A DNA stretch of 64,000 bases from NCBI RefSeq assembly GCF_003846135.1, contig NZ_RHHM01000005.1, forward strand, positions 1 to 64,000, read 5' to 3'. The stretch's first letter is position 1. The number at the start of each line of letters is the position of its first letter. The translations under genes were made by a program, and so were the position numbers. The notes under the pieces were generated by a model. The model was not told the origin of the DNA. It did not search any database and saw nothing but the letters and a program-made list of their open reading frames with translations. The stretch is from Erwinia psidii. GTDB lineage: Bacteria; Pseudomonadota; Gammaproteobacteria; Enterobacterales; Enterobacteriaceae. Below, piece after piece: positions 1 to 64,000 of the stretch.

Positions 1-1
1 C

Positions 2-115
2 ATCACGGGATATTACAGCCAGCTCAGACCTCATCAATATAATGGAGGTCTGACGCCGAATGAATCAGAGCGATTGTTCTGGAAAAACGCTAAAACCGTG
101 GCCAGTTTTAGTTGA
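2..115 (+). mobile_element. IS3-family transposase (OrfB), C-terminal end only
   Basis: The frame from base 2 is open to TGA at 113-115 and gives the typical tail of an IS3-family OrfB integrase: YYSQLRPHQYNGGLTPNES followed by ERLFWKNAKTVASFS. The RPHQYN...TPNE pattern is the conserved end of the DDE transposase, which cuts and joins the ends of the element. The catalytic residues lie before the window start, so activity cannot be judged. The element sits inside the integrase remnant that follows. Confidence 0.85.
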
Positions 116-122
116 CCACTAC
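100..122. repeat. Probable right terminal inverted repeat of the IS3-family element
   Basis: The sequence runs past the transposase stop through AGTTGACCACTACA. On the other strand this reads TGTAGTGGTCAACT, resembling the TG...CA ends of IS3-family elements. The exact boundary is inferred: the integrase homology resumes immediately after it. The left end is outside the window. Confidence 0.5.
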
Positions 123-411
123 ATGGATGCGTCATTGACCTTGCGGATCTTATCTGACTGGCGAGCCTGTGTCGGACTGACTCCATCCGCGACTTGCTTT
201 TGTGTCTGCTGGCATTTATCACAGGCTGCTGCAAGTTTCACTCTCGGATATTCACCCAAGGCAAACATGCTGGATTTACCGTTGAGTTTAAACCGATAGC
301 GCTATGTCTTTTTGCCATTGGGCTTCACCTGTAGGTAGAGACCGTTGAAGTCGTTAAGTCGGTAGGTTTTTTCTTTTGGCCTGGCAGTACGGCATGCGTA
401 TCAATGAGCAT
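123..411 (-). pseudogene. Tyrosine-recombinase integrase (P4/CP4-57 type), N-terminal remnant
   Basis: Reverse translation gives the Arm-binding N-terminus of island/prophage integrases: RTARPKEKTYRLNDFNGLYL, QVKPNGKKT, then RYRFKLNGKSSMFALGEYPR and SPTQARQSDKIRKVNDA. Such enzymes integrate genomic islands at tRNA genes. The gene is broken three times. A TAG at 302-304 replaces the Trp expected in KLWRYRF. The ATG at 409-411 (MLIDTHA, resembling the usual MPLSDTA) is one base out of frame with the rest. The gene stops at about codon 95, where the IS3 element begins. The catalytic domain is absent, so it is non-functional. Confidence 0.8.
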
Positions 412-540
412 AACGGGGCCTTGTTTATTTATTATACCGTTATTGCACTCACTTAAAATGATGATGGAAGAATGTCGTACTCATCCATATACTCATTTTC
501 GACTGCGTTGTTGCGAGATGAGTTGAGACTGTATGAAATG

Positions 541-562
541 AAAAACCCACGCAATAGCGTGG
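541..562 (-). terminator. Rho-independent terminator of ychF
   Basis: On the minus strand a CCACGC / GCGTGG stem with a four-base loop is followed by GTTTTT. It lies about 65 bases after the ychF stop codon. Confidence 0.75.
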
Positions 563-625
563 ATTTTATAGGTTTTTTATAACTCTATGAGATTCAATGA
601 AACCTCACGAGACAACAAATTTTAT

Positions 626-1717
626 TTAGACGTTAAACAGGAAGTTCATCACATCGCCATCTTTAACGATATAGTCCTTACCTTCTGAACGCATCTTGCC
701 GGCTTCTTTCGCGCCTTGCTCACCTTTGTAGGTGATGTAGTCTTCAAAGCCAATTGTCTGGGCGCGGATAAAGCCTTTCTCGAAGTCGGTATGGATTTTA
801 CCGGCGGCCTGCGGCGCGGTGGCACCGACAGGAATGGTCCAGGCACGAACCTCTTTCACGCCCGCAGTGAAATAAGTTTGCAGGTTTAACAGGGCATAAC
901 CGGCGCGAATAACCCGATTCAGACCTGGCTCTTCCAGGCCCAGCTCGGCCATAAACTCTTCGCGATCTTCGTCTTCCAGTTCGGCGATATCGGATTCCAC
1001 TGCGGCACATACCGGTACCACCACGGAGCCTTCTTTCCCGGCAATCTCACGGACCTGATCCAGATACGGATTATTTTCAAAACCATCTTCGTTAACGTTG
1101 GCGATATACATGGTTGGCTTCAGGGTCAGGAAGCTCAGATAGCGGATTGCCGCTTTGTCTTCTTCGCTCAGGTTCAGCGAGCGCAGCATCCCGGCATTTT
1201 CCAGGTGTGGCAGACATTTTTCCAGCGCGGCCTGTTCGGCTTTGGCGTCTTTATCGCCGCCTTTGGCGCGTTTCTGCACGCGCTGCAGCGCACGTTCGCA
1301 GGTATCCAGGTCAGACAGCGCCAGCTCGGTGTTGATCACCTCGATGTCGTCAGCCGGGTCAACTTTGTTGTTTACGTGAATGATGTTGTCGTTCTCGAAG
1401 CAGCGCACCACGTGGCCGATAGCTTCGGTTTCACGGATGTTGGTCAGGAACTGGTTGCCCAGACCTTCACCTTTGGACGCGCCTTTCACCAGGCCTGCGA
1501 TATCGACGAACTCCATGGTGGTCGGCAGGATCCGCTGTGGCTTGACGATTTCTGCCAGCTTATCCAGACGATAATCAGGCATTGGCACCACGCCGGTATT
1601 CGGCTCAATGGTACAGAACGGGAAATTAGCTGCTTCAATGCCCGCTTTGGTCAACGCATTGAACAGGGTGGATTTACCGACGTTAGGCAGGCCCACGATA
1701 CCGCATTTGAATCCCAT
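626..1717 (-). CDS. ychF: Redox-regulated ATPase YchF (Obg-family)
   Basis: Full-length 363-residue YchF. The P-loop GLPNVGKST is near residue 9. [14 protein letters not shown] forms switch II. NVNEDG stands in place of the usual NKxD guanine motif, the family signature for preferring ATP over GTP. The C-terminal TGS-like domain ends in [13 protein letters not shown]. YchF binds ribosomes and modulates translation and oxidative-stress responses in the cytoplasm. In E. coli it lies directly beside pth. Here pth is 2.7 kb away, separated by a SulP transporter and an EAL-like gene. Confidence 0.97.
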
Positions 1718-2061
1718 AGTTGAATCACCTTAATCGCTTTATAATCAGAAAGTTGTGCATTTTTCTGATGTGTCTGAGAGTGTTGCCACTGCAAGTTTGT
1801 GCGCATTATACACGTTATCCGTGGCTATATGGCGCGGAATTCCGGTCACCGTCCGGGTTTGAGGTTGAGATCTGCTTCACATTCCTGGATACTGACACAA
1901 CTTGACAACTGAGGGAGTTACCACCGATGCATCACCTGTTGCTTTTGATGCCCTGAGTTTCCTTCTCTGTGATTATCCTGTCTTTCTGCCTGTTCTGCCC
2001 CGGCTTTTTCTCTGGCAGAGCGCGAAGTCATCTGTATCATTATAAATAACGGAAAGTAAGT
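1718..2061. other. Intergenic region between ychF and the SulP gene
   Basis: This 344-base divergent spacer must hold the promoters of ychF (leftward) and the SulP transporter (rightward). GGAAAGTAAG just before 2062 is a plausible ribosome-binding site. I see no RNA gene and no convincing coding frame in it. Confidence 0.5.
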
Positions 2062-3543
2062 ATGTTCAATCTGAGCAACGTCAGCGCTGTCGGCGTAAAA
2101 AATGACCTGCTGGCTGGTGCTGTTGTCTCTGTGGCACTGATCCCCGAAGCCACCGCCTTTTCTCTGTTGGCCGGACTGTCACCTGGCATTGGTCTGCACA
2201 CCGCCTTTATTCTGGGCGTGGTTACCGCGTTGTTTGGCGGTAAACCGGGAATGATCTCCGGTGCGGCCGGCTCTATTGTGGTGGTGCTGGTCAGTCTTAT
2301 TCAGAGCCACGGTTATCAGTATGTGCTGCTGGCTACCATTTTTGCCGGTGTTATCCAGATAGTAATCGGTGTTTTTCGCCTGGGTAAATTTATTCGTCTG
2401 GTACCACAGCCTGCGATTTATGGCTTTGTTAACGGGCTGGCTATTGTGATCGCGCTGGCGCAAATCCCAATGATCAAACATCAGGGACCGGTGATGTACG
2501 CACTGGTCGCCCTGGCGATGCTGATTGTCTGGCTGTTCCCAAAGTTAACCAGGGCGATACCCGGCTCACTGGTGGCACTGATTGCCATCAGTGCCATTGC
2601 GATTGGCTTTGGTCTGGATACAAAACGGGTTGGCGATCTGGCGGATATTTCCGGCACGCTGCCCGTATTTCACCTGCCTGATGCGCCGCTAAGCGTGGAA
2701 ACACTGAGAATTGTGCTGCCTTATTCACTGATTATCGCTCTGGTGGGACTGATAGAATCTTTGCTGACGCTGGCGGTACTGGACGAAATGGGCAGCGGGA
2801 AGGGCGATGGTAACAAAGAGTGTGTGGCTCAGGGCATTGGCAACACGATTTGTGGTTTTTTCGGCAGCTTCGCCGGTTGCGCAATGATTGGTCAGTCGAT
2901 CATTAATTTTACTTCCGGTGGTCGTGGTCGTCTTTCAAATCTGGTGGGGGCAGTGTTACTGATCCTCTTTGTAGTCAGCCTGTCAAAATACATTGCTCTG
3001 TTACCCGTGGCGGCACTCGCAGGCATTATGTTTGTGGTGTGTATCAACACCTTTGAATGGACCTCACTGAGCCGCCTGAAGCGAATGCCAAAATCGGATG
3101 CGGTGATCATGATTGCCGTAACGGTGGTGACTATCTTCACCGACCTTGCCATGGCGGTGATCTTTGGGGTGATTATTTCGGCGCTGGTTTTTGCATGGCA
3201 ACATGCACGCATTACGCTGATTGCGCAGGAAGAGGGGGAGGGGCTAAAGATCTGCCGACTGGAAGGGCCGCTATTTTTTGGTTCTGTCGCCAGCTTCCAT
3301 GAGCTGTTTCACCCGGAGAATGACCCGGAAAACGTGGTAATTGATTTTGCCCGCACGCGGGTGATGGACTCCAGCGGGGTAGAGGCGATTGATAAACTGA
3401 CGGCCCGTTACCTTGCGGCTGGAAAAAACGTGCGTTTACGCCATCTCAGCCGCGATTGTGTCAGTCTGTTAAAGCAGGCAGGCCCGTTCTGTAGCTTTGA
3501 CATGGATGACCCTGACTACAAAGTTGCCGCCGATAAGGCTTAA
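2062..3543 (+). CDS. SulP-family anion transporter with C-terminal STAS domain
   Basis: A 493-residue inner-membrane protein. Its N-terminal ~380 residues are strongly hydrophobic and carry SulP hallmarks: ALIPEATAFSLLAGLSP, GGKPGMISGAAGSIVVVL, PQPAIYGFVNGLAIVIALAQ. The last ~100 residues form a STAS domain (VVIDFARTRVMDSSGVEAID). SulP carriers move sulfate, bicarbonate or dicarboxylates; the substrate cannot be read from sequence. E. coli has a longer SulP, DauA (559 residues), between ychH and prs. Here that position is empty and this shorter, distinct SulP lies between ychF and pth. An EAL-like gene follows on the same strand 140 bases downstream. Confidence 0.9.
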   Translation: MFNLSNVSAVGVKNDLLAGAVVSVALIPEATAFSLLAGLSPGIGLHTAFILGVVTALFGGKPGMISGAAGSIVVVLVSLIQSHGYQYVLLATIFAGVIQIVIGVFRLGKFIRLVPQPAIYGFVNGLAIVIALAQIPMIKHQGPVMYALVALAMLIVWLFPKLTRAIPGSLVALIAISAIAIGFGLDTKRVGDLADISGTLPVFHLPDAPLSVETLRIVLPYSLIIALVGLIESLLTLAVLDEMGSGKGDGNKECVAQGIGNTICGFFGSFAGCAMIGQSIINFTSGGRGRLSNLVGAVLLILFVVSLSKYIALLPVAALAGIMFVVCINTFEWTSLSRLKRMPKSDAVIMIAVTVVTIFTDLAMAVIFGVIISALVFAWQHARITLIAQEEGEGLKICRLEGPLFFGSVASFHELFHPENDPENVVIDFARTRVMDSSGVEAIDKLTARYLAAGKNVRLRHLSRDCVSLLKQAGPFCSFDMDDPDYKVAADKA

Positions 3544-3579
3544 TGCTTAAAGCCGTGAACATTAGTGCCGATATAGATA

Positions 3580-3645
3580 AAAAATCGTCGTACTGATGGT
3601 TAGGTACAGAGCAAACGGCTGAAGTTTATCTGTACGACGATTTTT
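3580..3645. repeat. 14-bp perfect inverted repeat with 38-base spacer
   Basis: AAAAATCGTCGTAC at 3580-3593 is exactly reversed and complemented by GTACGACGATTTTT at 3632-3645. The right arm ends in five T residues, so it could terminate transcription of the SulP gene. The 38-base loop is long for a classical terminator, and a small-element end or a protein-binding site is also possible. Confidence 0.6.
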
Positions 3646-3683
3646 AACACTGGCAGGATGCTCAGAAAACTGGCCTTTGAAGC

Positions 3684-4346
3684 ATGATAAATAACTTAAT
3701 TTGCGTTCCGATCCACACCCTTAACGGGGAATTGATCGCGCTTGATTTCACACAGATTAATTATCCGCTGAAGAAACATGTGCCGGAAATGGGGCAGATT
3801 GCGGAAAGTCGGCTGCTGAATCAGCTGCTGACCATTGAGCAATATGCTGACTATTTCAGGCTGCACAACCTGCTGTGCTGCGTCACGATCAATTTCCAGC
3901 TGGCGAAGGCGGTTATTGAATCAGTGCTTATCCAGCGTATTCTCAGCCATTTGCCGTTTGTGCGGCTGAAACTGTCAGAGGATTTTCCCAATCTGCATGA
4001 TGGTCCCAATAACCCCATTCTGCGCACGCTGGTTGAACAGCTCAATGTTTTGTGGCTGGACGATTTGGGTGCCGGTGCGGCTAATCTGAACGCGCTTCAG
4101 TCAAAAATGTTTGAAGCGGTGAAGCTGGATCGACAGTTTTATCTTAAGAACGTCGGGAAGCCCTTTTTTAACGTGTTAATGAAGCATATTCGCCAGTATA
4201 CCCACCGGGTGATTGTGGAAGGGGTTGAAAATAACCTTGGACTGGATAAGCTGGCAGACAATAAAATCTGGGGCGTACAGGGATACTACTTGCCCGTGGT
4301 GCCGTTTTCAGACCTCAGTGATATCAGCCCGCAAAAACATCCCTGA
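3684..4346 (+). CDS. Degenerate EAL-domain protein (YdiV-like, probably no phosphodiesterase activity)
   Basis: A 220-residue soluble protein made of one EAL-type fold. Late EAL landmarks are recognisable: WLDDLGAGAANLNAL (the DDFGxG loop), VKLDRQF (the IKxD position), VIVEGVENN (the AEGVE motif) and GVQGYYLPVV (the QGYxFxxP end). The first catalytic motif, E-A-L, is missing; the aligned stretch reads IAESRLLNQLL. Loss of that metal-binding glutamate usually means no c-di-GMP cleavage. Characterised relatives such as YdiV act by protein binding instead. It sits 140 bases after the SulP gene, possibly co-transcribed. Partner and role are unknown. Confidence 0.7.
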   Translation: MINNLICVPIHTLNGELIALDFTQINYPLKKHVPEMGQIAESRLLNQLLTIEQYADYFRLHNLLCCVTINFQLAKAVIESVLIQRILSHLPFVRLKLSEDFPNLHDGPNNPILRTLVEQLNVLWLDDLGAGAANLNALQSKMFEAVKLDRQFYLKNVGKPFFNVLMKHIRQYTHRVIVEGVENNLGLDKLADNKIWGVQGYYLPVVPFSDLSDISPQKHP

Positions 4347-4352
4347 TATCCC

Positions 4353-4382
4353 GGCACTGACGGCGTGATGTCCATCAGTGCC
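4353..4382. terminator. Hairpin between the EAL-like gene and pth
   Basis: GGCACTGA and TCAGTGCC form a perfect 8-bp stem with a 14-base loop in the short gap between two convergent genes. No T-tract follows in either direction, so intrinsic termination is uncertain. Confidence 0.4.
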
Positions 4383-4400
4383 AGCCCTGACAAAAAAGCA

Positions 4401-4988
4401 CTATTCCGCCTTAAAACTGTGCAGGCGGTTGATTGCTTTCACACTGCCTTCCTTTAGCCACAGTTCTGTACATCGCACTGCTTCATCCGTGGCCTGATCG
4501 ATACGCGTTTGCTCGCTGGCTGGTGGTTTACCCAGTACAAACCCCACCACTTTATTCCTGTCACCGGGGTGCCCGATACCAATACGCAGGCGATGAAAAT
4601 TCTGATTGTTGCCCAGTTTGCTGATGATGTCTTTCAGTCCGTTGTGACCACCGTGCCCGCCTCCCTGTTTGAATTTTGCCACGCCCGGAGGTAAATCCAG
4701 CTCATCATGTGCCACCAGAATCTCGTCCGGGGTAATACGATAAAACGTTGCCATGGCAGCCACCGATTTACCGCTCAGATTCATAAAGGTGGTGGGAACC
4801 AGTAGCCGCAGATCTGCACCGCCCAGGTTCAGACGGGCAGTGTAGCCATAGAATTTACTCTCTTCTTTTAACGGCTGATTATGGCGCTCTGCCAGTAAAT
4901 CAACATACCACGCGCCAGCATTGTGGCGGGTTGCCGCATACTCGGCCCCCGGATTGGCAAGTCCCACAATCAGTTTGATGCTGCTCAC
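4401..4988 (-). CDS. pth: Peptidyl-tRNA hydrolase
   Basis: A 195-residue Pth1 enzyme that releases peptides from peptidyl-tRNAs dropped by ribosomes. Visible motifs are [18 protein letters not shown], with catalytic His22, HDELDLPPG with the catalytic Asp, and [17 protein letters not shown] for tRNA binding. The length matches E. coli Pth (194). It is transcribed away from ychH, as in E. coli, but no longer next to ychF. Confidence 0.97.
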
Positions 4989-5241
4989 TTATCTGTATTC
5001 CTGAAGAGTGCTAAAGAGGTGCGTCAGTTTACTAAGAGTGTCAGCAGAACTCAAAACCGTGTGCAGTAAACCTTCGTTCAGCCAGGTGATAATCTATTTT
5101 CTGTAAATCACACAGGGCAATGAATGTAAATCATTGTCAATAAATACGCTGTAAATGTGATCTGACCCGCAACCGATCAGGCCACTATTGCCTAAAATTA
5201 TTGCCAGAAAAGCAGGTTAACAATCAGTCTGGAGGGGCGAA

Positions 5242-5523
5242 ATGAAACGTAAACATGTCTGTTTAACCGGTAATGCGCTGATGGCGCTGGGGCTGGCGGT
5301 AATGGTTGTTGGAGTGGGCTTAGCGGTTTTAAACCAGTTACCTCAGCTACAGTTGCCTGAATTTATGGTTCATGGCGCGATTTTCAGTATTTTTGTTGGG
5401 GCGTTAATGTGGCTGGTAGGCGCACGTATCAGCGGGCGGGAAAAAATCACCGATCGTTATTATTGGGTGCGCCATTACGGTGATAAACGCTGTCGCAGAA
5501 CGCCAAATCATCCTCAACACTGA
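5242..5523 (+). CDS. ychH: Stress-response membrane protein YchH
   Basis: A 93-residue protein with two hydrophobic segments: MALGLAVMVVGVGLAVL, and GAIFSIFVGALMWLVGA, with the YchH-typical basic tail DRYYWVRHYGDKRCRR. YchH is a DUF2583 inner-membrane protein linked in E. coli to envelope and hydrogen-peroxide stress; its mechanism is unknown. Its place, divergent from pth and convergent with prs, matches E. coli. GGAGGGG lies just before the ATG. Confidence 0.92.
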   Translation: MKRKHVCLTGNALMALGLAVMVVGVGLAVLNQLPQLQLPEFMVHGAIFSIFVGALMWLVGARISGREKITDRYYWVRHYGDKRCRRTPNHPQH

Positions 5524-5681
5524 CAGACGTTTATTCAGCTCACTGCTGGAGCGCCAGGGCCTCAGAAAAATTTCAGCGAAGGTAACTGCTCATCCGCACG
5601 GTAAGCCGCAAAAAGAAGCGTCCGGCGTTTCTCAGACTCAAATGCAAAAACGAGGCTGGCAGTACGTGGTACTGAGTGGGT

Positions 5682-5711
5682 AAAAAAAAGGACGGAGTGT
5701 CCGCCCTTTTT
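5682..5711 (-). terminator. Rho-independent terminator of prs (possibly bidirectional)
   Basis: On the minus strand GGGCGGA-CAC-TCCGTCC forms a 7-bp stem (one G-T pair) followed by a run of eight T residues. On the plus strand it is followed by TTTTT, so it may also stop ychH transcripts. Confidence 0.8.
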
Positions 5712-5739
5712 CTTACCGCCGGATCTCAGACCGCGTTTA

Positions 5740-6816
<1,077 letters not shown>

Positions 6817-7722
6817 TCACAGCAGCTCTTTATTACTTTGGCCCGAAAGGTGACGGTGCAGAGGCGACACATTGACGCCCCGTGCGACAAATGCCTGCCA
6901 CTTTCTCGGAACAAGCTTATACACCTGACGGGCAGCACACTCGGTGTCAAATTCGGCAAACACACAAGCACCAGTCCCGGTCAGGCGTGACGGCGCGTAT
7001 TCTAGCAGCCAGGAAACAAGCTGTTCAACCTCACGAAAACGTTTTCTTACCACTGGCTCACAATCATTGTGGTAATCCGCGAGTAATAAGTCAGTCAGTT
7101 CCCGTGATGGGGTATTGCGTGTCAGTTCGGGATCGTTAAAGATCAACGGAGTGGGGATATGCACCCCAGGATGGATCACCAGAAACCACTTTTCAGCCGG
7201 GGTTACCGGGGTCAGTTGTTCACCAACCCCTTCCGCAACCGCCGCATAGCCGTGCACGAATACCGGCACATCGGCCCCCAGTCTCAGGCCCAATGCAGCC
7301 AGCTCACTGAGGGTAAAACCCGTGTTCCAGCAGTAATTGAGCGCCAGAAGGACCGTGGCAGCATCGGATGACCCTCCACCCAGCCCACCGCCCATCGGCA
7401 GGTTTTTGGCGATCGCCAGACTCACGCCAGCCCGATCTGGCAACGTGCCGCGAAGCCGGGCCTGTTCACGCAGCAGCCTTGCAGCACGGACTATCAGATT
7501 TTGTTCTTCCGGCACGCCGTCCATGGCGGTCAACAGTCTGATTTCACCGCTGTTATCCGGCGTGAAGGTCAACTCATCGCCAAAATCCAGAAACTGAAAT
7601 AACGTTTGTAGATTATGGTAGCCGTCGGGCCGCTTTCCGGTGACGTAAAGAAACAGGTTTAGCTTGGCGGGAGCCGGTAACGTTATGGACGATGACCCTG
7701 CTGTGAGGCGGTCTGCAATCAT
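6817..7722 (-). CDS. ispE: 4-diphosphocytidyl-2-C-methyl-D-erythritol kinase
   Basis: A 301-residue GHMP kinase of the MEP isoprenoid pathway. [19 protein letters not shown] is the substrate-binding start, [20 protein letters not shown] the ATP-binding glycine-rich motif, and [14 protein letters not shown] the C-terminal motif. It is about 18 residues longer than the E. coli protein (283). The first ATG overlaps the lolB stop by 4 bases, indicating translational coupling in the lolB-ispE-prs order conserved in enterobacteria. Confidence 0.97.
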
Positions 7723-8342
7723 TTAACCGTCCAACCGTCCATTTTCAGTTTAATGCGCTGACTGCCTTCGTGCAGTTCAAGACTGGCGGGCAGAGTGGGG
7801 TCCTGCCTGGTGTCATAGCTCAGATAGTTCACCGTCCATTGCTGATTGTTGCGGCTGTAGTGGACTTCACGCAGGCGATACTGTTCATCCAGCGAATAAT
7901 CCGTGGCATCACCTGGCAGGCCCATCATCCACTGGCGAAGGTTGTTAAGTGGGATCGCCATCCCGGTGAGCTGGGCGATCATTTTTTCGGCATCATTGCT
8001 GACATAGCGTTTGCCTTTATTGTCAACAATCTGCACCACGCTACCCTGGGCGTCCAGTTGCAGTTCGGTGCTGCCGAGCGGGTTGGTCAGCAATAAGCGA
8101 TAGCGGTCTGGCGCGGTTTGCTGCCAGTTGAAACGTGCGTAGACTTTCTGGCTATCAGAAAGATAGGCAAAAGCGCCACGGGTCTGATATTGGACGATTT
8201 TTTGTACGGCCTGCTGGTGGTGCTGCCACTGTGGCGAGGTAATGCTCTGCCCAGGACCCTGGGGTTTATTAATGCTACAGGCTGCCAGCAACAGGCCAGC
8301 AAGCGGGAGAAGCCGCATCAGGCGGGGTTTCTGCATAAACAT
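7719..8342 (-). CDS. lolB: Outer-membrane lipoprotein receptor LolB
   Basis: A 207-residue lipoprotein: basic N-terminus, hydrophobic segment, then lipobox LLAAC with the modified Cys near residue 22. LolB receives lipoproteins from the periplasmic carrier LolA and inserts them in the outer membrane. Conserved stretches are [20 protein letters not shown] and [13 protein letters not shown]. It is divergent from hemA and overlaps ispE by 4 bases, as in E. coli. Confidence 0.95.
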
Positions 8343-8568
8343 AAAGGGTCAGCTCCTCAGACTCCGGTCGGGAATAGATGCCAAAAATAACCGTTCACGC
8401 TAGCGACCCATCGGCATAACGTCAATGCTCAATTTGTCTTTTTTGCCAGAGGATGGCGGTATCCTGTGGCAGCGAACGATAAAGGACGGCTTTTATTGAT
8501 CCCGCGCATCTTGTAGAATGCGCTGCACAAAACCCTATCAACAGTGGGATAACCCCCAATCACTTCCT

Positions 8569-9825
8569 ATGACGTTGCTGGCTCTCGGAATTAATCACAA
8601 AACGGCACCTGTAGCTTTGCGAGAACGTGTGGCGTTCTCACCTGAGGCACTGGATCAGGCGCTGGACAGCCTTCTCTCCCAGCCGCTGGTGCAGGGCGGT
8701 GTGGTGCTGTCTACCTGTAACCGGACCGAATTGTATTTAAGTGTTGAGCAGCAGGAAAATTTGCAGGAACAACTGGTGCAATGGCTGTGTGATTATCATC
8801 AGCTCAGTGCTGATGAAGTTTGCGCAAGCCTTTACTGGCATCATGACAATGAGGCGGTCAGCCACCTTATGCGCGTCGCCAGCGGGCTGGACTCGTTGGT
8901 GTTAGGTGAGCCGCAGATCCTGGGGCAGGTAAAAAAAGCTTTCGCAGATTCTCACCGTGGCCTGCCGCTGGCCAGCGAGCTGGAGAGAATGTTTCAGAAG
9001 TCCTTTTCGGTGGCCAAGCGGGTGCGTACGGAAACGGATATCGGAGCCAGTGCCGTGTCGGTTGCCTTTGCCGCCTGTACGCTGGCAAGAAAAATCTTCG
9101 AATCCCTGTCGACGGTAAACGTGCTGTTGGTCGGCGCGGGTGAAACCATTGAGCTGGTAGCCCGCCATCTGCGCGAGCACCGTGTTCACAGGATTATGAT
9201 TGCCAACCGTACTCACAGCCGTGCTCAGCGACTGGCGGATGAGGTGGGCGCTGAGGTCATTGGCCTTGCTGACATTGACGATCGTCTGGCGGAAGCCGAC
9301 ATCATTATCAGTTCCACGGCCAGTCCGCTACCGATCATCGGTAAGGGAATGGTGGAGCGGGCGCTGAAAAAACGCCGCAATCAGCCGATGCTGCTGGTGG
9401 ATATCGCCGTGCCACGCGATGTGGAGCCGGAAGTGGGTAAGCTGGCTAATGCTTATCTTTACAGCGTGGACGATTTGCAGGTGATCATCGAAAGCAATAT
9501 GGCCCAGCGTAAAGCGGCGGCGGTGCAGGCGGAAAGTATCGTTGTGCAGGAAAGCAGTGAATTTATGTCATGGCTGCGGGCCCAAAGCGCGGTCGACACC
9601 ATCCGTGACTATCGATCGCAGGCAGATCAGGTGCGAAAGGAGCTGGAGGCTCGTGCGCTGGCGGCGCTGCAGCAGGGCGACGATCCCCAGACCGTGTTAC
9701 GTGATATGGCCCACAGACTGACCAACCGTTTGATCCACGCCCCGACAAAATCGCTTCAGCAGGCTGCCCGTGACGGGGATGCTGAACGTTTGCAAATTTT
9801 ACGTGACAGTCTCGGACTGGATTAG
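8569..9825 (+). CDS. hemA: Glutamyl-tRNA reductase
   Basis: First committed enzyme of C5 tetrapyrrole synthesis, reducing Glu-tRNA to glutamate-1-semialdehyde with NADPH. The ATG at 8569 gives 418 residues beginning [20 protein letters not shown], matching E. coli; an upstream in-frame ATG adds 17 unconserved residues and is rejected. Catalytic Cys50 is in [10 protein letters not shown], the NADPH fold is [11 protein letters not shown], and [20 protein letters not shown] is conserved. It heads hemA-prfA-prmC. The N-terminal Thr-Leu-Leu region is where haem-dependent Lon/ClpAP degradation acts in relatives. Confidence 0.98.
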
Positions 9826-9862
9826 CGTTTTCTCTCAGGAATTATAAGGTAAGAAATTATTA

Positions 9863-10945
9863 ATGAAGCCTTCTATTGTTGCCAAACTGGAAGCCTTGCA
9901 GGAACGTCATGAAGAAGTCGAGGCGATGCTGGGCGATGCGGGCGTGATTGCCGATCAGGACCGTTTTCGTGCTCTGTCGCGCGAGTATGCTCAACTGACC
10001 GATGTCAGCCGTTGCTTTCAGCGGTGGCAGCAGGCACAGGACGATATCGCTACCGCAGAAGAGATGCTGGGCGACAGTGAGATGCGTGAGATGGCGCAGG
10101 AAGAACTTAACACCGCGCGCGAAGCTAGCCACACTCTGGAGAAGGAACTGGAGATCCTGTTGCTACCGAAAGATCCCGATGATGAACGTAACTGTTACCT
10201 TGAAGTGCGTGCCGGGACGGGCGGTGACGAGGCCGCCATTTTCGCCGGCGATCTGTTTCGCATGTACTGTCGCTATGCGGAATCGCGCCGCTGGAAGGTG
10301 GAAGTGATGAGCGCTAACGATGGCGAGCATGGCGGTTACAAAGAGGTGATTGCCAAAGTGGCCGGAGAGGGTGCTTATGGTCGCCTTAAGTTCGAATCAG
10401 GTGGGCATCGCGTGCAGCGTGTACCGGAAACCGAATCGCAGGGGCGTATCCATACCTCGGCCTGTACGGTTGCGGTAATGCCCGAAGTCCCCGAAGCGGA
10501 ATTACCGGATATCAATCCTGTCGACCTGAAAATTGATACCTTCCGCTCCTCTGGCGCGGGTGGTCAGCACGTTAACACCACTGATTCAGCTATCCGTATT
10601 ACCCACCTGCCTACCGGCATTGTGGTGGAGTGCCAGGACGAACGCTCTCAGCACAAAAATAAAGCCAAAGCGTTGTCGGTGCTGGGGTCGCGCATTCGTG
10701 CGGAGGAGATGTCCCGCCGTCAGCAGGAGGAAGCTTCGACGCGTCGCAACCTGCTGGGCAGTGGCGATCGTTCCGACCGTAACCGCACCTACAATTACCC
10801 TCAGGGACGTATTACCGATCACCGTATTAATCTGACCGTCTACCGTCTGGATGAGGTGATGCAAGGCAAGCTGGATACGTTGATTGAACCGGTGGTACAG
10901 GAACATCAGGCGGATCAGCTGGCGGCGCTGTCCGGGCAGGAGTAA
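9863..10945 (+). CDS. prfA: Peptide chain release factor RF1
   Basis: A 360-residue class-I release factor that reads UAA and UAG. The stop-codon tripeptide region lies in [19 protein letters not shown], and the hydrolysis motif GGQ is in [20 protein letters not shown]. No programmed frameshift is present, as expected for RF1. The stop overlaps the prmC start (TAATG). PrmC methylates the Gln of this GGQ. Confidence 0.98.
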
Positions 10946-11772
10946 TGCAGATACGCCAGTGGCTGCGGGCCGCGATTGTTCAGCTCGACGGGAGCGACAC
11001 GCCGAAACGTGACGCAGAAATCCTGCTGAGTTTTGTTACCGGCCAATCCCGCAGCTGGCTGGTTGCCTTTGACGATACCTTTCTCAGCGTGGAAAATTTG
11101 GCACAGCTGTCTGCTTTGCTGGCCCGTCGCGCCGGCGGGGAACCGATCGCTTACCTTACCGGTGAACGCGAATTCTGGTCGCTGTCTCTTGCCGTGTCTC
11201 CTGCCACCCTGATCCCCCGTCCCGACACCGAATTACTCGTTGAGCAGGCGCTGTTGCATTTGCCCGCAGACGCAAAGGTTCTCGATCTGGGGACAGGCAG
11301 TGGGGCGATAGCGCTGGCGCTGGCCAGCGAACGACCAGACTGCACGGTGACCGGCGTGGACCGCATTGCGGCGGCGGTGGAACTGGCACGGCAAAATGCA
11401 CATCATCTGGCGATAAGCAATGCGTCGTTTTACCTCAGTAACTGGTTCAGCGCGCTGGCCGGTGAGCAGTTCGATATGATCGTCAGTAATCCACCTTATA
11501 TTGATGCCGCTGACAGACATCTCGCGTTGGGCGATGTGCGTTTTGAACCTGCCAGCGCGTTGATTTCGGCAGATAATGGTCTGGCTGATATTCGCCATAT
11601 AGCTTCAACGGCGGCTGAGCATTTGCTATCCGGCGGCTGGTTGTTTTTGGAACATGGCTGGCAGCAGGCACCGCAAGTGCGCCAAATATTGAACGAGAAC
11701 AGGTTTTTTCGCGTAGCAACCTGCCAGGATTATGGCGGTAATGAGCGGGTAACCTTTGCTCAGAAACCGTAG
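10945..11772 (+). CDS. prmC: Release factor glutamine methyltransferase
   Basis: A 275-residue SAM-dependent enzyme that N5-methylates the GGQ glutamine of RF1 and RF2. It has the SAM motif VLDLGTGSGAIALALA and the amide-methyltransferase motif VSNPPYID. It is co-translated with prfA through a one-base overlap. The next gene in E. coli, sirB2, is only a remnant here. Confidence 0.97.
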   Translation: MQIRQWLRAAIVQLDGSDTPKRDAEILLSFVTGQSRSWLVAFDDTFLSVENLAQLSALLARRAGGEPIAYLTGEREFWSLSLAVSPATLIPRPDTELLVEQALLHLPADAKVLDLGTGSGAIALALASERPDCTVTGVDRIAAAVELARQNAHHLAISNASFYLSNWFSALAGEQFDMIVSNPPYIDAADRHLALGDVRFEPASALISADNGLADIRHIASTAAEHLLSGGWLFLEHGWQQAPQVRQILNENRFFRVATCQDYGGNERVTFAQKP

Positions 11773-11799
11773 CCAGAGAGAGGCCACTGGTGACAGCCA

Positions 11800-12028
11800 C
11801 AGCCCGGTAAACACAGGTCTCCTGCTTTTATCCCTTTTGACGACAGGAGCCAGGCTGACTGAAAAGCCATTTGGCGTTATTATCTCTGCCGCTCCGGGGT
11901 TTATTACCCAGGGGGGCGGCCAGTGGTGCGAACTCAGGGAGTGGGAATGTGTTTGTGTCCGTACCTGCCATACTGGCGCTGGTTCTTACCTGGCCACCAC
12001 CAAAATGTCATTGTTGGGGAATGTATGA
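11800..12028 (+). pseudogene. sirB2: Decayed sirB2 (ychQ) remnant
   Basis: Between prmC and sirB1, where E. coli has the 130-residue membrane protein SirB2, short blocks of SirB2-like sequence survive. NTGLLLLS resembles the TLLLLSG segment, RLTEKPFGVIISAAPGFIT resembles WLTEKLFGVIIYIVLGFIA, and LATTKMSLLG resembles the C-terminal LATTKVPLLG. A hydrophobic VPAILALVL segment is read in another frame, so frameshifts and deletions have occurred. No intact start-to-stop frame of normal length exists. The SirB2 comparison is from memory of the E. coli sequence. Confidence 0.75.
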
Positions 12029-12834
12029 CGTCGAGAGTAACAACAGATTTCACAGTGGCACCGCTGTGCGAGGGCGTGATAGCCGCGACGCAGGCTATTC
12101 GCGCGGATTTTTCTGCCGAAGAGGTCACCCGGCAGCTGGCGGCACTGGTGTGCGAAGCTCGCGCTGCTATCCCGCAAGATCTTGAGCAGGATTTGCAGCT
12201 CGAACAACTGATCGAGCTGTTCTGGACACAGTGGGGATTTGGTGGTGCCAGCGGTGTTTACCGTCTTTCTGATACGCTATGGCTGGATAAGGTCCTGAAT
12301 TCGCGGCAGGGTACGGCGGTATCACTGGGGATAATTTTCCTGCACATTGCCGAGCAGCTCTCGTTACCGCTGATGCCGGTGATTTTTCCAACACAGTTGA
12401 TACTCAGGGCAGACTGGCTGGATGAGGAGATGTGGCTGATTAACCCTTTTAATGGCGACACGCTGGACGAGCATACGCTGGAAGTGTGGCTGAAAGGAAA
12501 CATTGGCCCGGTGGCGGAGCTGTATGAAGATGATTTGCTGGAAGCTGCACCGCAGCAGGTTCTGAGTAAAATGCTCGACACGCTGAAAGCCGCGTTGATG
12601 GATGAAAAGCAGATGGAGCTTGCCCTTCAGGTCAGCCAGCTACTGGTGAATATGGACCCGGAAGATCCGTATGAAATTCGTGACCGGGGGCTGATTTTTG
12701 CCCAGCTTGATTGTGAACATGTGGCACTCAGCGATCTGAACTATTTTGTTGAGCACTGCCCGGAAGATCCGATCAGTGAAATGATCAAGATACAGATCCA
12801 TTCTATTGAACAAAAACAGATTACGCTGCACTGA
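12025..12834 (+). CDS. sirB1: SirB1 (YchA) family protein
   Basis: A 269-residue cytoplasmic protein, the same length as E. coli YchA, with a transglutaminase-like N-terminal half (WGFGGASGVYRLSDTLWLDK, PVIFPTQLILR, EMWLINPFNGDTLDEH) and a TPR-like C-terminus (EDPYEIRDRGLIFAQLDCEH). The ATG at 12025 follows TTGGGGAATGT; a longer upstream frame runs through the sirB2 remnant and is rejected. Its biochemical role is unsettled. It is followed by kdsA after 15 bases, the conserved order. Confidence 0.93.
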   Translation: MTSRVTTDFTVAPLCEGVIAATQAIRADFSAEEVTRQLAALVCEARAAIPQDLEQDLQLEQLIELFWTQWGFGGASGVYRLSDTLWLDKVLNSRQGTAVSLGIIFLHIAEQLSLPLMPVIFPTQLILRADWLDEEMWLINPFNGDTLDEHTLEVWLKGNIGPVAELYEDDLLEAAPQQVLSKMLDTLKAALMDEKQMELALQVSQLLVNMDPEDPYEIRDRGLIFAQLDCEHVALSDLNYFVEHCPEDPISEMIKIQIHSIEQKQITLH

Positions 12835-12840
12835 ATATAA

Positions 12841-13704
<864 letters not shown>

Positions 13705-13715
13705 CTCGCACTGAG

Positions 13716-13741
13716 AGCTGGCCCGTGATGCCAGCTTTTTT
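13716..13741 (+). terminator. Rho-independent terminator of the hemA..kdsA operon
   Basis: AGCTGGC and GCCAGCT form a perfect 7-bp stem with a 7-base loop, followed by a run of T residues, starting 11 bases after the kdsA stop codon. Confidence 0.85.
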
Positions 13742-13756
13742 ACATGGAGTGAACGA

Positions 13757-14170
13757 ATGAAGAAAAAGGGCATGGTGATACTGGCGGCAATACTGCTTTC
13801 GGGCTGTGGAGCCTTATCGGGGAACGCCGGCAATAATCCGCTGACCGATCATAATTATATTCTGAAAAGCGTCGATGGTAAGGTGGTGACGTCTCCCGCC
13901 GGAATGAAGCCAGGTATCAGCTTTTCGCAGGATATGCATGTCAGTGGCGTGATGTGCAATCGTTTCTTCGGTCAGGGTAAGCTGGAACACGGGGTTCTCA
14001 GTGTGCCCCAGATGGCTTCCACCCGAATGCTGTGTATCGACCCAGAACTGAATCAGTGGGAAGCGATTATCGGGAAAATGCTGGTGGCGGGTGCCACACT
14101 GCACCAGGATCGGAACACGCTGACCCTGGAGGGATCGGGGCATTCGCTGGTATACGTGAGAGATAATTAA
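13757..14170 (+). CDS. hslJ: META-domain heat-inducible lipoprotein HslJ
   Basis: A 137-residue lipoprotein: MKKKGMVILAAILLSGC has a clear lipobox (LLSGC). The mature part is a META/HslJ domain (DHNYILKSVDGKVV, GISFSQDMHVSGVMCNRFFG, ASTRMLCIDPELNQWE). In E. coli HslJ is an outer-membrane protein linked to novobiocin resistance and lies elsewhere on the chromosome. It is flanked by terminators on both sides and appears monocistronic. Confidence 0.85.
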   Translation: MKKKGMVILAAILLSGCGALSGNAGNNPLTDHNYILKSVDGKVVTSPAGMKPGISFSQDMHVSGVMCNRFFGQGKLEHGVLSVPQMASTRMLCIDPELNQWEAIIGKMLVAGATLHQDRNTLTLEGSGHSLVYVRDN

Positions 14171-14189
14171 CCGGTATGGTTTGTTCAGA

Positions 14190-14228
14190 AACGGCCCCGA
14201 GTGCTAAATGCAACGGGGCCGTTTTTTT
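14190..14228. terminator. Terminator between convergent hslJ and chaA
   Basis: AACGGCCCC and GGGGCCGTT form a GC-rich stem followed by TTTTTTT on the plus strand. It serves hslJ and overlaps the last two bases of the chaA frame. Only TTTC follows on the minus strand, so termination of chaA by it is less certain. Confidence 0.8.
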
Positions 14229-15324
14229 ACAGCATGACGGTGATCAGATAACCGGCAAACAGGGCCAGATGCGCGGCTCCATTGAGTACGTTTGTACGGC
14301 CAGTGGAGAATGAAATCTGACACAGTAAAAGGGCCGCCACCATCATTACCATTTGCGGTGCATCAAGTCCGAAAATCAATCGCTGTCCGGTCAGGGTGGC
14401 GATGATTGTCACTGCCGGTACGGTCAGCGATATGGTGGCCAGCACCGAACCAAAAAAAAGATTCATCGCCCGTTGTACCTGATTAGCCAGAACGGCTTTG
14501 ATCGCCCCCAGACCTTCAGGAGAGAGGATCAGCAGGGCCACCAGAAAGCCGACAAATCCTTCCGGGGCATTAAGCTGTTCCAGCAGCATTTCCAGCGGGG
14601 GCGCATCGGTTTTGGTGACGGCGATAACCGCGATCAGATGGACCACCAGCCATACGCTGTGCCAGCGGCTGGAATGATCTGACGGTTTCCCGTGATGTGG
14701 ATCGCCATCGTCACTGTCGTCTTCATGCTGATAAACAAACAGACTTTGATGGGTTCGGGTTTGAATAAGCAGAAATACGCCGTACATTGCGGCGGAGATA
14801 CCCGAGATAATCAGTGCCTGGCCGACACTGAAGTCGCCACCGGGCAACGCATTCGGGAACACCAGAACCAGGATCCCAAGTGGAAACAGCGCAATCAGAT
14901 ACTGTTTTACCCCAACGAGGTTGACAAACTGCGTGGCGAATTTACGGCCACCCAACAGCAGGGCAAATCCCACCAGGCCGCAGGTGACAATCATAATGAT
15001 CGAATAGAGCGTATCGCGCATCAGCGCCGGTGCCGCATCACCAGTGGCCATCAGGGCTGAAATCAGGCTGACTTCAAGGATAACCACCGACAGGCTAAGG
15101 ATCAGGGAGCCATAAGGTTCCCCCAGACGATGTGCCAACACGTCAGCATGGCGTACCACGCTGAAGGCACTGAAAAGTATCGCCACCAACGCGATAAGAT
15201 TGATGCCGATGATCACCGGCATGGAACTACTTTGTCCCCAAAACCCTAAAATAACCAGTGCAGCGACCGTCAGCAGCAGCGACGTCTCTTTATGACGGGT
15301 TTTTGTACTATCTAATTCAGCCAA
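14227..15324 (-). CDS. chaA: Ca2+/Na+(K+):H+ antiporter ChaA
   Basis: A 365-residue inner-membrane CaCA-family exchanger that extrudes Ca2+, Na+ and K+ at alkaline pH. Signature stretches are GEPYGSLILSLSVVILEVSL in the first repeat and ALLILSPEGLGAIKAV in the second, joined by an acidic cytoplasmic loop (YQHEDDSDDGDPHHGKPSDH). The start is TTG at 15324, supported by AAGGAG nine bases upstream; protein similarity to E. coli ChaA begins right after it. chaB, which follows chaA in E. coli, is absent here. Confidence 0.95.
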   Translation of the reverse strand: MAELDSTKTRHKETSLLLTVAALVILGFWGQSSSMPVIIGINLIALVAILFSAFSVVRHADVLAHRLGEPYGSLILSLSVVILEVSLISALMATGDAAPALMRDTLYSIIMIVTCGLVGFALLLGGRKFATQFVNLVGVKQYLIALFPLGILVLVFPNALPGGDFSVGQALIISGISAAMYGVFLLIQTRTHQSLFVYQHEDDSDDGDPHHGKPSDHSSRWHSVWLVVHLIAVIAVTKTDAPPLEMLLEQLNAPEGFVGFLVALLILSPEGLGAIKAVLANQVQRAMNLFFGSVLATISLTVPAVTIIATLTGQRLIFGLDAPQMVMMVAALLLCQISFSTGRTNVLNGAAHLALFAGYLITVML

Positions 15325-15355
15325 GGGTATCGTCTCCTTACTTTAGTGAGTCAGG

Positions 15356-15414
15356 GCCTGAGATCCGTCTGTTTAGTATTAACAGACGACATATTGTCAT
15401 TGATTTGCTCAGGC
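15356..15414 (-). promoter_or_regulatory. Nested hairpin in the chaA leader
   Basis: Outer arms GCCTGAG (15356-15362) and CTCAGGC (15408-15414) pair perfectly over 7 bp and enclose a second perfect 7-bp hairpin, GTCTGTT (15367-15373) with AACAGAC (15381-15387). The structure would lie about 30 bases upstream of the TTG start in chaA mRNA, leaving the ribosome-binding site AAGGAG free. A cation- or pH-responsive leader is possible, but nothing in the sequence identifies a known riboswitch class. Confidence 0.35.
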
Positions 15415-15750
15415 ATTATCACACAAGTTACAGTGTATTGAACCATTAATGAATAATTTTGATATTTACTCTTTTTTGCTGTAATAGCTTGTTTTTGTTT
15501 TTTTGCGCCTTATATTCCAATTATCTTTTTCATCATTATGATTTTAAAGTGTTAATTTAATATTTTTCAGCGTGCAGAAATGTAATTAAAGCCTCGTTGT
15601 GGTGGTTTTTTTGGCTAAAAAAAGCATCTTAACCACATATTTTATCAGGAGCTATAAAAGTATGTGAAAAATCAATGTGCTGTTTTTTTTCTCCGCCGTT
15701 AAGTTTTATCTGGCACTGCCGATAACCGGCATAAGGAATATTTTTTCTTT

Positions 15751-15766
15751 TGTGATGTGCATCAAA
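15751..15766 (+). promoter_or_regulatory. Possible CRP site upstream of chaC
   Basis: TGTGATGTGCATCAAA fits the CRP pattern TGTGA-N6-TCACA except for one base in the right arm. It lies about 130 bases before the chaC start. No promoter -10/-35 pair was assigned. Confidence 0.35.
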
Positions 15767-15894
15767 CTTGATTGCCCAGTCTGAAATGGCTTATGGTCAT
15801 AACCGACATTGAAATAAGGCGTTTCCTGGTAATCATTATTCAGGAACTGCCATGCAGGTTTTACCGGGAAACGTGAAGTGGCAGAGGAGGTTCT

Positions 15895-16617
15895 GTGTTA
15901 ACAAGAGATTTCCTGAAAAAAGCAGATTGCCGTACGGCTTTTGGTGACGTTGAGGAATCCCTCTTATGGACCTGTGAACAGCGGGCAGCCTCGCTTGCTA
16001 ACGTTCTGGCGCGTCGCCCGGACAGGAGTCCGGTATGGATTTTCGGGTATGGTTCACTGATGTGGAATCCGGTATTTGAATCTGACGATGTGGCCGTGGG
16101 GACTTTACAGGGCTGGCATCGGGCATTTTGTCTGCGGCTGACAGCCGGACGAGGAAGTGTGACTCATCCCGGCAGGATGCTGGCGCTGAAAGAGGGAGGA
16201 AGTACCACCGGACTGGCATTTCGGCTATCCGAAGCGCAGGTACAGGAAGACCTGGAGTTACTGTGGAAGCGTGAAATGCTTACCGGATGCTATCTTCCGA
16301 CCTGGTGTGAGCTGGAACTGGCAGATGGCCGTCATGTGACGGCACTCGCTTTTGTTACGAATGCATGTCATCCGCTGTATGAAACCGACTCCTGTCCAAA
16401 AACTATCGCCCCGCTGATTGCTCAGGCCAGCGGACCGTTGGGAACCAACGCCCAGTACCTTTATTCACTGGAGCATGAACTGCAAAAACGCGGCCTGTAT
16501 GATGATTGCCTCACCGATTTAGTGGAGCGAGTACGGGAGCTACAGCAATGCAGTGATCATGGGCTGGCAGGTCGGGAAATGACCTGCTGTGGATCAATTA
16601 ACCATGTGCCCACATGA
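15895..16617 (+). CDS. chaC: Glutathione-specific gamma-glutamylcyclotransferase ChaC, altered C-terminus
   Basis: A 240-residue ChaC enzyme degrading glutathione to 5-oxoproline and Cys-Gly. The substrate-loop motif is WIFGYGSLMWNP, with LTAGRGSVTHPGRMLALKEGG, LWKREMLTGCYLPTW and the conserved GPLGTNAQYLYSLEHEL. The GTG start follows GAGGAGG and matches the E. coli N-terminus (MxTRDFL). After LVERVRELQQ the last ~23 residues (CSDHGLAGREMTCCGSINHV..) do not look like ChaC. They are read from the antisense of the kinase gene, with which chaC overlaps by 61 bases tail-to-tail. The original 3' end was probably replaced when the T6SS-like operon arrived. Confidence 0.92.
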   Translation: MLTRDFLKKADCRTAFGDVEESLLWTCEQRAASLANVLARRPDRSPVWIFGYGSLMWNPVFESDDVAVGTLQGWHRAFCLRLTAGRGSVTHPGRMLALKEGGSTTGLAFRLSEAQVQEDLELLWKREMLTGCYLPTWCELELADGRHVTALAFVTNACHPLYETDSCPKTIAPLIAQASGPLGTNAQYLYSLEHELQKRGLYDDCLTDLVERVRELQQCSDHGLAGREMTCCGSINHVPT

Positions 16618-18008
16618 CTTACCTCCAGCTGTTGCCATCGCACTGCGTTAGCGCTTTGCAACTCAATTTTATAGCTGCCTGCTGAAAGGTTAAGTGAAGC
16701 AAAACCGTTGATGTCCGGCTTCACATCCACAGGTTTACCATCCACGGTTAACCGTTCAGTGTTACTCATTTTCAGGTACACCCTTGCCATCAGAGTTCGG
16801 GTGTCCGCACCTGAAAAGGAGGGCTGCGAGGAGCCGTTCTCCTGCGAGATTTCGCCCACCTCCTGCCCCTTAGCGGGCGCATCATTGCGGTTCATCAACA
16901 CTGTCGCCAGCGCTATGATCACGCCCAGTAGCGCCGTTACGCCAGTGACGGCCATCTTTTTTGAGATGTGGTGTACTGGCCTGGTGGTGACAGTTTCCAT
17001 TTTCGCATCCGTCCCGGTGGGGGTGACCCCCTCAGGTTCAGCAAACGACGGTGGTTCAGCGCCAGGTCCCAGGAGAGGAGTGGCGGTGGCGACCAGCTCC
17101 TCTACCGTGCCGACGGAAAGTTCTATTAGCGACGCCAGCTCATCAATGCTCTGCGGGCGATCCTGTGGTTTCATGGCCAGCGAACGATCGATGGCGTTTA
17201 ACAGGGGGAGTGAGAAACCCGGTGGACGTAACAGGGTCAGCGGCTGGTAGCGATCCTCAATGCAGCGTACCACGCTGACCGGCGGCGGTGACCCCATGAC
17301 CAGCGTGTGCATTACGGCACCCAGCGCGTAGATATCTGTCCAGGGTCCCTGATCGTTATTGCTGTCTTCGCTATACTGCTCAATCGGCGCATAGCCCGGT
17401 TTGAGCATGATTTCGGTTTCATCAGAAAGGTTACCTATCTCCTTACGGGCTGAACCGAAATCAAGTAGCACCGGCAACTGATTGTCCTGAATCTGAATAT
17501 TATCCAGAGAGATATCCCGGTGCAGATAACCTGCCTGGTGGATGGTGTTAATGGCCCCGAACAGAGGGGGTAACAGCTGACGTATCCAGGCATCGGTCAG
17601 CGTCTCCGGGCTGTTGTGTTGCCACTCTTTAAGCGTCATACCGCTGTAGTAGAGCGTGCCCATATAGGCTGTGCCGTTCTCTTCCCAGAAACGCAGAACG
17701 TGCAGCAGTCCCGGGTGATTAAAGCGCGCCAGCAGCCTTGCTTCGTGGATAAAACTGTTGAGCCCCGCGTTAAACAGTTTCTGACAGCGCTCCCCACGTA
17801 TGACGATATTCTGATGATCGTGGCGGGTAGCCAGCGAGACGGGAAAGTATTCTTTGATAGCAATAGTCCGCTCAAGAAGATGATCCCAGGCACGATAAAC
17901 AATGCCAAAGCCTCCTCCTCCAATGACCTCTTTTATTTCAAATTCATTGAAACGGTGTCCCGCCGGAAGTGCAGCGGATACATTTTTTGTTTTATCGTTT
18001 GCCGACAT
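16557..18008 (-). CDS. Membrane-anchored Ser/Thr protein kinase of a T6SS-like operon (PpkA-like kinase domain)
   Basis: A 483-residue Hanks-type kinase. The glycine loop GGGGFG is at residues 30-35, the ATP-binding Lys52 is in AIKEYF, the catalytic loop HRDISLDN at 163-170, DFG at 183-185, and the P+1 region in GYAPIEQY. All catalytic residues are present. A proline/acid-rich linker leads to one membrane segment (MAVTGVTALLGVIIALATVL), then a small periplasmic domain (LTVDGKPVDVKPDINGFASL). It has no von Willebrand domain, unlike Pseudomonas PpkA. In T6SS the kinase phosphorylates the FHA protein and PppA reverses it; both partners are in this operon. ATG at 18008 is chosen for AGAGAG eight bases upstream. 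Confidence 0.85.
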   Translation of the reverse strand: MSANDKTKNVSAALPAGHRFNEFEIKEVIGGGGFGIVYRAWDHLLERTIAIKEYFPVSLATRHDHQNIVIRGERCQKLFNAGLNSFIHEARLLARFNHPGLLHVLRFWEENGTAYMGTLYYSGMTLKEWQHNSPETLTDAWIRQLLPPLFGAINTIHQAGYLHRDISLDNIQIQDNQLPVLLDFGSARKEIGNLSDETEIMLKPGYAPIEQYSEDSNNDQGPWTDIYALGAVMHTLVMGSPPPVSVVRCIEDRYQPLTLLRPPGFSLPLLNAIDRSLAMKPQDRPQSIDELASLIELSVGTVEELVATATPLLGPGAEPPSFAEPEGVTPTGTDAKMETVTTRPVHHISKKMAVTGVTALLGVIIALATVLMNRNDAPAKGQEVGEISQENGSSQPSFSGADTRTLMARVYLKMSNTERLTVDGKPVDVKPDINGFASLNLSAGSYKIELQSANAVRWQQLEVSHVGTWLIDPQQVISRPASP

Positions 18009-18059
18009 AGTAAGCACTCTCTGAGAGCTGATGCCCTGGATTATCCGGTAATAAGCAGA

Positions 18060-18998
18060 TCAGTTAACGGTGCGCCAGGCACCAATGGTTGGGTCAGCCA
18101 GACCGACATGCGGGCCATCAACCAGCAGCACATTTATCTTTATTTGCTGATCCACCACTGAATTCCATGCGTGAAGTACCGACGCCACCCGCTGTTTCAG
18201 CAGGAGGGGATCGTCAGCCTCAGACCGCTTCATCTTGAGCAGCAGCGATCCCTCAAATGACCAGACATGCAACACAGGGTCAAATATCAGTACCAGCCAG
18301 GAGTCCGGTATGGCCTTTTTGCTGACGATAAGACGCTGATTATTTGCCGAGACAATGTTCAACTCTTCCGGCGCCGGATGCACCTTACGTAAAGGGAACC
18401 CCTGATAAAATTGCACGGGAACCTGTTGATTTTTACCTTTCACGGAGAGTGTCAGCACGCTCTTGCCTTCAAGCCAGCCGCCGGATGAGCAGGCGAGATT
18501 TTTGTCTTCAGGAATAAAAAGTGCTTTGCCATTTCCCTCCCATGAGGTACGAAAGTAACAGCCTGTCGGAAGGGTGAAACGCGGTAATGGCGCCCGACTG
18601 GCAGGTTGTGCCGCACCGGGCGTGATGTTAGCTGCTTCGCTGGCATCTGCAATTACAACAGGCCGCCAGCTCTGCTCTTTCGCTGCCGTACCAGTAGCCA
18701 CTACCGCCCCCTTATCGTTGGTCATCTGCCAGGGCATTTCTTCAAGTTTGCCACACTGATTTTGCAGTAATGTGCCCACGCGTGGCAGAAAGCTGTTCAG
18801 TATGTTGGATTCCATGTTATTGCCAGAGACGATGCGTAACTGGATGTTTTCCTTACACCAGTCGCGCGGAGCACTGCTTGGCACATTATCGATAAACACC
18901 TCCAGCTCCATGCTGGGGGAGTAAACCACGCGATAATCCTCCGCCTGTACGGCAGTCGCTATCAACAGTGTGGCAGTGACAGGCAACCCAAATTTCAT
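18060..18998 (-). CDS. Unknown exported protein in the T6SS-like operon
   Basis: A 312-residue protein starting MKFGLPVTATLLIATAVQA, a clear signal peptide cleaved before EDYRVVYSP. The ATG at 18998 has AAGGA close upstream and avoids overlapping pppA; an earlier in-frame ATG adds 8 residues. The mature protein has several cysteines (DWCKENIQL, NQCGKLEE, TGCYFRTSWEG, LACSSGGW), suggesting disulfides and a periplasmic location. I do not recognise a domain; it does not show the TagO/VasI pattern. Its place between phosphatase and kinase suggests a sensor or ligand-binding partner of the kinase's periplasmic tail, which is inference. Confidence 0.75.
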   Translation of the reverse strand: MKFGLPVTATLLIATAVQAEDYRVVYSPSMELEVFIDNVPSSAPRDWCKENIQLRIVSGNNMESNILNSFLPRVGTLLQNQCGKLEEMPWQMTNDKGAVVATGTAAKEQSWRPVVIADASEAANITPGAAQPASRAPLPRFTLPTGCYFRTSWEGNGKALFIPEDKNLACSSGGWLEGKSVLTLSVKGKNQQVPVQFYQGFPLRKVHPAPEELNIVSANNQRLIVSKKAIPDSWLVLIFDPVLHVWSFEGSLLLKMKRSEADDPLLLKQRVASVLHAWNSVVDQQIKINVLLVDGPHVGLADPTIGAWRTVN

Positions 18999-19012
18999 AG
19001 TGTTCCTTGATG

Positions 19013-19789
19013 TTATTTGCACGGCGGCAGAAACCGGGCTGAGTCCGCCATCAACTGTATCAGCGTGGCTTCCTGAGGTGAGCCGATCCAGATGGCCACC
19101 GCGCTTAAATTATCTTCTTTTTTACTACGATCAATTGCCGTATGCATCAGGGCCAGCCACTCTTCAGGTGAGTTGACCATGCGGAGCGCCTGTTCCATTT
19201 CTTCAGGCGTCAGATTGCACCAGAAACCGTCAGTGCAGACCAGAAAAGCATCGCCATCTTCCAGCAGATGTATGCCACTGTAGCTGGCCGGCTGTTGGCC
19301 GTCTGAACCCAGTGCATTATAAAGTAAATTACTGTTTATACCGGTATTATCAACACCAGCATCCTTTAATTGCTGAGCGAGGCTGTGATCGCGGGTGAAG
19401 GAGTGAATATAACCCCGGCGAAAGTGGTAAACGCGACTGTCTCCGGCGTGCATCCACCAGCATTGTTGAGAGAGACGATCGATAAACAGGGCGGCGAGTG
19501 TGGTACTCATCTGACTGAAATTTACCATCGTCTGCTGTGCCTGCCGGACGGCCTGTTCGGCATTTTCTACCCAACATTCGGTCTCCACGGGGGTGATAGG
19601 GAGGTCGTTTGCCACTGCCGAGAGCAACACATCTTTCGTAATACGGGCGGCAATTCCCCCACCCGCGGTGCCGGCTACGCCATCACAGACCAGAAAACAG
19701 GCGCAGTACTGTCCAAGCACCGCGCCTGTTTCATCCTGATTATTCTCCCGTGCGCCCTGATGCGACGTGGTTGCATAATTGATGTTCAT
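19013..19789 (-). CDS. pppA: PP2C-family protein phosphatase PppA of the T6SS-like operon
   Basis: A 258-residue cytoplasmic metal-dependent phosphatase. PP2C motifs appear in order: GARENNQDETGAV, FLVCDGVAGTAGGGIAA, WWMHAGDSRVYHFRRG, TRDHSLAQQLKDAG, AFLVCTDGFWCNL and KKEDNLSAVAIWIG, giving all metal-binding aspartates. In known T6SS post-translational pathways PppA dephosphorylates Fha and opposes PpkA. Its ATG overlaps the stop of the FHA gene by 4 bases (ATGA), so the two are translationally coupled. Confidence 0.9.
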   Translation of the reverse strand: MNINYATTSHQGARENNQDETGAVLGQYCACFLVCDGVAGTAGGGIAARITKDVLLSAVANDLPITPVETECWVENAEQAVRQAQQTMVNFSQMSTTLAALFIDRLSQQCWWMHAGDSRVYHFRRGYIHSFTRDHSLAQQLKDAGVDNTGINSNLLYNALGSDGQQPASYSGIHLLEDGDAFLVCTDGFWCNLTPEEMEQALRMVNSPEEWLALMHTAIDRSKKEDNLSAVAIWIGSPQEATLIQLMADSARFLPPCK

Positions 19790-20952
19790 TCTTCTTCCGG
19801 CCGGGACTGGGAGTCTTTGTACTGATTGACTTCCATATCATAGGCTTGCAGGAATGCGTTGCCAAAAAGCGTGTGGAAGTCGTCTTCTATCTCACCTGAC
19901 ATCTTCTGATAATGACGAAGAAAATAGTCCCACAGCGCGGCTTTTTTCATCATTCCCGGACTGATGCGTGGCATGTTTCCGTCGCGGCGGGCGAAGTCTT
20001 CCAGCCGCTGCGGGTTGAATGATTGCAACATGGCCGCAATAATGGCCCGGATCCCGGCAATCATTCCCAACTGATGTGCCTGCAAATCTACCAGAGCATC
20101 CCGAACGGCCTGTTCAGGCGGCATAAAGCCGGGCATCTCGCTTTGATAGATTTGCATCAGTACCGTTTTACCGGAGGGCAGGATCTTGAACGGGTTGTTA
20201 GCCTCATTGAGGATCATCGTCATTTCGGCTTTCACCCCACGTTTAAGGATGGAGCGTGAGGAGAGCAGGGCAACGGTCCCCTGTGAGAAAAGGCTGAGCA
20301 TCCTTCCGGTGATGCGCATCTGATCTTCCGTCAGTGTCGGTTTATCGGCATGATAATCCAGCCCCATTCCGTCCATCAGCGCGGCGAGCAGGCGCTGTTC
20401 ATTGCCAGGCGAAGTGGTGCGTTCTGACGGCATCATCGCATGATTAACCGGGTCAATACTTAACCGGGCGACGTTCTGCCGGGCTTGACGGGCGGATAAT
20501 TGCTCCTCGGTGTGCAGCTCAAAAGTCTCCATCAGCACCGCTTCCTGATGACGTGAAATGCCCAGCGGATCGGACGCAGAGTTATCATCATGGGTAAACA
20601 GAGTCAGCGGGTCGATATCGCTGAAAGCCGTCTCCTCCTCGTGTGCCGGGTCACTGACCCGAATCTGGTAATGGCCAATGTTTAGTACGTCAGCATGCTG
20701 TAACAAAATCTGGCTTCCCCGCGCCAGCGGGACACGATTATGCACTACGGCAGTGACGCTGCCATGATTGGTCAGACGACAATCACCATTGCTGGCAACA
20801 TGCACCACTGCCTGTAAACGTGAAATAGCACGGTCTTCATCCGGGAGTACCAGATCGTTGTCGACGCTCCGGCCAATGGTGCCGCCGGGTGGCACAAAAT
20901 CACAGCAGGTAAGGGGTGTTCCATTTTTGCTTTCAACAATGGTAAATCGCAT
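19786..20952 (-). CDS. tagH: FHA-domain T6SS protein TagH (Fha)
   Basis: A 388-residue protein. The N-terminal FHA domain (about residues 1-100) has GGTIGRSVDNDLVLPD, ISRLQAVVH and NHGSVTAVVHNRVPL, the phosphothreonine-binding loops. A variable linker leads to the T6SS-Fha C-terminal domain (LLAALMDGMGLDYHADKPTL, NPFKILPSGKTVLMQIY, MMKKAALWDYFLRHYQKMSG). Fha is the phospho-switch that promotes T6SS assembly when phosphorylated by PpkA. It is 41 bases after tagF and coupled to pppA. Confidence 0.9.
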   Translation of the reverse strand: MRFTIVESKNGTPLTCCDFVPPGGTIGRSVDNDLVLPDEDRAISRLQAVVHVASNGDCRLTNHGSVTAVVHNRVPLARGSQILLQHADVLNIGHYQIRVSDPAHEEETAFSDIDPLTLFTHDDNSASDPLGISRHQEAVLMETFELHTEEQLSARQARQNVARLSIDPVNHAMMPSERTTSPGNEQRLLAALMDGMGLDYHADKPTLTEDQMRITGRMLSLFSQGTVALLSSRSILKRGVKAEMTMILNEANNPFKILPSGKTVLMQIYQSEMPGFMPPEQAVRDALVDLQAHQLGMIAGIRAIIAAMLQSFNPQRLEDFARRDGNMPRISPGMMKKAALWDYFLRHYQKMSGEIEDDFHTLFGNAFLQAYDMEVNQYKDSQSRPEEE

Positions 20953-20993
20953 ACGCTTTTCCTGAAGCCAGGGCCATCACAGGCCAAGAGACG

Positions 20994-21692
20994 CTATTCA
21001 AACATGGGGGGATAGAGTCCATGCCGCCCTGTTTGTGCCATAGCGGCCGGGTTGAATAGTTGCGAGAACAGCTGAGCAGTAAGGTTACCGCTGTGTTTGT
21101 GACTGGTAAGAGGATAGCCATCACTCTGATTGGTCCACCAGTAGCTGGTGTACCCTGTTGGATCAAAATGTGCGGCCACTTCCGGCCAGGCAAGCGTGCA
21201 GGGCATATTCTGATAGCCAATGATATCCATAATATCTGAACGACCATTGTCGGGGATCGCCAGCGATGGCAGGTTATCCAACGCCTGATCCAGTTGGTTG
21301 ACCGTGAAAGGTACTTTCACCGCCTGATACATTGTGGCACCCAACAGCTGAAACCAGTCGCCGCAGATCATCAGTTGAGCCGGGTGCCAGTGCTTCAGCG
21401 CAACACGCTGCAGTACCAGTAGCGGCCATGCCCGTCCCACGCGATCTCTTGAAGGCATAAGACAGCCAATTTGCACTTGCTGCACGCCAAGCGTTGCCGG
21501 CATAGCAAAGTTCCACACTGGCGCATGCCTGAATTGTTCGCTAACGGCGTCACTGTGATGATGCCAGTGTGTCAGGCCCAGCTGGAACCAGTTAGACCAG
21601 TTGGTAACAATGTTCTCAGGAAGATGGCGTTGCAAAAAGTCACCGGTACCCGGCAGCTTGCCATACCATCCGGGCTGTTTTTTATCTGCCAT
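20994..21692 (-). CDS. tagF: T6SS-associated repressor protein TagF
   Basis: A 232-residue protein with the TagF signature WYGKLPGTGDFLQRHLPE near the N-terminus, then CLMPSRDRVGRAWPLLVL and TSYWWTNQSDG. In Pseudomonas and Agrobacterium TagF binds Fha and holds T6SS off independently of phosphorylation. ATG at 21692 is preferred: GAGG lies eight bases upstream and the gene then starts two bases after the tssM stop. Confidence 0.88.
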   Translation of the reverse strand: MADKKQPGWYGKLPGTGDFLQRHLPENIVTNWSNWFQLGLTHWHHHSDAVSEQFRHAPVWNFAMPATLGVQQVQIGCLMPSRDRVGRAWPLLVLQRVALKHWHPAQLMICGDWFQLLGATMYQAVKVPFTVNQLDQALDNLPSLAIPDNGRSDIMDIIGYQNMPCTLAWPEVAAHFDPTGYTSYWWTNQSDGYPLTSHKHSGNLTAQLFSQLFNPAAMAQTGRHGLYPPMFE

Positions 21693-21694
21693 GA

Positions 21695-23812
21695 TCAATC
21701 CTCACCGGACGGATAATCGTCAGAAATCATTGGAATGGCAATCGAGCTGCTTGCGGCATGCTGGGGTTCACTGTCTGTATTTTTCAACATTTTATGCATG
21801 AGCGAATTATCGCGCGCATAAGGTGAGGTCTGGATTTGCCTGTCGAGCAGCTGGCTGAGGTGCCAGTCAAGCTGCTGAAGTTGCCTGGTGGTTACGCTAT
21901 TTGGCAGCGTACGTTGCAGATTTTGCATCACCCAGCCCCGTAAAAATTCGCCATCGTAACTGCGTGGTTGATACAACATCTGATAGGCCCGCAAGGCATT
22001 ACGGCTGAATTCACTGTCCCCACCTTTGTCATTCCGTAAAGCAAGGGTAATGGCCTGTGCCACACGAGGCAGCAGCAGGCTTCTCAGCGCGTTTTGATAC
22101 AACCCCCACGCTGCGTTACCAATCTGCATACCCTGATATAGTCCTCCCCGCATACTCAGGGGTGGGTCATTGAGCGAAAAATGCGAACTTTGTGGTAATG
22201 CAACCAAATCGTTAAGGAAAGGTAGCAGATCAATAATTTCTCCGCGATTGTGGTTCTGAAATAGTGTGGCCTGCTGCTCAATGGGGACCAGACGGCTATC
22301 CACCTGTTGCAGATAGTGCTTATTTTGGTAATAGCTGGTGGTCCATAAACATGTGGCAGCGACCAGCGCCATCATCATCAAGGCATAACCTGCCCAGTGC
22401 ATCTGCCGGTTGCGACGTTCCCACAGGGGATCGCTACCTGCGAGGCTACTCTCCTTAAAAACCAGATCGCTGAGCAGGGAGTGAATAAAATAGCTCTGGC
22501 CTTTGGTCGCCGGAATGGGGGCGTGGCGGGTGACACTGTTCCAGTTGGCAATGGTTTGATCGGCGTCCTGCGGCAGTTGTAGCTTCCGCGTTAGCTCACC
22601 CATAATACGGTCAAAAGGCAATCCCTCCTGAGTACCACTGGTGAAAAACAGTCCGCGAGGAACCCAGGGCATTTTGCCATTTTCTGCGGTGAAAACGATC
22701 TCGAAATATTCAGCCAGCAAGGGTTGCAGCGAGGCAAACTCCTGTGGAAACAGGAAACAATCCGCACGGAGGCTCAGGTCTTTCTCTCTGGCCATTTTGT
22801 CCGCCAGATTATCCCGCAGGCGCTGGGTCAGCTGACGGAACTGCTGTTCAAAGTATTTTTCCTGTGGGATGGCATTTTGCTGGTCTGGTTCAAGGGGAAA
22901 GGAGAAGCCCCATACTGCATCACGCTGTGCTTTATCCAGGTTAGCGTAATAGCTCATAAATCCCTTCAGCAGGTCGGTCTTGGTCACCATCACGTACACC
23001 GGGAAGTGGATACCGGTTTGCTGATGAAGTTCTGCCATGCGCTGACGCAGGGCATTAGCCTGAGTATAGCGGGCCTCAGCGGAATCACTTAGCAGGTCTG
23101 CGACGCTGATGGTTATAATCACGCCGTTGATGGGTTGCCGCGCGCGGTAGCGTTTCAACAGGGCGATAAATGTTTGCCATTCACCAGCGTCTCTTTCGCG
23201 CTGGCTCTCCTGTAGGGTGTAACGTCCTGCCGTGTCCAGCAAAACGGCGTCACGGGTAAACCACCAGTCACAATGGCGTGTGCCACCAACGCCGCGCAGC
23301 GCCGTTTTGCCCAGGCTGTCACTGAGTGGAAATTCCAGCCCGGAATTGATCAAGGCGGTGGTTTTACCTGCACCCGGCGCGCCAACAATCATGTACCAGG
23401 GGAGCTGGTAAAGGTACTGAGCGCTGAAGCGCTGCAGCCAGGCGTACTGTTTATTTTTCTGCGGCGAACTGAACTGGATCCTCTTCAACAGCATTGCCGC
23501 TTCGCTAAAGCGACTATTCAGTAGCTCGCCGGTTGCCTCCTGTTCGGCATAATCGATGCTATGTTTTTGTAAGTTGTGCAGCAGTTTGCTGTTAAACCAT
23601 GCGCGGTAAAGCTGCGGGATCAGCTGCAATAAAATCCACAGGAAATAGCACAACCCAATGGCAATCTGGCGGTGGATGCCACTCTCCAGCCAGCGATTTC
23701 TGCCAAATGTGACCTGTGGGCCGATTGTCCAGATCAACGCAGACAGTGCGGTAATCCCCAAAAAACTCCACAGCAGTCGACTGAAGATGATTGTGGTGAA
23801 GAATGGCGGCAT
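21695..23812 (-). CDS. tssM: Short TssM (IcmF/VasK) inner-membrane protein
   Basis: A 705-residue T6SS membrane-complex protein. Two N-terminal membrane segments (about residues 9-31 and 48-67) precede a cytoplasmic NTPase domain with Walker A VGAPGAGKTTALINSG and DTAGRYTLQ; a third membrane segment (YALMMMALVAATCLWTT) starts near residue 470. Ordinary TssM proteins have about 1,100-1,200 residues. This one ends about 215 residues after the last membrane segment, so most of the large periplasmic region, including the part that contacts TssJ, is absent. The stop lies within a tightly coupled operon and no homology resumes after it, so it looks like a native short form rather than a frameshift. 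Confidence 0.9.
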   Translation of the reverse strand: MPPFFTTIIFSRLLWSFLGITALSALIWTIGPQVTFGRNRWLESGIHRQIAIGLCYFLWILLQLIPQLYRAWFNSKLLHNLQKHSIDYAEQEATGELLNSRFSEAAMLLKRIQFSSPQKNKQYAWLQRFSAQYLYQLPWYMIVGAPGAGKTTALINSGLEFPLSDSLGKTALRGVGGTRHCDWWFTRDAVLLDTAGRYTLQESQRERDAGEWQTFIALLKRYRARQPINGVIITISVADLLSDSAEARYTQANALRQRMAELHQQTGIHFPVYVMVTKTDLLKGFMSYYANLDKAQRDAVWGFSFPLEPDQQNAIPQEKYFEQQFRQLTQRLRDNLADKMAREKDLSLRADCFLFPQEFASLQPLLAEYFEIVFTAENGKMPWVPRGLFFTSGTQEGLPFDRIMGELTRKLQLPQDADQTIANWNSVTRHAPIPATKGQSYFIHSLLSDLVFKESSLAGSDPLWERRNRQMHWAGYALMMMALVAATCLWTTSYYQNKHYLQQVDSRLVPIEQQATLFQNHNRGEIIDLLPFLNDLVALPQSSHFSLNDPPLSMRGGLYQGMQIGNAAWGLYQNALRSLLLPRVAQAITLALRNDKGGDSEFSRNALRAYQMLYQPRSYDGEFLRGWVMQNLQRTLPNSVTTRQLQQLDWHLSQLLDRQIQTSPYARDNSLMHKMLKNTDSEPQHAASSSIAIPMISDDYPSGED

Positions 23813-25143
23813 CAGGATTTATCCTTCTGACTGTCTGCTGTTACTGTTACAGGGAAAAGAATAATTTCCACACGACGGTTTTGTGCCCGGTTTTCATCAC
23901 TGTCATTTGGTAACAGTGGATTGCTGTTGCCGAGCCCTTCACTACGGATAACATGCCCCGGTTTTTGTATCTGCAACATCAGCGTACTGATACCGCGTGC
24001 CTGTGCCAGTGAGATGTCGTGGTCAGATGTGAAGTGGGAGACTGGCATCGGACGATCGTCGGTGTAGACCCTGACCACCACCATGCCCTGAATATTATCC
24101 ATAGCAGCCGATACACGGGTAATAATCGCACGCCCCCGTGGCGTCAGCTCGGTACTTGCTTCGCGAAACAGTCTGTCAGCGGCAATGATAACCTTGCTGC
24201 CGTTGCTGGTGTCAGTGACATCCACTTGACGGCTGATAATGAGGTCATCAAGGCGTTGGCGGATATCCAGTAAAGCCTGTGAAGCGTGGCTGAGTTTGCC
24301 CGGTTGCATCCTCGGCAGTGGTGTCTGCCAGATAGCGCGTAACAGAGGCCCGCTGGTGTTGTTCAGCTGCCAGTTAAAAGCGGAGTAGATGAGACTGGCA
24401 ATAAATGCGGTGATGGTGATACAAACCCACAGTGGCACAGGAGGGCACCACCGCGCATTTTGGCTGGTCGCGGTTAATGGCTGAGGGACTGGGGTGCTTT
24501 CCGTTAACCCACGGGTATCGCGGATCAGCTGAGCCAGGCGTTCCCGCATTGCCTCACGTTGCAGGTGGCCTTGTTCCATTGCCCGATAACGCCCCTCATA
24601 GCCAAGCAGCAGGCAATAGTTAATGACTTCCAATAGCCAGAGATGTTGAGCTGGTGTCTGCGAAATGCGAGACAGCAACTGAAAAACTTTTTCGCCACCC
24701 CAGCTTTCGTTATGAAAAGTCACCAGTAATCCATTACCCGACCAGACGCTTCGGCTTCCCCATGGGGTTTGTCCCGCAGCTTCATCCAGTACACTGCACA
24801 GGCAGTAACGTGCACCAATAATCATATCAAAGGGTAAACCGGCTTGTTTGCTACGTCGTTCAAACTGGCGGACTTCATCAACGAGTTGCTGACGCAGCAT
24901 GACAGGATCGTCATGGGTTGCAGCCGTGCGGATCTGCACGATGGCATTCAGCAATGGTGCGGCAGCTGTCATTAACCGATTTTCCTGGCCGACTGAGAGA
25001 GACGTGTCAGGGTGGTGTTCCTTATTCATCTGGTTTACTGTCTCTGCTGTAAGACCCTGCTGGGTAGGCATTTTGAACTGGTCAGACGCTGAACTGTTTC
25101 CTTTATGTGGTTCGTTGAGCCTATTCCAGAATCCAGGTTGCAT
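23812..25143 (-). CDS. tssL: TssL (DotU) fused to an OmpA-like peptidoglycan-binding domain
   Basis: About 443 residues. A DotU domain (LLNAIVQIRTAATHDDPVML, DEVRQFERRSKQAGLP, CSVLDEAAGQTPWG, NYCLLLGYEGRYR) is followed by one membrane segment (LWVCITITAFIASLIYSAF) and a periplasmic OmpA-type domain (IIAADRLFREASTELTPRG, VRVYTDDRPM, ENRAQNRRVEIILFPV). TssL dimers pair with TssM to form the T6SS trans-envelope base; the OmpA part anchors it to the cell wall. ATG at 25143 is chosen over a TTG at 25179; it overlaps the lipoprotein gene by 23 bases. The stop shares one base with the tssM start (TGATG). Confidence 0.88.
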   Translation of the reverse strand: MQPGFWNRLNEPHKGNSSASDQFKMPTQQGLTAETVNQMNKEHHPDTSLSVGQENRLMTAAAPLLNAIVQIRTAATHDDPVMLRQQLVDEVRQFERRSKQAGLPFDMIIGARYCLCSVLDEAAGQTPWGSRSVWSGNGLLVTFHNESWGGEKVFQLLSRISQTPAQHLWLLEVINYCLLLGYEGRYRAMEQGHLQREAMRERLAQLIRDTRGLTESTPVPQPLTATSQNARWCPPVPLWVCITITAFIASLIYSAFNWQLNNTSGPLLRAIWQTPLPRMQPGKLSHASQALLDIRQRLDDLIISRQVDVTDTSNGSKVIIAADRLFREASTELTPRGRAIITRVSAAMDNIQGMVVVRVYTDDRPMPVSHFTSDHDISLAQARGISTLMLQIQKPGHVIRSEGLGNSNPLLPNDSDENRAQNRRVEIILFPVTVTADSQKDKS

Positions 25144-25630
25144 TGTTGTTGTCACGACAGGCTTTGCTTTTATCGCCAACGTTCACGCAGATTTTTTTGC
25201 TATTTTTACGAACTTTTGGCCGATCGCTTTTAAGTGTGGCGTCATACAGAACACTTTTTACTCCAGCTTTAAATGGTACATAGCCGGTCAGCAATTGCCC
25301 ATCGTCATCTGCTATCGCCAGCCAGTGGTTTTCCACCTTACCCAGCACGGTGAACGGTTTGCCATTTTCAAGATAGCGAATAATCTTGCCATCAAAGCCA
25401 GGCCTGTCCATCACTGATGCATTATACAATGCCCGATAAGTTTCATTGACTGGCGTAAAAGAGTGTGGCGCCTCAATGGCATGGCGATGGGTTAACTGGA
25501 CTCCATCAACGACAGAGTTAATGAGTGTATCATCGGTAATCGGTGGGGTTGTTTGACAACCAGTCAGAAACAGCGCGGTCAGGAAGCTGAACGCGACGCT
25601 TAATTTCACATCATTTCTGGTGAGCATCAT
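25121..25630 (-). CDS. SH3-domain lipoprotein, first gene of the T6SS-like operon
   Basis: A 169-residue lipoprotein: signal sequence VAFSFLTALFLTGC has a lipobox (LTGC). The middle resembles a bacterial SH3 (SH3_3) domain: YRALYNASVMDRPGFDGKII, then GKPFTVLGKVENHWLAIADD and GQLLTGYVPFKAGV. Two cysteines near the C-terminus (ICVNVGDKSKAC) could form a disulfide. It is not recognisable as TssJ, the usual T6SS outer-membrane lipoprotein, but occupies a position where an outer-membrane anchor would be useful. That substitution is a hypothesis. It leads the operon and overlaps tssL. Confidence 0.8.
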   Translation of the reverse strand: MMLTRNDVKLSVAFSFLTALFLTGCQTTPPITDDTLINSVVDGVQLTHRHAIEAPHSFTPVNETYRALYNASVMDRPGFDGKIIRYLENGKPFTVLGKVENHWLAIADDDGQLLTGYVPFKAGVKSVLYDATLKSDRPKVRKNSKKICVNVGDKSKACRDNNNATWILE

Positions 25631-26325
25631 AACTAAGCCTTATATTTCACAAGCTAAATCCCAAATACGCACAGCAGTCCGAAGATAAAAATGACCGCTG
25701 CGCATTAAAAATATGCTGATTTATATGAAGATAAATTTCATGCCAGTTTACCTTAGGCTTTTAGGAATGGAAACAATTGAGGCGTACCACTTTACATGTT
25801 ATTGGCCTCTCAGAGGGAGATAGTGCCGTAATGCCATTTCAAATAAGAGACAATGGTTAGCAATATTGATTATTCGTTTGATGTCCGATGCTTCGGGGCC
25901 ATGTGCGGGGGGGACTGGCCTGCGGTTGAGCACCGCCGTATCAGCGGGAAACACATCAGCCCTGGCTGAAGAAGGGGGGGGCACAGGGTTGATCATTGCT
26001 TCTTACCGCACCTGGGCGGCTAACAGATTATGTTGATAAGCCACCAGATGGTTAGCAGCCAGTACTCTTATATTAACCGGCCCTGTCACGGTCACCGGCA
26101 TCACCATCCCTGACACAGTGGCATTTTTTCATCAGACTCTTCCTGTTGTGAAATGCTCCCGGCTCTTGATGATAATCAGATGGTCTGTCAGTGAGTTATC
26201 TCTGCCCATTGACCGAAAAGAAGCGCTGGCTGGTGGGCGCACACGGGCAAAAATGTTAAGCTGGTCATGTTTTGAGGTCCTGAGCTACGTGTAACTTTGC
26301 CCTGACGGTGGGCAATGATGAGGTT
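25631..26325. other. Long spacer between the T6SS-like operon and ychO
   Basis: About 695 bases between divergent genes. The first 170 bases next to the lipoprotein gene are AT-rich and probably hold the operon promoter. The rest has only short frames, such as one at 25799-25996 on the minus strand whose product starts MINPVPPPSSARADVF and which I do not recognise. ychN, present before ychO in E. coli, is absent. The region probably contains the right-hand junction of the inserted operon and decayed DNA. Confidence 0.4.
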
Positions 26326-27759
26326 ATGAGAAGAGTAAATCGTACGGTATCCCTTCATCGCAGACTCATTTTGCTGGTTGCCGCGTTCAGCTGCCTTCAG
26401 GTGGCAGATGCCACCACTCCCGGTACCCAACTTGCCGATACACCTTTTGACGATCCTGCCCGTTTCAGTCGCTCACTTCCCGATTTGGGCAGTGCCGCAT
26501 CATCCGATGCGGCGTTCGAAAAGCGTGTGGCACAGGCGATGAAAAGCATCGGTGAAGCCAGCATGAACAGTGATGATGATAAATCACTGGGTAGCTCTGC
26601 CGGGCAGTGGGCTTTTGACCATTTTCGTGATGAGGCTACCAGCCGGGCAGAAAGTGAAGGCAGGCAACTGCTTTCACCCTATGGTCGCGCCAGCCTGTCG
26701 CTGGACGTTGACAGTCGGGGGAATTTCGATGGTACATCGGCGCAACTGGTGACGCCGTGGCGGGATAATTACGCCGGGCTGACCTTCAGCCAGATTGGCA
26801 TTCAGCAGAGCAGTAATGGCCTGTCAGCCAGCGCCGGACTGGGCCAGCGTTGGCTGACAGGCGGCTGGCGGCTTGGCTATAACGCGTTTATCGACGACCT
26901 GGTGGCGTCAGGACAACAGCGGGGATCGCTGGGCGCGGAAGCATCCGGTGACTTTCTGCGTTTCTCGGCTAACTACTACCAGCCGCTATCCGGCTGGCGT
27001 GACAATACCGAGATCACGCAGATGCGTATGGCACAAGGTTATGATATTACCACTGAAGGCTTTCTGCCGTTTTACCGGCAACTTGGGGTTTCACTGAGCT
27101 ACGAGCAGTATTTTGGCGATAATGTTGGCCTGTTTAACAGTGGCACCTATGGCAATAATCCTGCTGCCGTTGAGCTGGGGATCAATTATACCCCCATGCC
27201 GTTGTTTACGCTTACCGCGTCAAGAAAAACGGCAGATACCGGTGAAACTCAGGATCAGCTGGGTCTGAAAATGAATTATCAGATTGGAGTAGCATTGAGT
27301 AAGCAATTGTCAGCCAGTAACGTCGCAGCCTCCCGATCCCTGAGTGGCAGCCGTTACGATCCTGTCAAGCGCAATAACACGCCGGTAATGGATTTCCGCC
27401 AGCGTAAAACCCTGTCGGTGTTCCTTGCCACGCCACCCTGGCAGCTTCATCCGGGTGAAGCATTGCCCCTGAAGCTACAAATCCGCCATGCTAATCCCAT
27501 CAAAGCTATCAGCTGGCAGGGGGACACGCAGGCGTTGAGTCTGACCTCTGCGGCGAACAGCAGCGATCCGCAGGGCTGGAGTATCATTATTCCACAATGG
27601 GATAACTCACCTGATGCTGCCAACGCGTATCATCTGTCGGTAACGCTGGAAGACAGCCGGCAACAGCGGGTAACGTCGAACTGGATCACCATTAAACTGG
27701 CTCAGCCAGTGGCGATGGATAACCGTGACGATAATCAGTTTGATGTGATGGCTCCCTGA
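26326..27759 (+). CDS. ychO: Inverse autotransporter / invasin-type beta-barrel protein YchO
   Basis: About 477 residues from ATG 26326 (an in-frame GTG at 26308 is possible but lacks a ribosome-binding site). A signal peptide (LILLVAAFSCLQVADA) precedes a helical stretch, then an intimin/invasin-type barrel (GRASLSLDVDSRGNFDGTSA, GLGQRWLTGGWRLGYNAFID, LSYEQYFGDNVGLF, AAVELGINYTPMPLFTL), then one Ig-like domain (PWQLHPGEALPLKLQIRH..., SVTLEDSRQQRVTSNWITI). Unlike long adhesins it has a single passenger domain, like E. coli YchO (464 residues). It likely sits in the outer membrane; its role in adhesion is not certain. The chaC..ychO order is conserved apart from the inserted operon. Confidence 0.9.
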   Translation: MRRVNRTVSLHRRLILLVAAFSCLQVADATTPGTQLADTPFDDPARFSRSLPDLGSAASSDAAFEKRVAQAMKSIGEASMNSDDDKSLGSSAGQWAFDHFRDEATSRAESEGRQLLSPYGRASLSLDVDSRGNFDGTSAQLVTPWRDNYAGLTFSQIGIQQSSNGLSASAGLGQRWLTGGWRLGYNAFIDDLVASGQQRGSLGAEASGDFLRFSANYYQPLSGWRDNTEITQMRMAQGYDITTEGFLPFYRQLGVSLSYEQYFGDNVGLFNSGTYGNNPAAVELGINYTPMPLFTLTASRKTADTGETQDQLGLKMNYQIGVALSKQLSASNVAASRSLSGSRYDPVKRNNTPVMDFRQRKTLSVFLATPPWQLHPGEALPLKLQIRHANPIKAISWQGDTQALSLTSAANSSDPQGWSIIIPQWDNSPDAANAYHLSVTLEDSRQQRVTSNWITIKLAQPVAMDNRDDNQFDVMAP

Positions 27760-28085
27760 CAGGCAACCGTATCAACGGCAGTGGCGGTGCTCCCGTCTGC
27801 CCGACAGGGCACCCGGCATATGAGATGCGGTGCAAAGGTTTTTTGTTCGGCTGTTGCAATGTGGAAGGGGGATGACCGGCTCGCCCGCCTTTGTGGAAGG
27901 GGGATGACCGGCTCGCCCGCCTTTGGCCGGCGCACCGGGAGTTTGCTGGTCCTTCCTGTGGCACAGCGCATTGGTGTGCCCTTTATTTCCTCAGTGTGAT
28001 GAGAATAAGCTGCGCGAAAGGTTAAAAACAGAGATTCTTCATGACGCTTGTACCCTCAGTGATAACGGGGTTAAGCGCCACCCTG
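27760..28085. other. Intergenic region after ychO with a tandem duplication
   Basis: A 326-base convergent gap between ychO and dsbB. It holds a perfect 32-bp tandem duplication (27861-27924) and otherwise nothing recognisable. In E. coli the narXL/narK/narGHJI nitrate genes lie beyond ychO; none is present here. Confidence 0.5.
27861..27924. repeat. Perfect 32-bp tandem direct repeat
   Basis: The 32-base unit at 27861-27892, beginning GTGGAAGGGGGATGACCGGC, is repeated without a mismatch at 27893-27924. The two copies are adjacent with no spacer. It lies outside any gene. Confidence 0.95.
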
Positions 28086-28619
28086 TCATCTACGGGTAAA
28101 CAGCTCGCGTTTTTTTTCTCTGAAGCACTGTGCTACCAGTACCAGTAAACCAATGACCATAAAAACGGCGAAAATAATAAGCAGCCACTGAGGCATTTCC
28201 AGTGAGAATAACGACCACTGTTTTGCCGCGCAGTCACCGGAAGCGACAAAAACGGAAGGCAACCATTTGTCAAGTGGCAACCAGTCCGGGAACCGGACTG
28301 CGAAGTCGCAGGTGGTGAAGGGGTTTGGATGCAGCTGGATCATGGTGTGCTCCCAGGACAAACGCAGTCCTGTATATGCGCTGTAAAGCCATATCATGAT
28401 TGCCACCCAGCGCAGTGGGGTTTTGGGGGCGATGGCACCCAGTAGTCCTGCTCCCATTACACCAAACAGCGCACAGCGCTCGTAGATACACATCACGCAG
28501 GGTTTCAACAGCATCACATGCTGGAAATAGAGCGCGACCATTTCCAGACAAAAGGCCGTGAATGCCATTAACAGCCAGGCACCACGGCCACGGGAACAAC
28601 CATTTAAATATCGCAACAT
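28086..28619 (-). CDS. dsbB: Disulfide bond formation protein DsbB
   Basis: A 177-residue inner-membrane quinone reductase that reoxidises DsbA. The two redox pairs are visible: Cys-X-X-Cys in [17 protein letters not shown], and the second periplasmic-loop pair in [20 protein letters not shown] and [12 protein letters not shown]. Four membrane helices are present. The ATG at 28619 ([20 protein letters not shown]) matches E. coli DsbB; the longer frame adds 22 unconserved residues. In E. coli nhaB lies between dsbB and fadR; it is missing here. Confidence 0.96.
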
Positions 28620-28928
28620 AATCAATCCATGTATTGGACACCAAACCGGCAGTGTAAACCAAAAGCGGCGGTGTTCCAGCGGCACCGCGCAAAATTTTCA
28701 TCACCTGAAGGGTTTAAAAGCAATCTCACAACGCATTTATCTGTTTTTGTGCCTCATTGTTAATGAAAGTTAACTTTCAGATGCAAAAAATTAAGGACCT
28801 CATTATTTTGGGGGAATTAAGCGCAAGAATGTGGATTTTCATCTGTGGCCAGTCTAGGTGATGCAGAGGGCATCTGATATTATGAGCGGAATTTTTGCAC
28901 ATTGTGAATGTAACGGAAACAAAACCCT
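28620..28928. other. Divergent spacer dsbB/fadR; nhaB absent
   Basis: A 309-base spacer that must carry the promoters of dsbB and fadR. No piece of the Na+/H+ antiporter gene nhaB, which sits here in E. coli, is recognisable. Confidence 0.5.
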
Positions 28929-29648
28929 ATGGTCATTAAGGCGCAGAGCCCTGCCGGTTTCGCGGAAGAATATCTTATCGAGAGTATCTGGAATAACCGT
29001 TTTCCTCCCGGAACTATTCTCCCCGCTGAACGGGAACTGTCGGAACTGATAGGTGTAACCCGAACCACGCTGCGTGAAGTTCTGCAACGTCTGGCCCGTG
29101 ATGGCTGGTTGACTATTCAACATGGCAAGCCAACCAGGGTTAATAATTTCTGGGAAACATCAGGGCTTAATATTTTGGAAACGCTTGCTCGCCTGGACCA
29201 CGACAGCGTTCCACAGCTGATTGATAACCTGCTTTCCGTGCGCACTAATATCTCATCTATTTTTATCCGCCGCGCAATTCGCATGTACCCTGATAAAGCG
29301 AAAGAAGTCCTTTTCACCGCAAAGGATGTCGAAGACAGGGCAGATGCTTATACCGAGCTGGATTACAGTATCTTCCGTGGACTTGCCTTTGCATCAGGCA
29401 ACCCCATTTACGGACTGATCCTTAACGGACTGAAAGGCCTCTACACCAGGGTGGGGCGTCATTACTTTTCTAACCCGGAAGCGCGCCAGGTCGCACGCGA
29501 CTTTTATCAGCAGCTCCTCGCTATCTGTCAGCAGCAGGAACAGTTTGATAAAATTGTCGACGTCGTAAGGGATTACGGACGTCGCAGTGGAGAAATCTGG
29601 CATGGTATGCAAAAAAGTATGCCAGCTGACCTGTCGGCTCAGTCGTGA
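28929..29648 (+). CDS. fadR: Fatty-acid metabolism regulator FadR
   Basis: A 239-residue GntR-family regulator. The N-terminal winged helix ([40 protein letters not shown]) binds DNA. The C-terminal helical domain ([47 protein letters not shown]) binds long-chain acyl-CoA. FadR represses fatty-acid degradation and activates fabA/fabB and iclR. Its length equals that of E. coli FadR. ycgB is convergent downstream. Confidence 0.97.
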
Positions 29649-29696
29649 CAGGCCATAGCCGGCTGAGGGTAATCCGGCTACGCTGACAGGATGAAA

Positions 29697-31232
29697 TCAC
29701 AGGACAGAGGAACGGGGTGGACAGCGGTCAAGAATTTCAGTGCTGCCGTCTTCGTTCTGTTGTTCGAGGTGCACATCAAATCCCCACAGCCGGTGAACGT
29801 GCTTTAACACTTCACGGCGGCTTTTATCCAGTGGCGCACGGTTTTGCGGTACATAGCGCAACGTCAGGGAGCGGTCGCCGCGTAAATCCACATCGTAAAC
29901 CTGAATATTCGGCTCCAGATTACTCAGATTGTACTGTGCAGACAGCTGTTGGCGTATCGCTCTGTAGCCTGCTTCATCATGGATTGCCGCAATCTCCAGA
30001 AAATTATTGCGATCGTCGTCCATCACCGTAAACAGACGAAAATCCCGCATCACTTTTGGTGACAGGAACTGACTGATAAAGCTTTCATCTTTAAATTCAC
30101 GCATGGCGAAATGTAGCGTTTCCAGCCAGTCGCTTCCGGCGATATCAGGAAACCAGTGACGATCTTCTTCCGTGGGCTGCTGGCAAATGCGTTTAATATC
30201 CTGAAACATGGCAAAACCCAGCGCGTAAGGGTTAATGCCGTTATACCACTGACTGTTATAGGGTGGCTGATAAACCACGTTGGTATGACTGTGTAAAAAC
30301 TCCAGCATAAATCGCTCGGAAACTTTTCCCTCGTCATACAAGTGATTAAGGATGGTGTAATGCCAGAATGTTGCCCAGCCTTCGTTCATAACCTGCGTTT
30401 GTTTTTGCGGATAAAAATACTGGCTGACTTTACGAACAATACGCAGGATCTCGCGCTGCCATGATTCCAACAGTGGCGCATTTTTTTCCATAAAATACAG
30501 CAGGTTTTCCTGTGGTTCAGAAGGATAACGTGTCGCTTTTGCCTGCGTTGATTCTCGTTCACGCCGTGGCAGCGTACGCCACAGCATATTAACCTGGCTT
30601 TGCAGATACTCCTCGCGGCTTTTCTGGCGGGCTTTCTCTTCCTGCAAAGAGATTTTTTGTGGTCTTTTATAGCGATCCACGCCGTAATTCATCAGGGCAT
30701 GACAGGAATCCAGCAGCTTTTCAACTTCTTCCACGCCAAAGCGTTCTTCGCAATTTCTGATGTAATTGCGTGCAAAAATCAGGTAATCGACGATGGAACC
30801 GGCATCGGTCCAGCTGCGGAACAGATAGTTGTTTTTAAAAAAGGAATTATGTCCGTAGCAGGCATGTGCCATCACCAGTGCCTGCATGGTAATGGTATTT
30901 TCTTCCATCAGATAGGCGATACAGGGATTGGAATTGATGACGATTTCATAGGCAAGGCCCTGCTGACCGTGCTTATATCGTTGTTCCGTCTCAATAAACT
31001 TTTTACCAAAAGACCAGTGCGAATAGTTAATGGGCATACCAACGCTGGAATAGGCATCCATCATCTGTTCTGAGGTGATTACTTCAATCTGATGTGGGTA
31101 GGTTTCAAGCCGGTAAAGTTTGGCGACCCGATCGATTTCACCCAGATATACATCGAGTAGCTCGAAAGTCCAGTCCGGGCCATCACTCAGGCGTTTACCT
31201 GTTGTCATGGCATCATCAAAGATAGTCGTCAT
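29697..31232 (-). CDS. ycgB: SpoVR-family protein YcgB
   Basis: A 511-residue cytoplasmic protein, full length for the SpoVR family. Family stretches include DGPDWTFELLDVYLGEIDRV, MVMAHACYGHNSFFKNNYLF, VMNEGWATFWHYTILNHLYD and WYNGINPYALGFAMFQDIK; the His/Glu pairs resemble a metal site. In E. coli ycgB is RpoS-controlled and works in a stress pathway with YeaG and YeaH, whose genes also lie in this window. Its biochemical activity is unknown. Confidence 0.95.
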   Translation of the reverse strand: MTTIFDDAMTTGKRLSDGPDWTFELLDVYLGEIDRVAKLYRLETYPHQIEVITSEQMMDAYSSVGMPINYSHWSFGKKFIETEQRYKHGQQGLAYEIVINSNPCIAYLMEENTITMQALVMAHACYGHNSFFKNNYLFRSWTDAGSIVDYLIFARNYIRNCEERFGVEEVEKLLDSCHALMNYGVDRYKRPQKISLQEEKARQKSREEYLQSQVNMLWRTLPRRERESTQAKATRYPSEPQENLLYFMEKNAPLLESWQREILRIVRKVSQYFYPQKQTQVMNEGWATFWHYTILNHLYDEGKVSERFMLEFLHSHTNVVYQPPYNSQWYNGINPYALGFAMFQDIKRICQQPTEEDRHWFPDIAGSDWLETLHFAMREFKDESFISQFLSPKVMRDFRLFTVMDDDRNNFLEIAAIHDEAGYRAIRQQLSAQYNLSNLEPNIQVYDVDLRGDRSLTLRYVPQNRAPLDKSRREVLKHVHRLWGFDVHLEQQNEDGSTEILDRCPPRSSVL

Positions 31233-31720
31233 AGCGTGCCCCTTTTTTAAAACCGGTTTTCGGCGTTACAACACGTAGCGGCAAAACATCGGTTTTCATA
31301 TTGACCTGCTGACACAGGTCTGTAACCAAAGCCAATCTTTCAATGATAGTTCACTCTCTCTGATTGGTCTGACGAATACAATTGAATTATTTAACAGAAA
31401 ACAGAGTTGTCAGGGTGAATTTAAATGCTGCATATTTTATTATTATCAGCATAATGCTCTTTACGTTATGCGTGTGTGTTTTGATTGCTTTATTCTGTTA
31501 AAAGTGAAAAAAATCAACCTCGTAACAACATGATTCTTAAAAATAATGATTGTTAGTATATTACTCTGAATTTAAGGGTGGGGTTTATTTTTATTCGCAT
31601 CCGGGATGAAAAAAAGGTGAAGTATATCGGCGCAATGTGGTCAGGCTGACCCCGGTTATTTCAACTGTTATTGTTGCAATAAGGCAGTGTATTCTTCTTT
31701 TGATAATCGGTGGAGCGGAT
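31233..31720. other. Divergent regulatory spacer ycgB/dadA
   Basis: A 488-base AT-rich spacer carrying the ycgB and dadA promoters. In E. coli dadAX is controlled by Lrp and CRP; the A/T-rich character fits Lrp binding, but I did not identify defined sites. No coding frame is convincing: the frame leading into dadA from 31637 is an in-frame extension without conservation. Confidence 0.5.
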
Positions 31721-33016
31721 ATGCGAGTTGTCATTCTGGGGAGTGGGGTGGTTGGTGTGGCCAGCGCGTGGTATCTGGCGAAGGCAGGACATGAGGTCAC
31801 GGTAATTGACCGTCAGCCTGATGTGGCAATGGAGACCAGTGCCGGTAATGCCGGGCAAGTTTCTCCGGGGTATGCCGCCCCCTGGGCAGCGCCGGGTGTA
31901 CCGCTAAAAGCGGTTAAATGGATGTTTCAGCGACATGCGCCGCTGGCTATCCGTCCCGATGGCAGTCGTTTTCAGATACAGTGGATGTGGCAGATGCTGC
32001 GCAATTGTGATATCCAGCACTATCAACAAAATAAAAGCCGGATGGTGCGCATTGCCGAATACAGCCGTGACTGCCTCAAATCGCTGCGCCAGGAAACCGG
32101 CATCGCCTATGAGGGGCGTCAGGGTGGGACACTACAGCTGTTTCGCACTCCGCAGCAATTCGAAAGCGCCACCAAAGATATCGCCGTATTGAAAGAAGCG
32201 GGCGTGCCTTATCAGCTGCTTGAAGCCAGTCAGCTGACTGATGCTGAACCTGCACTGGCCGCCGTCCAGCATAAACTCACCGGTGGGCTGCGACTGCCCA
32301 ACGATGAAACCGGCGACTGTCAACTCTTTACCCGGCGTCTTGCGGAGATGGCCACGGCGGCGGGGGTGAACTTCAGACTAAATACATCAATCGACGTACT
32401 GTTACAGGAAGGGAACCAGATCGTTGGCGTAAAATGTGGTGCTGACACGGTCACTGCTGATGCATTTGTGGTGGCGACAGGATCGTATTCCACCGGTTTA
32501 CTGCAAGGCATCGTAGAGATACCGGTTTATCCCCTGAAAGGCTACTCGATTACCATTCCGGTTAAAAACAGCGCGGCCGCACCCGTATCCACCGTTCTCG
32601 ATGAAACCTATAAGGTCGCCATTACCCGTTTTGATGATCGTATCAGGGTGGGCGGTATAGCGGAAATTGTTGGCTTCAATACCGCCCTGAGGCAGGCCCG
32701 CCGGGAGACGCTGGAAATGGTTGTTGGTGACCTCTTTCCACAGGGAGGCCACATTGAACAGTCCTGCTTCTGGACCGGGTTACGCCCGATGACACCGGAC
32801 GGCACGCCCATTGTGGGCCGAACGCCGCTAAAAAATCTGTATCTGAATACCGGTCACGGAACACTCGGTTGGACCATGGCCTGCGGTTCCGGGCAGCTGA
32901 TCTCTGATATTATCTCCGGGCGCACGCCGGCCATTAACGCGGACGATCTCTCAGTGATGCGCTATTTGCCGGGTTTTGAGCCTCATGTCGGGCAGTCGCT
33001 GCATGCGGTCCGTTAG
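31721..33016 (+). CDS. dadA: D-amino acid dehydrogenase small subunit
   Basis: A 431-residue membrane-associated FAD enzyme oxidising D-alanine to pyruvate and ammonia and feeding electrons to the respiratory chain. The FAD fold is [20 protein letters not shown], with [20 protein letters not shown], the C-terminal [19 protein letters not shown] and [19 protein letters not shown]. The start at 31721, preceded by GGAGCGG, gives the E. coli N-terminus; an upstream ATG adds 28 residues and is rejected. It is followed by dadX after 33 bases. Confidence 0.97.
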
Positions 33017-33049
33017 TCTTTATCTGCGTATTTATAACCAGGAGAAGTT

Positions 33050-34120
33050 ATGTCTCGTCCTATTGTCGCAACGATTGACACCAGTGCGTTGCGACACAAC
33101 CTGGCCATTGTTCGTAAGGTGGCCGCCCGCTCGCGTGTCTGGTCAGTGGTTAAGGCCAATGCTTATGGTCATGGCATTGACCGGGTATGGCAGAGCCTGG
33201 CTGAAACCGACGGGTTTGCCTTACTCAATCATGAAGAAGCCATTCTGCTTCGCGAGCACGGCTGGAAGAAACCGATTCTGCTGCTGGAGGGTTTTTTTCA
33301 TCAGGATGAACTGCCCCTTCTGGACCAGTATCGCCTGACAACCAGCGTGCACAGCCACTGGCAGATTGCAGCGCTGGAAAAGGCACGGCTCTCTGCGCCG
33401 CTCAATGTCTATCTGAAAATGAACAGCGGCATGAACCGGCTGGGATTTCAGCCTGAACAGGTTAATGAAGCATGGCATCGTCTGCGCGGGTTACGAAATG
33501 TGGGTGAAATAACGCTGATGGCGCATTTTGCCGATGCGGATACGCCGACAGGGATCACAGAGCCAATGAAGAAGATTAACCTTGCGGCACGGGGGCTGGA
33601 GTGCTCACGTTCCCTGGCGAACTCTGCAGCAACGCTCTGGCATCCTGACGCGCATGGCGATTGGGTGCGTCCCGGTATCATCCTCTATGGCGCTTCCCCC
33701 TCCGGGCGTTGCCAGGATATCGCCGACAGTGGATTACGCTCAGTAATGACACTGCAAAGTGAGATTATTGCGGTGCAAACACTGAAAGCCGGTGACGCCG
33801 TTGGCTATGGTAGCCGCTACCGTGCAACCGGAGAACAGCGGATTGGTGTCGTGGCCTGCGGTTATGCCGATGGTTATCCCCGCCATGCTCCTGGTGGCAC
33901 GCCGGTCTGGGTTGATGGGGTTAAAACCTGCACCGTAGGCGCTATATCGATGGATATGATCACGGTGGATCTGACGCCCTGTCATCAGGCAGACATTGGC
34001 AGCCGCGTTGAGCTATGGGGCAACAGGGTGAAAATTGATGAAGTCGCTCAGGCTGCCGGTACGGTGGGCTATGAACTGATGTGTGCGCTGGCACCACGCG
34101 TACCGGTTCAGCTAAGCTAA
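33050..34120 (+). CDS. dadX: Catabolic alanine racemase
   Basis: A 356-residue PLP enzyme interconverting L- and D-alanine so that L-alanine can be burned through DadA. The PLP lysine is Lys35 in [27 protein letters not shown] and the second catalytic Tyr region ([19 protein letters not shown]) are intact. It is the second gene of dadAX, with AGGAG upstream. Its stop overlaps the end of the convergent MFS gene by 4 bases, so no terminator fits between them. Confidence 0.97.
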
Positions 34121-35313
34121 CTTTTCAGCGCGGTCAGCGTGCCGCGCACTTTTTTACTGTAGCGCCAGGCCAGCCCGGTCAGCACCGTACCTGCCACCAT
34201 CATCAGCGCCAGCGCGGCTTTTTCCGCCAGTGGAAGTGCCATCATCAGCAGACCTGCCGACGCACCTCCCGCCATCTGAATAAATCCTGCCAGGGCAGAA
34301 GCCACGCCGGCCTGCTGCTGGTAAGGCTCCAGCGCATAGCTGGTGGCGGGACCAACGGTAAAGGCCAGCCCGGCCACCGAGATTGCCACCGGAAACATAT
34401 AAAGCGCCCAATGGGTCTGCCAGTCAGTTGGCAACAGCCACACGCCACCCATCAGCGTAATCGCCCCCAGCGCCATCGCCAGACTGCCGGTTGCCAGGCA
34501 AAACGGCCGCCCCAGCTTACGGATCATTTTATTCACCAGCACGCTGACCAGCATGATCCAGAAGCCGTTTGCGCCAAAGGCAATGGAAAATTGCAGTGCG
34601 CTCAGTTCACCCTCGGTCATCAGCACCTGCGGCGCCAGCGAGACATAAGTCAGTACCATCCCCAGTGCCCCAGCGTTAGCAAAGGCGAAAGCAAGAAAGC
34701 GTGGCTGACGCAAAATGTTGTAATACTGCGTAAAAGGAAGGCCTTTCACCGCAACGGTATCCGCCGGACGGGTTTCAGGCAAAAAGGCGATCGTCAGCAG
34801 GGCGATCAGCCCGGCGTAGCCAGCCAGAAACCAGAACGGCGCACGCCAGCCAAAGGCATCCGCCAGAAAACCACCCAGCATCGGTGCCAGTGCCGGGACA
34901 ATGTTCAGTGCGCCATTGAGAAAGCCGTAAGCCTTCGCGGCTTCATCACCATTTAATCGGTCGCGGACGCCGCTGAAAGCCACTACGGCGGTGCAACACA
35001 CCGCGCACCCCTGGACCAGACGGGCAAGTAAAAATTGCGACCATCCATCTGCGCTGGCGGCCAGAATGCTCCCCAGCAGGTAAAGCAGCAGCCCGAGCAG
35101 CGCAATGGGTTTTCGGCCCAGTTTATCCACCAGAGGGCCGGCAACCAGCTGTCCCAGCCCCATGACCAGCAGGAACAGCGGAATAGTGGTCTGGATTTTA
35201 CTGACCGGGGTATTCAGCCCCAGAGCGATCTCCGGCAGCGTGGGCAGATAAAGATCGATACCTAATGGGCCAAGCAGCACCAGGCTTAAAAGCAGTAAGG
35301 TAAATTTTTGCAT
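34117..35313 (-). CDS. MFS drug exporter, Bcr/CflA family
   Basis: A 398-residue protein with 12 predicted membrane segments. The Bcr/CflA hallmarks are [17 protein letters not shown] at the start, the loop-2 motif [16 protein letters not shown], and [16 protein letters not shown] with the motif-C region [20 protein letters not shown]. Such proteins are proton-driven exporters of chloramphenicol, bicyclomycin and other small molecules; the substrate here is unknown. The gene is absent from this position in E. coli (dadX-cvrA). Confidence 0.88.
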
Positions 35314-35443
35314 CAGGTAAGGCGACGTCCGTTAACACAGCAGGCCGGACAGGGTAGTGACTAACGGGGAAAAAGAAAAGGATAATCTGGGATTGAACAC
35401 GGAAGCCACGTTGCCGTCGGCATGTGACTTCCGTGTTCTGTTA

Positions 35444-36910
35444 TCAGTAAGCGCCGTCCCGACGCAGAACCACACCGGCCGTTTTGAACAGAATAGCGAT
35501 GTCGGTCCACAGCGCCCAGTTTTTCACGTACCATGAATCGAAATAAACGCGCGTATCGTAGTCGATGTCGTTACGGCCACTCACCTGCCAAAGTCCTGTC
35601 ATACCGGGCTTGGCCATCAGATAGTAATCAACATCACCGGCATAGCGCTCAAGTTCTGCTTCGATCACCGGGCGAGGGCCAACCAGACTCATTTCACCGC
35701 GTAAAACGTTCCACAGTTGTGGCAGTTCATCGAGGCTGGTTTTACGCAGAAATGCGCCAATGCGGGTCACGCGGGGATCGTTTTTTAGCTTAAAGTCTTT
35801 ATCCCACTCAGCCCGCGCTTCTTCACTGGTTGCCAGCAGTTCTTCAAGCACTTCTTTCGAGTTGGTTACCATTGAACGAAACTTCAGGCATTTAAATTTT
35901 TTGCCATCCTGGCCAACACGTTCATGACCATAGATTTTGTTGCCACCGTCGCGGCCCACCATCCAACAAATCAGGCCAAAAGCCGGGGCAAGCAGTAGCA
36001 GCAGCAATGACGCAACGACCACATCGAACGCGCGCTTCAGAATGCGTGAGGAACGCTTCGCGAGACTGTTGCTGACCCGCAGGATCATCACCTCATGACT
36101 GAAGATAAACGACATATCGGTTCCGTAAAGAGGCACACCACGCAGGGTAGGCACCACTGATACCGAGCGGCATTTCTTTTTCGACAGTCGCTTTAGCCAA
36201 TTATCACGCAAGGCCTGCTGCTCATACTCCATCGCGACGATAAACTGCGTATTTTCAAGATCGATGGTGTCCCAGACAATATCTTTCGCGGTGATCACCG
36301 GCACACCATGCAGACTCTCCGCACCCTTATGGTTATTAGAAGCGACAAAGGCTTTCACTTCATAGCCGAGCAGCTCCTCGCTTTGTAACGCGGCGTAAGC
36401 CTCACGGGCATTTTTACCGGAACCGATGATGATGGTCTGTTTCTGCCAGTGACCTGCTTTAAGGATGGCGTTTTTGACACCGGAGCGAAGTAGTGGAACA
36501 AGGATCAGCGCGTATGCCCAGGTGAAACTCCATAACATGCGGGAAAAGTCCCATTTGGAGAATGCAATCAGGGCGAGATCCAGCAGGGAAAAGATCACCA
36601 GCGTTTTGAGTACTTCTTTTAGTTCAAACCAGAAAGGCTTACGGTAAGTGTAATGTCGCAGACGCATCCAGAACCATGCTGTGCAAACGACAGACATAAC
36701 AAACTGAGCTATAAAACGGACCTTAACTTGCTGAGGTGGAATAAATATATCTAAATTACCCCAAATCCCTTGCACGGTTGCCGTTGATAAAAACAGCGCA
36801 AGATTAATTGAAATTAAATCCGCAAGACTTAACGCTATCTTTGAAATAATGTTTTTTCGTGTGCCGCTGAAGGCGCGACGTCGATCGTTCAGCACCAGAG
36901 TACTTGCCAT
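35444..36910 (-). CDS. Undecaprenyl-phosphate sugar-1-phosphate transferase (WbaP/RfbP/AmsG type)
   Basis: A 488-residue initiating transferase of polysaccharide synthesis, moving galactose- or glucose-1-phosphate from a UDP-sugar to undecaprenyl phosphate in the inner membrane. Several N-terminal membrane helices are followed by a nucleotide-fold domain (TIIIGSGKNAREAYAALQSE) and the C-terminal sugar-transferase domain (KRAFDVVVASLLLLLLAPAF, KFKCLKFRSMV, RKTSLDELPQLWNVLRGEMS, GPRPVIEAELERY). It ends FKTAGVVLRRDGAY, as Salmonella WbaP does, and resembles WbaP along its length. ATG 36910 is preferred over one 32 codons upstream. No other polysaccharide gene adjoins it. Confidence 0.9.
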   Translation of the reverse strand: MASTLVLNDRRRAFSGTRKNIISKIALSLADLISINLALFLSTATVQGIWGNLDIFIPPQQVKVRFIAQFVMSVVCTAWFWMRLRHYTYRKPFWFELKEVLKTLVIFSLLDLALIAFSKWDFSRMLWSFTWAYALILVPLLRSGVKNAILKAGHWQKQTIIIGSGKNAREAYAALQSEELLGYEVKAFVASNNHKGAESLHGVPVITAKDIVWDTIDLENTQFIVAMEYEQQALRDNWLKRLSKKKCRSVSVVPTLRGVPLYGTDMSFIFSHEVMILRVSNSLAKRSSRILKRAFDVVVASLLLLLLAPAFGLICWMVGRDGGNKIYGHERVGQDGKKFKCLKFRSMVTNSKEVLEELLATSEEARAEWDKDFKLKNDPRVTRIGAFLRKTSLDELPQLWNVLRGEMSLVGPRPVIEAELERYAGDVDYYLMAKPGMTGLWQVSGRNDIDYDTRVYFDSWYVKNWALWTDIAILFKTAGVVLRRDGAY

Positions 36911-37301
36911 AATACCTGCTCTCTTTTCATAAGGAGTAAGTGACCTGACGAGGATCAAACACGCGTTCAGGGGCTGGGGAACCAAATTAAACGCCTTTGG
37001 TTTCAATTCATTGTTGTGTTTTCTTTTGTAATAACTTTCACAAGGGCACGCTGAACCTGGTCAGACTTCAATTTTTATCATTCAGCGTCAGCAAGTATGC
37101 AGGAGAGATTTGGCTTAGTTAATACGGGTAATTCCTAAAATTTCCATGTTGATTTTTAAAGGAAATAGCAGAAACGGGGTGAGAAACAATAAAATAAATA
37201 AGTAAATTTGGTCTTCATTTGGCGCGAGGATAATCGTTGCCGGCAAAACAGCGAGCTACTCACCATGGTGGAAATCTGCGACGGTGAGTGGGGGTAAAAA
37301 G
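36911..37301. other. AT-rich spacer upstream of the sugar transferase
   Basis: A 391-base region upstream of the transferase and downstream of yebV. It is AT-rich with no convincing coding frame. A weak CTCACC/GGTGAG pairing near 37259-37288 may end yebV transcripts. I looked for the GGCGGTAG ops/JUMPstart element typical of polysaccharide operons and did not find it. Confidence 0.45.
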
Positions 37302-37535
37302 TCAGGCAGGTTTCTTCAGTACCCAGCGATGCTGCTGCTGGTCATAGTGCCCGATAGCCAGATCTACGGTCTGACCATCAATCCAGGCCGGCACACTGGT
37401 TTCATCATCCCAGCCATCCAGCTGACAGGTCAGACCCGGGTTGGTTTTGCAAGGAATACTGATGGTTTGCGCCTCCTGTCTGCCCAGCTCTGCATCAATA
37501 ACTTCATAATGACCGATCTTTACGACATGACCCAT
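37302..37535 (-). CDS. yebV: DUF1480 family protein YebV
   Basis: A 77-residue soluble protein beginning MGHVVKIGHYEVIDAELG and ending DLAIGHYDQQQHRWVLKKPA, the layout of the enterobacterial DUF1480 family (YebV, about 78 residues). Function unknown. In E. coli yebV lies elsewhere on the chromosome, so it has been rearranged relative to cvrA. Confidence 0.8.
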   Translation of the reverse strand: MGHVVKIGHYEVIDAELGRQEAQTISIPCKTNPGLTCQLDGWDDETSVPAWIDGQTVDLAIGHYDQQQHRWVLKKPA

Positions 37536-37612
37536 GATATTCTCCAGTCGGCTAAGGCAAGAATATTAAGCGTAGTCGTTATTTCACACAAATCGAGCGA
37601 TGATAACCAGGG

Positions 37613-39340
37613 CTATTCTTTATTCTCAGCCATTCTTAAACCGATCTTCATAATGTCGTTTCCTTCTTTCTCGGCAACCGTCCAGAGCATATTTTTCCAT
37701 TCCACCTGATCGCCAACGACGGGAGCACCACCAATCATTCCGGCTATATGGTGGCCAAGCGTCTGTTGAACATTAATATTTTCCTCAAGCTCAATACCAT
37801 AAATCTCTGAAATCGCGAGCAGTCTGGCATCTGCCTGTAAAATAAAATCGCCGAAAAAACGCTGATCGAGTGCCACAGGGGGGGACTGACTGAACAGCTT
37901 ACCTAACTCTGGCAGATCTTTTTCACGACCAATGACGCAAAGTACATCGCCCTCATTCAACCGGGTATTGCCGGTGGGATGCAGTAACTGATTATCGCGA
38001 AACAGTGCGGCAATGCGCGTCTCTCTGGGCATGTGCAGGTCACGCAGCGCCGCACCCACACACCATTTATCCGCCCCAAGCTGATAAACGAACTGTTCCC
38101 ACGGATTCTCAGGATGAATATCGAGACCAACACGGGAAACCGGCGAGGCCGTAGGGGGAACGATAACCCGTGCTTTGCGGGCAGCAAAGCCCAGGGAAGT
38201 TCCCTGTATCATCAGGGATACCAACACCACAAAGAAGGCAATATTAAAAAACAGGGTGGCATGCGGCAGACCTGCCATCATCGGAAATACGGCGAGAATG
38301 ATTGGCACTGCCCCGCGCAGGCCAACCCAGCTGATAAATAATCGTTCGCGCAGATTAAAACCACGAAATGGCAACAGTCCAGCCAGTATCGATAACGGGC
38401 GGGCAACCAGAATCAACCAGACGGACAGTAGCATGGCGGGCAGGGCAATATTCCACAAATCGCTGGGTGTCACCAGCAGACCCAGCACCAGAAACATGCC
38501 AATCTGACTGAGCCACGCCATACCATCGAAAGTTTGCAGGATACCGTAGCGGTTGCGGATGGGGCGATTGCCAAGTACAAGGCCGCACAGGTAGACGGCC
38601 AGAATACCACTGCCTTCCAGCACGGTAGTCAGTGCAAACACCAGAATACCGCCACTCACTGCCAGCAATGGATATAATCCAGTGGCAAGAGAAACCCGGT
38701 TTATCAGTTGCAATAATGCCCAGCCCCCGCCGATACCCAGCACGATACCCAAGCCAAATTGCTGAACGAGGTGCGCAACGAACATCCAGCTCAGTCCGGT
38801 CTGGCCCTGCTGGATCATGTCGATAAGGGTGATGGTGAGAAATACAGCCATTGGATCGTTGCTGCCTGATTCAATTTCCAGCGTGGCGCTGACGCGTTCA
38901 TTAAGTCCTTTACCGCCCAACAGGGAAAAAACGGCGGCGGCATCGGTTGAGCCAATAATGGCACCGATCAGAAAGCCCTCCATCAGATTGAGGTTAAAGA
39001 GCCATGCTGCCGCCATGCCCGTAAGCCCGGCGGTGATTAATACCCCGACGGTTGCCAGTGAAAGCGCGGGGCCGAGTGCGACCTTAAATGAACTGGCCTG
39101 CGTACGCATTCCCCCATCAAGTAAGATCACTGCCAGCGCCAGGTTACTGATCAGATAAGCGGCGGGATAATTATCAAAGGCGATACCGCCAATACCATCA
39201 ATACCGGCCAGCATGCCAAGCGCCAGAAAAATCACCAGTATTGGAATGCCGAGTCTGGACGAGAAGGCGCTGAGTAAAATGCTTGCTGCGACCAGCACTG
39301 AACCAATAATAAACAAACTGTAAATCGCGCTGGCGTCCAA
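37613..39340 (-). CDS. cvrA: K+/H+ antiporter CvrA (NhaP2)
   Basis: A 575-residue CPA1-type antiporter with about 12 membrane segments ([60 protein letters not shown]), then a cytoplasmic TrkA-C domain ([20 protein letters not shown]) and a CorC-like tail. The probable start is TTG at 39340 (TTG GAC GCC AGC), aligned with the E. coli MDA start and preceded by AGGAGAA at proper spacing; the upstream ATG adds 21 unconserved residues. It exports K+ and is needed at low osmolarity in E. coli. It follows dadX in E. coli; three genes are inserted here. Confidence 0.93.
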
Positions 39341-39706
39341 TGAGGCCTTCTCCTGTGTACGGTAAATTAACTGCGGTAACAGTGTGTTGTAAGAATGCAC
39401 CAAATGTCAAAGTTCTGGCAATAAGGTTGTGACTACGCTATTTATCAATGCTTGAGAAATTATTTGCATACAAGTTAATGATAATCTGAATATTATGGTT
39501 GGTGATTAACTGAACATCGACAAAAAAATAAGGTTACTTGCGGTATTGAAATACAAAAACTGGGAAGAGAAAAGGCGGGATGCACAGTAAGCCGTCATCA
39601 AAACCGTAACAGGCATTGATTTGAGCGTAGTGAAGACGATAAAAGGGGAGCGCGCTTGTTAACAAAAAAACAGCCAGTGGGGCCACTGGCTTTAAACGCA
39701 TTGCTA
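39341..39706. other. Spacer between cvrA and yeaH
   Basis: A 366-base AT-rich region that holds the cvrA promoter side and, at its far end, the yeaH terminator (39662-39693). No coding frame or RNA gene is recognisable. Confidence 0.5.
39662..39693 (-). terminator. Rho-independent terminator of the yeaGH operon
   Basis: On the minus strand GCCAGTGG-CC-CCACTGGC forms an 8-bp stem followed by TGTTTTTTT, beginning about 15 bases after the yeaH stop codon. Confidence 0.85.
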
Positions 39707-40978
39707 TCAGGCTTCAACCTGTTTATGAAACAGCGCTCGAAAAACAGGGTAGATATCTTCAGGCTCGCGAATATGTTGAATGGCGAAGTTATCAAACATT
39801 GCCTGAAGGTGTTCGTATTCCCGCCACAGGGTTTGATGTGCGCGGCGGGTGATTTCAATGTAGCTGTAGTAACGCACTACCGGGAGAATATTTTTAGCCA
39901 GCATCTCATGGCACAGTGGTGAGTCATCGGCCCAGTTATCACCATCTGAGGCCTGGGCTGCATAAATATTCCACTGTGCGGGGTTGTAGCGCTCTTTCAC
40001 CACCTCATCCATCATTTTTAAGGCACTGGAGACGATAGTGCCGCCAGTTTCCTGCGAATAGAAGAACTCCTGCTCGTCCACTTCTTTTGCCTGAGTATGG
40101 TGGCGGATATACACCACCTCGACATTTTTGTAAGTACGGCTCAGGAACAGATAAAGTAAAATGTAAAACCGTTTCGCCATGTCCTTGGTCGCCTGGTCCA
40201 TGGAGCCGGAAACGTCCATCAGACAAAACATTACCGCCTGGCTTGATGGCTCTGGCCGCTTTTCAAAATTTTTGTAACGCAGATCAAAAGTATCAATAAA
40301 GGGAACGCGCCTGATGCGCGCACGCAAATCGTCAATTTCCTTTTTAAGCCGCTCCTCTTCAAGCAGCTGTGCCGGTTCAGCCTTTTGAACCGCATCCAGT
40401 TCACTCTCCAGCTCACGCAGCATTCGGCGCTTGCCGGCGGTCATTGCGGTGCGTCGTGCCAGCGAATTTTGCAGCGAGCGAACCACGCTGATATTGGCAG
40501 GCACGCCGTTTGCGGTGTAACCGGCACGATGCGTCTTATACTCGTTAAGCTGACGATGCTGATTTTTCTTTAAATTGGGTAAAGCCAGGTCTTCGAATAG
40601 CAGGTCCAGATATTCATCCTTGGAAATATTGAAGACAAACTCATCCTGACCTTCTCCGTCCTGGCTGGCATTCCCCTGGCCACTACCGCCGCCACCGCCG
40701 CCCTGAGGGCGTTCAACGCGGTCGCTTTGCACGAAATGATCGTTCCCCGGGTGAACACGATGGCGATGGCCGCCCCGGCCCTGATGAAAAGAGGGCTCGT
40801 TGATATCATCAACAGGAATAGAAACCGACTCGCCGCTACTGATGTCGGTGACCGAACGCTTATTGATGGCCTCGGAGATCGACTGTTTGATTTGCGACTT
40901 GTAACGGCGTAAAAAGCGCTGACGGTTCACCGCGCTCTTGTTTTTACCGTTAAGACGCCGATCGATAAAATAGGCCAT
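39707..40978 (-). CDS. yeaH: YeaH, DUF444 / von Willebrand-like stress protein
   Basis: A 423-residue cytoplasmic protein. The N-terminus is basic ([20 protein letters not shown]), the middle has a Gly/Gln-rich stretch ([19 protein letters not shown]), and the C-terminal half is a vWA-like fold with a MIDAS motif ([20 protein letters not shown]). It acts with the kinase YeaG and with YcgB in nitrogen-starvation and stationary-phase stress of E. coli. It lies 71 bases after yeaG. Confidence 0.95.
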
Positions 40979-41049
40979 AATTCTCCCCCAAACAACGTTG
41001 CAAGCCGGGCCAGGTTACCCTGACCCCTGTGGCACTTATGAGTCTGGTA

Positions 41050-42984
41050 TCAGGACGACTTACGCACCCGCAGATACCATTCACACAGCAGACGGACCTG
41101 CTTACGGGTATAGCCTTTTTCCATCATACGATCGACAAAATCATCATGTTTTTTCTGTTCATCGGTAGAGGTTTTTGCATTGAACGAGATGACCGGCAGC
41201 AGCTCTTCGGTGTTCGAGAACATTTTTTTCTCAATGACCGTGCGCAATTTTTCGTAACTGGTCCAGTTTGGATTACGGCCGTTGTTGTGGGCGCGGGCGC
41301 GCAGCACAAAGTTGACAATCTCGTTACGAAAATCCTTCGGATTACTGATCCCGGCAGGCTTTTCTATTTTCTCCAGCTCGGCATTAAGCGATTCCCGGTC
41401 AAACAGCTGGCCGGTATCCGGGTCGCGATATTCCTGATCCTGGATCCAGAAGTCCGCATAAGTGACGTAACGATCAAATATGTTCTGCCCGTATTCAGAG
41501 TAGGACTCAAGATAGGCGGTCTGAATCTCTTTGCCGATAAACTCAGCGTATTTCGGGATCAGATAGCCTTTCAGGTGCTCAAGATACTTCTCGGCCTGTT
41601 CCTGTGGGAACTGTTCACGCTCAATTTGCTGTTCCAGCACGTAAAAGAGATGAACCGGATTTGCTGCCACCTCCGCATGATCGAAGTTAAACACGCGTGA
41701 GAGGATTTTAAAGGCAAAGCGTGTTGACAGGCCGTTCATTCCTTCGTCAACGCCAGCATAATCCCGATATTCCTGATAGGACTTGGCCTTGGGATCGGTG
41801 TCTTTCAGACTTTCACCGTCGTAAACACGCATCTTGGAGTAGGTGCTTGAGTTTTCAGGCTCTTTCAGGCGTGAAAGAATTGAGAAACGGGCTAATGTCT
41901 CCAGCGTGCCGGGGGCGCATGGCGCATGAGTCAGTTCACTGTGGTCAAGCAACTTGTCGTAAATTTTAATCTCTTCTGACACGCGCAGGCAGTAAGGCAC
42001 CTTGACAATATAAACACGATCCAGAAACGCTTCATTATTTTTATTGTTACGGAAGCTGACCCATTCTGATTCGTTAGAGTGCGCCAGAATTATCCCGTTA
42101 AAGGGAAGAGCAGAGATACCCTCTGTACCGTTGTAGTTACCTTCCTGAGTGGCAGTCAGAAGAGGATGCAGCACTTTGATCGGTGCTTTAAACATCTCAA
42201 CGAATTCCATAATCCCCTGGTTGGCGCGGCACAGTGCGCCAGAATAGCCATAGGCATCGGGATCGTTTTGCGCATAGTTTTCAAGCTTACGGATGTCCAC
42301 TTTACCGACCAGCGCCGAGATATCCTGATTATTCTCATCGCCGGGTTCTGTTTTGGCAATCGCCAGCTGTTCGAGAATCGAAGGCCAGACTTTCACCACT
42401 TTGAAACGTGAGATATCTCCACCAAAATCGTGCAGGCGTTTGGCGGCCCACGGCGACATGATCGTCCCGAGATAGCGGCGGGGTACACCATACTCTTTGT
42501 CAAGAATGGCGGCGTCTTCCTGTGGGTTAAACAGGCAAAGGGGATGGTCGTTGACCGGACTACGCTCGCCATCGGCGCTCAACACGTAAATGGGTACACG
42601 CTGCATCAGCGATTTCAGGCGCTCAGCCAGCGATGATTTGCCCCCACCAACAGGACCCAGCAGATAGAGGATTTGTTTTTTCTCTTCAAGGCCCTGGGCG
42701 GCATGTTTCAGATAAGAGACGATTTGCTCAATCGCCTCTTCCATACCATAAAATTCCTCAAAGGCAGGATAACGCGCAACTACCCGATTGGAGAACAGTC
42801 GCGAAAGGCGTGGCTCCTGAGCGGTATCAACCATTACCGGCTCACCTATAGCCATTAACAGTCTCTCTGCCGCATTAGCGTATGCACTACGATCTTGCCG
42901 ACAGACGGTAAGGAATTCCTGTAGTGTGAACTCTTCGTCCTTGGCCGCTTCGTAACGCTGACGATAGTGATCGAATATATTCAT
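41050..42984 (-). CDS. yeaG: PrkA-family protein kinase YeaG
   Basis: A 644-residue protein with an AAA+-like N-terminal half (Walker A LLGPVGGGKSSLAERLKSLM) and a PrkA C-terminal kinase-like domain (LKGYLIPKYAEFIGKEIQTA, GISNPKDFRNEIVNFVLRAR, PNWTSYEKLRTVIEKKMF). E. coli YeaG is transcribed by sigma-54 with NtrC under nitrogen starvation and by RpoS. A consensus sigma-54 site lies upstream here. First gene of yeaG-yeaH. Confidence 0.96.
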   Translation of the reverse strand: MNIFDHYRQRYEAAKDEEFTLQEFLTVCRQDRSAYANAAERLLMAIGEPVMVDTAQEPRLSRLFSNRVVARYPAFEEFYGMEEAIEQIVSYLKHAAQGLEEKKQILYLLGPVGGGKSSLAERLKSLMQRVPIYVLSADGERSPVNDHPLCLFNPQEDAAILDKEYGVPRRYLGTIMSPWAAKRLHDFGGDISRFKVVKVWPSILEQLAIAKTEPGDENNQDISALVGKVDIRKLENYAQNDPDAYGYSGALCRANQGIMEFVEMFKAPIKVLHPLLTATQEGNYNGTEGISALPFNGIILAHSNESEWVSFRNNKNNEAFLDRVYIVKVPYCLRVSEEIKIYDKLLDHSELTHAPCAPGTLETLARFSILSRLKEPENSSTYSKMRVYDGESLKDTDPKAKSYQEYRDYAGVDEGMNGLSTRFAFKILSRVFNFDHAEVAANPVHLFYVLEQQIEREQFPQEQAEKYLEHLKGYLIPKYAEFIGKEIQTAYLESYSEYGQNIFDRYVTYADFWIQDQEYRDPDTGQLFDRESLNAELEKIEKPAGISNPKDFRNEIVNFVLRARAHNNGRNPNWTSYEKLRTVIEKKMFSNTEELLPVISFNAKTSTDEQKKHDDFVDRMMEKGYTRKQVRLLCEWYLRVRKSS

Positions 42985-43408
42985 AGCGATGCCCGTCCTT
43001 TCGTTTTTAGCACAGGTAACAGGAGCCTAAAAGTGTCAGCCCCTGAAGGAACTAATATTAAGCACAGCAACCCTTATGCCAACCTGGCGTTTTTTGATCG
43101 GAATAAATAACGCCTGCGGTTACCGGACTTGTAAAAAATCAGCTTATGTAAATAAAGCGTAGTTGGCATTTAAGAATTTTTCTGACATTTATATCTTTTT
43201 TGATGAAATTTCAATAACAAAGTCTCAGCCTTGTTCACGGTCCCCTTGACGGATGCGGTCTGGCTGATATTTGTAAATAAGCTGGTATAATCACGGCGTG
43301 TGCGCCAGTGGACTGTGATTAATCAGGGAAAGAACCGCCTGAATTTCGGCGTAAAATTGCGGGCCTGTTAAACTGCATTTTTTGATTGTTATATTGATGG
43401 AATTAATT
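42985..43408. other. Divergent promoter region yeaG/mipA
   Basis: A 424-base spacer. It contains the sigma-54 promoter of yeaG (43066-43081) and otherwise AT-rich sequence that should hold the mipA promoter. No open frame of note. Confidence 0.55.
43066..43081 (-). promoter_or_regulatory. Sigma-54 promoter (-24/-12) of yeaGH
   Basis: On the minus strand the sequence is TGGCATA-AGGG-TTGCT, an exact fit to the sigma-54 consensus TGGCAYR-N4-TTGCW. It is about 80 bases before the yeaG start and points toward it. Known NtrC/sigma-54 control of yeaGH in E. coli agrees. Confidence 0.85.
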
Positions 43409-44158
43409 GTGAACTGTTTCAAAGTTAACGCGCTCACGCTGACTTCAATAATCGGTTTTGCCTCTGTGGCAACACAGGCGAACCCATTATCTCTTGGCGC
43501 TTCGGTCATTTACAGCCAGAGCCCATATAAAGGTGGTGAAGGGCGCTATTTTCCTCTGCCCATAATCAATTATGAGGGCGACAACGTTTATTTCCGTAGT
43601 GTACAGGCGGGTTATTACCTGTGGAAAGATCGGCAGGATCAACTGTCGTTAACGGTTATGGGATCGCCACAGGGATTCGATACCGACCATACTGATGATA
43701 ATCAACTGAAAAAACTTGATAATCGTCATATGACCCTGATGGCCGGGCTGGATTATCGTCACATTGCCGACTGGGGGATGGTGCGCACATCGCTGGTGGG
43801 CGACGCGCTGGGCAACAGTAACGGCTATCAGTGGGATGTTGCCTGGCTTTATCGCTTCCAAATGGGGAACTTCAGCCTGACACCCGGTCTGGGCGTGGTT
43901 TACAGCAGTGCGAAGCAGAATAATTACTATTACGGTATTTCAAAGCAGGAGTCCCGCCGCAGTAGCCTGGCCAGTTACGATGCCGGTGACAGCTGGGATC
44001 CTTATCTCGAAATGACCGCATCATGGTCACTGACTCCCCGCTGGAACGCCACACTTTCCGGGCGTTACACTCATCCGGGCAGTGCAGTAAAAGACAGCCC
44101 AATGGTGAATAATGATTTTCTGCTGTCGGTATGGACCGGGGTGAGTTACACATTCTGA
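43409..44158 (+). CDS. mipA: MltA-interacting outer-membrane protein MipA
   Basis: About 249 residues from a GTG at 43409 (TGGA seven bases upstream); ATG at 43397 would add four residues. The signal peptide ends ASVATQA before NPLSLGAS. The barrel protein matches MipA/OmpV: FPLPIINYEGDNVYFRSVQA, YYLWKDRQDQLSL, YYGISKQESRRS, SWDPYLEMTASWSL, and a terminal Phe (VWTGVSYTF) for outer-membrane insertion. In E. coli MipA scaffolds the lytic transglycosylase MltA with PBP1B. Confidence 0.92.
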   Translation: MNCFKVNALTLTSIIGFASVATQANPLSLGASVIYSQSPYKGGEGRYFPLPIINYEGDNVYFRSVQAGYYLWKDRQDQLSLTVMGSPQGFDTDHTDDNQLKKLDNRHMTLMAGLDYRHIADWGMVRTSLVGDALGNSNGYQWDVAWLYRFQMGNFSLTPGLGVVYSSAKQNNYYYGISKQESRRSSLASYDAGDSWDPYLEMTASWSLTPRWNATLSGRYTHPGSAVKDSPMVNNDFLLSVWTGVSYTF

Positions 44159-44179
44159 CCTGGCGTTTTTTGCACTATA

Positions 44180-44200
44180 AAAGGGCGCTCAACGCCCTTT
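44180..44200 (+). terminator. Hairpin terminator after mipA
   Basis: AAAGGGCG and CGCCCTTT form a perfect 8-bp stem with a 5-base loop, 22 bases after the mipA stop. The T-tract is short. Confidence 0.6.
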
Positions 44201-44237
44201 CGCATGATGATGGTGAGATAAACTGGTGCAGGAGCAA

Positions 44238-45089
44238 ATGATGAAAAGGGTGAAATTCAGCGCTGGTATAATGTTACCGGCAATCGGGCAGGGCACCTGG
44301 CATATGGGTGAGGACGTCGGCCAGCGTCAACAGGAGGTGATGGCACTGCAGTCTGGCCTCGAAAGAGGACTGGCGCTGATCGATACCGCTGAAATGTACG
44401 CAGAAGGTGAGGCCGAAACGGTGGTGGGTGACGCGCTTAAAGGGCGTCGGGAAAAAGCCTGGCTGGTGTCGAAAGTATATCCCTGGAACGCCGGTGCAAT
44501 GGATGCTGTGAAAGCCTGTGAACGCAGCCTGAGGCGTTTAAAGACGGATTATCTGGATCTCTACCTGTTGCACTGGCGGGGTAATGTACCCCTGACGGAG
44601 ACCATAACCGCAATGCAATCCCTGCAACAGTCGGGCAAAATTCTGCATTGGGGCGTCTCCAACTTTGACAGCGAAGACATTACAGAACTGCTCGCTGAAA
44701 CGGGTGGTAGTGATTGTATGGCTAATCAGGTGCTGTATCACCTTGCTTCCCGCGGTATTGAATATGATCTTTTGCCTCAGTGTCAGCAGCTTCAAATCCC
44801 GGTGATGGCCTATTGTCCGCTGGCACAGGGGGGCAGGCTGCAACGTCAACTGATGGAAAATGCGATTCTGCGGCAAATAGCACAACAGAAAGGTATCAGT
44901 CTGGCACAGCTCCTGCTGGCGTGGGCGATCCGTGGGGAGGGCGTAATGGCAATTCCCAAAGCCAGTTCAGTTGCGCATGTGGCTGAAAATGCAGCTGCTC
45001 TGGACGTTGTACTGAATCATGAGGAACTGATGCTGATCAACCAGGCATTTCCCGCGCCGCAGCACAAAATGCCGCTGGAGATGGTATAA
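44238..45089 (+). CDS. yeaE: Aldo/keto reductase YeaE (methylglyoxal reductase)
   Basis: A 283-residue NADPH-dependent reductase. The AKR motifs are LPAIGQGTWHMGED, GLALIDTAEMYAEGEAE with catalytic Asp/Tyr, LVSKVYPWNAGAMDAVKA with catalytic Lys, LDLYLLHWRGNVP with catalytic His, and VMAIPKASSVAHV for the cofactor phosphate. Similar along its length to E. coli YeaE (284), which reduces methylglyoxal. ATG 44238 is chosen because AGGAGC precedes it; a GTG at 44226 is the alternative. It sits between mipA and yeaD as in E. coli. Confidence 0.93.
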   Translation: MMKRVKFSAGIMLPAIGQGTWHMGEDVGQRQQEVMALQSGLERGLALIDTAEMYAEGEAETVVGDALKGRREKAWLVSKVYPWNAGAMDAVKACERSLRRLKTDYLDLYLLHWRGNVPLTETITAMQSLQQSGKILHWGVSNFDSEDITELLAETGGSDCMANQVLYHLASRGIEYDLLPQCQQLQIPVMAYCPLAQGGRLQRQLMENAILRQIAQQKGISLAQLLLAWAIRGEGVMAIPKASSVAHVAENAAALDVVLNHEELMLINQAFPAPQHKMPLEMV

Positions 45090-45308
45090 GCACAGGGTTG
45101 AGGGTAATTTTTGGCAACATACGCGTTTTCGTTGTCAGACCCGACTGACCGTTGGGTGCATACATCAGGTACGCCAGTAATGGATATTTCGTCAGGGTAA
45201 AGGAATGAAAAAACAGCAGTTTTGCGCACAAATATCGCACGGTATTCCCGCCACAAACAGCATCAAAATCTTACCGTTACGCGCATCATCTGGCGTGGAG
45301 AACCGCCA

Positions 45309-46523
45309 GTGAAGCGTCATGCGTTGCAATACGCGCCCTTCAGACACCTGTTTCTGGCACGTTTTTTCACCGTCACCGGGAATGGCATTGCCCCGATAGC
45401 GCTCGCTTTCGCCGTGCTGGATATTGGTGGTTCGGTAGCCGATCTGGGCATGGTGGTGGCAGCACGCTCGCTGTTAAATGTGATGTTCTTACTGCTTGGT
45501 GGTGTTCTGGCCGATCGCTATTCACGTAACCGGGTACTGTTCATTGCCTCCACGATGGCGGCTATTTCTCAGGGGACAGTGGCGTGGCTGGTACTTGATG
45601 GCATGGCCACGGTCACCGCGCTGGCATTACTGGGCATGGTTAACGGTGCGGCGGCGGGTATCGCGCTGCCGGCTTCAGCGGCAATGGTGCCGCAGACGGT
45701 TCCGGCTGAGAGGCTGAGGCAGGCGAATGCCTTCATTCAGCTGGGCGTTTATGGTGGCACGGTCATCGGTGCCTCGCTGGGTGGGATGCTGACCAGCGCT
45801 ATTGGTCCGGGGTGGGGACTGGCTGTTGATGCGCTGGGTTTTGCCGCGGCCACACCACTCTGGTTGTTGATTCGGGTAAACTCGCAACACTTTCCGTCCC
45901 CGCAAGGCAATCTTCTGCATGAGTTGCGTGATGGCTGGAAGGTGTTTATTGCTCACCAGTGGATCTGGACCATTGTCGCTCAGTTTGCCATCGTGAATGC
46001 CGCCTTTAGCGGTATTGTGATGGTGCTGGGACCCGTCGTGGCGGATGCTTCCTTCGGACGCACGGCCTGGGGGATGATGATTGCCGCGCAAAGTGTGGGA
46101 CTGATTGCAGGCTCGTGTCTTGCCCTGCAATGGCGCCCACGACGCGATATGCTGGCTGCGGTAATGCTGGTTGCGCTTTGTGCCTTACCCATGTTGCTAC
46201 TCAGTGTGGCAGCGCCTTCTCCATTGCTAATCGGCGGCTTTTTTCTTGCCGGCATTGGCTTTGGTCAGTTTGGCGTGGTCTGGTCGCATTATCTGCAAAC
46301 ACGTATTCCTGCTGACAAGCTGGCCCGCATTTATGCCTGGGATGCGATGGGATCTTTCGTTGCGATCCCACTTGGCGAACTTGCTGCGGGCCCCCTGGCG
46401 ATACATCTGGGCAGCAGTAGGGTACTGGCTGGCTGCGCCATCGCTGTGTTTTTTGCCACCCTGGCAACCAGTCTGGTTCCGGCGATCAGACTGCTCGGTC
46501 AGGGAGAGCAGGCCGGGTCCTGA
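45309..46523 (+). CDS. MFS transporter (probable exporter, EntS/TetA-like)
   Basis: A 404-residue, 12-helix major facilitator. VTGNGIAPIALAFAVLDIGG, the loop motif GGVLADRYSRNRVLFIAS, and NAFIQLGVYGGTVIGASLGG are typical of the MFS_3 exporter group. The probable start is GTG at 45309 (VKRHALQYAPFRHLF), with GGAGAACC nine bases upstream; the longer frame from 45222 is unconserved. Substrate unknown. E. coli has no transporter between yeaE and yeaD, so this is an accessory insertion. Confidence 0.8.
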   Translation: MKRHALQYAPFRHLFLARFFTVTGNGIAPIALAFAVLDIGGSVADLGMVVAARSLLNVMFLLLGGVLADRYSRNRVLFIASTMAAISQGTVAWLVLDGMATVTALALLGMVNGAAAGIALPASAAMVPQTVPAERLRQANAFIQLGVYGGTVIGASLGGMLTSAIGPGWGLAVDALGFAAATPLWLLIRVNSQHFPSPQGNLLHELRDGWKVFIAHQWIWTIVAQFAIVNAAFSGIVMVLGPVVADASFGRTAWGMMIAAQSVGLIAGSCLALQWRPRRDMLAAVMLVALCALPMLLLSVAAPSPLLIGGFFLAGIGFGQFGVVWSHYLQTRIPADKLARIYAWDAMGSFVAIPLGELAAGPLAIHLGSSRVLAGCAIAVFFATLATSLVPAIRLLGQGEQAGS

Positions 46524-46569
46524 GTTAAACGATAGCGGAGTGGTGTCGCTGGCAGCTGCCTTTGCCGGT

Positions 46570-47451
46570 TTATTGCTCTTTACGTAACCGGAATGTCGCT
46601 GCCAGCCTGGCCGGGGTTTCTCCGGCGCTGTGCAATGGTGAGGATATACGTGCTGTCTCCACGCAGACCATGGTTTTATATCCTTCGTTTGCCATATCGC
46701 TCATTGCACAGGAGAGTTCAGCGCCAGGGTTCCAGGTGACAACGTCACTGTGATAATGATGATAAATCTCCAGCACACGTTTACCTGCGCTGTCCCTGAT
46801 GACACTACAATCTTCCGGCTGGGTGTAGATGCGGTCAGTACGCTGTGGGTAAGTCTGTTTGCCATCAGCACAATGGCTGATAACATCACCACTGACCTTA
46901 TCAATGTATGGTTTGCCAAGTCCACTGACTTCCACGCCGTCAATATCCTCTACGCAGAAATAGCTGTGCAGCGCTGCGGTGGCGTCGTAATCGCCGTGGG
47001 CTTCCAGTTCAATCTCACAGCGTTCACTGAAGCGGAAACGCGCGATAAGGGTGAACTCATGCGGCCACAGCTTCAGCGTCTGCGGATTGCTTTTCAGCAT
47101 CAGCGTGAGGATCACGCTCTGCTCATTTTCATCATGGGCAGAGAGCGTCCAGGGCTGTGTACGGGCAAAACCATGCGCCGGTTCACCCGCCGGGCCAAAC
47201 CACGGCCAGCAAATGGGGACGCCCCCACGTATGGCCTTGCCCCGGGTCCAGGCCGTTTTGTCACTCAGCCAGATAACGGGTTTATTACCTGATGGTTGCC
47301 AGGCGATCAGATGTGCACCCTGTAAGGTCACCGCGGCACGTACTTCAGGATGGATAATCACCAGTACCGGCAACTCGCCAATTTTGCGCAACGAAATCCA
47401 GGGGGTGATTTGTTCTGTCACCGGCAGAGAAAAAAGTGTCTCGTTCATCAA
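46570..47451 (-). CDS. yeaD: Glucose-6-phosphate 1-epimerase (D-hexose-6-phosphate mutarotase) YeaD
   Basis: A 293-residue aldose-1-epimerase-fold enzyme. Visible stretches are VTLQGAHLIAWQPSGNKPVI, RGGVPICWPWFGP, PAHGFARTQPW with the catalytic His, LHSYFCVEDIDGVEVSGLG, and WNPGAELSCAMSDMANEGYK with the catalytic Glu region. It interconverts anomers of glucose-6-phosphate. Located directly after gapA on the same strand, as in E. coli, but a strong terminator separates them. Confidence 0.95.
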   Translation of the reverse strand: MMNETLFSLPVTEQITPWISLRKIGELPVLVIIHPEVRAAVTLQGAHLIAWQPSGNKPVIWLSDKTAWTRGKAIRGGVPICWPWFGPAGEPAHGFARTQPWTLSAHDENEQSVILTLMLKSNPQTLKLWPHEFTLIARFRFSERCEIELEAHGDYDATAALHSYFCVEDIDGVEVSGLGKPYIDKVSGDVISHCADGKQTYPQRTDRIYTQPEDCSVIRDSAGKRVLEIYHHYHSDVVTWNPGAELSCAMSDMANEGYKTMVCVETARISSPLHSAGETPARLAATFRLRKEQ

Positions 47452-47468
47452 CAGTCCTTTCTTTCAGC

Positions 47469-47495
47469 AAAAAAAAAGGCGACCGAAGTCGCCCT
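47469..47495 (-). terminator. Strong terminator between gapA and yeaD
   Basis: On the minus strand GGCGAC-TTCG-GTCGCC, a UUCG-type tetraloop stem, is followed by nine T residues, about 20 bases after the gapA stop. Confidence 0.92.
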
Positions 47496-47514
47496 TATGG
47501 TTTGTTCACCGTGC

Positions 47515-48851
<1,337 letters not shown>

Positions 48852-49262
48852 ATGGCTAATCACCTTAAGCCTCCGGTTACACAAACTGGGCTGACCGACA
48901 TGCAGCGCTATGTTACACAGGAACGTGGCACTGAACCGCCTTTCTCTGGCAAGCTGTTACACAACAAAACTCAGGGGATTTATCACTGTCTGCTGTGTGG
49001 AACTCCGTTGTTTTTTTCCGATAGCAAATTCGATTCCGGTTGTGGCTGGCCCAGCTTTTATCAGCCCTGCAGTGATAAGGCTGTCAGGTATCTTGCGGAT
49101 GATTCGCACGGTATGCAGCGAACTGAAATTCGTTGTGGTCACTGTGACGCCCATCTGGGGCATGTGTTTCCTGATGGACCTCAACCCACGGGCGAACGCT
49201 ACTGCGTTAACTCAGCCTCACTGAGTTTCACTGATGATGATGGCAAAAATATTAAAGGGTAG
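48852..49262 (+). CDS. msrB: Peptide-methionine (R)-S-oxide reductase MsrB
   Basis: A 136-residue enzyme that repairs R-methionine sulfoxide in proteins. Two zinc CxxC pairs (HCLLCG and [16 protein letters not shown]), [10 protein letters not shown], and the catalytic Cys in [13 protein letters not shown] are present. ATG 48852 (MANHLKPP) matches the E. coli start; an upstream ATG adds 18 residues. yeaC follows after 5 bases. Confidence 0.96.
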
Positions 49263-49267
49263 CTGCA

Positions 49268-49546
49268 ATGGTGCTGGATGAGATGATCGCAGCGATGACG
49301 CCGGATGTTTATCAACGTCTGGTTACCGCTGTGGAAACAGGCAAATGGGCTGATGGTGTGGCGTTGACGCCGGAACAGAAGGAGAACAGCCTGCAACTGG
49401 TGTTGCTCTGGCAGGCTCACCATAACGAGCACCCACAGCACATGACGGTAGGCAAGGGCGGCGAACTGGTGGTAAAGAGTAAAAAGCAGCTCAAGGAAGA
49501 GTTTGGCATTGCGGATGACACGCTGACTCACATCCGCCTGCGGTAA
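49268..49546 (+). CDS. yeaC: DUF1315 family protein YeaC
   Basis: A 92-residue soluble protein, MVLDEMIAAMTPDVYQRLVT followed by AVETGKWADGVALTPEQKE and LVLLWQAHHNEHPQHMTVGK, the YeaC/DUF1315 pattern. Function unknown. It is tightly linked to msrB (5-base gap), as in E. coli, and convergent with pncA. Confidence 0.88.
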   Translation: MVLDEMIAAMTPDVYQRLVTAVETGKWADGVALTPEQKENSLQLVLLWQAHHNEHPQHMTVGKGGELVVKSKKQLKEEFGIADDTLTHIRLR

Positions 49547-49551
49547 TTTGC

Positions 49552-50166
49552 TTAGACGATGATGGCGCCTTTAGCAGCCATCTCACCAAGGGCACGCTCA
49601 CTGTCTCCCGGTTGTAAATCCACGCCCCGGCAGCCCGCAGCGATAACGGTAGTGGTATAGCCCAGTGCCAGCGCATCCAGAACGCTGTATTTCACGCAAT
49701 AATCCGTTGCCAGTCCCATCACCGTCAGGGCAGTGACCTGCTGCTGCTTCAGCCAGCTGTCCAGCAGGGTTTGACGGCGGTGTCCGTTATCAAAAAAAGC
49801 GCTGTAGCTGTCCACTTTCACATCTTCACCCTTGTAGATTTTTGTGCTGATCAAATGTTCGTGCAGAACGGGGTGTAGCGCTGCGCCTTCTGAGTGTTGC
49901 ACACAATGATCGGGCCACCAGATTTGTGGCAGGCCATCCAGTTCACCCTGTGTCCATGCTGGCTGGCCGGACGCAGAGCTAAAGCTGCCATGTCCGGCAG
50001 GATGCCAGTCCAGCGTTGCCACCACTGGCCGATTCCGCTGACGAAATTCAGCCGCATAGTGGTTGGCGATGGCGATCACACGATCGCCTTCGCCAACCGC
50101 CAGTGCGCCGCCGGGACAAAAATCATTTTGCAGATCGATCAGTAAAAGCGCGTGCTGGCTGGTCAT
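49552..50166 (-). CDS. pncA: Nicotinamidase / pyrazinamidase
   Basis: A 204-residue amidohydrolase converting nicotinamide to nicotinic acid in NAD salvage. Catalytic Asp11 is in ALLLIDLQNDFCPGG, the metal-site Asp/His region is in VATLDWHPAGHGSF, and the catalytic Cys in VMGLATDYCVKYSVLDAL. ATG 50166 has AGGAATC upstream and matches the family start; the longer frame adds 12 residues into ansA. It lies 10 bases after ansA. Confidence 0.95.
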   Translation of the reverse strand: MTSQHALLLIDLQNDFCPGGALAVGEGDRVIAIANHYAAEFRQRNRPVVATLDWHPAGHGSFSSASGQPAWTQGELDGLPQIWWPDHCVQHSEGAALHPVLHEHLISTKIYKGEDVKVDSYSAFFDNGHRRQTLLDSWLKQQQVTALTVMGLATDYCVKYSVLDALALGYTTTVIAAGCRGVDLQPGDSERALGEMAAKGAIIV

Positions 50167-50176
50167 GACTGATTCC

Positions 50177-51193
50177 TTACTCATTTGGGGTGAGTTCACC
50201 ACGCAGATTGGTCTGCATCTGCTGGCGAATCTGTTCGCTGGAAAGGTCCTGACTTAACAGAAAATGCAGTTTGGTGAGCGTTGCTTCTACCGTCATATCC
50301 GCGCCGCTGATAACGCCTGCCAGCGCCAGCGCATTACCCGTGGCATAGCCTCCCATATTGACTTTGCCAGACATACATTGTGTCAGATTGACCACCACAG
50401 TGCCTCGTGATGAAGCGTCCTGCAATTCCTGCAGAAATGCCGGATCCTGAGGGGCGTTGCCGACGCCATAGGAGCGCAGGATCAGTGCTTTTACCGGTTG
50501 ACGCAGGAAGTTACTTACCACGTCGGCTGAAATTCCCGGATAGAGCGTCACCACGCCAATGGGCTGTGGGGTAACCGGGCGCACCTTCAATGATCCCTGG
50601 CCTGTCGGCGCGGCGGGGGTGTTAAGACGGCGGATATGGATACCGGCTTCCAGCAGTGGGGGAAGGTTAGGCGAGGCGAAAGCGTTGAAGCCGTCGGCAT
50701 GGGCTTTGGTGGTCCGGTTACCGCGATAGAGGGTATTGTTAAAAAACAGCGCCACTTCATTGATTGGATAGTTGGCCGCCACAAACAGCGAATTCAACAG
50801 GTTCTGCTGGCCGTCAGAGCGCAGTTCTGCCAGAGGTATCTGTGACCCTGTCACAATGACCGGCTTGGCGAGATTTTCCAGCATAAAAGACAGGGCTGAT
50901 GCGGTGAATGCCATGGTGTCAGTGCCGTGAAGGATAACAAAGCCATCGTATTTATCGTAATTGGCCTTGATATCATCGGCAATCGATTGCCAGTCCTGCG
51001 GTGTCATGTCGGACGAATCGATTAATGGCTGGTATTCGTGAATAGTGAAATCCGGCATCTCAGACCGATGAAATTCTGGCATAGCAGCGAGCTGTTTTTG
51101 CAAATGGCCCGACACCGGAATATAGCCATGGCTGGATCGCTGCATACCAATGGTTCCGCCAGTATAGGCAACGTAAATTGATTTCTTGTGCAT
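50177..51193 (-). CDS. ansA: Cytoplasmic L-asparaginase I
   Basis: A 338-residue enzyme hydrolysing L-asparagine. The two Thr motifs are IYVAYTGGTIGMQRS and GFVILHGTDTMAFTASALSF. There is no signal peptide, as expected for type I. AnsA and pncA form an operon in E. coli as here. Confidence 0.96.
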   Translation of the reverse strand: MHKKSIYVAYTGGTIGMQRSSHGYIPVSGHLQKQLAAMPEFHRSEMPDFTIHEYQPLIDSSDMTPQDWQSIADDIKANYDKYDGFVILHGTDTMAFTASALSFMLENLAKPVIVTGSQIPLAELRSDGQQNLLNSLFVAANYPINEVALFFNNTLYRGNRTTKAHADGFNAFASPNLPPLLEAGIHIRRLNTPAAPTGQGSLKVRPVTPQPIGVVTLYPGISADVVSNFLRQPVKALILRSYGVGNAPQDPAFLQELQDASSRGTVVVNLTQCMSGKVNMGGYATGNALALAGVISGADMTVEATLTKLHFLLSQDLSSEQIRQQMQTNLRGELTPNE

Positions 51194-51275
51194 TGAATAA
51201 CTCAGACTTAGCGCAAGGCGAAGTGTAAGGGAAGTCCACCAAAAGTCAGCCCGGTGTTATTACCGGGCTGTACGG

Positions 51276-53132
51276 CTATTTTATCTGACTACAGGTCAGG
51301 CAGATGGCATAGCGGTTCTGGGGATCGTTAAGGTTATCGAACAGGCCCGGCTGGTTTTTCATTGTCACCATTACCTCGGCGACTGGCGCGGGCAACCAGG
51401 CTTTTAACGCACCCGGAAGCACAGCCTGAACCGAGGCGTTCATCTGGCTGAATAACAGGTCGAAAAGGCCCGGTTCGTTCTGATACCAGCTCAGTTGGCC
51501 CTTGTGTAATTTCGCCAGTTCGGCGGCTTTTGTCACGGCGTCGTCAAAGTCGCCCATCGCATCCACCAGACCGTTGGCTTTGGCATCGCTGCCAGTCCAG
51601 ACATGGCCCTGAGCAATTTGGTCAACCTGTTCTGGCGTTTTTCCGCGGGCATTGGCCACCAGGTCAATGAAATTTTTGTAGCCGTTGGCAATGCTCAGCT
51701 GCATCATTTGCTGAGCTTCAGGGGGTAAGGCGCGGGTGACTGCCACGTTTGCCAGCGGTGAGGTTGAAACGCCATCGGTATGTACCCCAATGGAATCCAG
51801 CGTGTTTTCGATGGTGTTAATCACCCCGAAGATACCGATAGAACCGGTCAGCGTACTGGGGCTGGCAAAAATGTAATTCGCTGGCGTGGAGATCCAGTAA
51901 CCACCGGATGCTGCCATGCCACCCATTGATACCACCACCGGTTTGCCGGCTTCTTTTGCCGCCGCAAGCTCTTCCCGAATGGTTTCTGACGCCGTTACGC
52001 TACCACCGGGACTGTTAACGCGAAAGACAATCGCTTTGATCCTTGGATCCAGGCGAGCCTGGCGGATCTGCTGTGCGGTGGTATCGCCACCCACATTACC
52101 CGGCGTTTCGTCGCCGTCAAGGATCGCGCCATTGGCGAGGATCACAGCGATATTACCGTCGGCAGAGCTGTTATCCTTCACCTGATAATCGTAGATGCTG
52201 GTTCCCTTAAAATCGTTGGTCTGCTTGTCCCAGCCAAATATTTTGCTCATCTGCTGATTTACCACCGCCCGGGATGCCAGCTCATCAACCAGCTTATTCT
52301 CTTTGGCGTAAGCGGCCGTATCGCCACCCACTTTGTTCAGCCCATCAAGCACGCCCTGAGCACCCGGAAAAATCTGTTCAGGCGTTAACTGGCGGTTGGC
52401 GGCGATCGTGTTGAGGTAATTCTGCCACAGCTCGCCAATCCAGCGGCTGTCAGCATCGCGGGCTGCCGGTGACATATCATCACGCAGGTAAGGCTCCACG
52501 GCCGATTTATAGGTGCCAACCCGGAAAACATGGGAGGAGACCTTCAGCTTGTCCAGCAGGGCTTTGTAGTAAAGGCCATTGGTGGCAAAGCCGTGCAGAT
52601 CTACCACGCCCTGTGGCGAGAGATAAATTTTGTTGGCAAAGCTGGCAAGATAGTATTGCCCCTGACTGTAGCTGTCGCCTGTGGCGAATATCGGCTTGCC
52701 GCTGTCACGGAACTCACGCAGGGCTTTACCAATATATTGCAGGGAAGACTGGTCAGTGCCGGCAAAGTCACGCAGATCAAGCACCATGCCGGTGATATTT
52801 GCATCGCCCTTTGCCTGACGGATGGCGTCCACCACATCGAATAACGAATTTTCTTTCAGGCGGTCGCTGCTGGTGCCAAGAAGCTGACGTCCGATCCGGC
52901 TGAGTTTATTACTGACGGAAGGTTTATCGACCACCGTGCCACTCAGATCAACAATCAGTGCACCTTTCTGTACTTCCGCCGGGGAGCTGGCTTTGGTGTA
53001 CTGGAAATAGATCCCCGCACAAATCAGGATCAGGCATATCAGGAACAGATTGAGGATAAACTCCCGGACGAAATTAAGCAGTCGCCACGTCCATTTAAAA
53101 ACACCAGCGATTGCTCGCCACAAAATTCGCAT
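51276..53132 (-). CDS. sppA: Signal peptide peptidase SppA (protease IV)
   Basis: A 618-residue inner-membrane Ser/Lys protease that clears signal peptides. One N-terminal membrane segment (FILNLFLICLILICAGIYFQ) is followed by two tandem SppA domains. The catalytic Lys is in VFRVGTYKSAVEPYLRDDMS and the catalytic Ser in VVSMGGMAASGGYWISTPAN. The length equals that of the E. coli enzyme. Confidence 0.97.
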   Translation of the reverse strand: MRILWRAIAGVFKWTWRLLNFVREFILNLFLICLILICAGIYFQYTKASSPAEVQKGALIVDLSGTVVDKPSVSNKLSRIGRQLLGTSSDRLKENSLFDVVDAIRQAKGDANITGMVLDLRDFAGTDQSSLQYIGKALREFRDSGKPIFATGDSYSQGQYYLASFANKIYLSPQGVVDLHGFATNGLYYKALLDKLKVSSHVFRVGTYKSAVEPYLRDDMSPAARDADSRWIGELWQNYLNTIAANRQLTPEQIFPGAQGVLDGLNKVGGDTAAYAKENKLVDELASRAVVNQQMSKIFGWDKQTNDFKGTSIYDYQVKDNSSADGNIAVILANGAILDGDETPGNVGGDTTAQQIRQARLDPRIKAIVFRVNSPGGSVTASETIREELAAAKEAGKPVVVSMGGMAASGGYWISTPANYIFASPSTLTGSIGIFGVINTIENTLDSIGVHTDGVSTSPLANVAVTRALPPEAQQMMQLSIANGYKNFIDLVANARGKTPEQVDQIAQGHVWTGSDAKANGLVDAMGDFDDAVTKAAELAKLHKGQLSWYQNEPGLFDLLFSQMNASVQAVLPGALKAWLPAPVAEVMVTMKNQPGLFDNLNDPQNRYAICLTCSQIK

Positions 53133-53326
53133 AAGTTCTCCATTATTGCGATAAAAAAGCCGGTTGCGTGGTGCAAATCCAGGGCAGGATGGCGCAAACC
53201 GGATTGGGATGGAGACATCCTAATTATCGGCGGAGCAATTGTCAGCAGGAAAAAGCCTGATGCTGTAACAAATCATCATCCTGTGCTAGTTTTCAGCAGA
53301 ATAAAAATCATTATCAGGAGACAATT

Positions 53327-53878
53327 ATGGATGCACTGGACCTGGTGGTTAATCGTCGCTCCGCCTCACGTCTGAGTGGACCGGCACCGGAAGGTGAAGC
53401 GTTGCAAAATATTCTGCGGGCGGGGATGCGCGCGCCCGATCATAAAGCCCTTCAGCCATGGCGTTTTATCGTTATCGAAAATGAGGGGCGTCAGCGTTTC
53501 AGCGAGTTGCTGGAAAAAGCAGCCCGTCAGGATAACATGGACGATAAAGCAACAGAAAAAGCCAGACAGGCGCCTTTTCGTGCGCCAATGATTATTACCG
53601 TGGTGGCCCATTGTGAAGAAAATCATAAAGTGCCTCGCTGGGAGCAGCTGATTTCCGCCGGATGTGCGGTGATGGCGATGCAGATGGCGGCGGTGGCGCA
53701 GGGATTTAACGGTATCTGGCGTAGTGGCGCATGGACAGAACATCAGACCGTCCGTGAAGCGTTTCACTGTCGCGAGCAGGACGCTATTGTCGGCTTCCTC
53801 TATCTTGGCACCCCGCAACTGAAAGCCGCCAAAACGGTTATCCCACCGGATACCACCTCTTTTGTCAGCTATTTCTGA
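53327..53878 (+). CDS. ydjA: NAD(P)H nitroreductase-family protein YdjA
   Basis: A 183-residue FMN-binding nitroreductase fold: [60 protein letters not shown]. Same length as E. coli YdjA, a small reductase with low known activity. In E. coli ydjA is followed by selD and topB; selD is missing here. Confidence 0.94.
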
Positions 53879-54150
53879 AATACAGGTGTTTCTGATACGT
53901 GCAGGGCGCTGAAGCTCTGCATACTGCCGTGATTATGAGCATTTGAATTACCGTAGCCTTACTACGATCCGCTATCCGCGCTACCATAGGGACGGTAAAA
54001 TTTGCAGCACGATAGTCTGTGACATTCCGCCATCCACTTTGCTCTCTGCTGCTACCCGGCCGTGTGGTCGGGCAGGCCAACAGCAGGTAGTGAGCGGCTG
54101 TAAGCCTGCTACCGTCGTTAACGCCGTTTTCTGAAGGACATCACTACCAG
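53879..54150. other. Spacer where selD would be; no remnant seen
   Basis: 272 bases between ydjA and topB. In E. coli the selenophosphate synthetase gene selD lies here. I compared the three forward frames with what I recall of SelD and saw no similar blocks. AGGACATCAC before 54151 may serve topB translation. Confidence 0.5.
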
Positions 54151-56064
54151 ATGCGTCTGTTTATAGCTGAAAAGCCCAGCCTCGCCCGTGCCATTGCTGA
54201 TGTGTTGCCTAAACCTCACCGACGGGGAGATGGCTACATTGCCTGTGGTAACGATTATGCGGTGACCTGGTGTGTGGGTCACCTGCTGGAACAGGCTCAG
54301 CCCGACTGTTACAACAGCCGCTTTGCCCGCTGGTCGCTGGGCGATTTACCCATCGTGCCGGAAAAGTGGCAGTTACAGCCACGGCCTTCGGTGGCAAAAC
54401 AGCTTAAGGTGATTAAAGGGCTGCTTGACCAGGCCAGTGAAGTAATCCACGCCGGTGACCCCGACCGCGAAGGACAGCTACTGGTGGATGAAGTGCTGGA
54501 TTATCTGGCGCTGCCGTCGGAAAAACGTGGAAAAGTGCGTCGCTGCTTAATTAACGATCTCAATCCGGCTGCGGTTGAGCGTGCCGTCGCACGCCTGCGG
54601 GAGAACCGCGAGTTTATTCCTTTGTGTGTCTCGGCACTGGCGCGGGCGCGGGCAGACTGGTTATATGGCATTAATATGACCCGGGCATACACGCTGCTGG
54701 GTCGTAATGCCGGTTATGACGGAGTGCTTTCGGTGGGGCGCGTGCAGACACCGGTTCTTGGGCTGGTGGTTCGGCGCGATGAAGAGATTGAAAACTTTGT
54801 GGCGAAAGATTTCTTTGAGGTAAAAGCGCACATTGTCACGCCCCAGAATGAACGTTTTTTAGCGCTGTGGCAGCCAAGTGAATCCTGTGAGCCTTATCAG
54901 GATGAGGAAGGACGACTGTTACATCGTCCGCTGGCGGAGCATGTGGTGAGTCGTATCATTGGGCAGCTGGCCTTGGTGACCAGCTACAACGACAAACGGG
55001 AAAATGAAACGGCGCCGCTGCCGTTTTCGCTGTCTGCCCTGCAAATTGAGGCAGCAAAACGCTTTGGTTTAAGTGCGCAAACGGTACTGGACACCTGCCA
55101 GAAACTCTATGAAACCCATAAGTTAATTACCTATCCCCGTTCAGACAGTCGCTATTTGCCGGACGAGCATTTTGCAGGAAGGCATGCAGTACTGAACGCG
55201 ATTAATGTTCATCAGCATGGCCTGACGATCCCTGCTGATTTTGATGCGGATCGCAAAAATCGCTGCTGGGATGACAAAAAGGTGGACGCCCACCACGCCA
55301 TTATCCCTACGGCACGCAGTAATAACATCAGACTGTCCGAAAATGAGAACAACATATATCGTCTGATAGCCACTCAGTATCTGATGCAGTTCTGTCAGGA
55401 TGCCGTGTACCGCAAATGCGTGATCGAGCTTGATATCACTGGCGGGAAATTTGTTGCCAAAGCTCGTTTTCTGGCAGAGGCAGGCTGGCGCGCATTGTTG
55501 GGTGGTAAAGAACGTGACGAAGAAAATGATGGTACACCGTTGCCGGTAGTGGCAAAAGGTGATGAGCTTCTTTGTGAAGATGCTGAGGTGGTGGCAAAGC
55601 AAACCCAGCCCCCCAGGCCTTTTACTGATGCCACGCTGCTATCGGCCATGACCGGTATTGCACGATTTGTGCAGGATAAAGATCTAAAGAAAGTACTGCG
55701 TGCGACCGATGGTTTAGGGACAGAGGCGACGCGCGCCGGAATCATTGAGCTGCTTTTTAAACGAACGTTCCTGTTCAAGAAAGGGCGCTATATTCATTCC
55801 AGCCCCGCCGGGCGTGCGCTAATCCATTCGCTTCCTGAAATGGCGGCCCGGCCGGATATGACCGCTCACTGGGAATCCACTCTGACCAAAATCAGTGAGA
55901 AAGCCTGTAGCTACCAGGGTTTTATGCAGCCGCTGGTGGAGACGCTACATCAGCTGATATCGCAGGCCAGGCAGCAACCTGCCGCCCATGCTTTTCGAGG
56001 CCTGACCGCGCCGAAAAAGAGCAACCCCAAGCGCAGGTCAACCAAAGCAAAGGAGACAGAATGA
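54151..56064 (+). CDS. topB: DNA topoisomerase III
   Basis: A 637-residue type IA topoisomerase that decatenates DNA with RecQ-type helicases. Toprim motifs [15 protein letters not shown] (catalytic Glu) and [20 protein letters not shown] (metal Asp) are intact; the active Tyr is in [38 protein letters not shown] is conserved. It is slightly shorter than E. coli TopB (653) at the basic C-terminus ([16 protein letters not shown]). Its stop overlaps the ynjH start by 4 bases. Confidence 0.97.
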
Positions 56065-56414
56065 TAACTAAAAGTGTGATGATGGTGAGCGTACTGTTGT
56101 TCTGTGCTCAACCGCTGGTGGCGGCTGAGCAGTCTGACGATGTGAGCGTGGGTGAGGTGAACGGCACCAATGATGGTGGTTCAGGGTACAGCAGTAACGC
56201 CAGCCGCGGCAATGTGGTGGTGGATATGCCGCCCGAAGCCTGGACACGTGGACAGCATGGCAATCAGCCTCCATGCCAGCGCTGCTGTACCTATGAGGAT
56301 CGTAGCTATACAGAGGGATCGGTGGTGAAGATGGACGGCGTGCTGTTGCAGTGCGTCCGTGATGAGCACTCTTTTGGCACCAATAATCTGGTCTGGAAAG
56401 CCCTCAGGCAATAA
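56061..56414 (+). CDS. ynjH: Exported DUF1496 protein YnjH
   Basis: A 117-residue protein with a signal peptide ([20 protein letters not shown], cleaved near AAA-EQ), a Gly/Ser/Asn-rich low-complexity stretch ([18 protein letters not shown]), and a DUF1496 core with [20 protein letters not shown] and VDxxLLQC-like [19 protein letters not shown]. The cysteines suggest periplasmic disulfides. E. coli YnjH lies near topB and xthA too. Function unknown. Coupled to topB by an ATGA overlap. Confidence 0.82.
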
Positions 56415-56446
56415 CGCCGCTCCCGGTGGATCAACCGGGAGCGGCG
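56415..56446. terminator. Perfect 12-bp inverted repeat between ynjH and xthA
   Basis: CGCCGCTCCCGG and CCGGGAGCGGCG pair over 12 bp around an 8-base loop in the gap between two convergent genes. There is no T-tract on either side. A bidirectional terminator is plausible from position and stability. Confidence 0.55.
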
Positions 56447-56505
56447 ATCACAGGCTGAACTCTGCCCAAACCGGGAGCGGCGATCACAGGCTGAACTCTG
56501 CCCAA
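56434..56505. repeat. Perfect 36-bp tandem duplication at the xthA 3' end
   Basis: The 36-base unit at 56434-56469 (starting ACCGGGAGCGGCGATCACAG) is repeated exactly at 56470-56505. The right copy contains the last codons and stop of xthA (the antisense of WAEFSL-stop); the left copy is a second, untranslated version after the stop. Part of the left copy forms one arm of the 12-bp inverted repeat. Confidence 0.95.
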
Positions 56506-57290
56506 ACCGGGGCGTGGTCAGAGGGCTTTTCCATGCTGCGAATGGCATAGTCAATCCCGGTTGCCACACAGCGGTCGGCCAGTGGCTTACTGGCCAGCAG
56601 CAGATCGATACGCAGTCCCCGGTTATCATCAAAGCCTTTTGAACGATAGTCGAACCAGGAAAAACGGTCACTGACCTGCAAATTATGTGCACGCCAGGTA
56701 TCCACCAGGCCCCAGTTAATCAGATTATCCATCCATTCCCGTTCTTCCGGCAGAAAAGAGCACTTGCCCGTCCGTAGCCAGCGTTTACGGTTATCTTCGC
56801 CAATGCCAATATCCAGATCGGAAGCGCTGATGTTCATATCGCCCATGATCAGCAGCGGATTGTTGGCGTTAAGCTCGCGTTCAAGATAGTTTTGCAGGTC
56901 GAGATAAAATTTGGCCTTGGCAGGAAACTTGGTGGGGTGGTCGCGACTTTCCCCCTGCGGAAAATAACCATTGATCACGGTGATGGTGCCCAACGGACTG
57001 GAAATATCTGCCATGATCACCCGGCGCTGGGCATCGTCCTGGTCATCAGGGAATCCGCGACGAATCATAACCGGCCGATCTCGGGTGAGCAGTGCTACGC
57101 CATAATGACCTTTCTGCCCGTGATAAAACACGTGATAGCCCAGCTTTTCAACGTCTTCCAGAGGAAACATATCATCATGAACTTTGGTTTCCTGGAGACC
57201 AATCACATCTGGCTGATGCTGGTCAATAATAGCTTCAAGTTGATGAGGACGGGCGCGCAGCCCGTTGATATTAAAAGAAACGAATTTCAT
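56484..57290 (-). CDS. xthA: Exodeoxyribonuclease III
   Basis: A 268-residue AP endonuclease / 3'-5' exonuclease of base-excision repair, the same length as in E. coli. [15 protein letters not shown], catalytic Glu34 in [18 protein letters not shown]-type motif ([20 protein letters not shown]), and His259 in [13 protein letters not shown] are present. ATG 57290 is the standard start; the frame continues upstream without conservation. The final codons lie in a tandemly duplicated 36-bp unit, but the reading frame is intact. Confidence 0.98.
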
Positions 57291-57605
57291 TTTGGCGGCC
57301 GCCTGAGAGGGAAAAAGAAGCGGGAATGTTAGCAGAGTAAGACAGTTAATGTCATCCTGAACGCTGATGATAACCAGTATAAAACGTCGGCGCGGAAGAA
57401 GGGGTAATCCTTTCATCCAGGGGATGATTCTGTCATTCAGCGGGAAAAATGGCGTATTACGCAAGAACAGACTGTATCAGATGATGGCAGGGTATTATTC
57501 ATCACGCAGGGTGTTGTGTTTCGCACGTTGCATTATGATGAGTGATGCTAACTTAATGAATATTAACCGGATTAGTACGTGATGCGCCTGAGTAGCAGGG
57601 CAGGA
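57291..57605. other. Spacer between xthA and tRNA-Tyr
   Basis: A 315-base region upstream of xthA and downstream of the tRNA gene. I see no coding frame and no obvious terminator. The nar and ynj/ydj genes that adjoin xthA or purU in E. coli are absent. Confidence 0.45.
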
Positions 57606-57690
<85 letters not shown>

Positions 57691-57864
57691 ATGGGGAAGT
57701 TTTTTACACTAAACTGCCAGCTGGTCTGACTGCCAGTCGTTTAAGTGGGGCGCATCATATCAGATGATGTGCCGCTGTAAAGCCTGTGCTCAGGGAATTA
57801 ATATCGTTTGCCGTTTTTTTACGCGGAGTGCAGCTTTTATCGCCAGGATGCACTCCTGTAAGGA

Positions 57865-58713
57865 TTACAGAATGATGGTGCGGTTGCCATAGACAAATAC
57901 GCGCTGTGCCAAAACTTCATAAAGCGCGCGACTCAACGCATTTTTTTCAACATCACGCCCGGCACGCATCATGTCTTCGGCGCTGTACGTATGATCAACG
58001 TGAATGACATCCTGCATAATGATCGGGCCTTCATCCAGACTGTCATTAACATAGTGAGCCGTTGCACCGATAATTTTTACCCCCCGCTCGTATGCCTGAT
58101 GATAGGGGCGTGCACCGACAAAGGCGGGCAGAAATGAATGATGAATATTGATGATTTGATTGGGATAGCGTTGGACAAACGCCGGTGTTAGCACCCGCAT
58201 ATATTTTGCCAGCACCACATAATCGGGCTGATAGCGATCGATTTCCGCCGCCATATTGTTATCGTGCTGTTCGCGGGTTAAGCCTTCGTGACTGACCAGA
58301 ATAAACGGAATATCAAAACGTTCAACCAGCGAGCGCAGGGTTTCATGATTACCAACCACCGCAGCAATTTCCACGTCCAGCCCGCCGTAGACGCTTTTCA
58401 TCAGCAAATCGCCCAGACAATGTGCTTCTTTCGTCACCAGTATGACAATGCGACGGTTTGCCACGGCGTTCAGCTCACGTACTGAACCGGCAGGCAATGC
58501 GCTGTCAAGATCGGCCAGTAGCGTATTGTCATTGAAGATCCCCTCAAGTTCGGTGCGCATGAAAAAGCGCCCGGTGTGGTGATCAACGAACTCGTTGTTT
58601 TGCACAATATTCAGCTCGTGCTTGTAACAAATGTTGGTGATTTTGGCGATCAGACCTTTTGCGTCCGGGCAAATAGTGCGTAAAACTTTTCGTTGCGGTG
58701 TTTGAGCGTGCAT
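57865..58713 (-). CDS. purU: Formyltetrahydrofolate deformylase
   Basis: A 282-residue hydrolase releasing formate from 10-formyl-THF to balance one-carbon pools and feed PurT. An N-terminal ACT domain (VLRTICPDAKGLIAKITNIC) and a formyltransferase-like catalytic domain (YMRVLTPAFVQRYPNQIINI, HHSFLPAFVGARPYHQAYER, GATAHYVNDSLDEGPIIMQD) are complete. ATG 58713 (MHAQTPQRKVLRT) matches E. coli; the longer frame is unconserved. Confidence 0.96.
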   Translation of the reverse strand: MHAQTPQRKVLRTICPDAKGLIAKITNICYKHELNIVQNNEFVDHHTGRFFMRTELEGIFNDNTLLADLDSALPAGSVRELNAVANRRIVILVTKEAHCLGDLLMKSVYGGLDVEIAAVVGNHETLRSLVERFDIPFILVSHEGLTREQHDNNMAAEIDRYQPDYVVLAKYMRVLTPAFVQRYPNQIINIHHSFLPAFVGARPYHQAYERGVKIIGATAHYVNDSLDEGPIIMQDVIHVDHTYSAEDMMRAGRDVEKNALSRALYEVLAQRVFVYGNRTIIL

Positions 58714-58759
58714 TGCGATGGTAATCCTGTTGAAGCAACTCTTGATCGGGGAAAGGCCG

Positions 58760-59218
58760 TTACTGGCCACAACATTTTTTGAATTTTTTACTGGAGTCGC
58801 ATGGACACCGGTCATTCCGCCCTGTCACAGGGTATGTACCGTCCATATAATACCAGCGTTGATCCACCTTGAGAAAGCGGGAACGCTCATGAATAAAGCG
58901 TTCACGTTGATTTTCAGAGTAACGGGCAAAAAATGTCACGTATCCCTCGGCGTTATCCCTACCAACTTGTGCTGAAATAACATGCAGGCTGAGCCATTCT
59001 GTTTCGGAAGCGCTCTGTTCAATGCTGGTGCGAAAACGCGCTGGTTGGCAGGCCGGATGCCATGTCGCCATCAGATAGTCTGTGTCCTTTTTGGCATAGG
59101 CGGTATAGCGTGAACGCATCAGGACTTCTGGTGTGCTCGGCAACGTCTTACCGCTCAGACAGGGCTGACAACATAGGTTATACTGCAATCCGCTACAGCA
59201 CGGACAGGGTTCGGACAC
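58760..59218 (-). CDS. ychJ: UPF0225 SEC-C motif protein YchJ
   Basis: A 152-residue protein, the same length as E. coli YchJ, with two zinc-binding SEC-C-type motifs: EPCPCCSGLQYNLCC at the N-terminus and RNDRCPCDSSKKFKKCCGQ at the C-terminus. The middle contains the family stretch LMRSRYTAYAKKDTDYLMAT. A GTG start at 59218 (GTG TCC GAA CCC TGT) with GAGG upstream is preferred over the ATG at 59293. Function unknown. Confidence 0.9.
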   Translation of the reverse strand: MSEPCPCCSGLQYNLCCQPCLSGKTLPSTPEVLMRSRYTAYAKKDTDYLMATWHPACQPARFRTSIEQSASETEWLSLHVISAQVGRDNAEGYVTFFARYSENQRERFIHERSRFLKVDQRWYYMDGTYPVTGRNDRCPCDSSKKFKKCCGQ

Positions 59219-59322
59219 ATCCACCTCACGAGCATATTTTAAAGATCGAATACGTTTGGCATCATGGTAACTGAGCGGCGCTGATGATGCCATGTGTTAG
59301 TTAAGCGAACACCCGAGGTTCA

Positions 59323-60222
59323 ATGAGACAGGTTAAAATAGGATTGGCACTGGGTTCGGGTGCTGCCCGTGGGTGGGCTCATATTGGCGTACTCAAGGCG
59401 CTGGAAAGTATCGGGATTAAAGTGGATTTGGTAGCGGGATGTTCTGTCGGGGCCCTGGTGGGGGCGGTGTATGCCAGTAAACGCCTGCCGCTACTGGAAA
59501 CCTGGGTTCGTTCGTTCAGCTACTGGGATGTGATTCGGCTGATGGATTTTTCGTGGCGTCGGGGCGGATTGCTGCGAGGGGAACGTGTCTTTAACCATAT
59601 TCGTCGTCTGGTCAGTCATGACCTTATCGAACAGTGTGCGATGCCATTTGGCGCCGTAACAACCAATCTGAGTACCGGGCGGGAACTGTGGCTGACGGAA
59701 GGTGACTTACATCAGGCAATACGGGCCTCATGCAGTATTCCGGGTTTACTTGCCCCGGTTGCGTGGAACGGCTACTGGCTGGTGGACGGCGCAGTCGTTA
59801 ATCCCGTTCCCGTTTCCCTGACCCGTGCCCTGGGTGCCGATATTGTTATTGCTGTTGATCTTCAGCATGACGCCCATCTGATGCAGCAAGATTTGATGTC
59901 CGCCACGTCTCATGCTGAGGAAGAGGAAGCTATTGCTGCTGCCACCAGCTGGACAGGGAGGCTGCGACAAAGTTTTTCACGTGGTGTACCGCGTAAAGTG
60001 AATCAGATGCCTGGCGCAATGCAAATTATGTCCACTTCAATTCAGGTATTGGAAAATCGCGTTAAAAGGAATCGTATGGCTGGCGACCCCCCGGATGTGT
60101 TGATTCAGCCGTTATGTCCGCAGATATCCACGCTGGATTTTCACCGTGCTGAAGAAGCGATTGAAGCCGGGAAGCGTGCTGTGGAGAAAAAAATAGATGA
60201 ACTGCTCCCACTGGTTCGATGA
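59323..60222 (+). CDS. rssA: Patatin-like phospholipase family protein RssA
   Basis: A 299-residue patatin-fold protein with oxyanion loop LALGSGAARGWAHIGVLKAL, nucleophile elbow GCSVGALVGAVYAS (GxSxG), and dyad Asp in WLVDGAVVNPVPV. It is upstream of rssB, as in E. coli, with a 102-base gap. Its substrate is not established. Confidence 0.95.
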   Translation: MRQVKIGLALGSGAARGWAHIGVLKALESIGIKVDLVAGCSVGALVGAVYASKRLPLLETWVRSFSYWDVIRLMDFSWRRGGLLRGERVFNHIRRLVSHDLIEQCAMPFGAVTTNLSTGRELWLTEGDLHQAIRASCSIPGLLAPVAWNGYWLVDGAVVNPVPVSLTRALGADIVIAVDLQHDAHLMQQDLMSATSHAEEEEAIAAATSWTGRLRQSFSRGVPRKVNQMPGAMQIMSTSIQVLENRVKRNRMAGDPPDVLIQPLCPQISTLDFHRAEEAIEAGKRAVEKKIDELLPLVR

Positions 60223-60324
60223 CAGGAGCTGCCGGATTAAAATGGAACTGCCGCAGAAAAATCGGAGAGGCGCAATCGTGGTTTATGAGCCACTATTGAT
60301 TAAGCCGGTGTACAAGGGGGGAGA

Positions 60325-61338
60325 ATGGAGAAGCCATTAAATGGTAAACAGATTCTGATCGTTGAAGACGAGATCGTTTTCCGCTCTCTGCTGGGTAATT
60401 TTCTGGCCGATCTTGGCGCCGCCACTGTGCTCGCTGACGATGGGCTTCAGGCGCTGGATTTGATGCAGCATCATGCGGTTGACCTTATTATTTGTGACCT
60501 TGCGATGCCACGAATGAATGGAATCAAACTGGTTGAGCATCTTAAAAGTAAAGGCAGCGACCTACCTGTGCTGGTGATTTCCGCAACCGAAAACATGTCT
60601 GATATTGCACAGGTTCTGCGACTGGGCGTACAGGATATCTTACTTAAGCCACTGAAAGATTTGGGTCGGGTACGTGACGCCGTCTACGAATGCCTGTATC
60701 CATCAATGTTTACTTCCAAGGTTGAGGAAGACGAACAACTTTTCCAGGATTGGGATGCCCTGGTGAGCGATCCAGCGGCTGCGGCTAAACTGCTACAGCA
60801 ATTGCAGCCTCCTGTGCAGCAGACGATTGCCCACTGTCGTATTAATTACCGGCAATTAACAATGGCGGAGCAACCTGGACTGGTTCTGGATGTCGCCGCG
60901 TTGTCAGAGCATGACCTGGCATTTTATTGTCTGGATGTAACACGAGCGGGTAATAATGGCGTGCTGGCAGCGTTGTTGCTTCGTGCGTTATTCAATGGTC
61001 TGTTGCAGGAGCAATTATCTGGTCATGCACAAGAGTTGCCGGAATTAACGTCATTGTTGAAACAAGTCAATCAGCTTCTGCGGCAGGCGAATCTGACAGG
61101 GCAGTTTCCTTTACTGGTGGGGTATTATCACCAGGGAATTAAAAATCTGGTTCTGGTTTCCGCGGGCTTAAATGCCACACTCAATATTAATACCCACCAA
61201 ATTCAACTCAGTAATGGCCTGCCTCTCGGCACGCTGGGAAGCCCCTATGTTAATCAGATGACGCAGAAATGCGATGCGTGGCAGTGTCAGGTATGGGGGG
61301 CAGGAGGCAAGCTGCGCCTGATGTTGTCAGCGAATTGA
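60325..61338 (+). CDS. rssB: RpoS-recognition adaptor RssB
   Basis: A 337-residue response-regulator adaptor that delivers sigma-S to ClpXP. The receiver domain has IVEDEIVF, phosphorylated Asp58 in IICDLAMPRMNG and the Lys in DILLKPLKDLG. The C-terminal part is a degenerate PP2C-like domain (YCLDVTRAGNNGVLAALLLR). GGGGAG precedes the ATG. It links this window's RpoS-dependent genes (ycgB, yeaG) to stress turnover. Confidence 0.96.
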   Translation: MEKPLNGKQILIVEDEIVFRSLLGNFLADLGAATVLADDGLQALDLMQHHAVDLIICDLAMPRMNGIKLVEHLKSKGSDLPVLVISATENMSDIAQVLRLGVQDILLKPLKDLGRVRDAVYECLYPSMFTSKVEEDEQLFQDWDALVSDPAAAAKLLQQLQPPVQQTIAHCRINYRQLTMAEQPGLVLDVAALSEHDLAFYCLDVTRAGNNGVLAALLLRALFNGLLQEQLSGHAQELPELTSLLKQVNQLLRQANLTGQFPLLVGYYHQGIKNLVLVSAGLNATLNINTHQIQLSNGLPLGTLGSPYVNQMTQKCDAWQCQVWGAGGKLRLMLSAN

Positions 61339-61534
61339 ACAATATCTGTGAGTGTTTATTGTCGGGGCGTACACAAAGGGCCAAAAACGGCTTTACAATT
61401 GGGTAATAATCTTAATTTACGCTGAAATTGTTTAACCAGGATAAATCCACCTGGATTCAGCTGGTATACTCACTTCGTTTTTTAACTCGACATATCAAGT
61501 AATAACTTGAACGGCCTATAAGAGAGGTACTTTG

Positions 61535-62443
61535 ATGTCTGCCTATAAGTCCAAAGTAAAAAAAGCGGTTATCCCTGTAGCAGGTTTGGGTACTCGCATG
61601 TTGCCAGCCACCAAGGCGATCCCAAAAGAGATGCTGCCGCTGGTTGATAAGCCGTTAATTCAGTATGTCGTTAATGAGTGTATCGCCGCCGGAATTAACG
61701 AGATTGTGCTGGTTACGCACTCATCGAAGAATTCCATTGAAAACCACTTCGATACCAGTTTTGAGCTGGAAGCAATGTTGGAAAAACGCGTAAAGCGTCA
61801 ACTACTGGAAGAAATTCAGTCCATCTGCCCACCTCATGTCACTATCATGCAAGTACGGCAGGGGCTGGCAAAAGGCCTGGGTCACGCTGTGATGTGTGCT
61901 TATCCGGTTGTGGGTAACGAACCAGTGGCCGTTATTCTGCCAGACGTCATTATTGACGAATATGAATCAAACCTGTCTAAAGACAACCTGGCTGATATGA
62001 TGCGTCGCTTTGACGAAACAGGACACAGCCAGATAATGGTTGAACCTGTTGCAGATGTTACCGCCTATGGTGTGGTGGATTGCCAGGGGGCAGAGCTGAG
62101 CGAGGGCCAGAGTGCACCGATGGTTGGTGTGGTTGAGAAGCCGAAAGCAGATAAAGCACCTTCCAACCTGGCGGTTGTAGGCCGTTACGTGCTCTCTGCA
62201 GACATCTGGCCTTTACTGGCTAAAACGCCTCCGGGTGCGGGTGATGAAATTCAGCTGACCGATTCCATTGCCATGCTGATGGAAAAAGAAACGGTTGAAG
62301 CATACCACCTTAAAGGTATCAGCCACGACTGTGGTAATAAACTGGGCTATATGCAGGCTTTCGTTGAGTACGGTGTGCGTCACAATACGCTGGGCAGCGA
62401 TTTTAAAGCCTGGCTGGAAAGCACCGTGGGCAATAAAAAGTAA
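61535..62443 (+). CDS. galU: UTP-glucose-1-phosphate uridylyltransferase
   Basis: A 302-residue enzyme making UDP-glucose. Nucleotidyl motif [20 protein letters not shown], then [35 protein letters not shown] and [23 protein letters not shown] 61535 is preferred to the in-frame TTG one codon earlier; AGAGAGG lies upstream. It is followed by ugd after 26 bases, so product and consumer are co-located. Confidence 0.98.
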
Positions 62444-62469
62444 TTTTAATTTCTAACCGGGACAATTCA

Positions 62470-63810
62470 ATGAAAGTCACCGTATTTGGTATCGGCTATG
62501 TCGGTCTGGTTCAGGCTGCTGTTCTGGCCGAAGTCGGACATGACGTTCTTTGTATCGATGTTGACGAAAAAAAAGTCGACAATCTGAAGAAAGGGATCAT
62601 TCCTATTTTTGAACCGGGTCTGACGCCTCTGGTGATGAAAAACTACGAGTCAGGACGGCTCAGGTTTTCCACCAATGCAGAAGAAGGCGTGCACCACGGT
62701 ATTATGCAGTTTATCGCGGTGGGAACACCGCCTGATGAAGACGGTTCGGCCGATCTGAAATATGTTACTGCCGTAGCCCGCACCATTGCACAACACATGG
62801 AAGATAGCAAAGTTGTTATCGACAAATCGACCGTGCCTGTAGGTACGGCCGACCGCGTTCGTGCCGTGATGGAAGAAACCCTGAAAGCCCGGGGTGTTAA
62901 TATTTCCTTTGATGTGGTTTCCAACCCGGAATTTCTCAAAGAAGGTGCGGCAGTAGCGGATTGTATGCGTCCTGAGCGTATCGTCGTCGGTACTGATAAT
63001 GATGCTGTCGTGGAGCTTTTACGTGAGCTTTATGAGCCGTTTAACCGTAATCATGATCGCATGATTCTGATGGATATTCGTAGTGCTGAACTGACCAAAT
63101 ATGCAGCCAACTGCATGTTGGCGACTAAAATCAGCTTTATGAATGAGATCTCAAATCTTGCTGAACGATTGGGTGCCGATGTTGAGAAAGTCCGGCAGGG
63201 AATAGGCTCAGATTCACGTATCGGATATTCATTCATTTATCCCGGCTGTGGTTACGGCGGCTCATGCTTCCCGAAAGATGTGCAGGCGCTGATCCGCACC
63301 GCTGAGCAAATTGGTTATCAGCCACGTTTGCTCCAGGCCGTGGAAGATGTCAATGATTCACAAAAGAACAAGCTGCCAACCTTTATCAAACGTCACTTTG
63401 GTGACAATCTCCAGGGTAAAACTTTTGCACTGTGGGGTCTGTCTTTCAAGCCAAATACCGATGATATGCGAGAGGCATCCAGCCGTGTCCTGATGGAAGC
63501 GTTGTGGCAGGCCGGGGCCAGCGTTCAGGCTTTCGATCCTGAAGCGATGGATGAAGCACAGCGTATTTATGGCCATCGTGACGATTTGAAATTGATGGGA
63601 ACCAAAGAGGCCGCTTTGCAGGGGGCTGATGGTTTGGTTATCTGTACTGAATGGCAAAGCTTCCGTGCACCGGATTTCGATGTCATTAAAAATGCCCTGA
63701 AAGAACCCGTGATTTTTGATGGTCGTAACCTGTATGATCCAGAAAGAGTCAGCAAACGCGGTTTCGTTTATTATGCAATCGGCCGCGGAGCTTCTGTTCA
63801 AATTGCATAA
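62470..63810 (+). CDS. ugd: UDP-glucose 6-dehydrogenase
   Basis: A 446-residue NAD-dependent enzyme oxidising UDP-glucose to UDP-glucuronate. NAD fold [20 protein letters not shown], catalytic Cys in [17 protein letters not shown], conserved KAANCM-type [20 protein letters not shown], and C-terminal [17 protein letters not shown]-glucuronate is needed for capsular or exopolysaccharide and for LPS aminoarabinose. In E. coli hns follows galU; here ugd and an epimerase do. Confidence 0.97.
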
Positions 63811-63824
63811 TTAATGAGGGTAGT

Positions 63825-64000
63825 ATGAAATATCTGGTTACCGGCGCAGCAGGGTTTATTGGTTTTCATGTTGCGCAACGTCTGCTCAGCGCCGGTCACC
63901 AGGTTGTCGGTCTCGACAACCTGAATGATTACTACGACGTTAAACTCAAACTTGCCCGCCTTGATATACTACGCGCTTATTCTACGTTTTCTTTCGCTAA
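63825..64000 (+). CDS. UDP-glucuronate 4-epimerase, N-terminal part (cut by window end)
   Basis: 58 codons from ATG 63825 to the window end. [20 protein letters not shown] is the NAD fold of extended SDR epimerases. [20 protein letters not shown] is the loop typical of UDP-glucuronate 4-epimerases, rather than GalE. It would convert UDP-glucuronate from Ugd to UDP-galacturonate. GAGGGTAGT precedes the start, 14 bases after ugd. Confidence 0.85.

Follow-up and report, generated by a model that had tools for sequence, protein, structure and literature searches.

Can the membrane base and kinase switch of a T6SS serve a cell from a locus that holds no firing genes? The question is raised by Erwinia psidii (assembly GCF_003846135.1, contig NZ_RHHM01000005.1), of which we analysed a window of 64 kb, positions 1 to 64,000 of the contig. 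Eight open minus-strand frames span 16557-25630, and the ORF call and family matches bore out the eight T6SS-type genes named in a first-pass annotation of the window. Successive genes overlap by 59, 1, 4, 4 and 10 nt or are separated by gaps of 41 and 42 nt, and the 3′ end of ppkA overlaps the convergent chaC gene. The features are:

25716..25781, minus strand: promoter-like element 5′ of the operon; core pattern 25745-25779, conserved in relatives
25121..25630, minus strand: tagV-like SH3 lipoprotein, 169 aa (NF041850); lipobox Cys25 and Trp103 invariant
23812..25029, minus strand: tssL (DotU) carrying an OmpA-like domain; probable start at ATG 25029, giving 405 aa; frame open to 25179
21695..23812, minus strand: short tssM (705 aa) lacking the C-terminal half; intact Walker A motif GAPGAGKTT
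20994..21698, minus strand: tagF (TagF_N), 234 aa, by family match
19786..20952, minus strand: fha/tagH, 388 aa; short linker between the FHA domain and the C-terminal domain
19013..19789, minus strand: pppA, PP2C phosphatase, 258 aa, by family match
18060..19022, minus strand: rtkS, annotated at first as an unknown exported protein; alternative ATG 18998, four Cys invariant
16557..18017, minus strand: ppkA, transmembrane Ser/Thr kinase; periplasmic domain of RtkS-binding type

Composition gave no lead to a foreign origin, the GC content of the operon being similar to that of its flanks. An Rfam search of 14000-30000 gave no match over the gathering score.

Relation to described clusters

The first-pass annotation rightly suspected earlier reports in Pantoea or Erwinia. 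In the available passages of De Maayer 2011 the locus is T6SS-2, "partial and potentially non-functional" (PMC3235180), and in those of Shyntum 2014 the same locus is PA T6SS-3 of P. ananatis (PMC3942780). The former describe a syntenous set of eight genes shared by Pantoea and E. billingiae, among them a kinase, a phosphatase, an FHA protein, IcmF and DotU, and this set is present at the E. psidii locus; they also give four genes in E. amylovora and E. pyrifoliae, with an icmF frameshift in E. pyrifoliae, matching the present loci. The passages of both papers contain nothing on RtkS, TagV, a shared TssM truncation, selection, or carriers lacking T6SS-1 or TssC. The locus itself has been known since 2011; new here are the identity of RtkS, the match of gene order to a complete T6SS, the TssM truncation, the range of genera, the promoter-like element, the selection results and the carriers lacking T6SS-1 or TssC. 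The available passages of E. amylovora T6SS work left out T6SS-2, and we found no T6SS-2 knockout in the passages seen of the comparative and E. amylovora literature, mostly open-access papers.

Absence of firing genes

The genome has four TssC genes, all outside the window. The 105 ORFs of their regions, which include TssA, TssB, TssC, Hcp, TssE, TssF, TssG, TssJ, TssK, ClpV-like AAA proteins and VgrG, were compared with the window by tblastn; a kinase paralog outside this query set was located separately at C8:98320. The matches were confined to seven operon genes out of eight, plus one match of a flanking gene at 11032-11523, confirming the claim that the firing genes represented in the query set are absent from the 64-kb window. 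The locus retains only TssL and half of TssM from the core of a complete T6SS. It is unable to fire alone, the sheath, tube, baseplate, ClpV, TssJ and TssK having been lost. A firing cluster relying on the TssL/TssM pair of the operon, which the first-pass annotation had named as contrary to its proposal, was not seen: the C8 cluster, the one checked, carries its own TssL and TssM.

A complete gene set for a threonine phosphorylation switch

The exported protein had no family in the initial family searches. Its sequence matched PDB 9k0l (E 6.4e-37), and in a fold comparison it matched 9k1u, 'Rtks and Ppka complex' (E 2.4e-20, TMt 0.93). These matches identify it as RtkS, the periplasmic activator of PpkA; it is exported, as annotated, and is no longer unknown. 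The operon therefore contains the whole RtkS-PpkA-PppA-Fha-TagF switch along with three membrane components: TssL, a shortened TssM and a lipoprotein resembling TagV. Neither PDB 9k0l nor the structure of RtkS could be tied to a paper in the literature searched.

The four cysteines of RtkS are invariant in 46/46 sequences. The kinase domain of PpkA matched PpkA 5hnv (E 4e-148) and its periplasmic domain the kinase chain of 9k1u (E 2.5e-14), and the active site residues K55, D168, N173 and D186 are kept in 46/46. In PppA, seven of the eight PP2C positions checked (D19, D36, G37, D117, D187, D226, N227) are present in 46/46, and Q18 in 44/46. Fha retains R28 and S44 in 48/48, spaced as the FHA binding residues R30/S46 of Agrobacterium (PMC3953482). 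Thr226 (46/48) and Thr263 (47/48) are candidate phosphorylation sites of Fha and possible counterparts of the Serratia phosphosite Thr438. With all eight frames open and the kinase, PP2C and Fha residues invariant or nearly so, the frames and motifs are as intact as first described.

The gene set for Serratia-type threonine phosphorylation is thus complete (RtkS, a matching PpkA periplasmic domain, PppA, Fha and TagF), with components and order as in Serratia marcescens (PMC6082577). The Serratia switch gates a complete firing machine, whereas here there is nothing past the membrane base, and TssM is half-length. The PpkA-TssL-Fha-TssM switch of Agrobacterium (PMC3953482) uses the same four protein families but ends in the recruitment of Hcp, which is missing here. 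Homologues of RtkS, possibly encoded at this kind of locus, are mentioned in Pantoea sp. and E. amylovora in the available passages of two papers (PMC6082577, PMC7614798).

Membrane components

The tagV product matched NF041850 over the full model length with 176 bits, under the curated NCBIfam equivalog cut-off of 300 bits, and is classed as TagV-like by sequence and position; its lipobox Cys25 and its Trp103 are invariant in 45/45 orthologs. In the passages available, Serratia TagV supports TssJ-independent activity (PMC7614798), and here a TagV-like protein is kept and TssJ is missing; TagV homologues, again possibly of this kind of locus, are mentioned for P. ananatis, E. amylovora and E. 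billingiae (PMC6082577, PMC7614798).

Orthologous TssL proteins are mostly about 404-420 aa, with a few frames of up to 501, and align from approximately residue 51 onward, so that tssL probably starts at ATG 25029 (405 aa), leaving 91 nt between tagV and tssL. The OmpA-like domain scored 25.8 bits, slightly below the Pfam cut-off of 27.2. Peptidoglycan binding by such domains depends on a conserved Asp and on the Arg of an LSxxRA motif. The Asp is kept in 48/49 T6SS-2 sequences, and the Arg in 11/49 compared with 43/43 in full T6SSs.

TssM matched positions 1-633 of 1168 in TIGR03348, and so lacks the C-terminal region that contacts TssJ, the half described in the available passages of PMC7614798 as linking to TssJ at the outer membrane. 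Its conserved part stops near residue 670 in 24/24 aligned orthologs, followed by a short variable tail, and the protein ends approximately 180 residues past the place of the third membrane helix. A single short frame of 685-757 residues is found in 34/35 Erwinia carriers, against 1199-1221 for T6SS-1 TssM, and in a draw of 392 genomes from the family, 68 gave a match, of which 20, from 8 genera, have the short TssM. IcmF and DotU of type IVB systems are distantly homologous to TssM and TssL; TssM scored 637 bits with the T6SS model and 56 bits with the type IVB model. The fold model of short TssM was left unused because its confidence was middling (pLDDT 66, pTM 0.49) and its Foldseek matches in the PDB, mostly GTPase-like, were weak, none reaching E ≤ 0.001. 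Sequence searches of the PDB with TssM and Fha gave nothing at E 0.01.

Since TssJ and the half of TssM that links to it are both lost, the trans-envelope complex first proposed is doubtful and 'inner-membrane complex' is the better name. The TagV-like protein is a possible link of this complex to the outer membrane or cell wall.

Distribution and selection

Carriers of the operon belong to Erwinia, Pantoea, Mixta, Winslowiella and Izhakiella, and in most cases it adjoins chaC. All eight genes were found in 30/34 fetched Erwinia loci and 14/15 loci of other genera, so the operon is not disrupted in most relatives. Matches to all eight were also obtained in 50/54 named loci, although in three of these 50 a frame is broken or cut off, and one more, L164, is interrupted by a stop codon in frame. 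The remaining four of the 34 Erwinia loci form an E. amylovora-type clade without tagV, pppA, rtkS and ppkA, two of them also without fha. A frame break splits tssM in one Erwinia genome (G215), which was left out of the dN/dS and tree sets; the kinase sequence of another (G219) is intact.

Pooled over the eight genes, dN/dS was 0.035-0.115 in 18 chosen pairs, one of which includes a locus (L142) of unsearched TssC status. These nearer pairs are the better measure, because the set of all pairs (medians 0.13-0.26) includes distant pairs near saturation. Every gene had dN/dS < 1, the largest single pair reaching 0.62. In matched pairs, T6SS-2 values exceeded those of T6SS-1 for TssL (0.183 versus 0.069) and TssM (0.171 versus 0.103). 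The maintained function proposed at first thus agrees with purifying selection, and plant-associated bacteria of the Erwinia-Pantoea group, as judged from these substitution rates, keep the operon under strong selection.

Carriers lacking T6SS-1 or TssC

T6SS-1 TssL is missing from 11/35 Erwinia carriers. Some TssC was found in 49/50 carriers (35 Erwinia and 15 others), in 8/8 genomes of the genus of G130, four of them within the 50-carrier set, and in 31/36 further named carriers, which are partly the same genomes as in that set. Six TssC-null carriers were found, Erwinia G214 and five of the 36 named carriers; this status rests on the TssC search, and TssK was additionally searched for in G214, which has none.

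All eight genes are intact in G214, P. latae and P. eucrina Russ, with own-branch dN/dS of 0.026-0.079, and pooled dN/dS was 0.066-0.098 in seven pairs with a TssC-null member. The other three are damaged: P. stewartii has no tagV, M. mediterraneensis has a stop in tssM and P. conspicua a frame change in pppA. The own branch of P. conspicua gave 0.128 compared with 0.032 for its sister, partly owing to the shifted pppA frame. Damage was seen in 3/6 TssC-null and 2/31 TssC-positive carriers (Fisher p 0.022, post hoc), and p becomes 0.115 once P. conspicua is counted as undamaged. Its pppA damage was missed by the coverage screen and spotted by eye; a second, uniform screen over the whole pool of loci picked it up and added no TssC-positive carrier to those damaged.

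Origin of the operon

Gene order is collinear with the T6SS-1 of the same genome and with Serratia-type clusters. Each of the eight genes has a collinear T6SS-1 paralog, 33-68% identical, and the C-terminal domain of Fha is 66-67% identical between the two clusters. Such paralogs would fit the published view that part of T6SS-1 was recently duplicated within Pantoea/Erwinia, as would the 2011 IcmF tree, which in the passages available branches T6SS-2 from T6SS-1. In our TssM tree, however, the 26 T6SS-2 rows form one clade (support 100) with a long stem (0.58), outside a support-100 clade in which Erwinia T6SS-1 groups with the T6SSs of further genera in the family. The split therefore looks older, its exact place being open, and a recent duplication is the least probable of the explanations considered here. 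By gene order and homology, we put at about even odds that a complete Serratia-type T6SS gave rise to the operon by collinear deletion, with loss of the firing genes, of TssJ and TssK, and of the C-terminal half of TssM.

Proposed function

We read the operon, with a probability of roughly 0.5, as encoding an inner-membrane complex that is maintained, does not fire, is gated by its kinase and probably serves a purpose of its own. If the switch works as in Serratia and Agrobacterium, periplasmic RtkS would hold or activate PpkA, which would phosphorylate Fha and perhaps TssL, and PppA would reverse this phosphorylation. Phosphorylated Fha might then lift inhibition by TagF and drive TssL-TssM into an active NTP-dependent state. 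The output would be independent of firing, an envelope job of its own rather than a service to T6SS-1. In a bolder form of this reading, which falls somewhat short of an even chance, the T6SS membrane base and kinase switch have been exapted as an envelope complex (a sensor or transporter) that stands alone, does not contract, is gated by phosphorylation and has been kept across at least five genera for a function unrelated to firing.

The operon might instead be an auxiliary module, in which kinase, phosphatase, Fha and TagF, or TssL and TssM, tune the assembly of T6SS-1 or of some other complete cluster in the cell, or seed it. The well-kept C-terminal domain of Fha and the commoner damage in TssC-null carriers would suit such a helper, as would the TssC found in nearly all carriers; co-occurrence says little, however, because TssC is near-universal in Erwinia (36/37 genomes). 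Against it stand the 11 Erwinia carriers without T6SS-1 and the three TssC-null carriers that are intact and similarly constrained. Because the operon persists where T6SS-1, and in some genomes any TssC, is missing, we lean towards an own job and regard the helper role as less likely. A slowly decaying, functionless remnant, as the 2011 paper suspected, would account for the loss of at least four genes in the E. amylovora-type clade, for the tssM break in G215 and scattered breaks elsewhere, and for the higher rates at which TssL and TssM evolve relative to their T6SS-1 paralogs. It is improbable given the selection results, the completeness of most loci and the nearly invariant active sites.

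Should the complex work without a sheath, T6SS membrane parts and their threonine phosphorylation switch would have an existence apart from firing, and TssC-null carriers such as Erwinia G214, P. latae and P. eucrina Russ would be well suited to studying what RtkS senses and what TssL-TssM do when nothing is fired. A cluster regarded since 2011 as probably dead would then deserve a better standing.

Promoter-like element

An alignment (11 of 15 chosen sequences shown) indicated that the promoter-like element is shared among loci. A relaxed pattern matched 45/49 T6SS-2 loci, an upper bound since some matches lie elsewhere in the locus. The strict pattern occurs once in the window, compared with 0 in 100 shuffles, and among 195 loci it was found in 56, every one of them T6SS-2 and only before the T6SS-2 operon.

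Gene content of the operon and of the genome's other T6SS clusters

The eight minus-strand genes at 16557-25630 encode a TagV-like lipoprotein, TssL with an OmpA-like domain, a short TssM, TagF, Fha, PppA, an exported protein and a transmembrane kinase; the set described in the first-pass annotation was confirmed. Adjacent genes overlap or are spaced by no more than 42 nt, with the exception of tagV and tssL, where ortholog starts suggest that TssL begins at 25029, leaving a gap of 91 nt. The 3′ ends of ppkA and chaC are convergent and overlap at 16557-16617. For relatives, whose gene order near chaC the annotation had proposed to compare, 47 of 49 loci included chaC in the stretch retrieved. 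Using the genome's own proteins as queries, no match to sheath, tube, baseplate, TssA, TssJ, TssK, VgrG or ClpV was found in the window, in agreement with the earlier claim that firing genes are missing from these 64 kb.

A genome-wide search for T6SS clusters, also proposed earlier, yielded four TssC genes, and the cluster on contig C8 (T6SS-1) has its own TssL and TssM. It contains TagV, TssJ, TssK, TssL, TssM (1207 aa), TagF, TssA, TssB, TssC, Hcp, Fha (623 aa), PppA, a protein resembling RtkS, ImpE, TssE, TssF, TssG, a ClpV-like AAA protein and PpkA. All eight operon genes have collinear paralogs on C8 (33-68% identity), so that the operon (T6SS-2) can be read as a complete cluster from which four blocks are missing:

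Missing block 1: TssJ-TssK
Missing block 2: TssM C-terminal half
Missing block 3: TssA-TssB-TssC-Hcp and the genes after Hcp
Missing block 4: ImpE-TssE-TssF-TssG-ClpV

The Fha linker is mostly gone as well (Fha of 358-427 aa in 48 orthologs, compared with 623 aa in the genome's T6SS-1). A second, more distant cluster lies on contig C33. The TssC regions of contigs C10 and C15 (among loci L005-L012) are cut by contig ends soon after TssL-sized frames.

RtkS and the phosphorylation switch

One product had been annotated as an unknown exported protein. Export stands, but the protein is no longer unknown, as PDB, fold and ortholog matches identify it as RtkS. The sequence matched PDB 9k0l (E 6.4e-37), and the predicted structure (pLDDT 80) matched chains of the entries 'crystal structure of Rtks' and 'Rtks and Ppka complex' (E 2e-20 to 4e-18). 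In G025, the 328-aa protein at the equivalent T6SS position shares 40% identity with it over 324 aa (E 8e-84); the TssM of this G025 T6SS and the TssM of Serratia marcescens 106R are 98.6% identical. The operon's kinase, in its periplasmic portion, matched the kinase chain of the Rtks-Ppka complex. With these two assignments, the operon holds the complete Serratia switch (RtkS, PpkA, Fha, PppA and TagF). There, PpkA requires its interaction partner RtkS for stability and phosphorylates Fha, PppA reverses this, and TagF blocks membrane-complex assembly until overcome by phospho-Fha (PMC6082577). The operon also retains a TagV-like gene and lacks TssJ; Serratia TagV, a lipoprotein of the outer membrane, maintains some T6SS activity when TssJ is absent, and its binding to TssL or TssM was not seen (PMC7614798).

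Distribution and sequence constraint

The T6SS-2 locus is already in print (PMC3235180, PMC3942780, PMC5561584); the sections of these papers that were consulted mention neither RtkS or TagV in T6SS-2, nor its selection, nor TssC-less carriers. T6SS-2 TssL was found in 35 of 37 genomes of the genus, identified as Erwinia from published traits and close relatives. In 34 of the 35, TssM is a single short frame (685-757), and in the remaining one (G215) it is split, as published for E. pyrifoliae. All eight genes are present in 30 of 34 fetched Erwinia loci, the other four fitting the type published for E. amylovora, E. pyrifoliae and E. tasmaniensis. Fifteen loci came from seven other genera, 14 with all eight genes and one without tagV. 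Among the best 80 of 187 named loci, 54 were T6SS-2, from Erwinia, Pantoea, Mixta, Winslowiella, Izhakiella, two Enterobacter records and unnamed Enterobacterales bins; 50 matched all eight genes, and contig ends cut two of the remaining four. Of 392 genomes drawn from the family, 20, belonging to 8 of 154 genera, have a short TssM, and T6SS-2 is thus the locus of one group. Gene breaks were listed by two screens of 103 pooled loci, the two locus sets sharing genomes. In two TssC-positive Pantoea drafts (L140 and L147) tssL is frame-broken, as is ppkA in L140; a TssC match is split in each, in L147 the only one, and these breaks possibly reflect sequence quality.

Median dN/dS over all pairs with dS 0.05-1.0 was 0.13-0.26 across the eight genes, compared with 0.136 in chaC and 0.08-0.19 in T6SS-1 genes. 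The dN/dS test proposed in the first-pass annotation gave 0.035-0.115 for the pooled eight genes in 18 pairs of our choosing (dS 0.18-1.05), where chaC was mostly lower. Relative to T6SS-1 counterparts, TssL was 2.7 times (26 matched pairs), TssM 1.7 times (40) and TagV 1.3 times (11) less constrained, and TagF hardly differed (46). Every active-site position checked was invariant save one, and the TssM NTPase region is about as conserved as in T6SS-1 (87.3 versus 88.4%). Within TssL (23812-25029), conservation is lowest in the OmpA-like domain, with mean identity of 64% versus 85% in T6SS-1 for the same ten genomes, chosen by us. Its LSxxRA Arg is present in 11 of 49 T6SS-2 loci (replaced in 38) versus 43 of 43 full T6SSs. 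Together these features suggest that cell-wall binding by this TssL may be altered.

Persistence without sheath genes, and origin

T6SS-1 TssL is missing from 11 of 35 Erwinia carriers. TssC is missing from one of these 35 (G214, where TssK, the other core gene searched, is absent too), from none of 15 carriers of other genera, and from five of 36 named carriers (P. latae, P. stewartii, P. conspicua, P. eucrina Russ and M. mediterraneensis). The named-carrier search covered 36 of the 54 named T6SS-2 loci; loci close to the Erwinia set, a few others and L142 were not part of it. In three of the six TssC-null carriers (G214, P. latae and P. eucrina Russ) all eight genes are intact, and own-branch dN/dS is 0.026-0.079; the operon is damaged in the other three (L149, L155 and L164, from P. 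stewartii, P. conspicua and M. mediterraneensis), compared with two of the 31 carriers positive for TssC in that search (post hoc p 0.022). The operon can therefore persist without sheath genes, and its decay may then be faster. We rate it as a T6SS-derived system without the firing half. That it functions independently of a T6SS we put at only even odds, because of the damage in TssC-null carriers, because drafts may hold sequence errors or miss genes, and because pairwise dN/dS averages in time before TssC loss.

The published idea that T6SS-2 arose when part of T6SS-1 was duplicated within the group is not favoured by a TssM tree (thinned by us from 93 rows to 62; quick method, SH-aLRT support only). 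T6SS-2 formed one clade (support 100) outside that joining Erwinia T6SS-1 with T6SSs of other genera, a placement to be read with caution given its long stem.

Proposed mechanism

Alongside the components, order and constraint observed for the operon, we propose that RtkS, PpkA, Fha/PppA and TagF would gate an inner-membrane complex of TssL and TssM. The Agrobacterium system shows TssL phosphorylation by PpkA, a change in TssM shape with ATP, and Fha binding (PMC3953482). The third TssM helix was located by alignment with T6SS-1, only two helices of the protein itself passing a hydropathy scan. As TssJ and the TssM C-terminus are absent, a channel to the outer membrane would not be expected.

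Promoter-like element

Alignment across T6SS-2 loci of several genera revealed one conserved element:

25716-25781, minus strand: conserved 66-nt promoter-like block upstream of tagV

By our reading, the block looks like a sigma-70 promoter whose -10 element is TAAACT/TAGACT; a consensus promoter scan did not list it. A strict pattern for its core had one site in the window and none in 100 shuffles, and occurred in 56 of 195 loci, every one T6SS-2. A relaxed pattern was reported in 45 of 49 loci, in a few at other places only. The element is retained in four loci that have lost tagV (L051, L053, L149 and L161).
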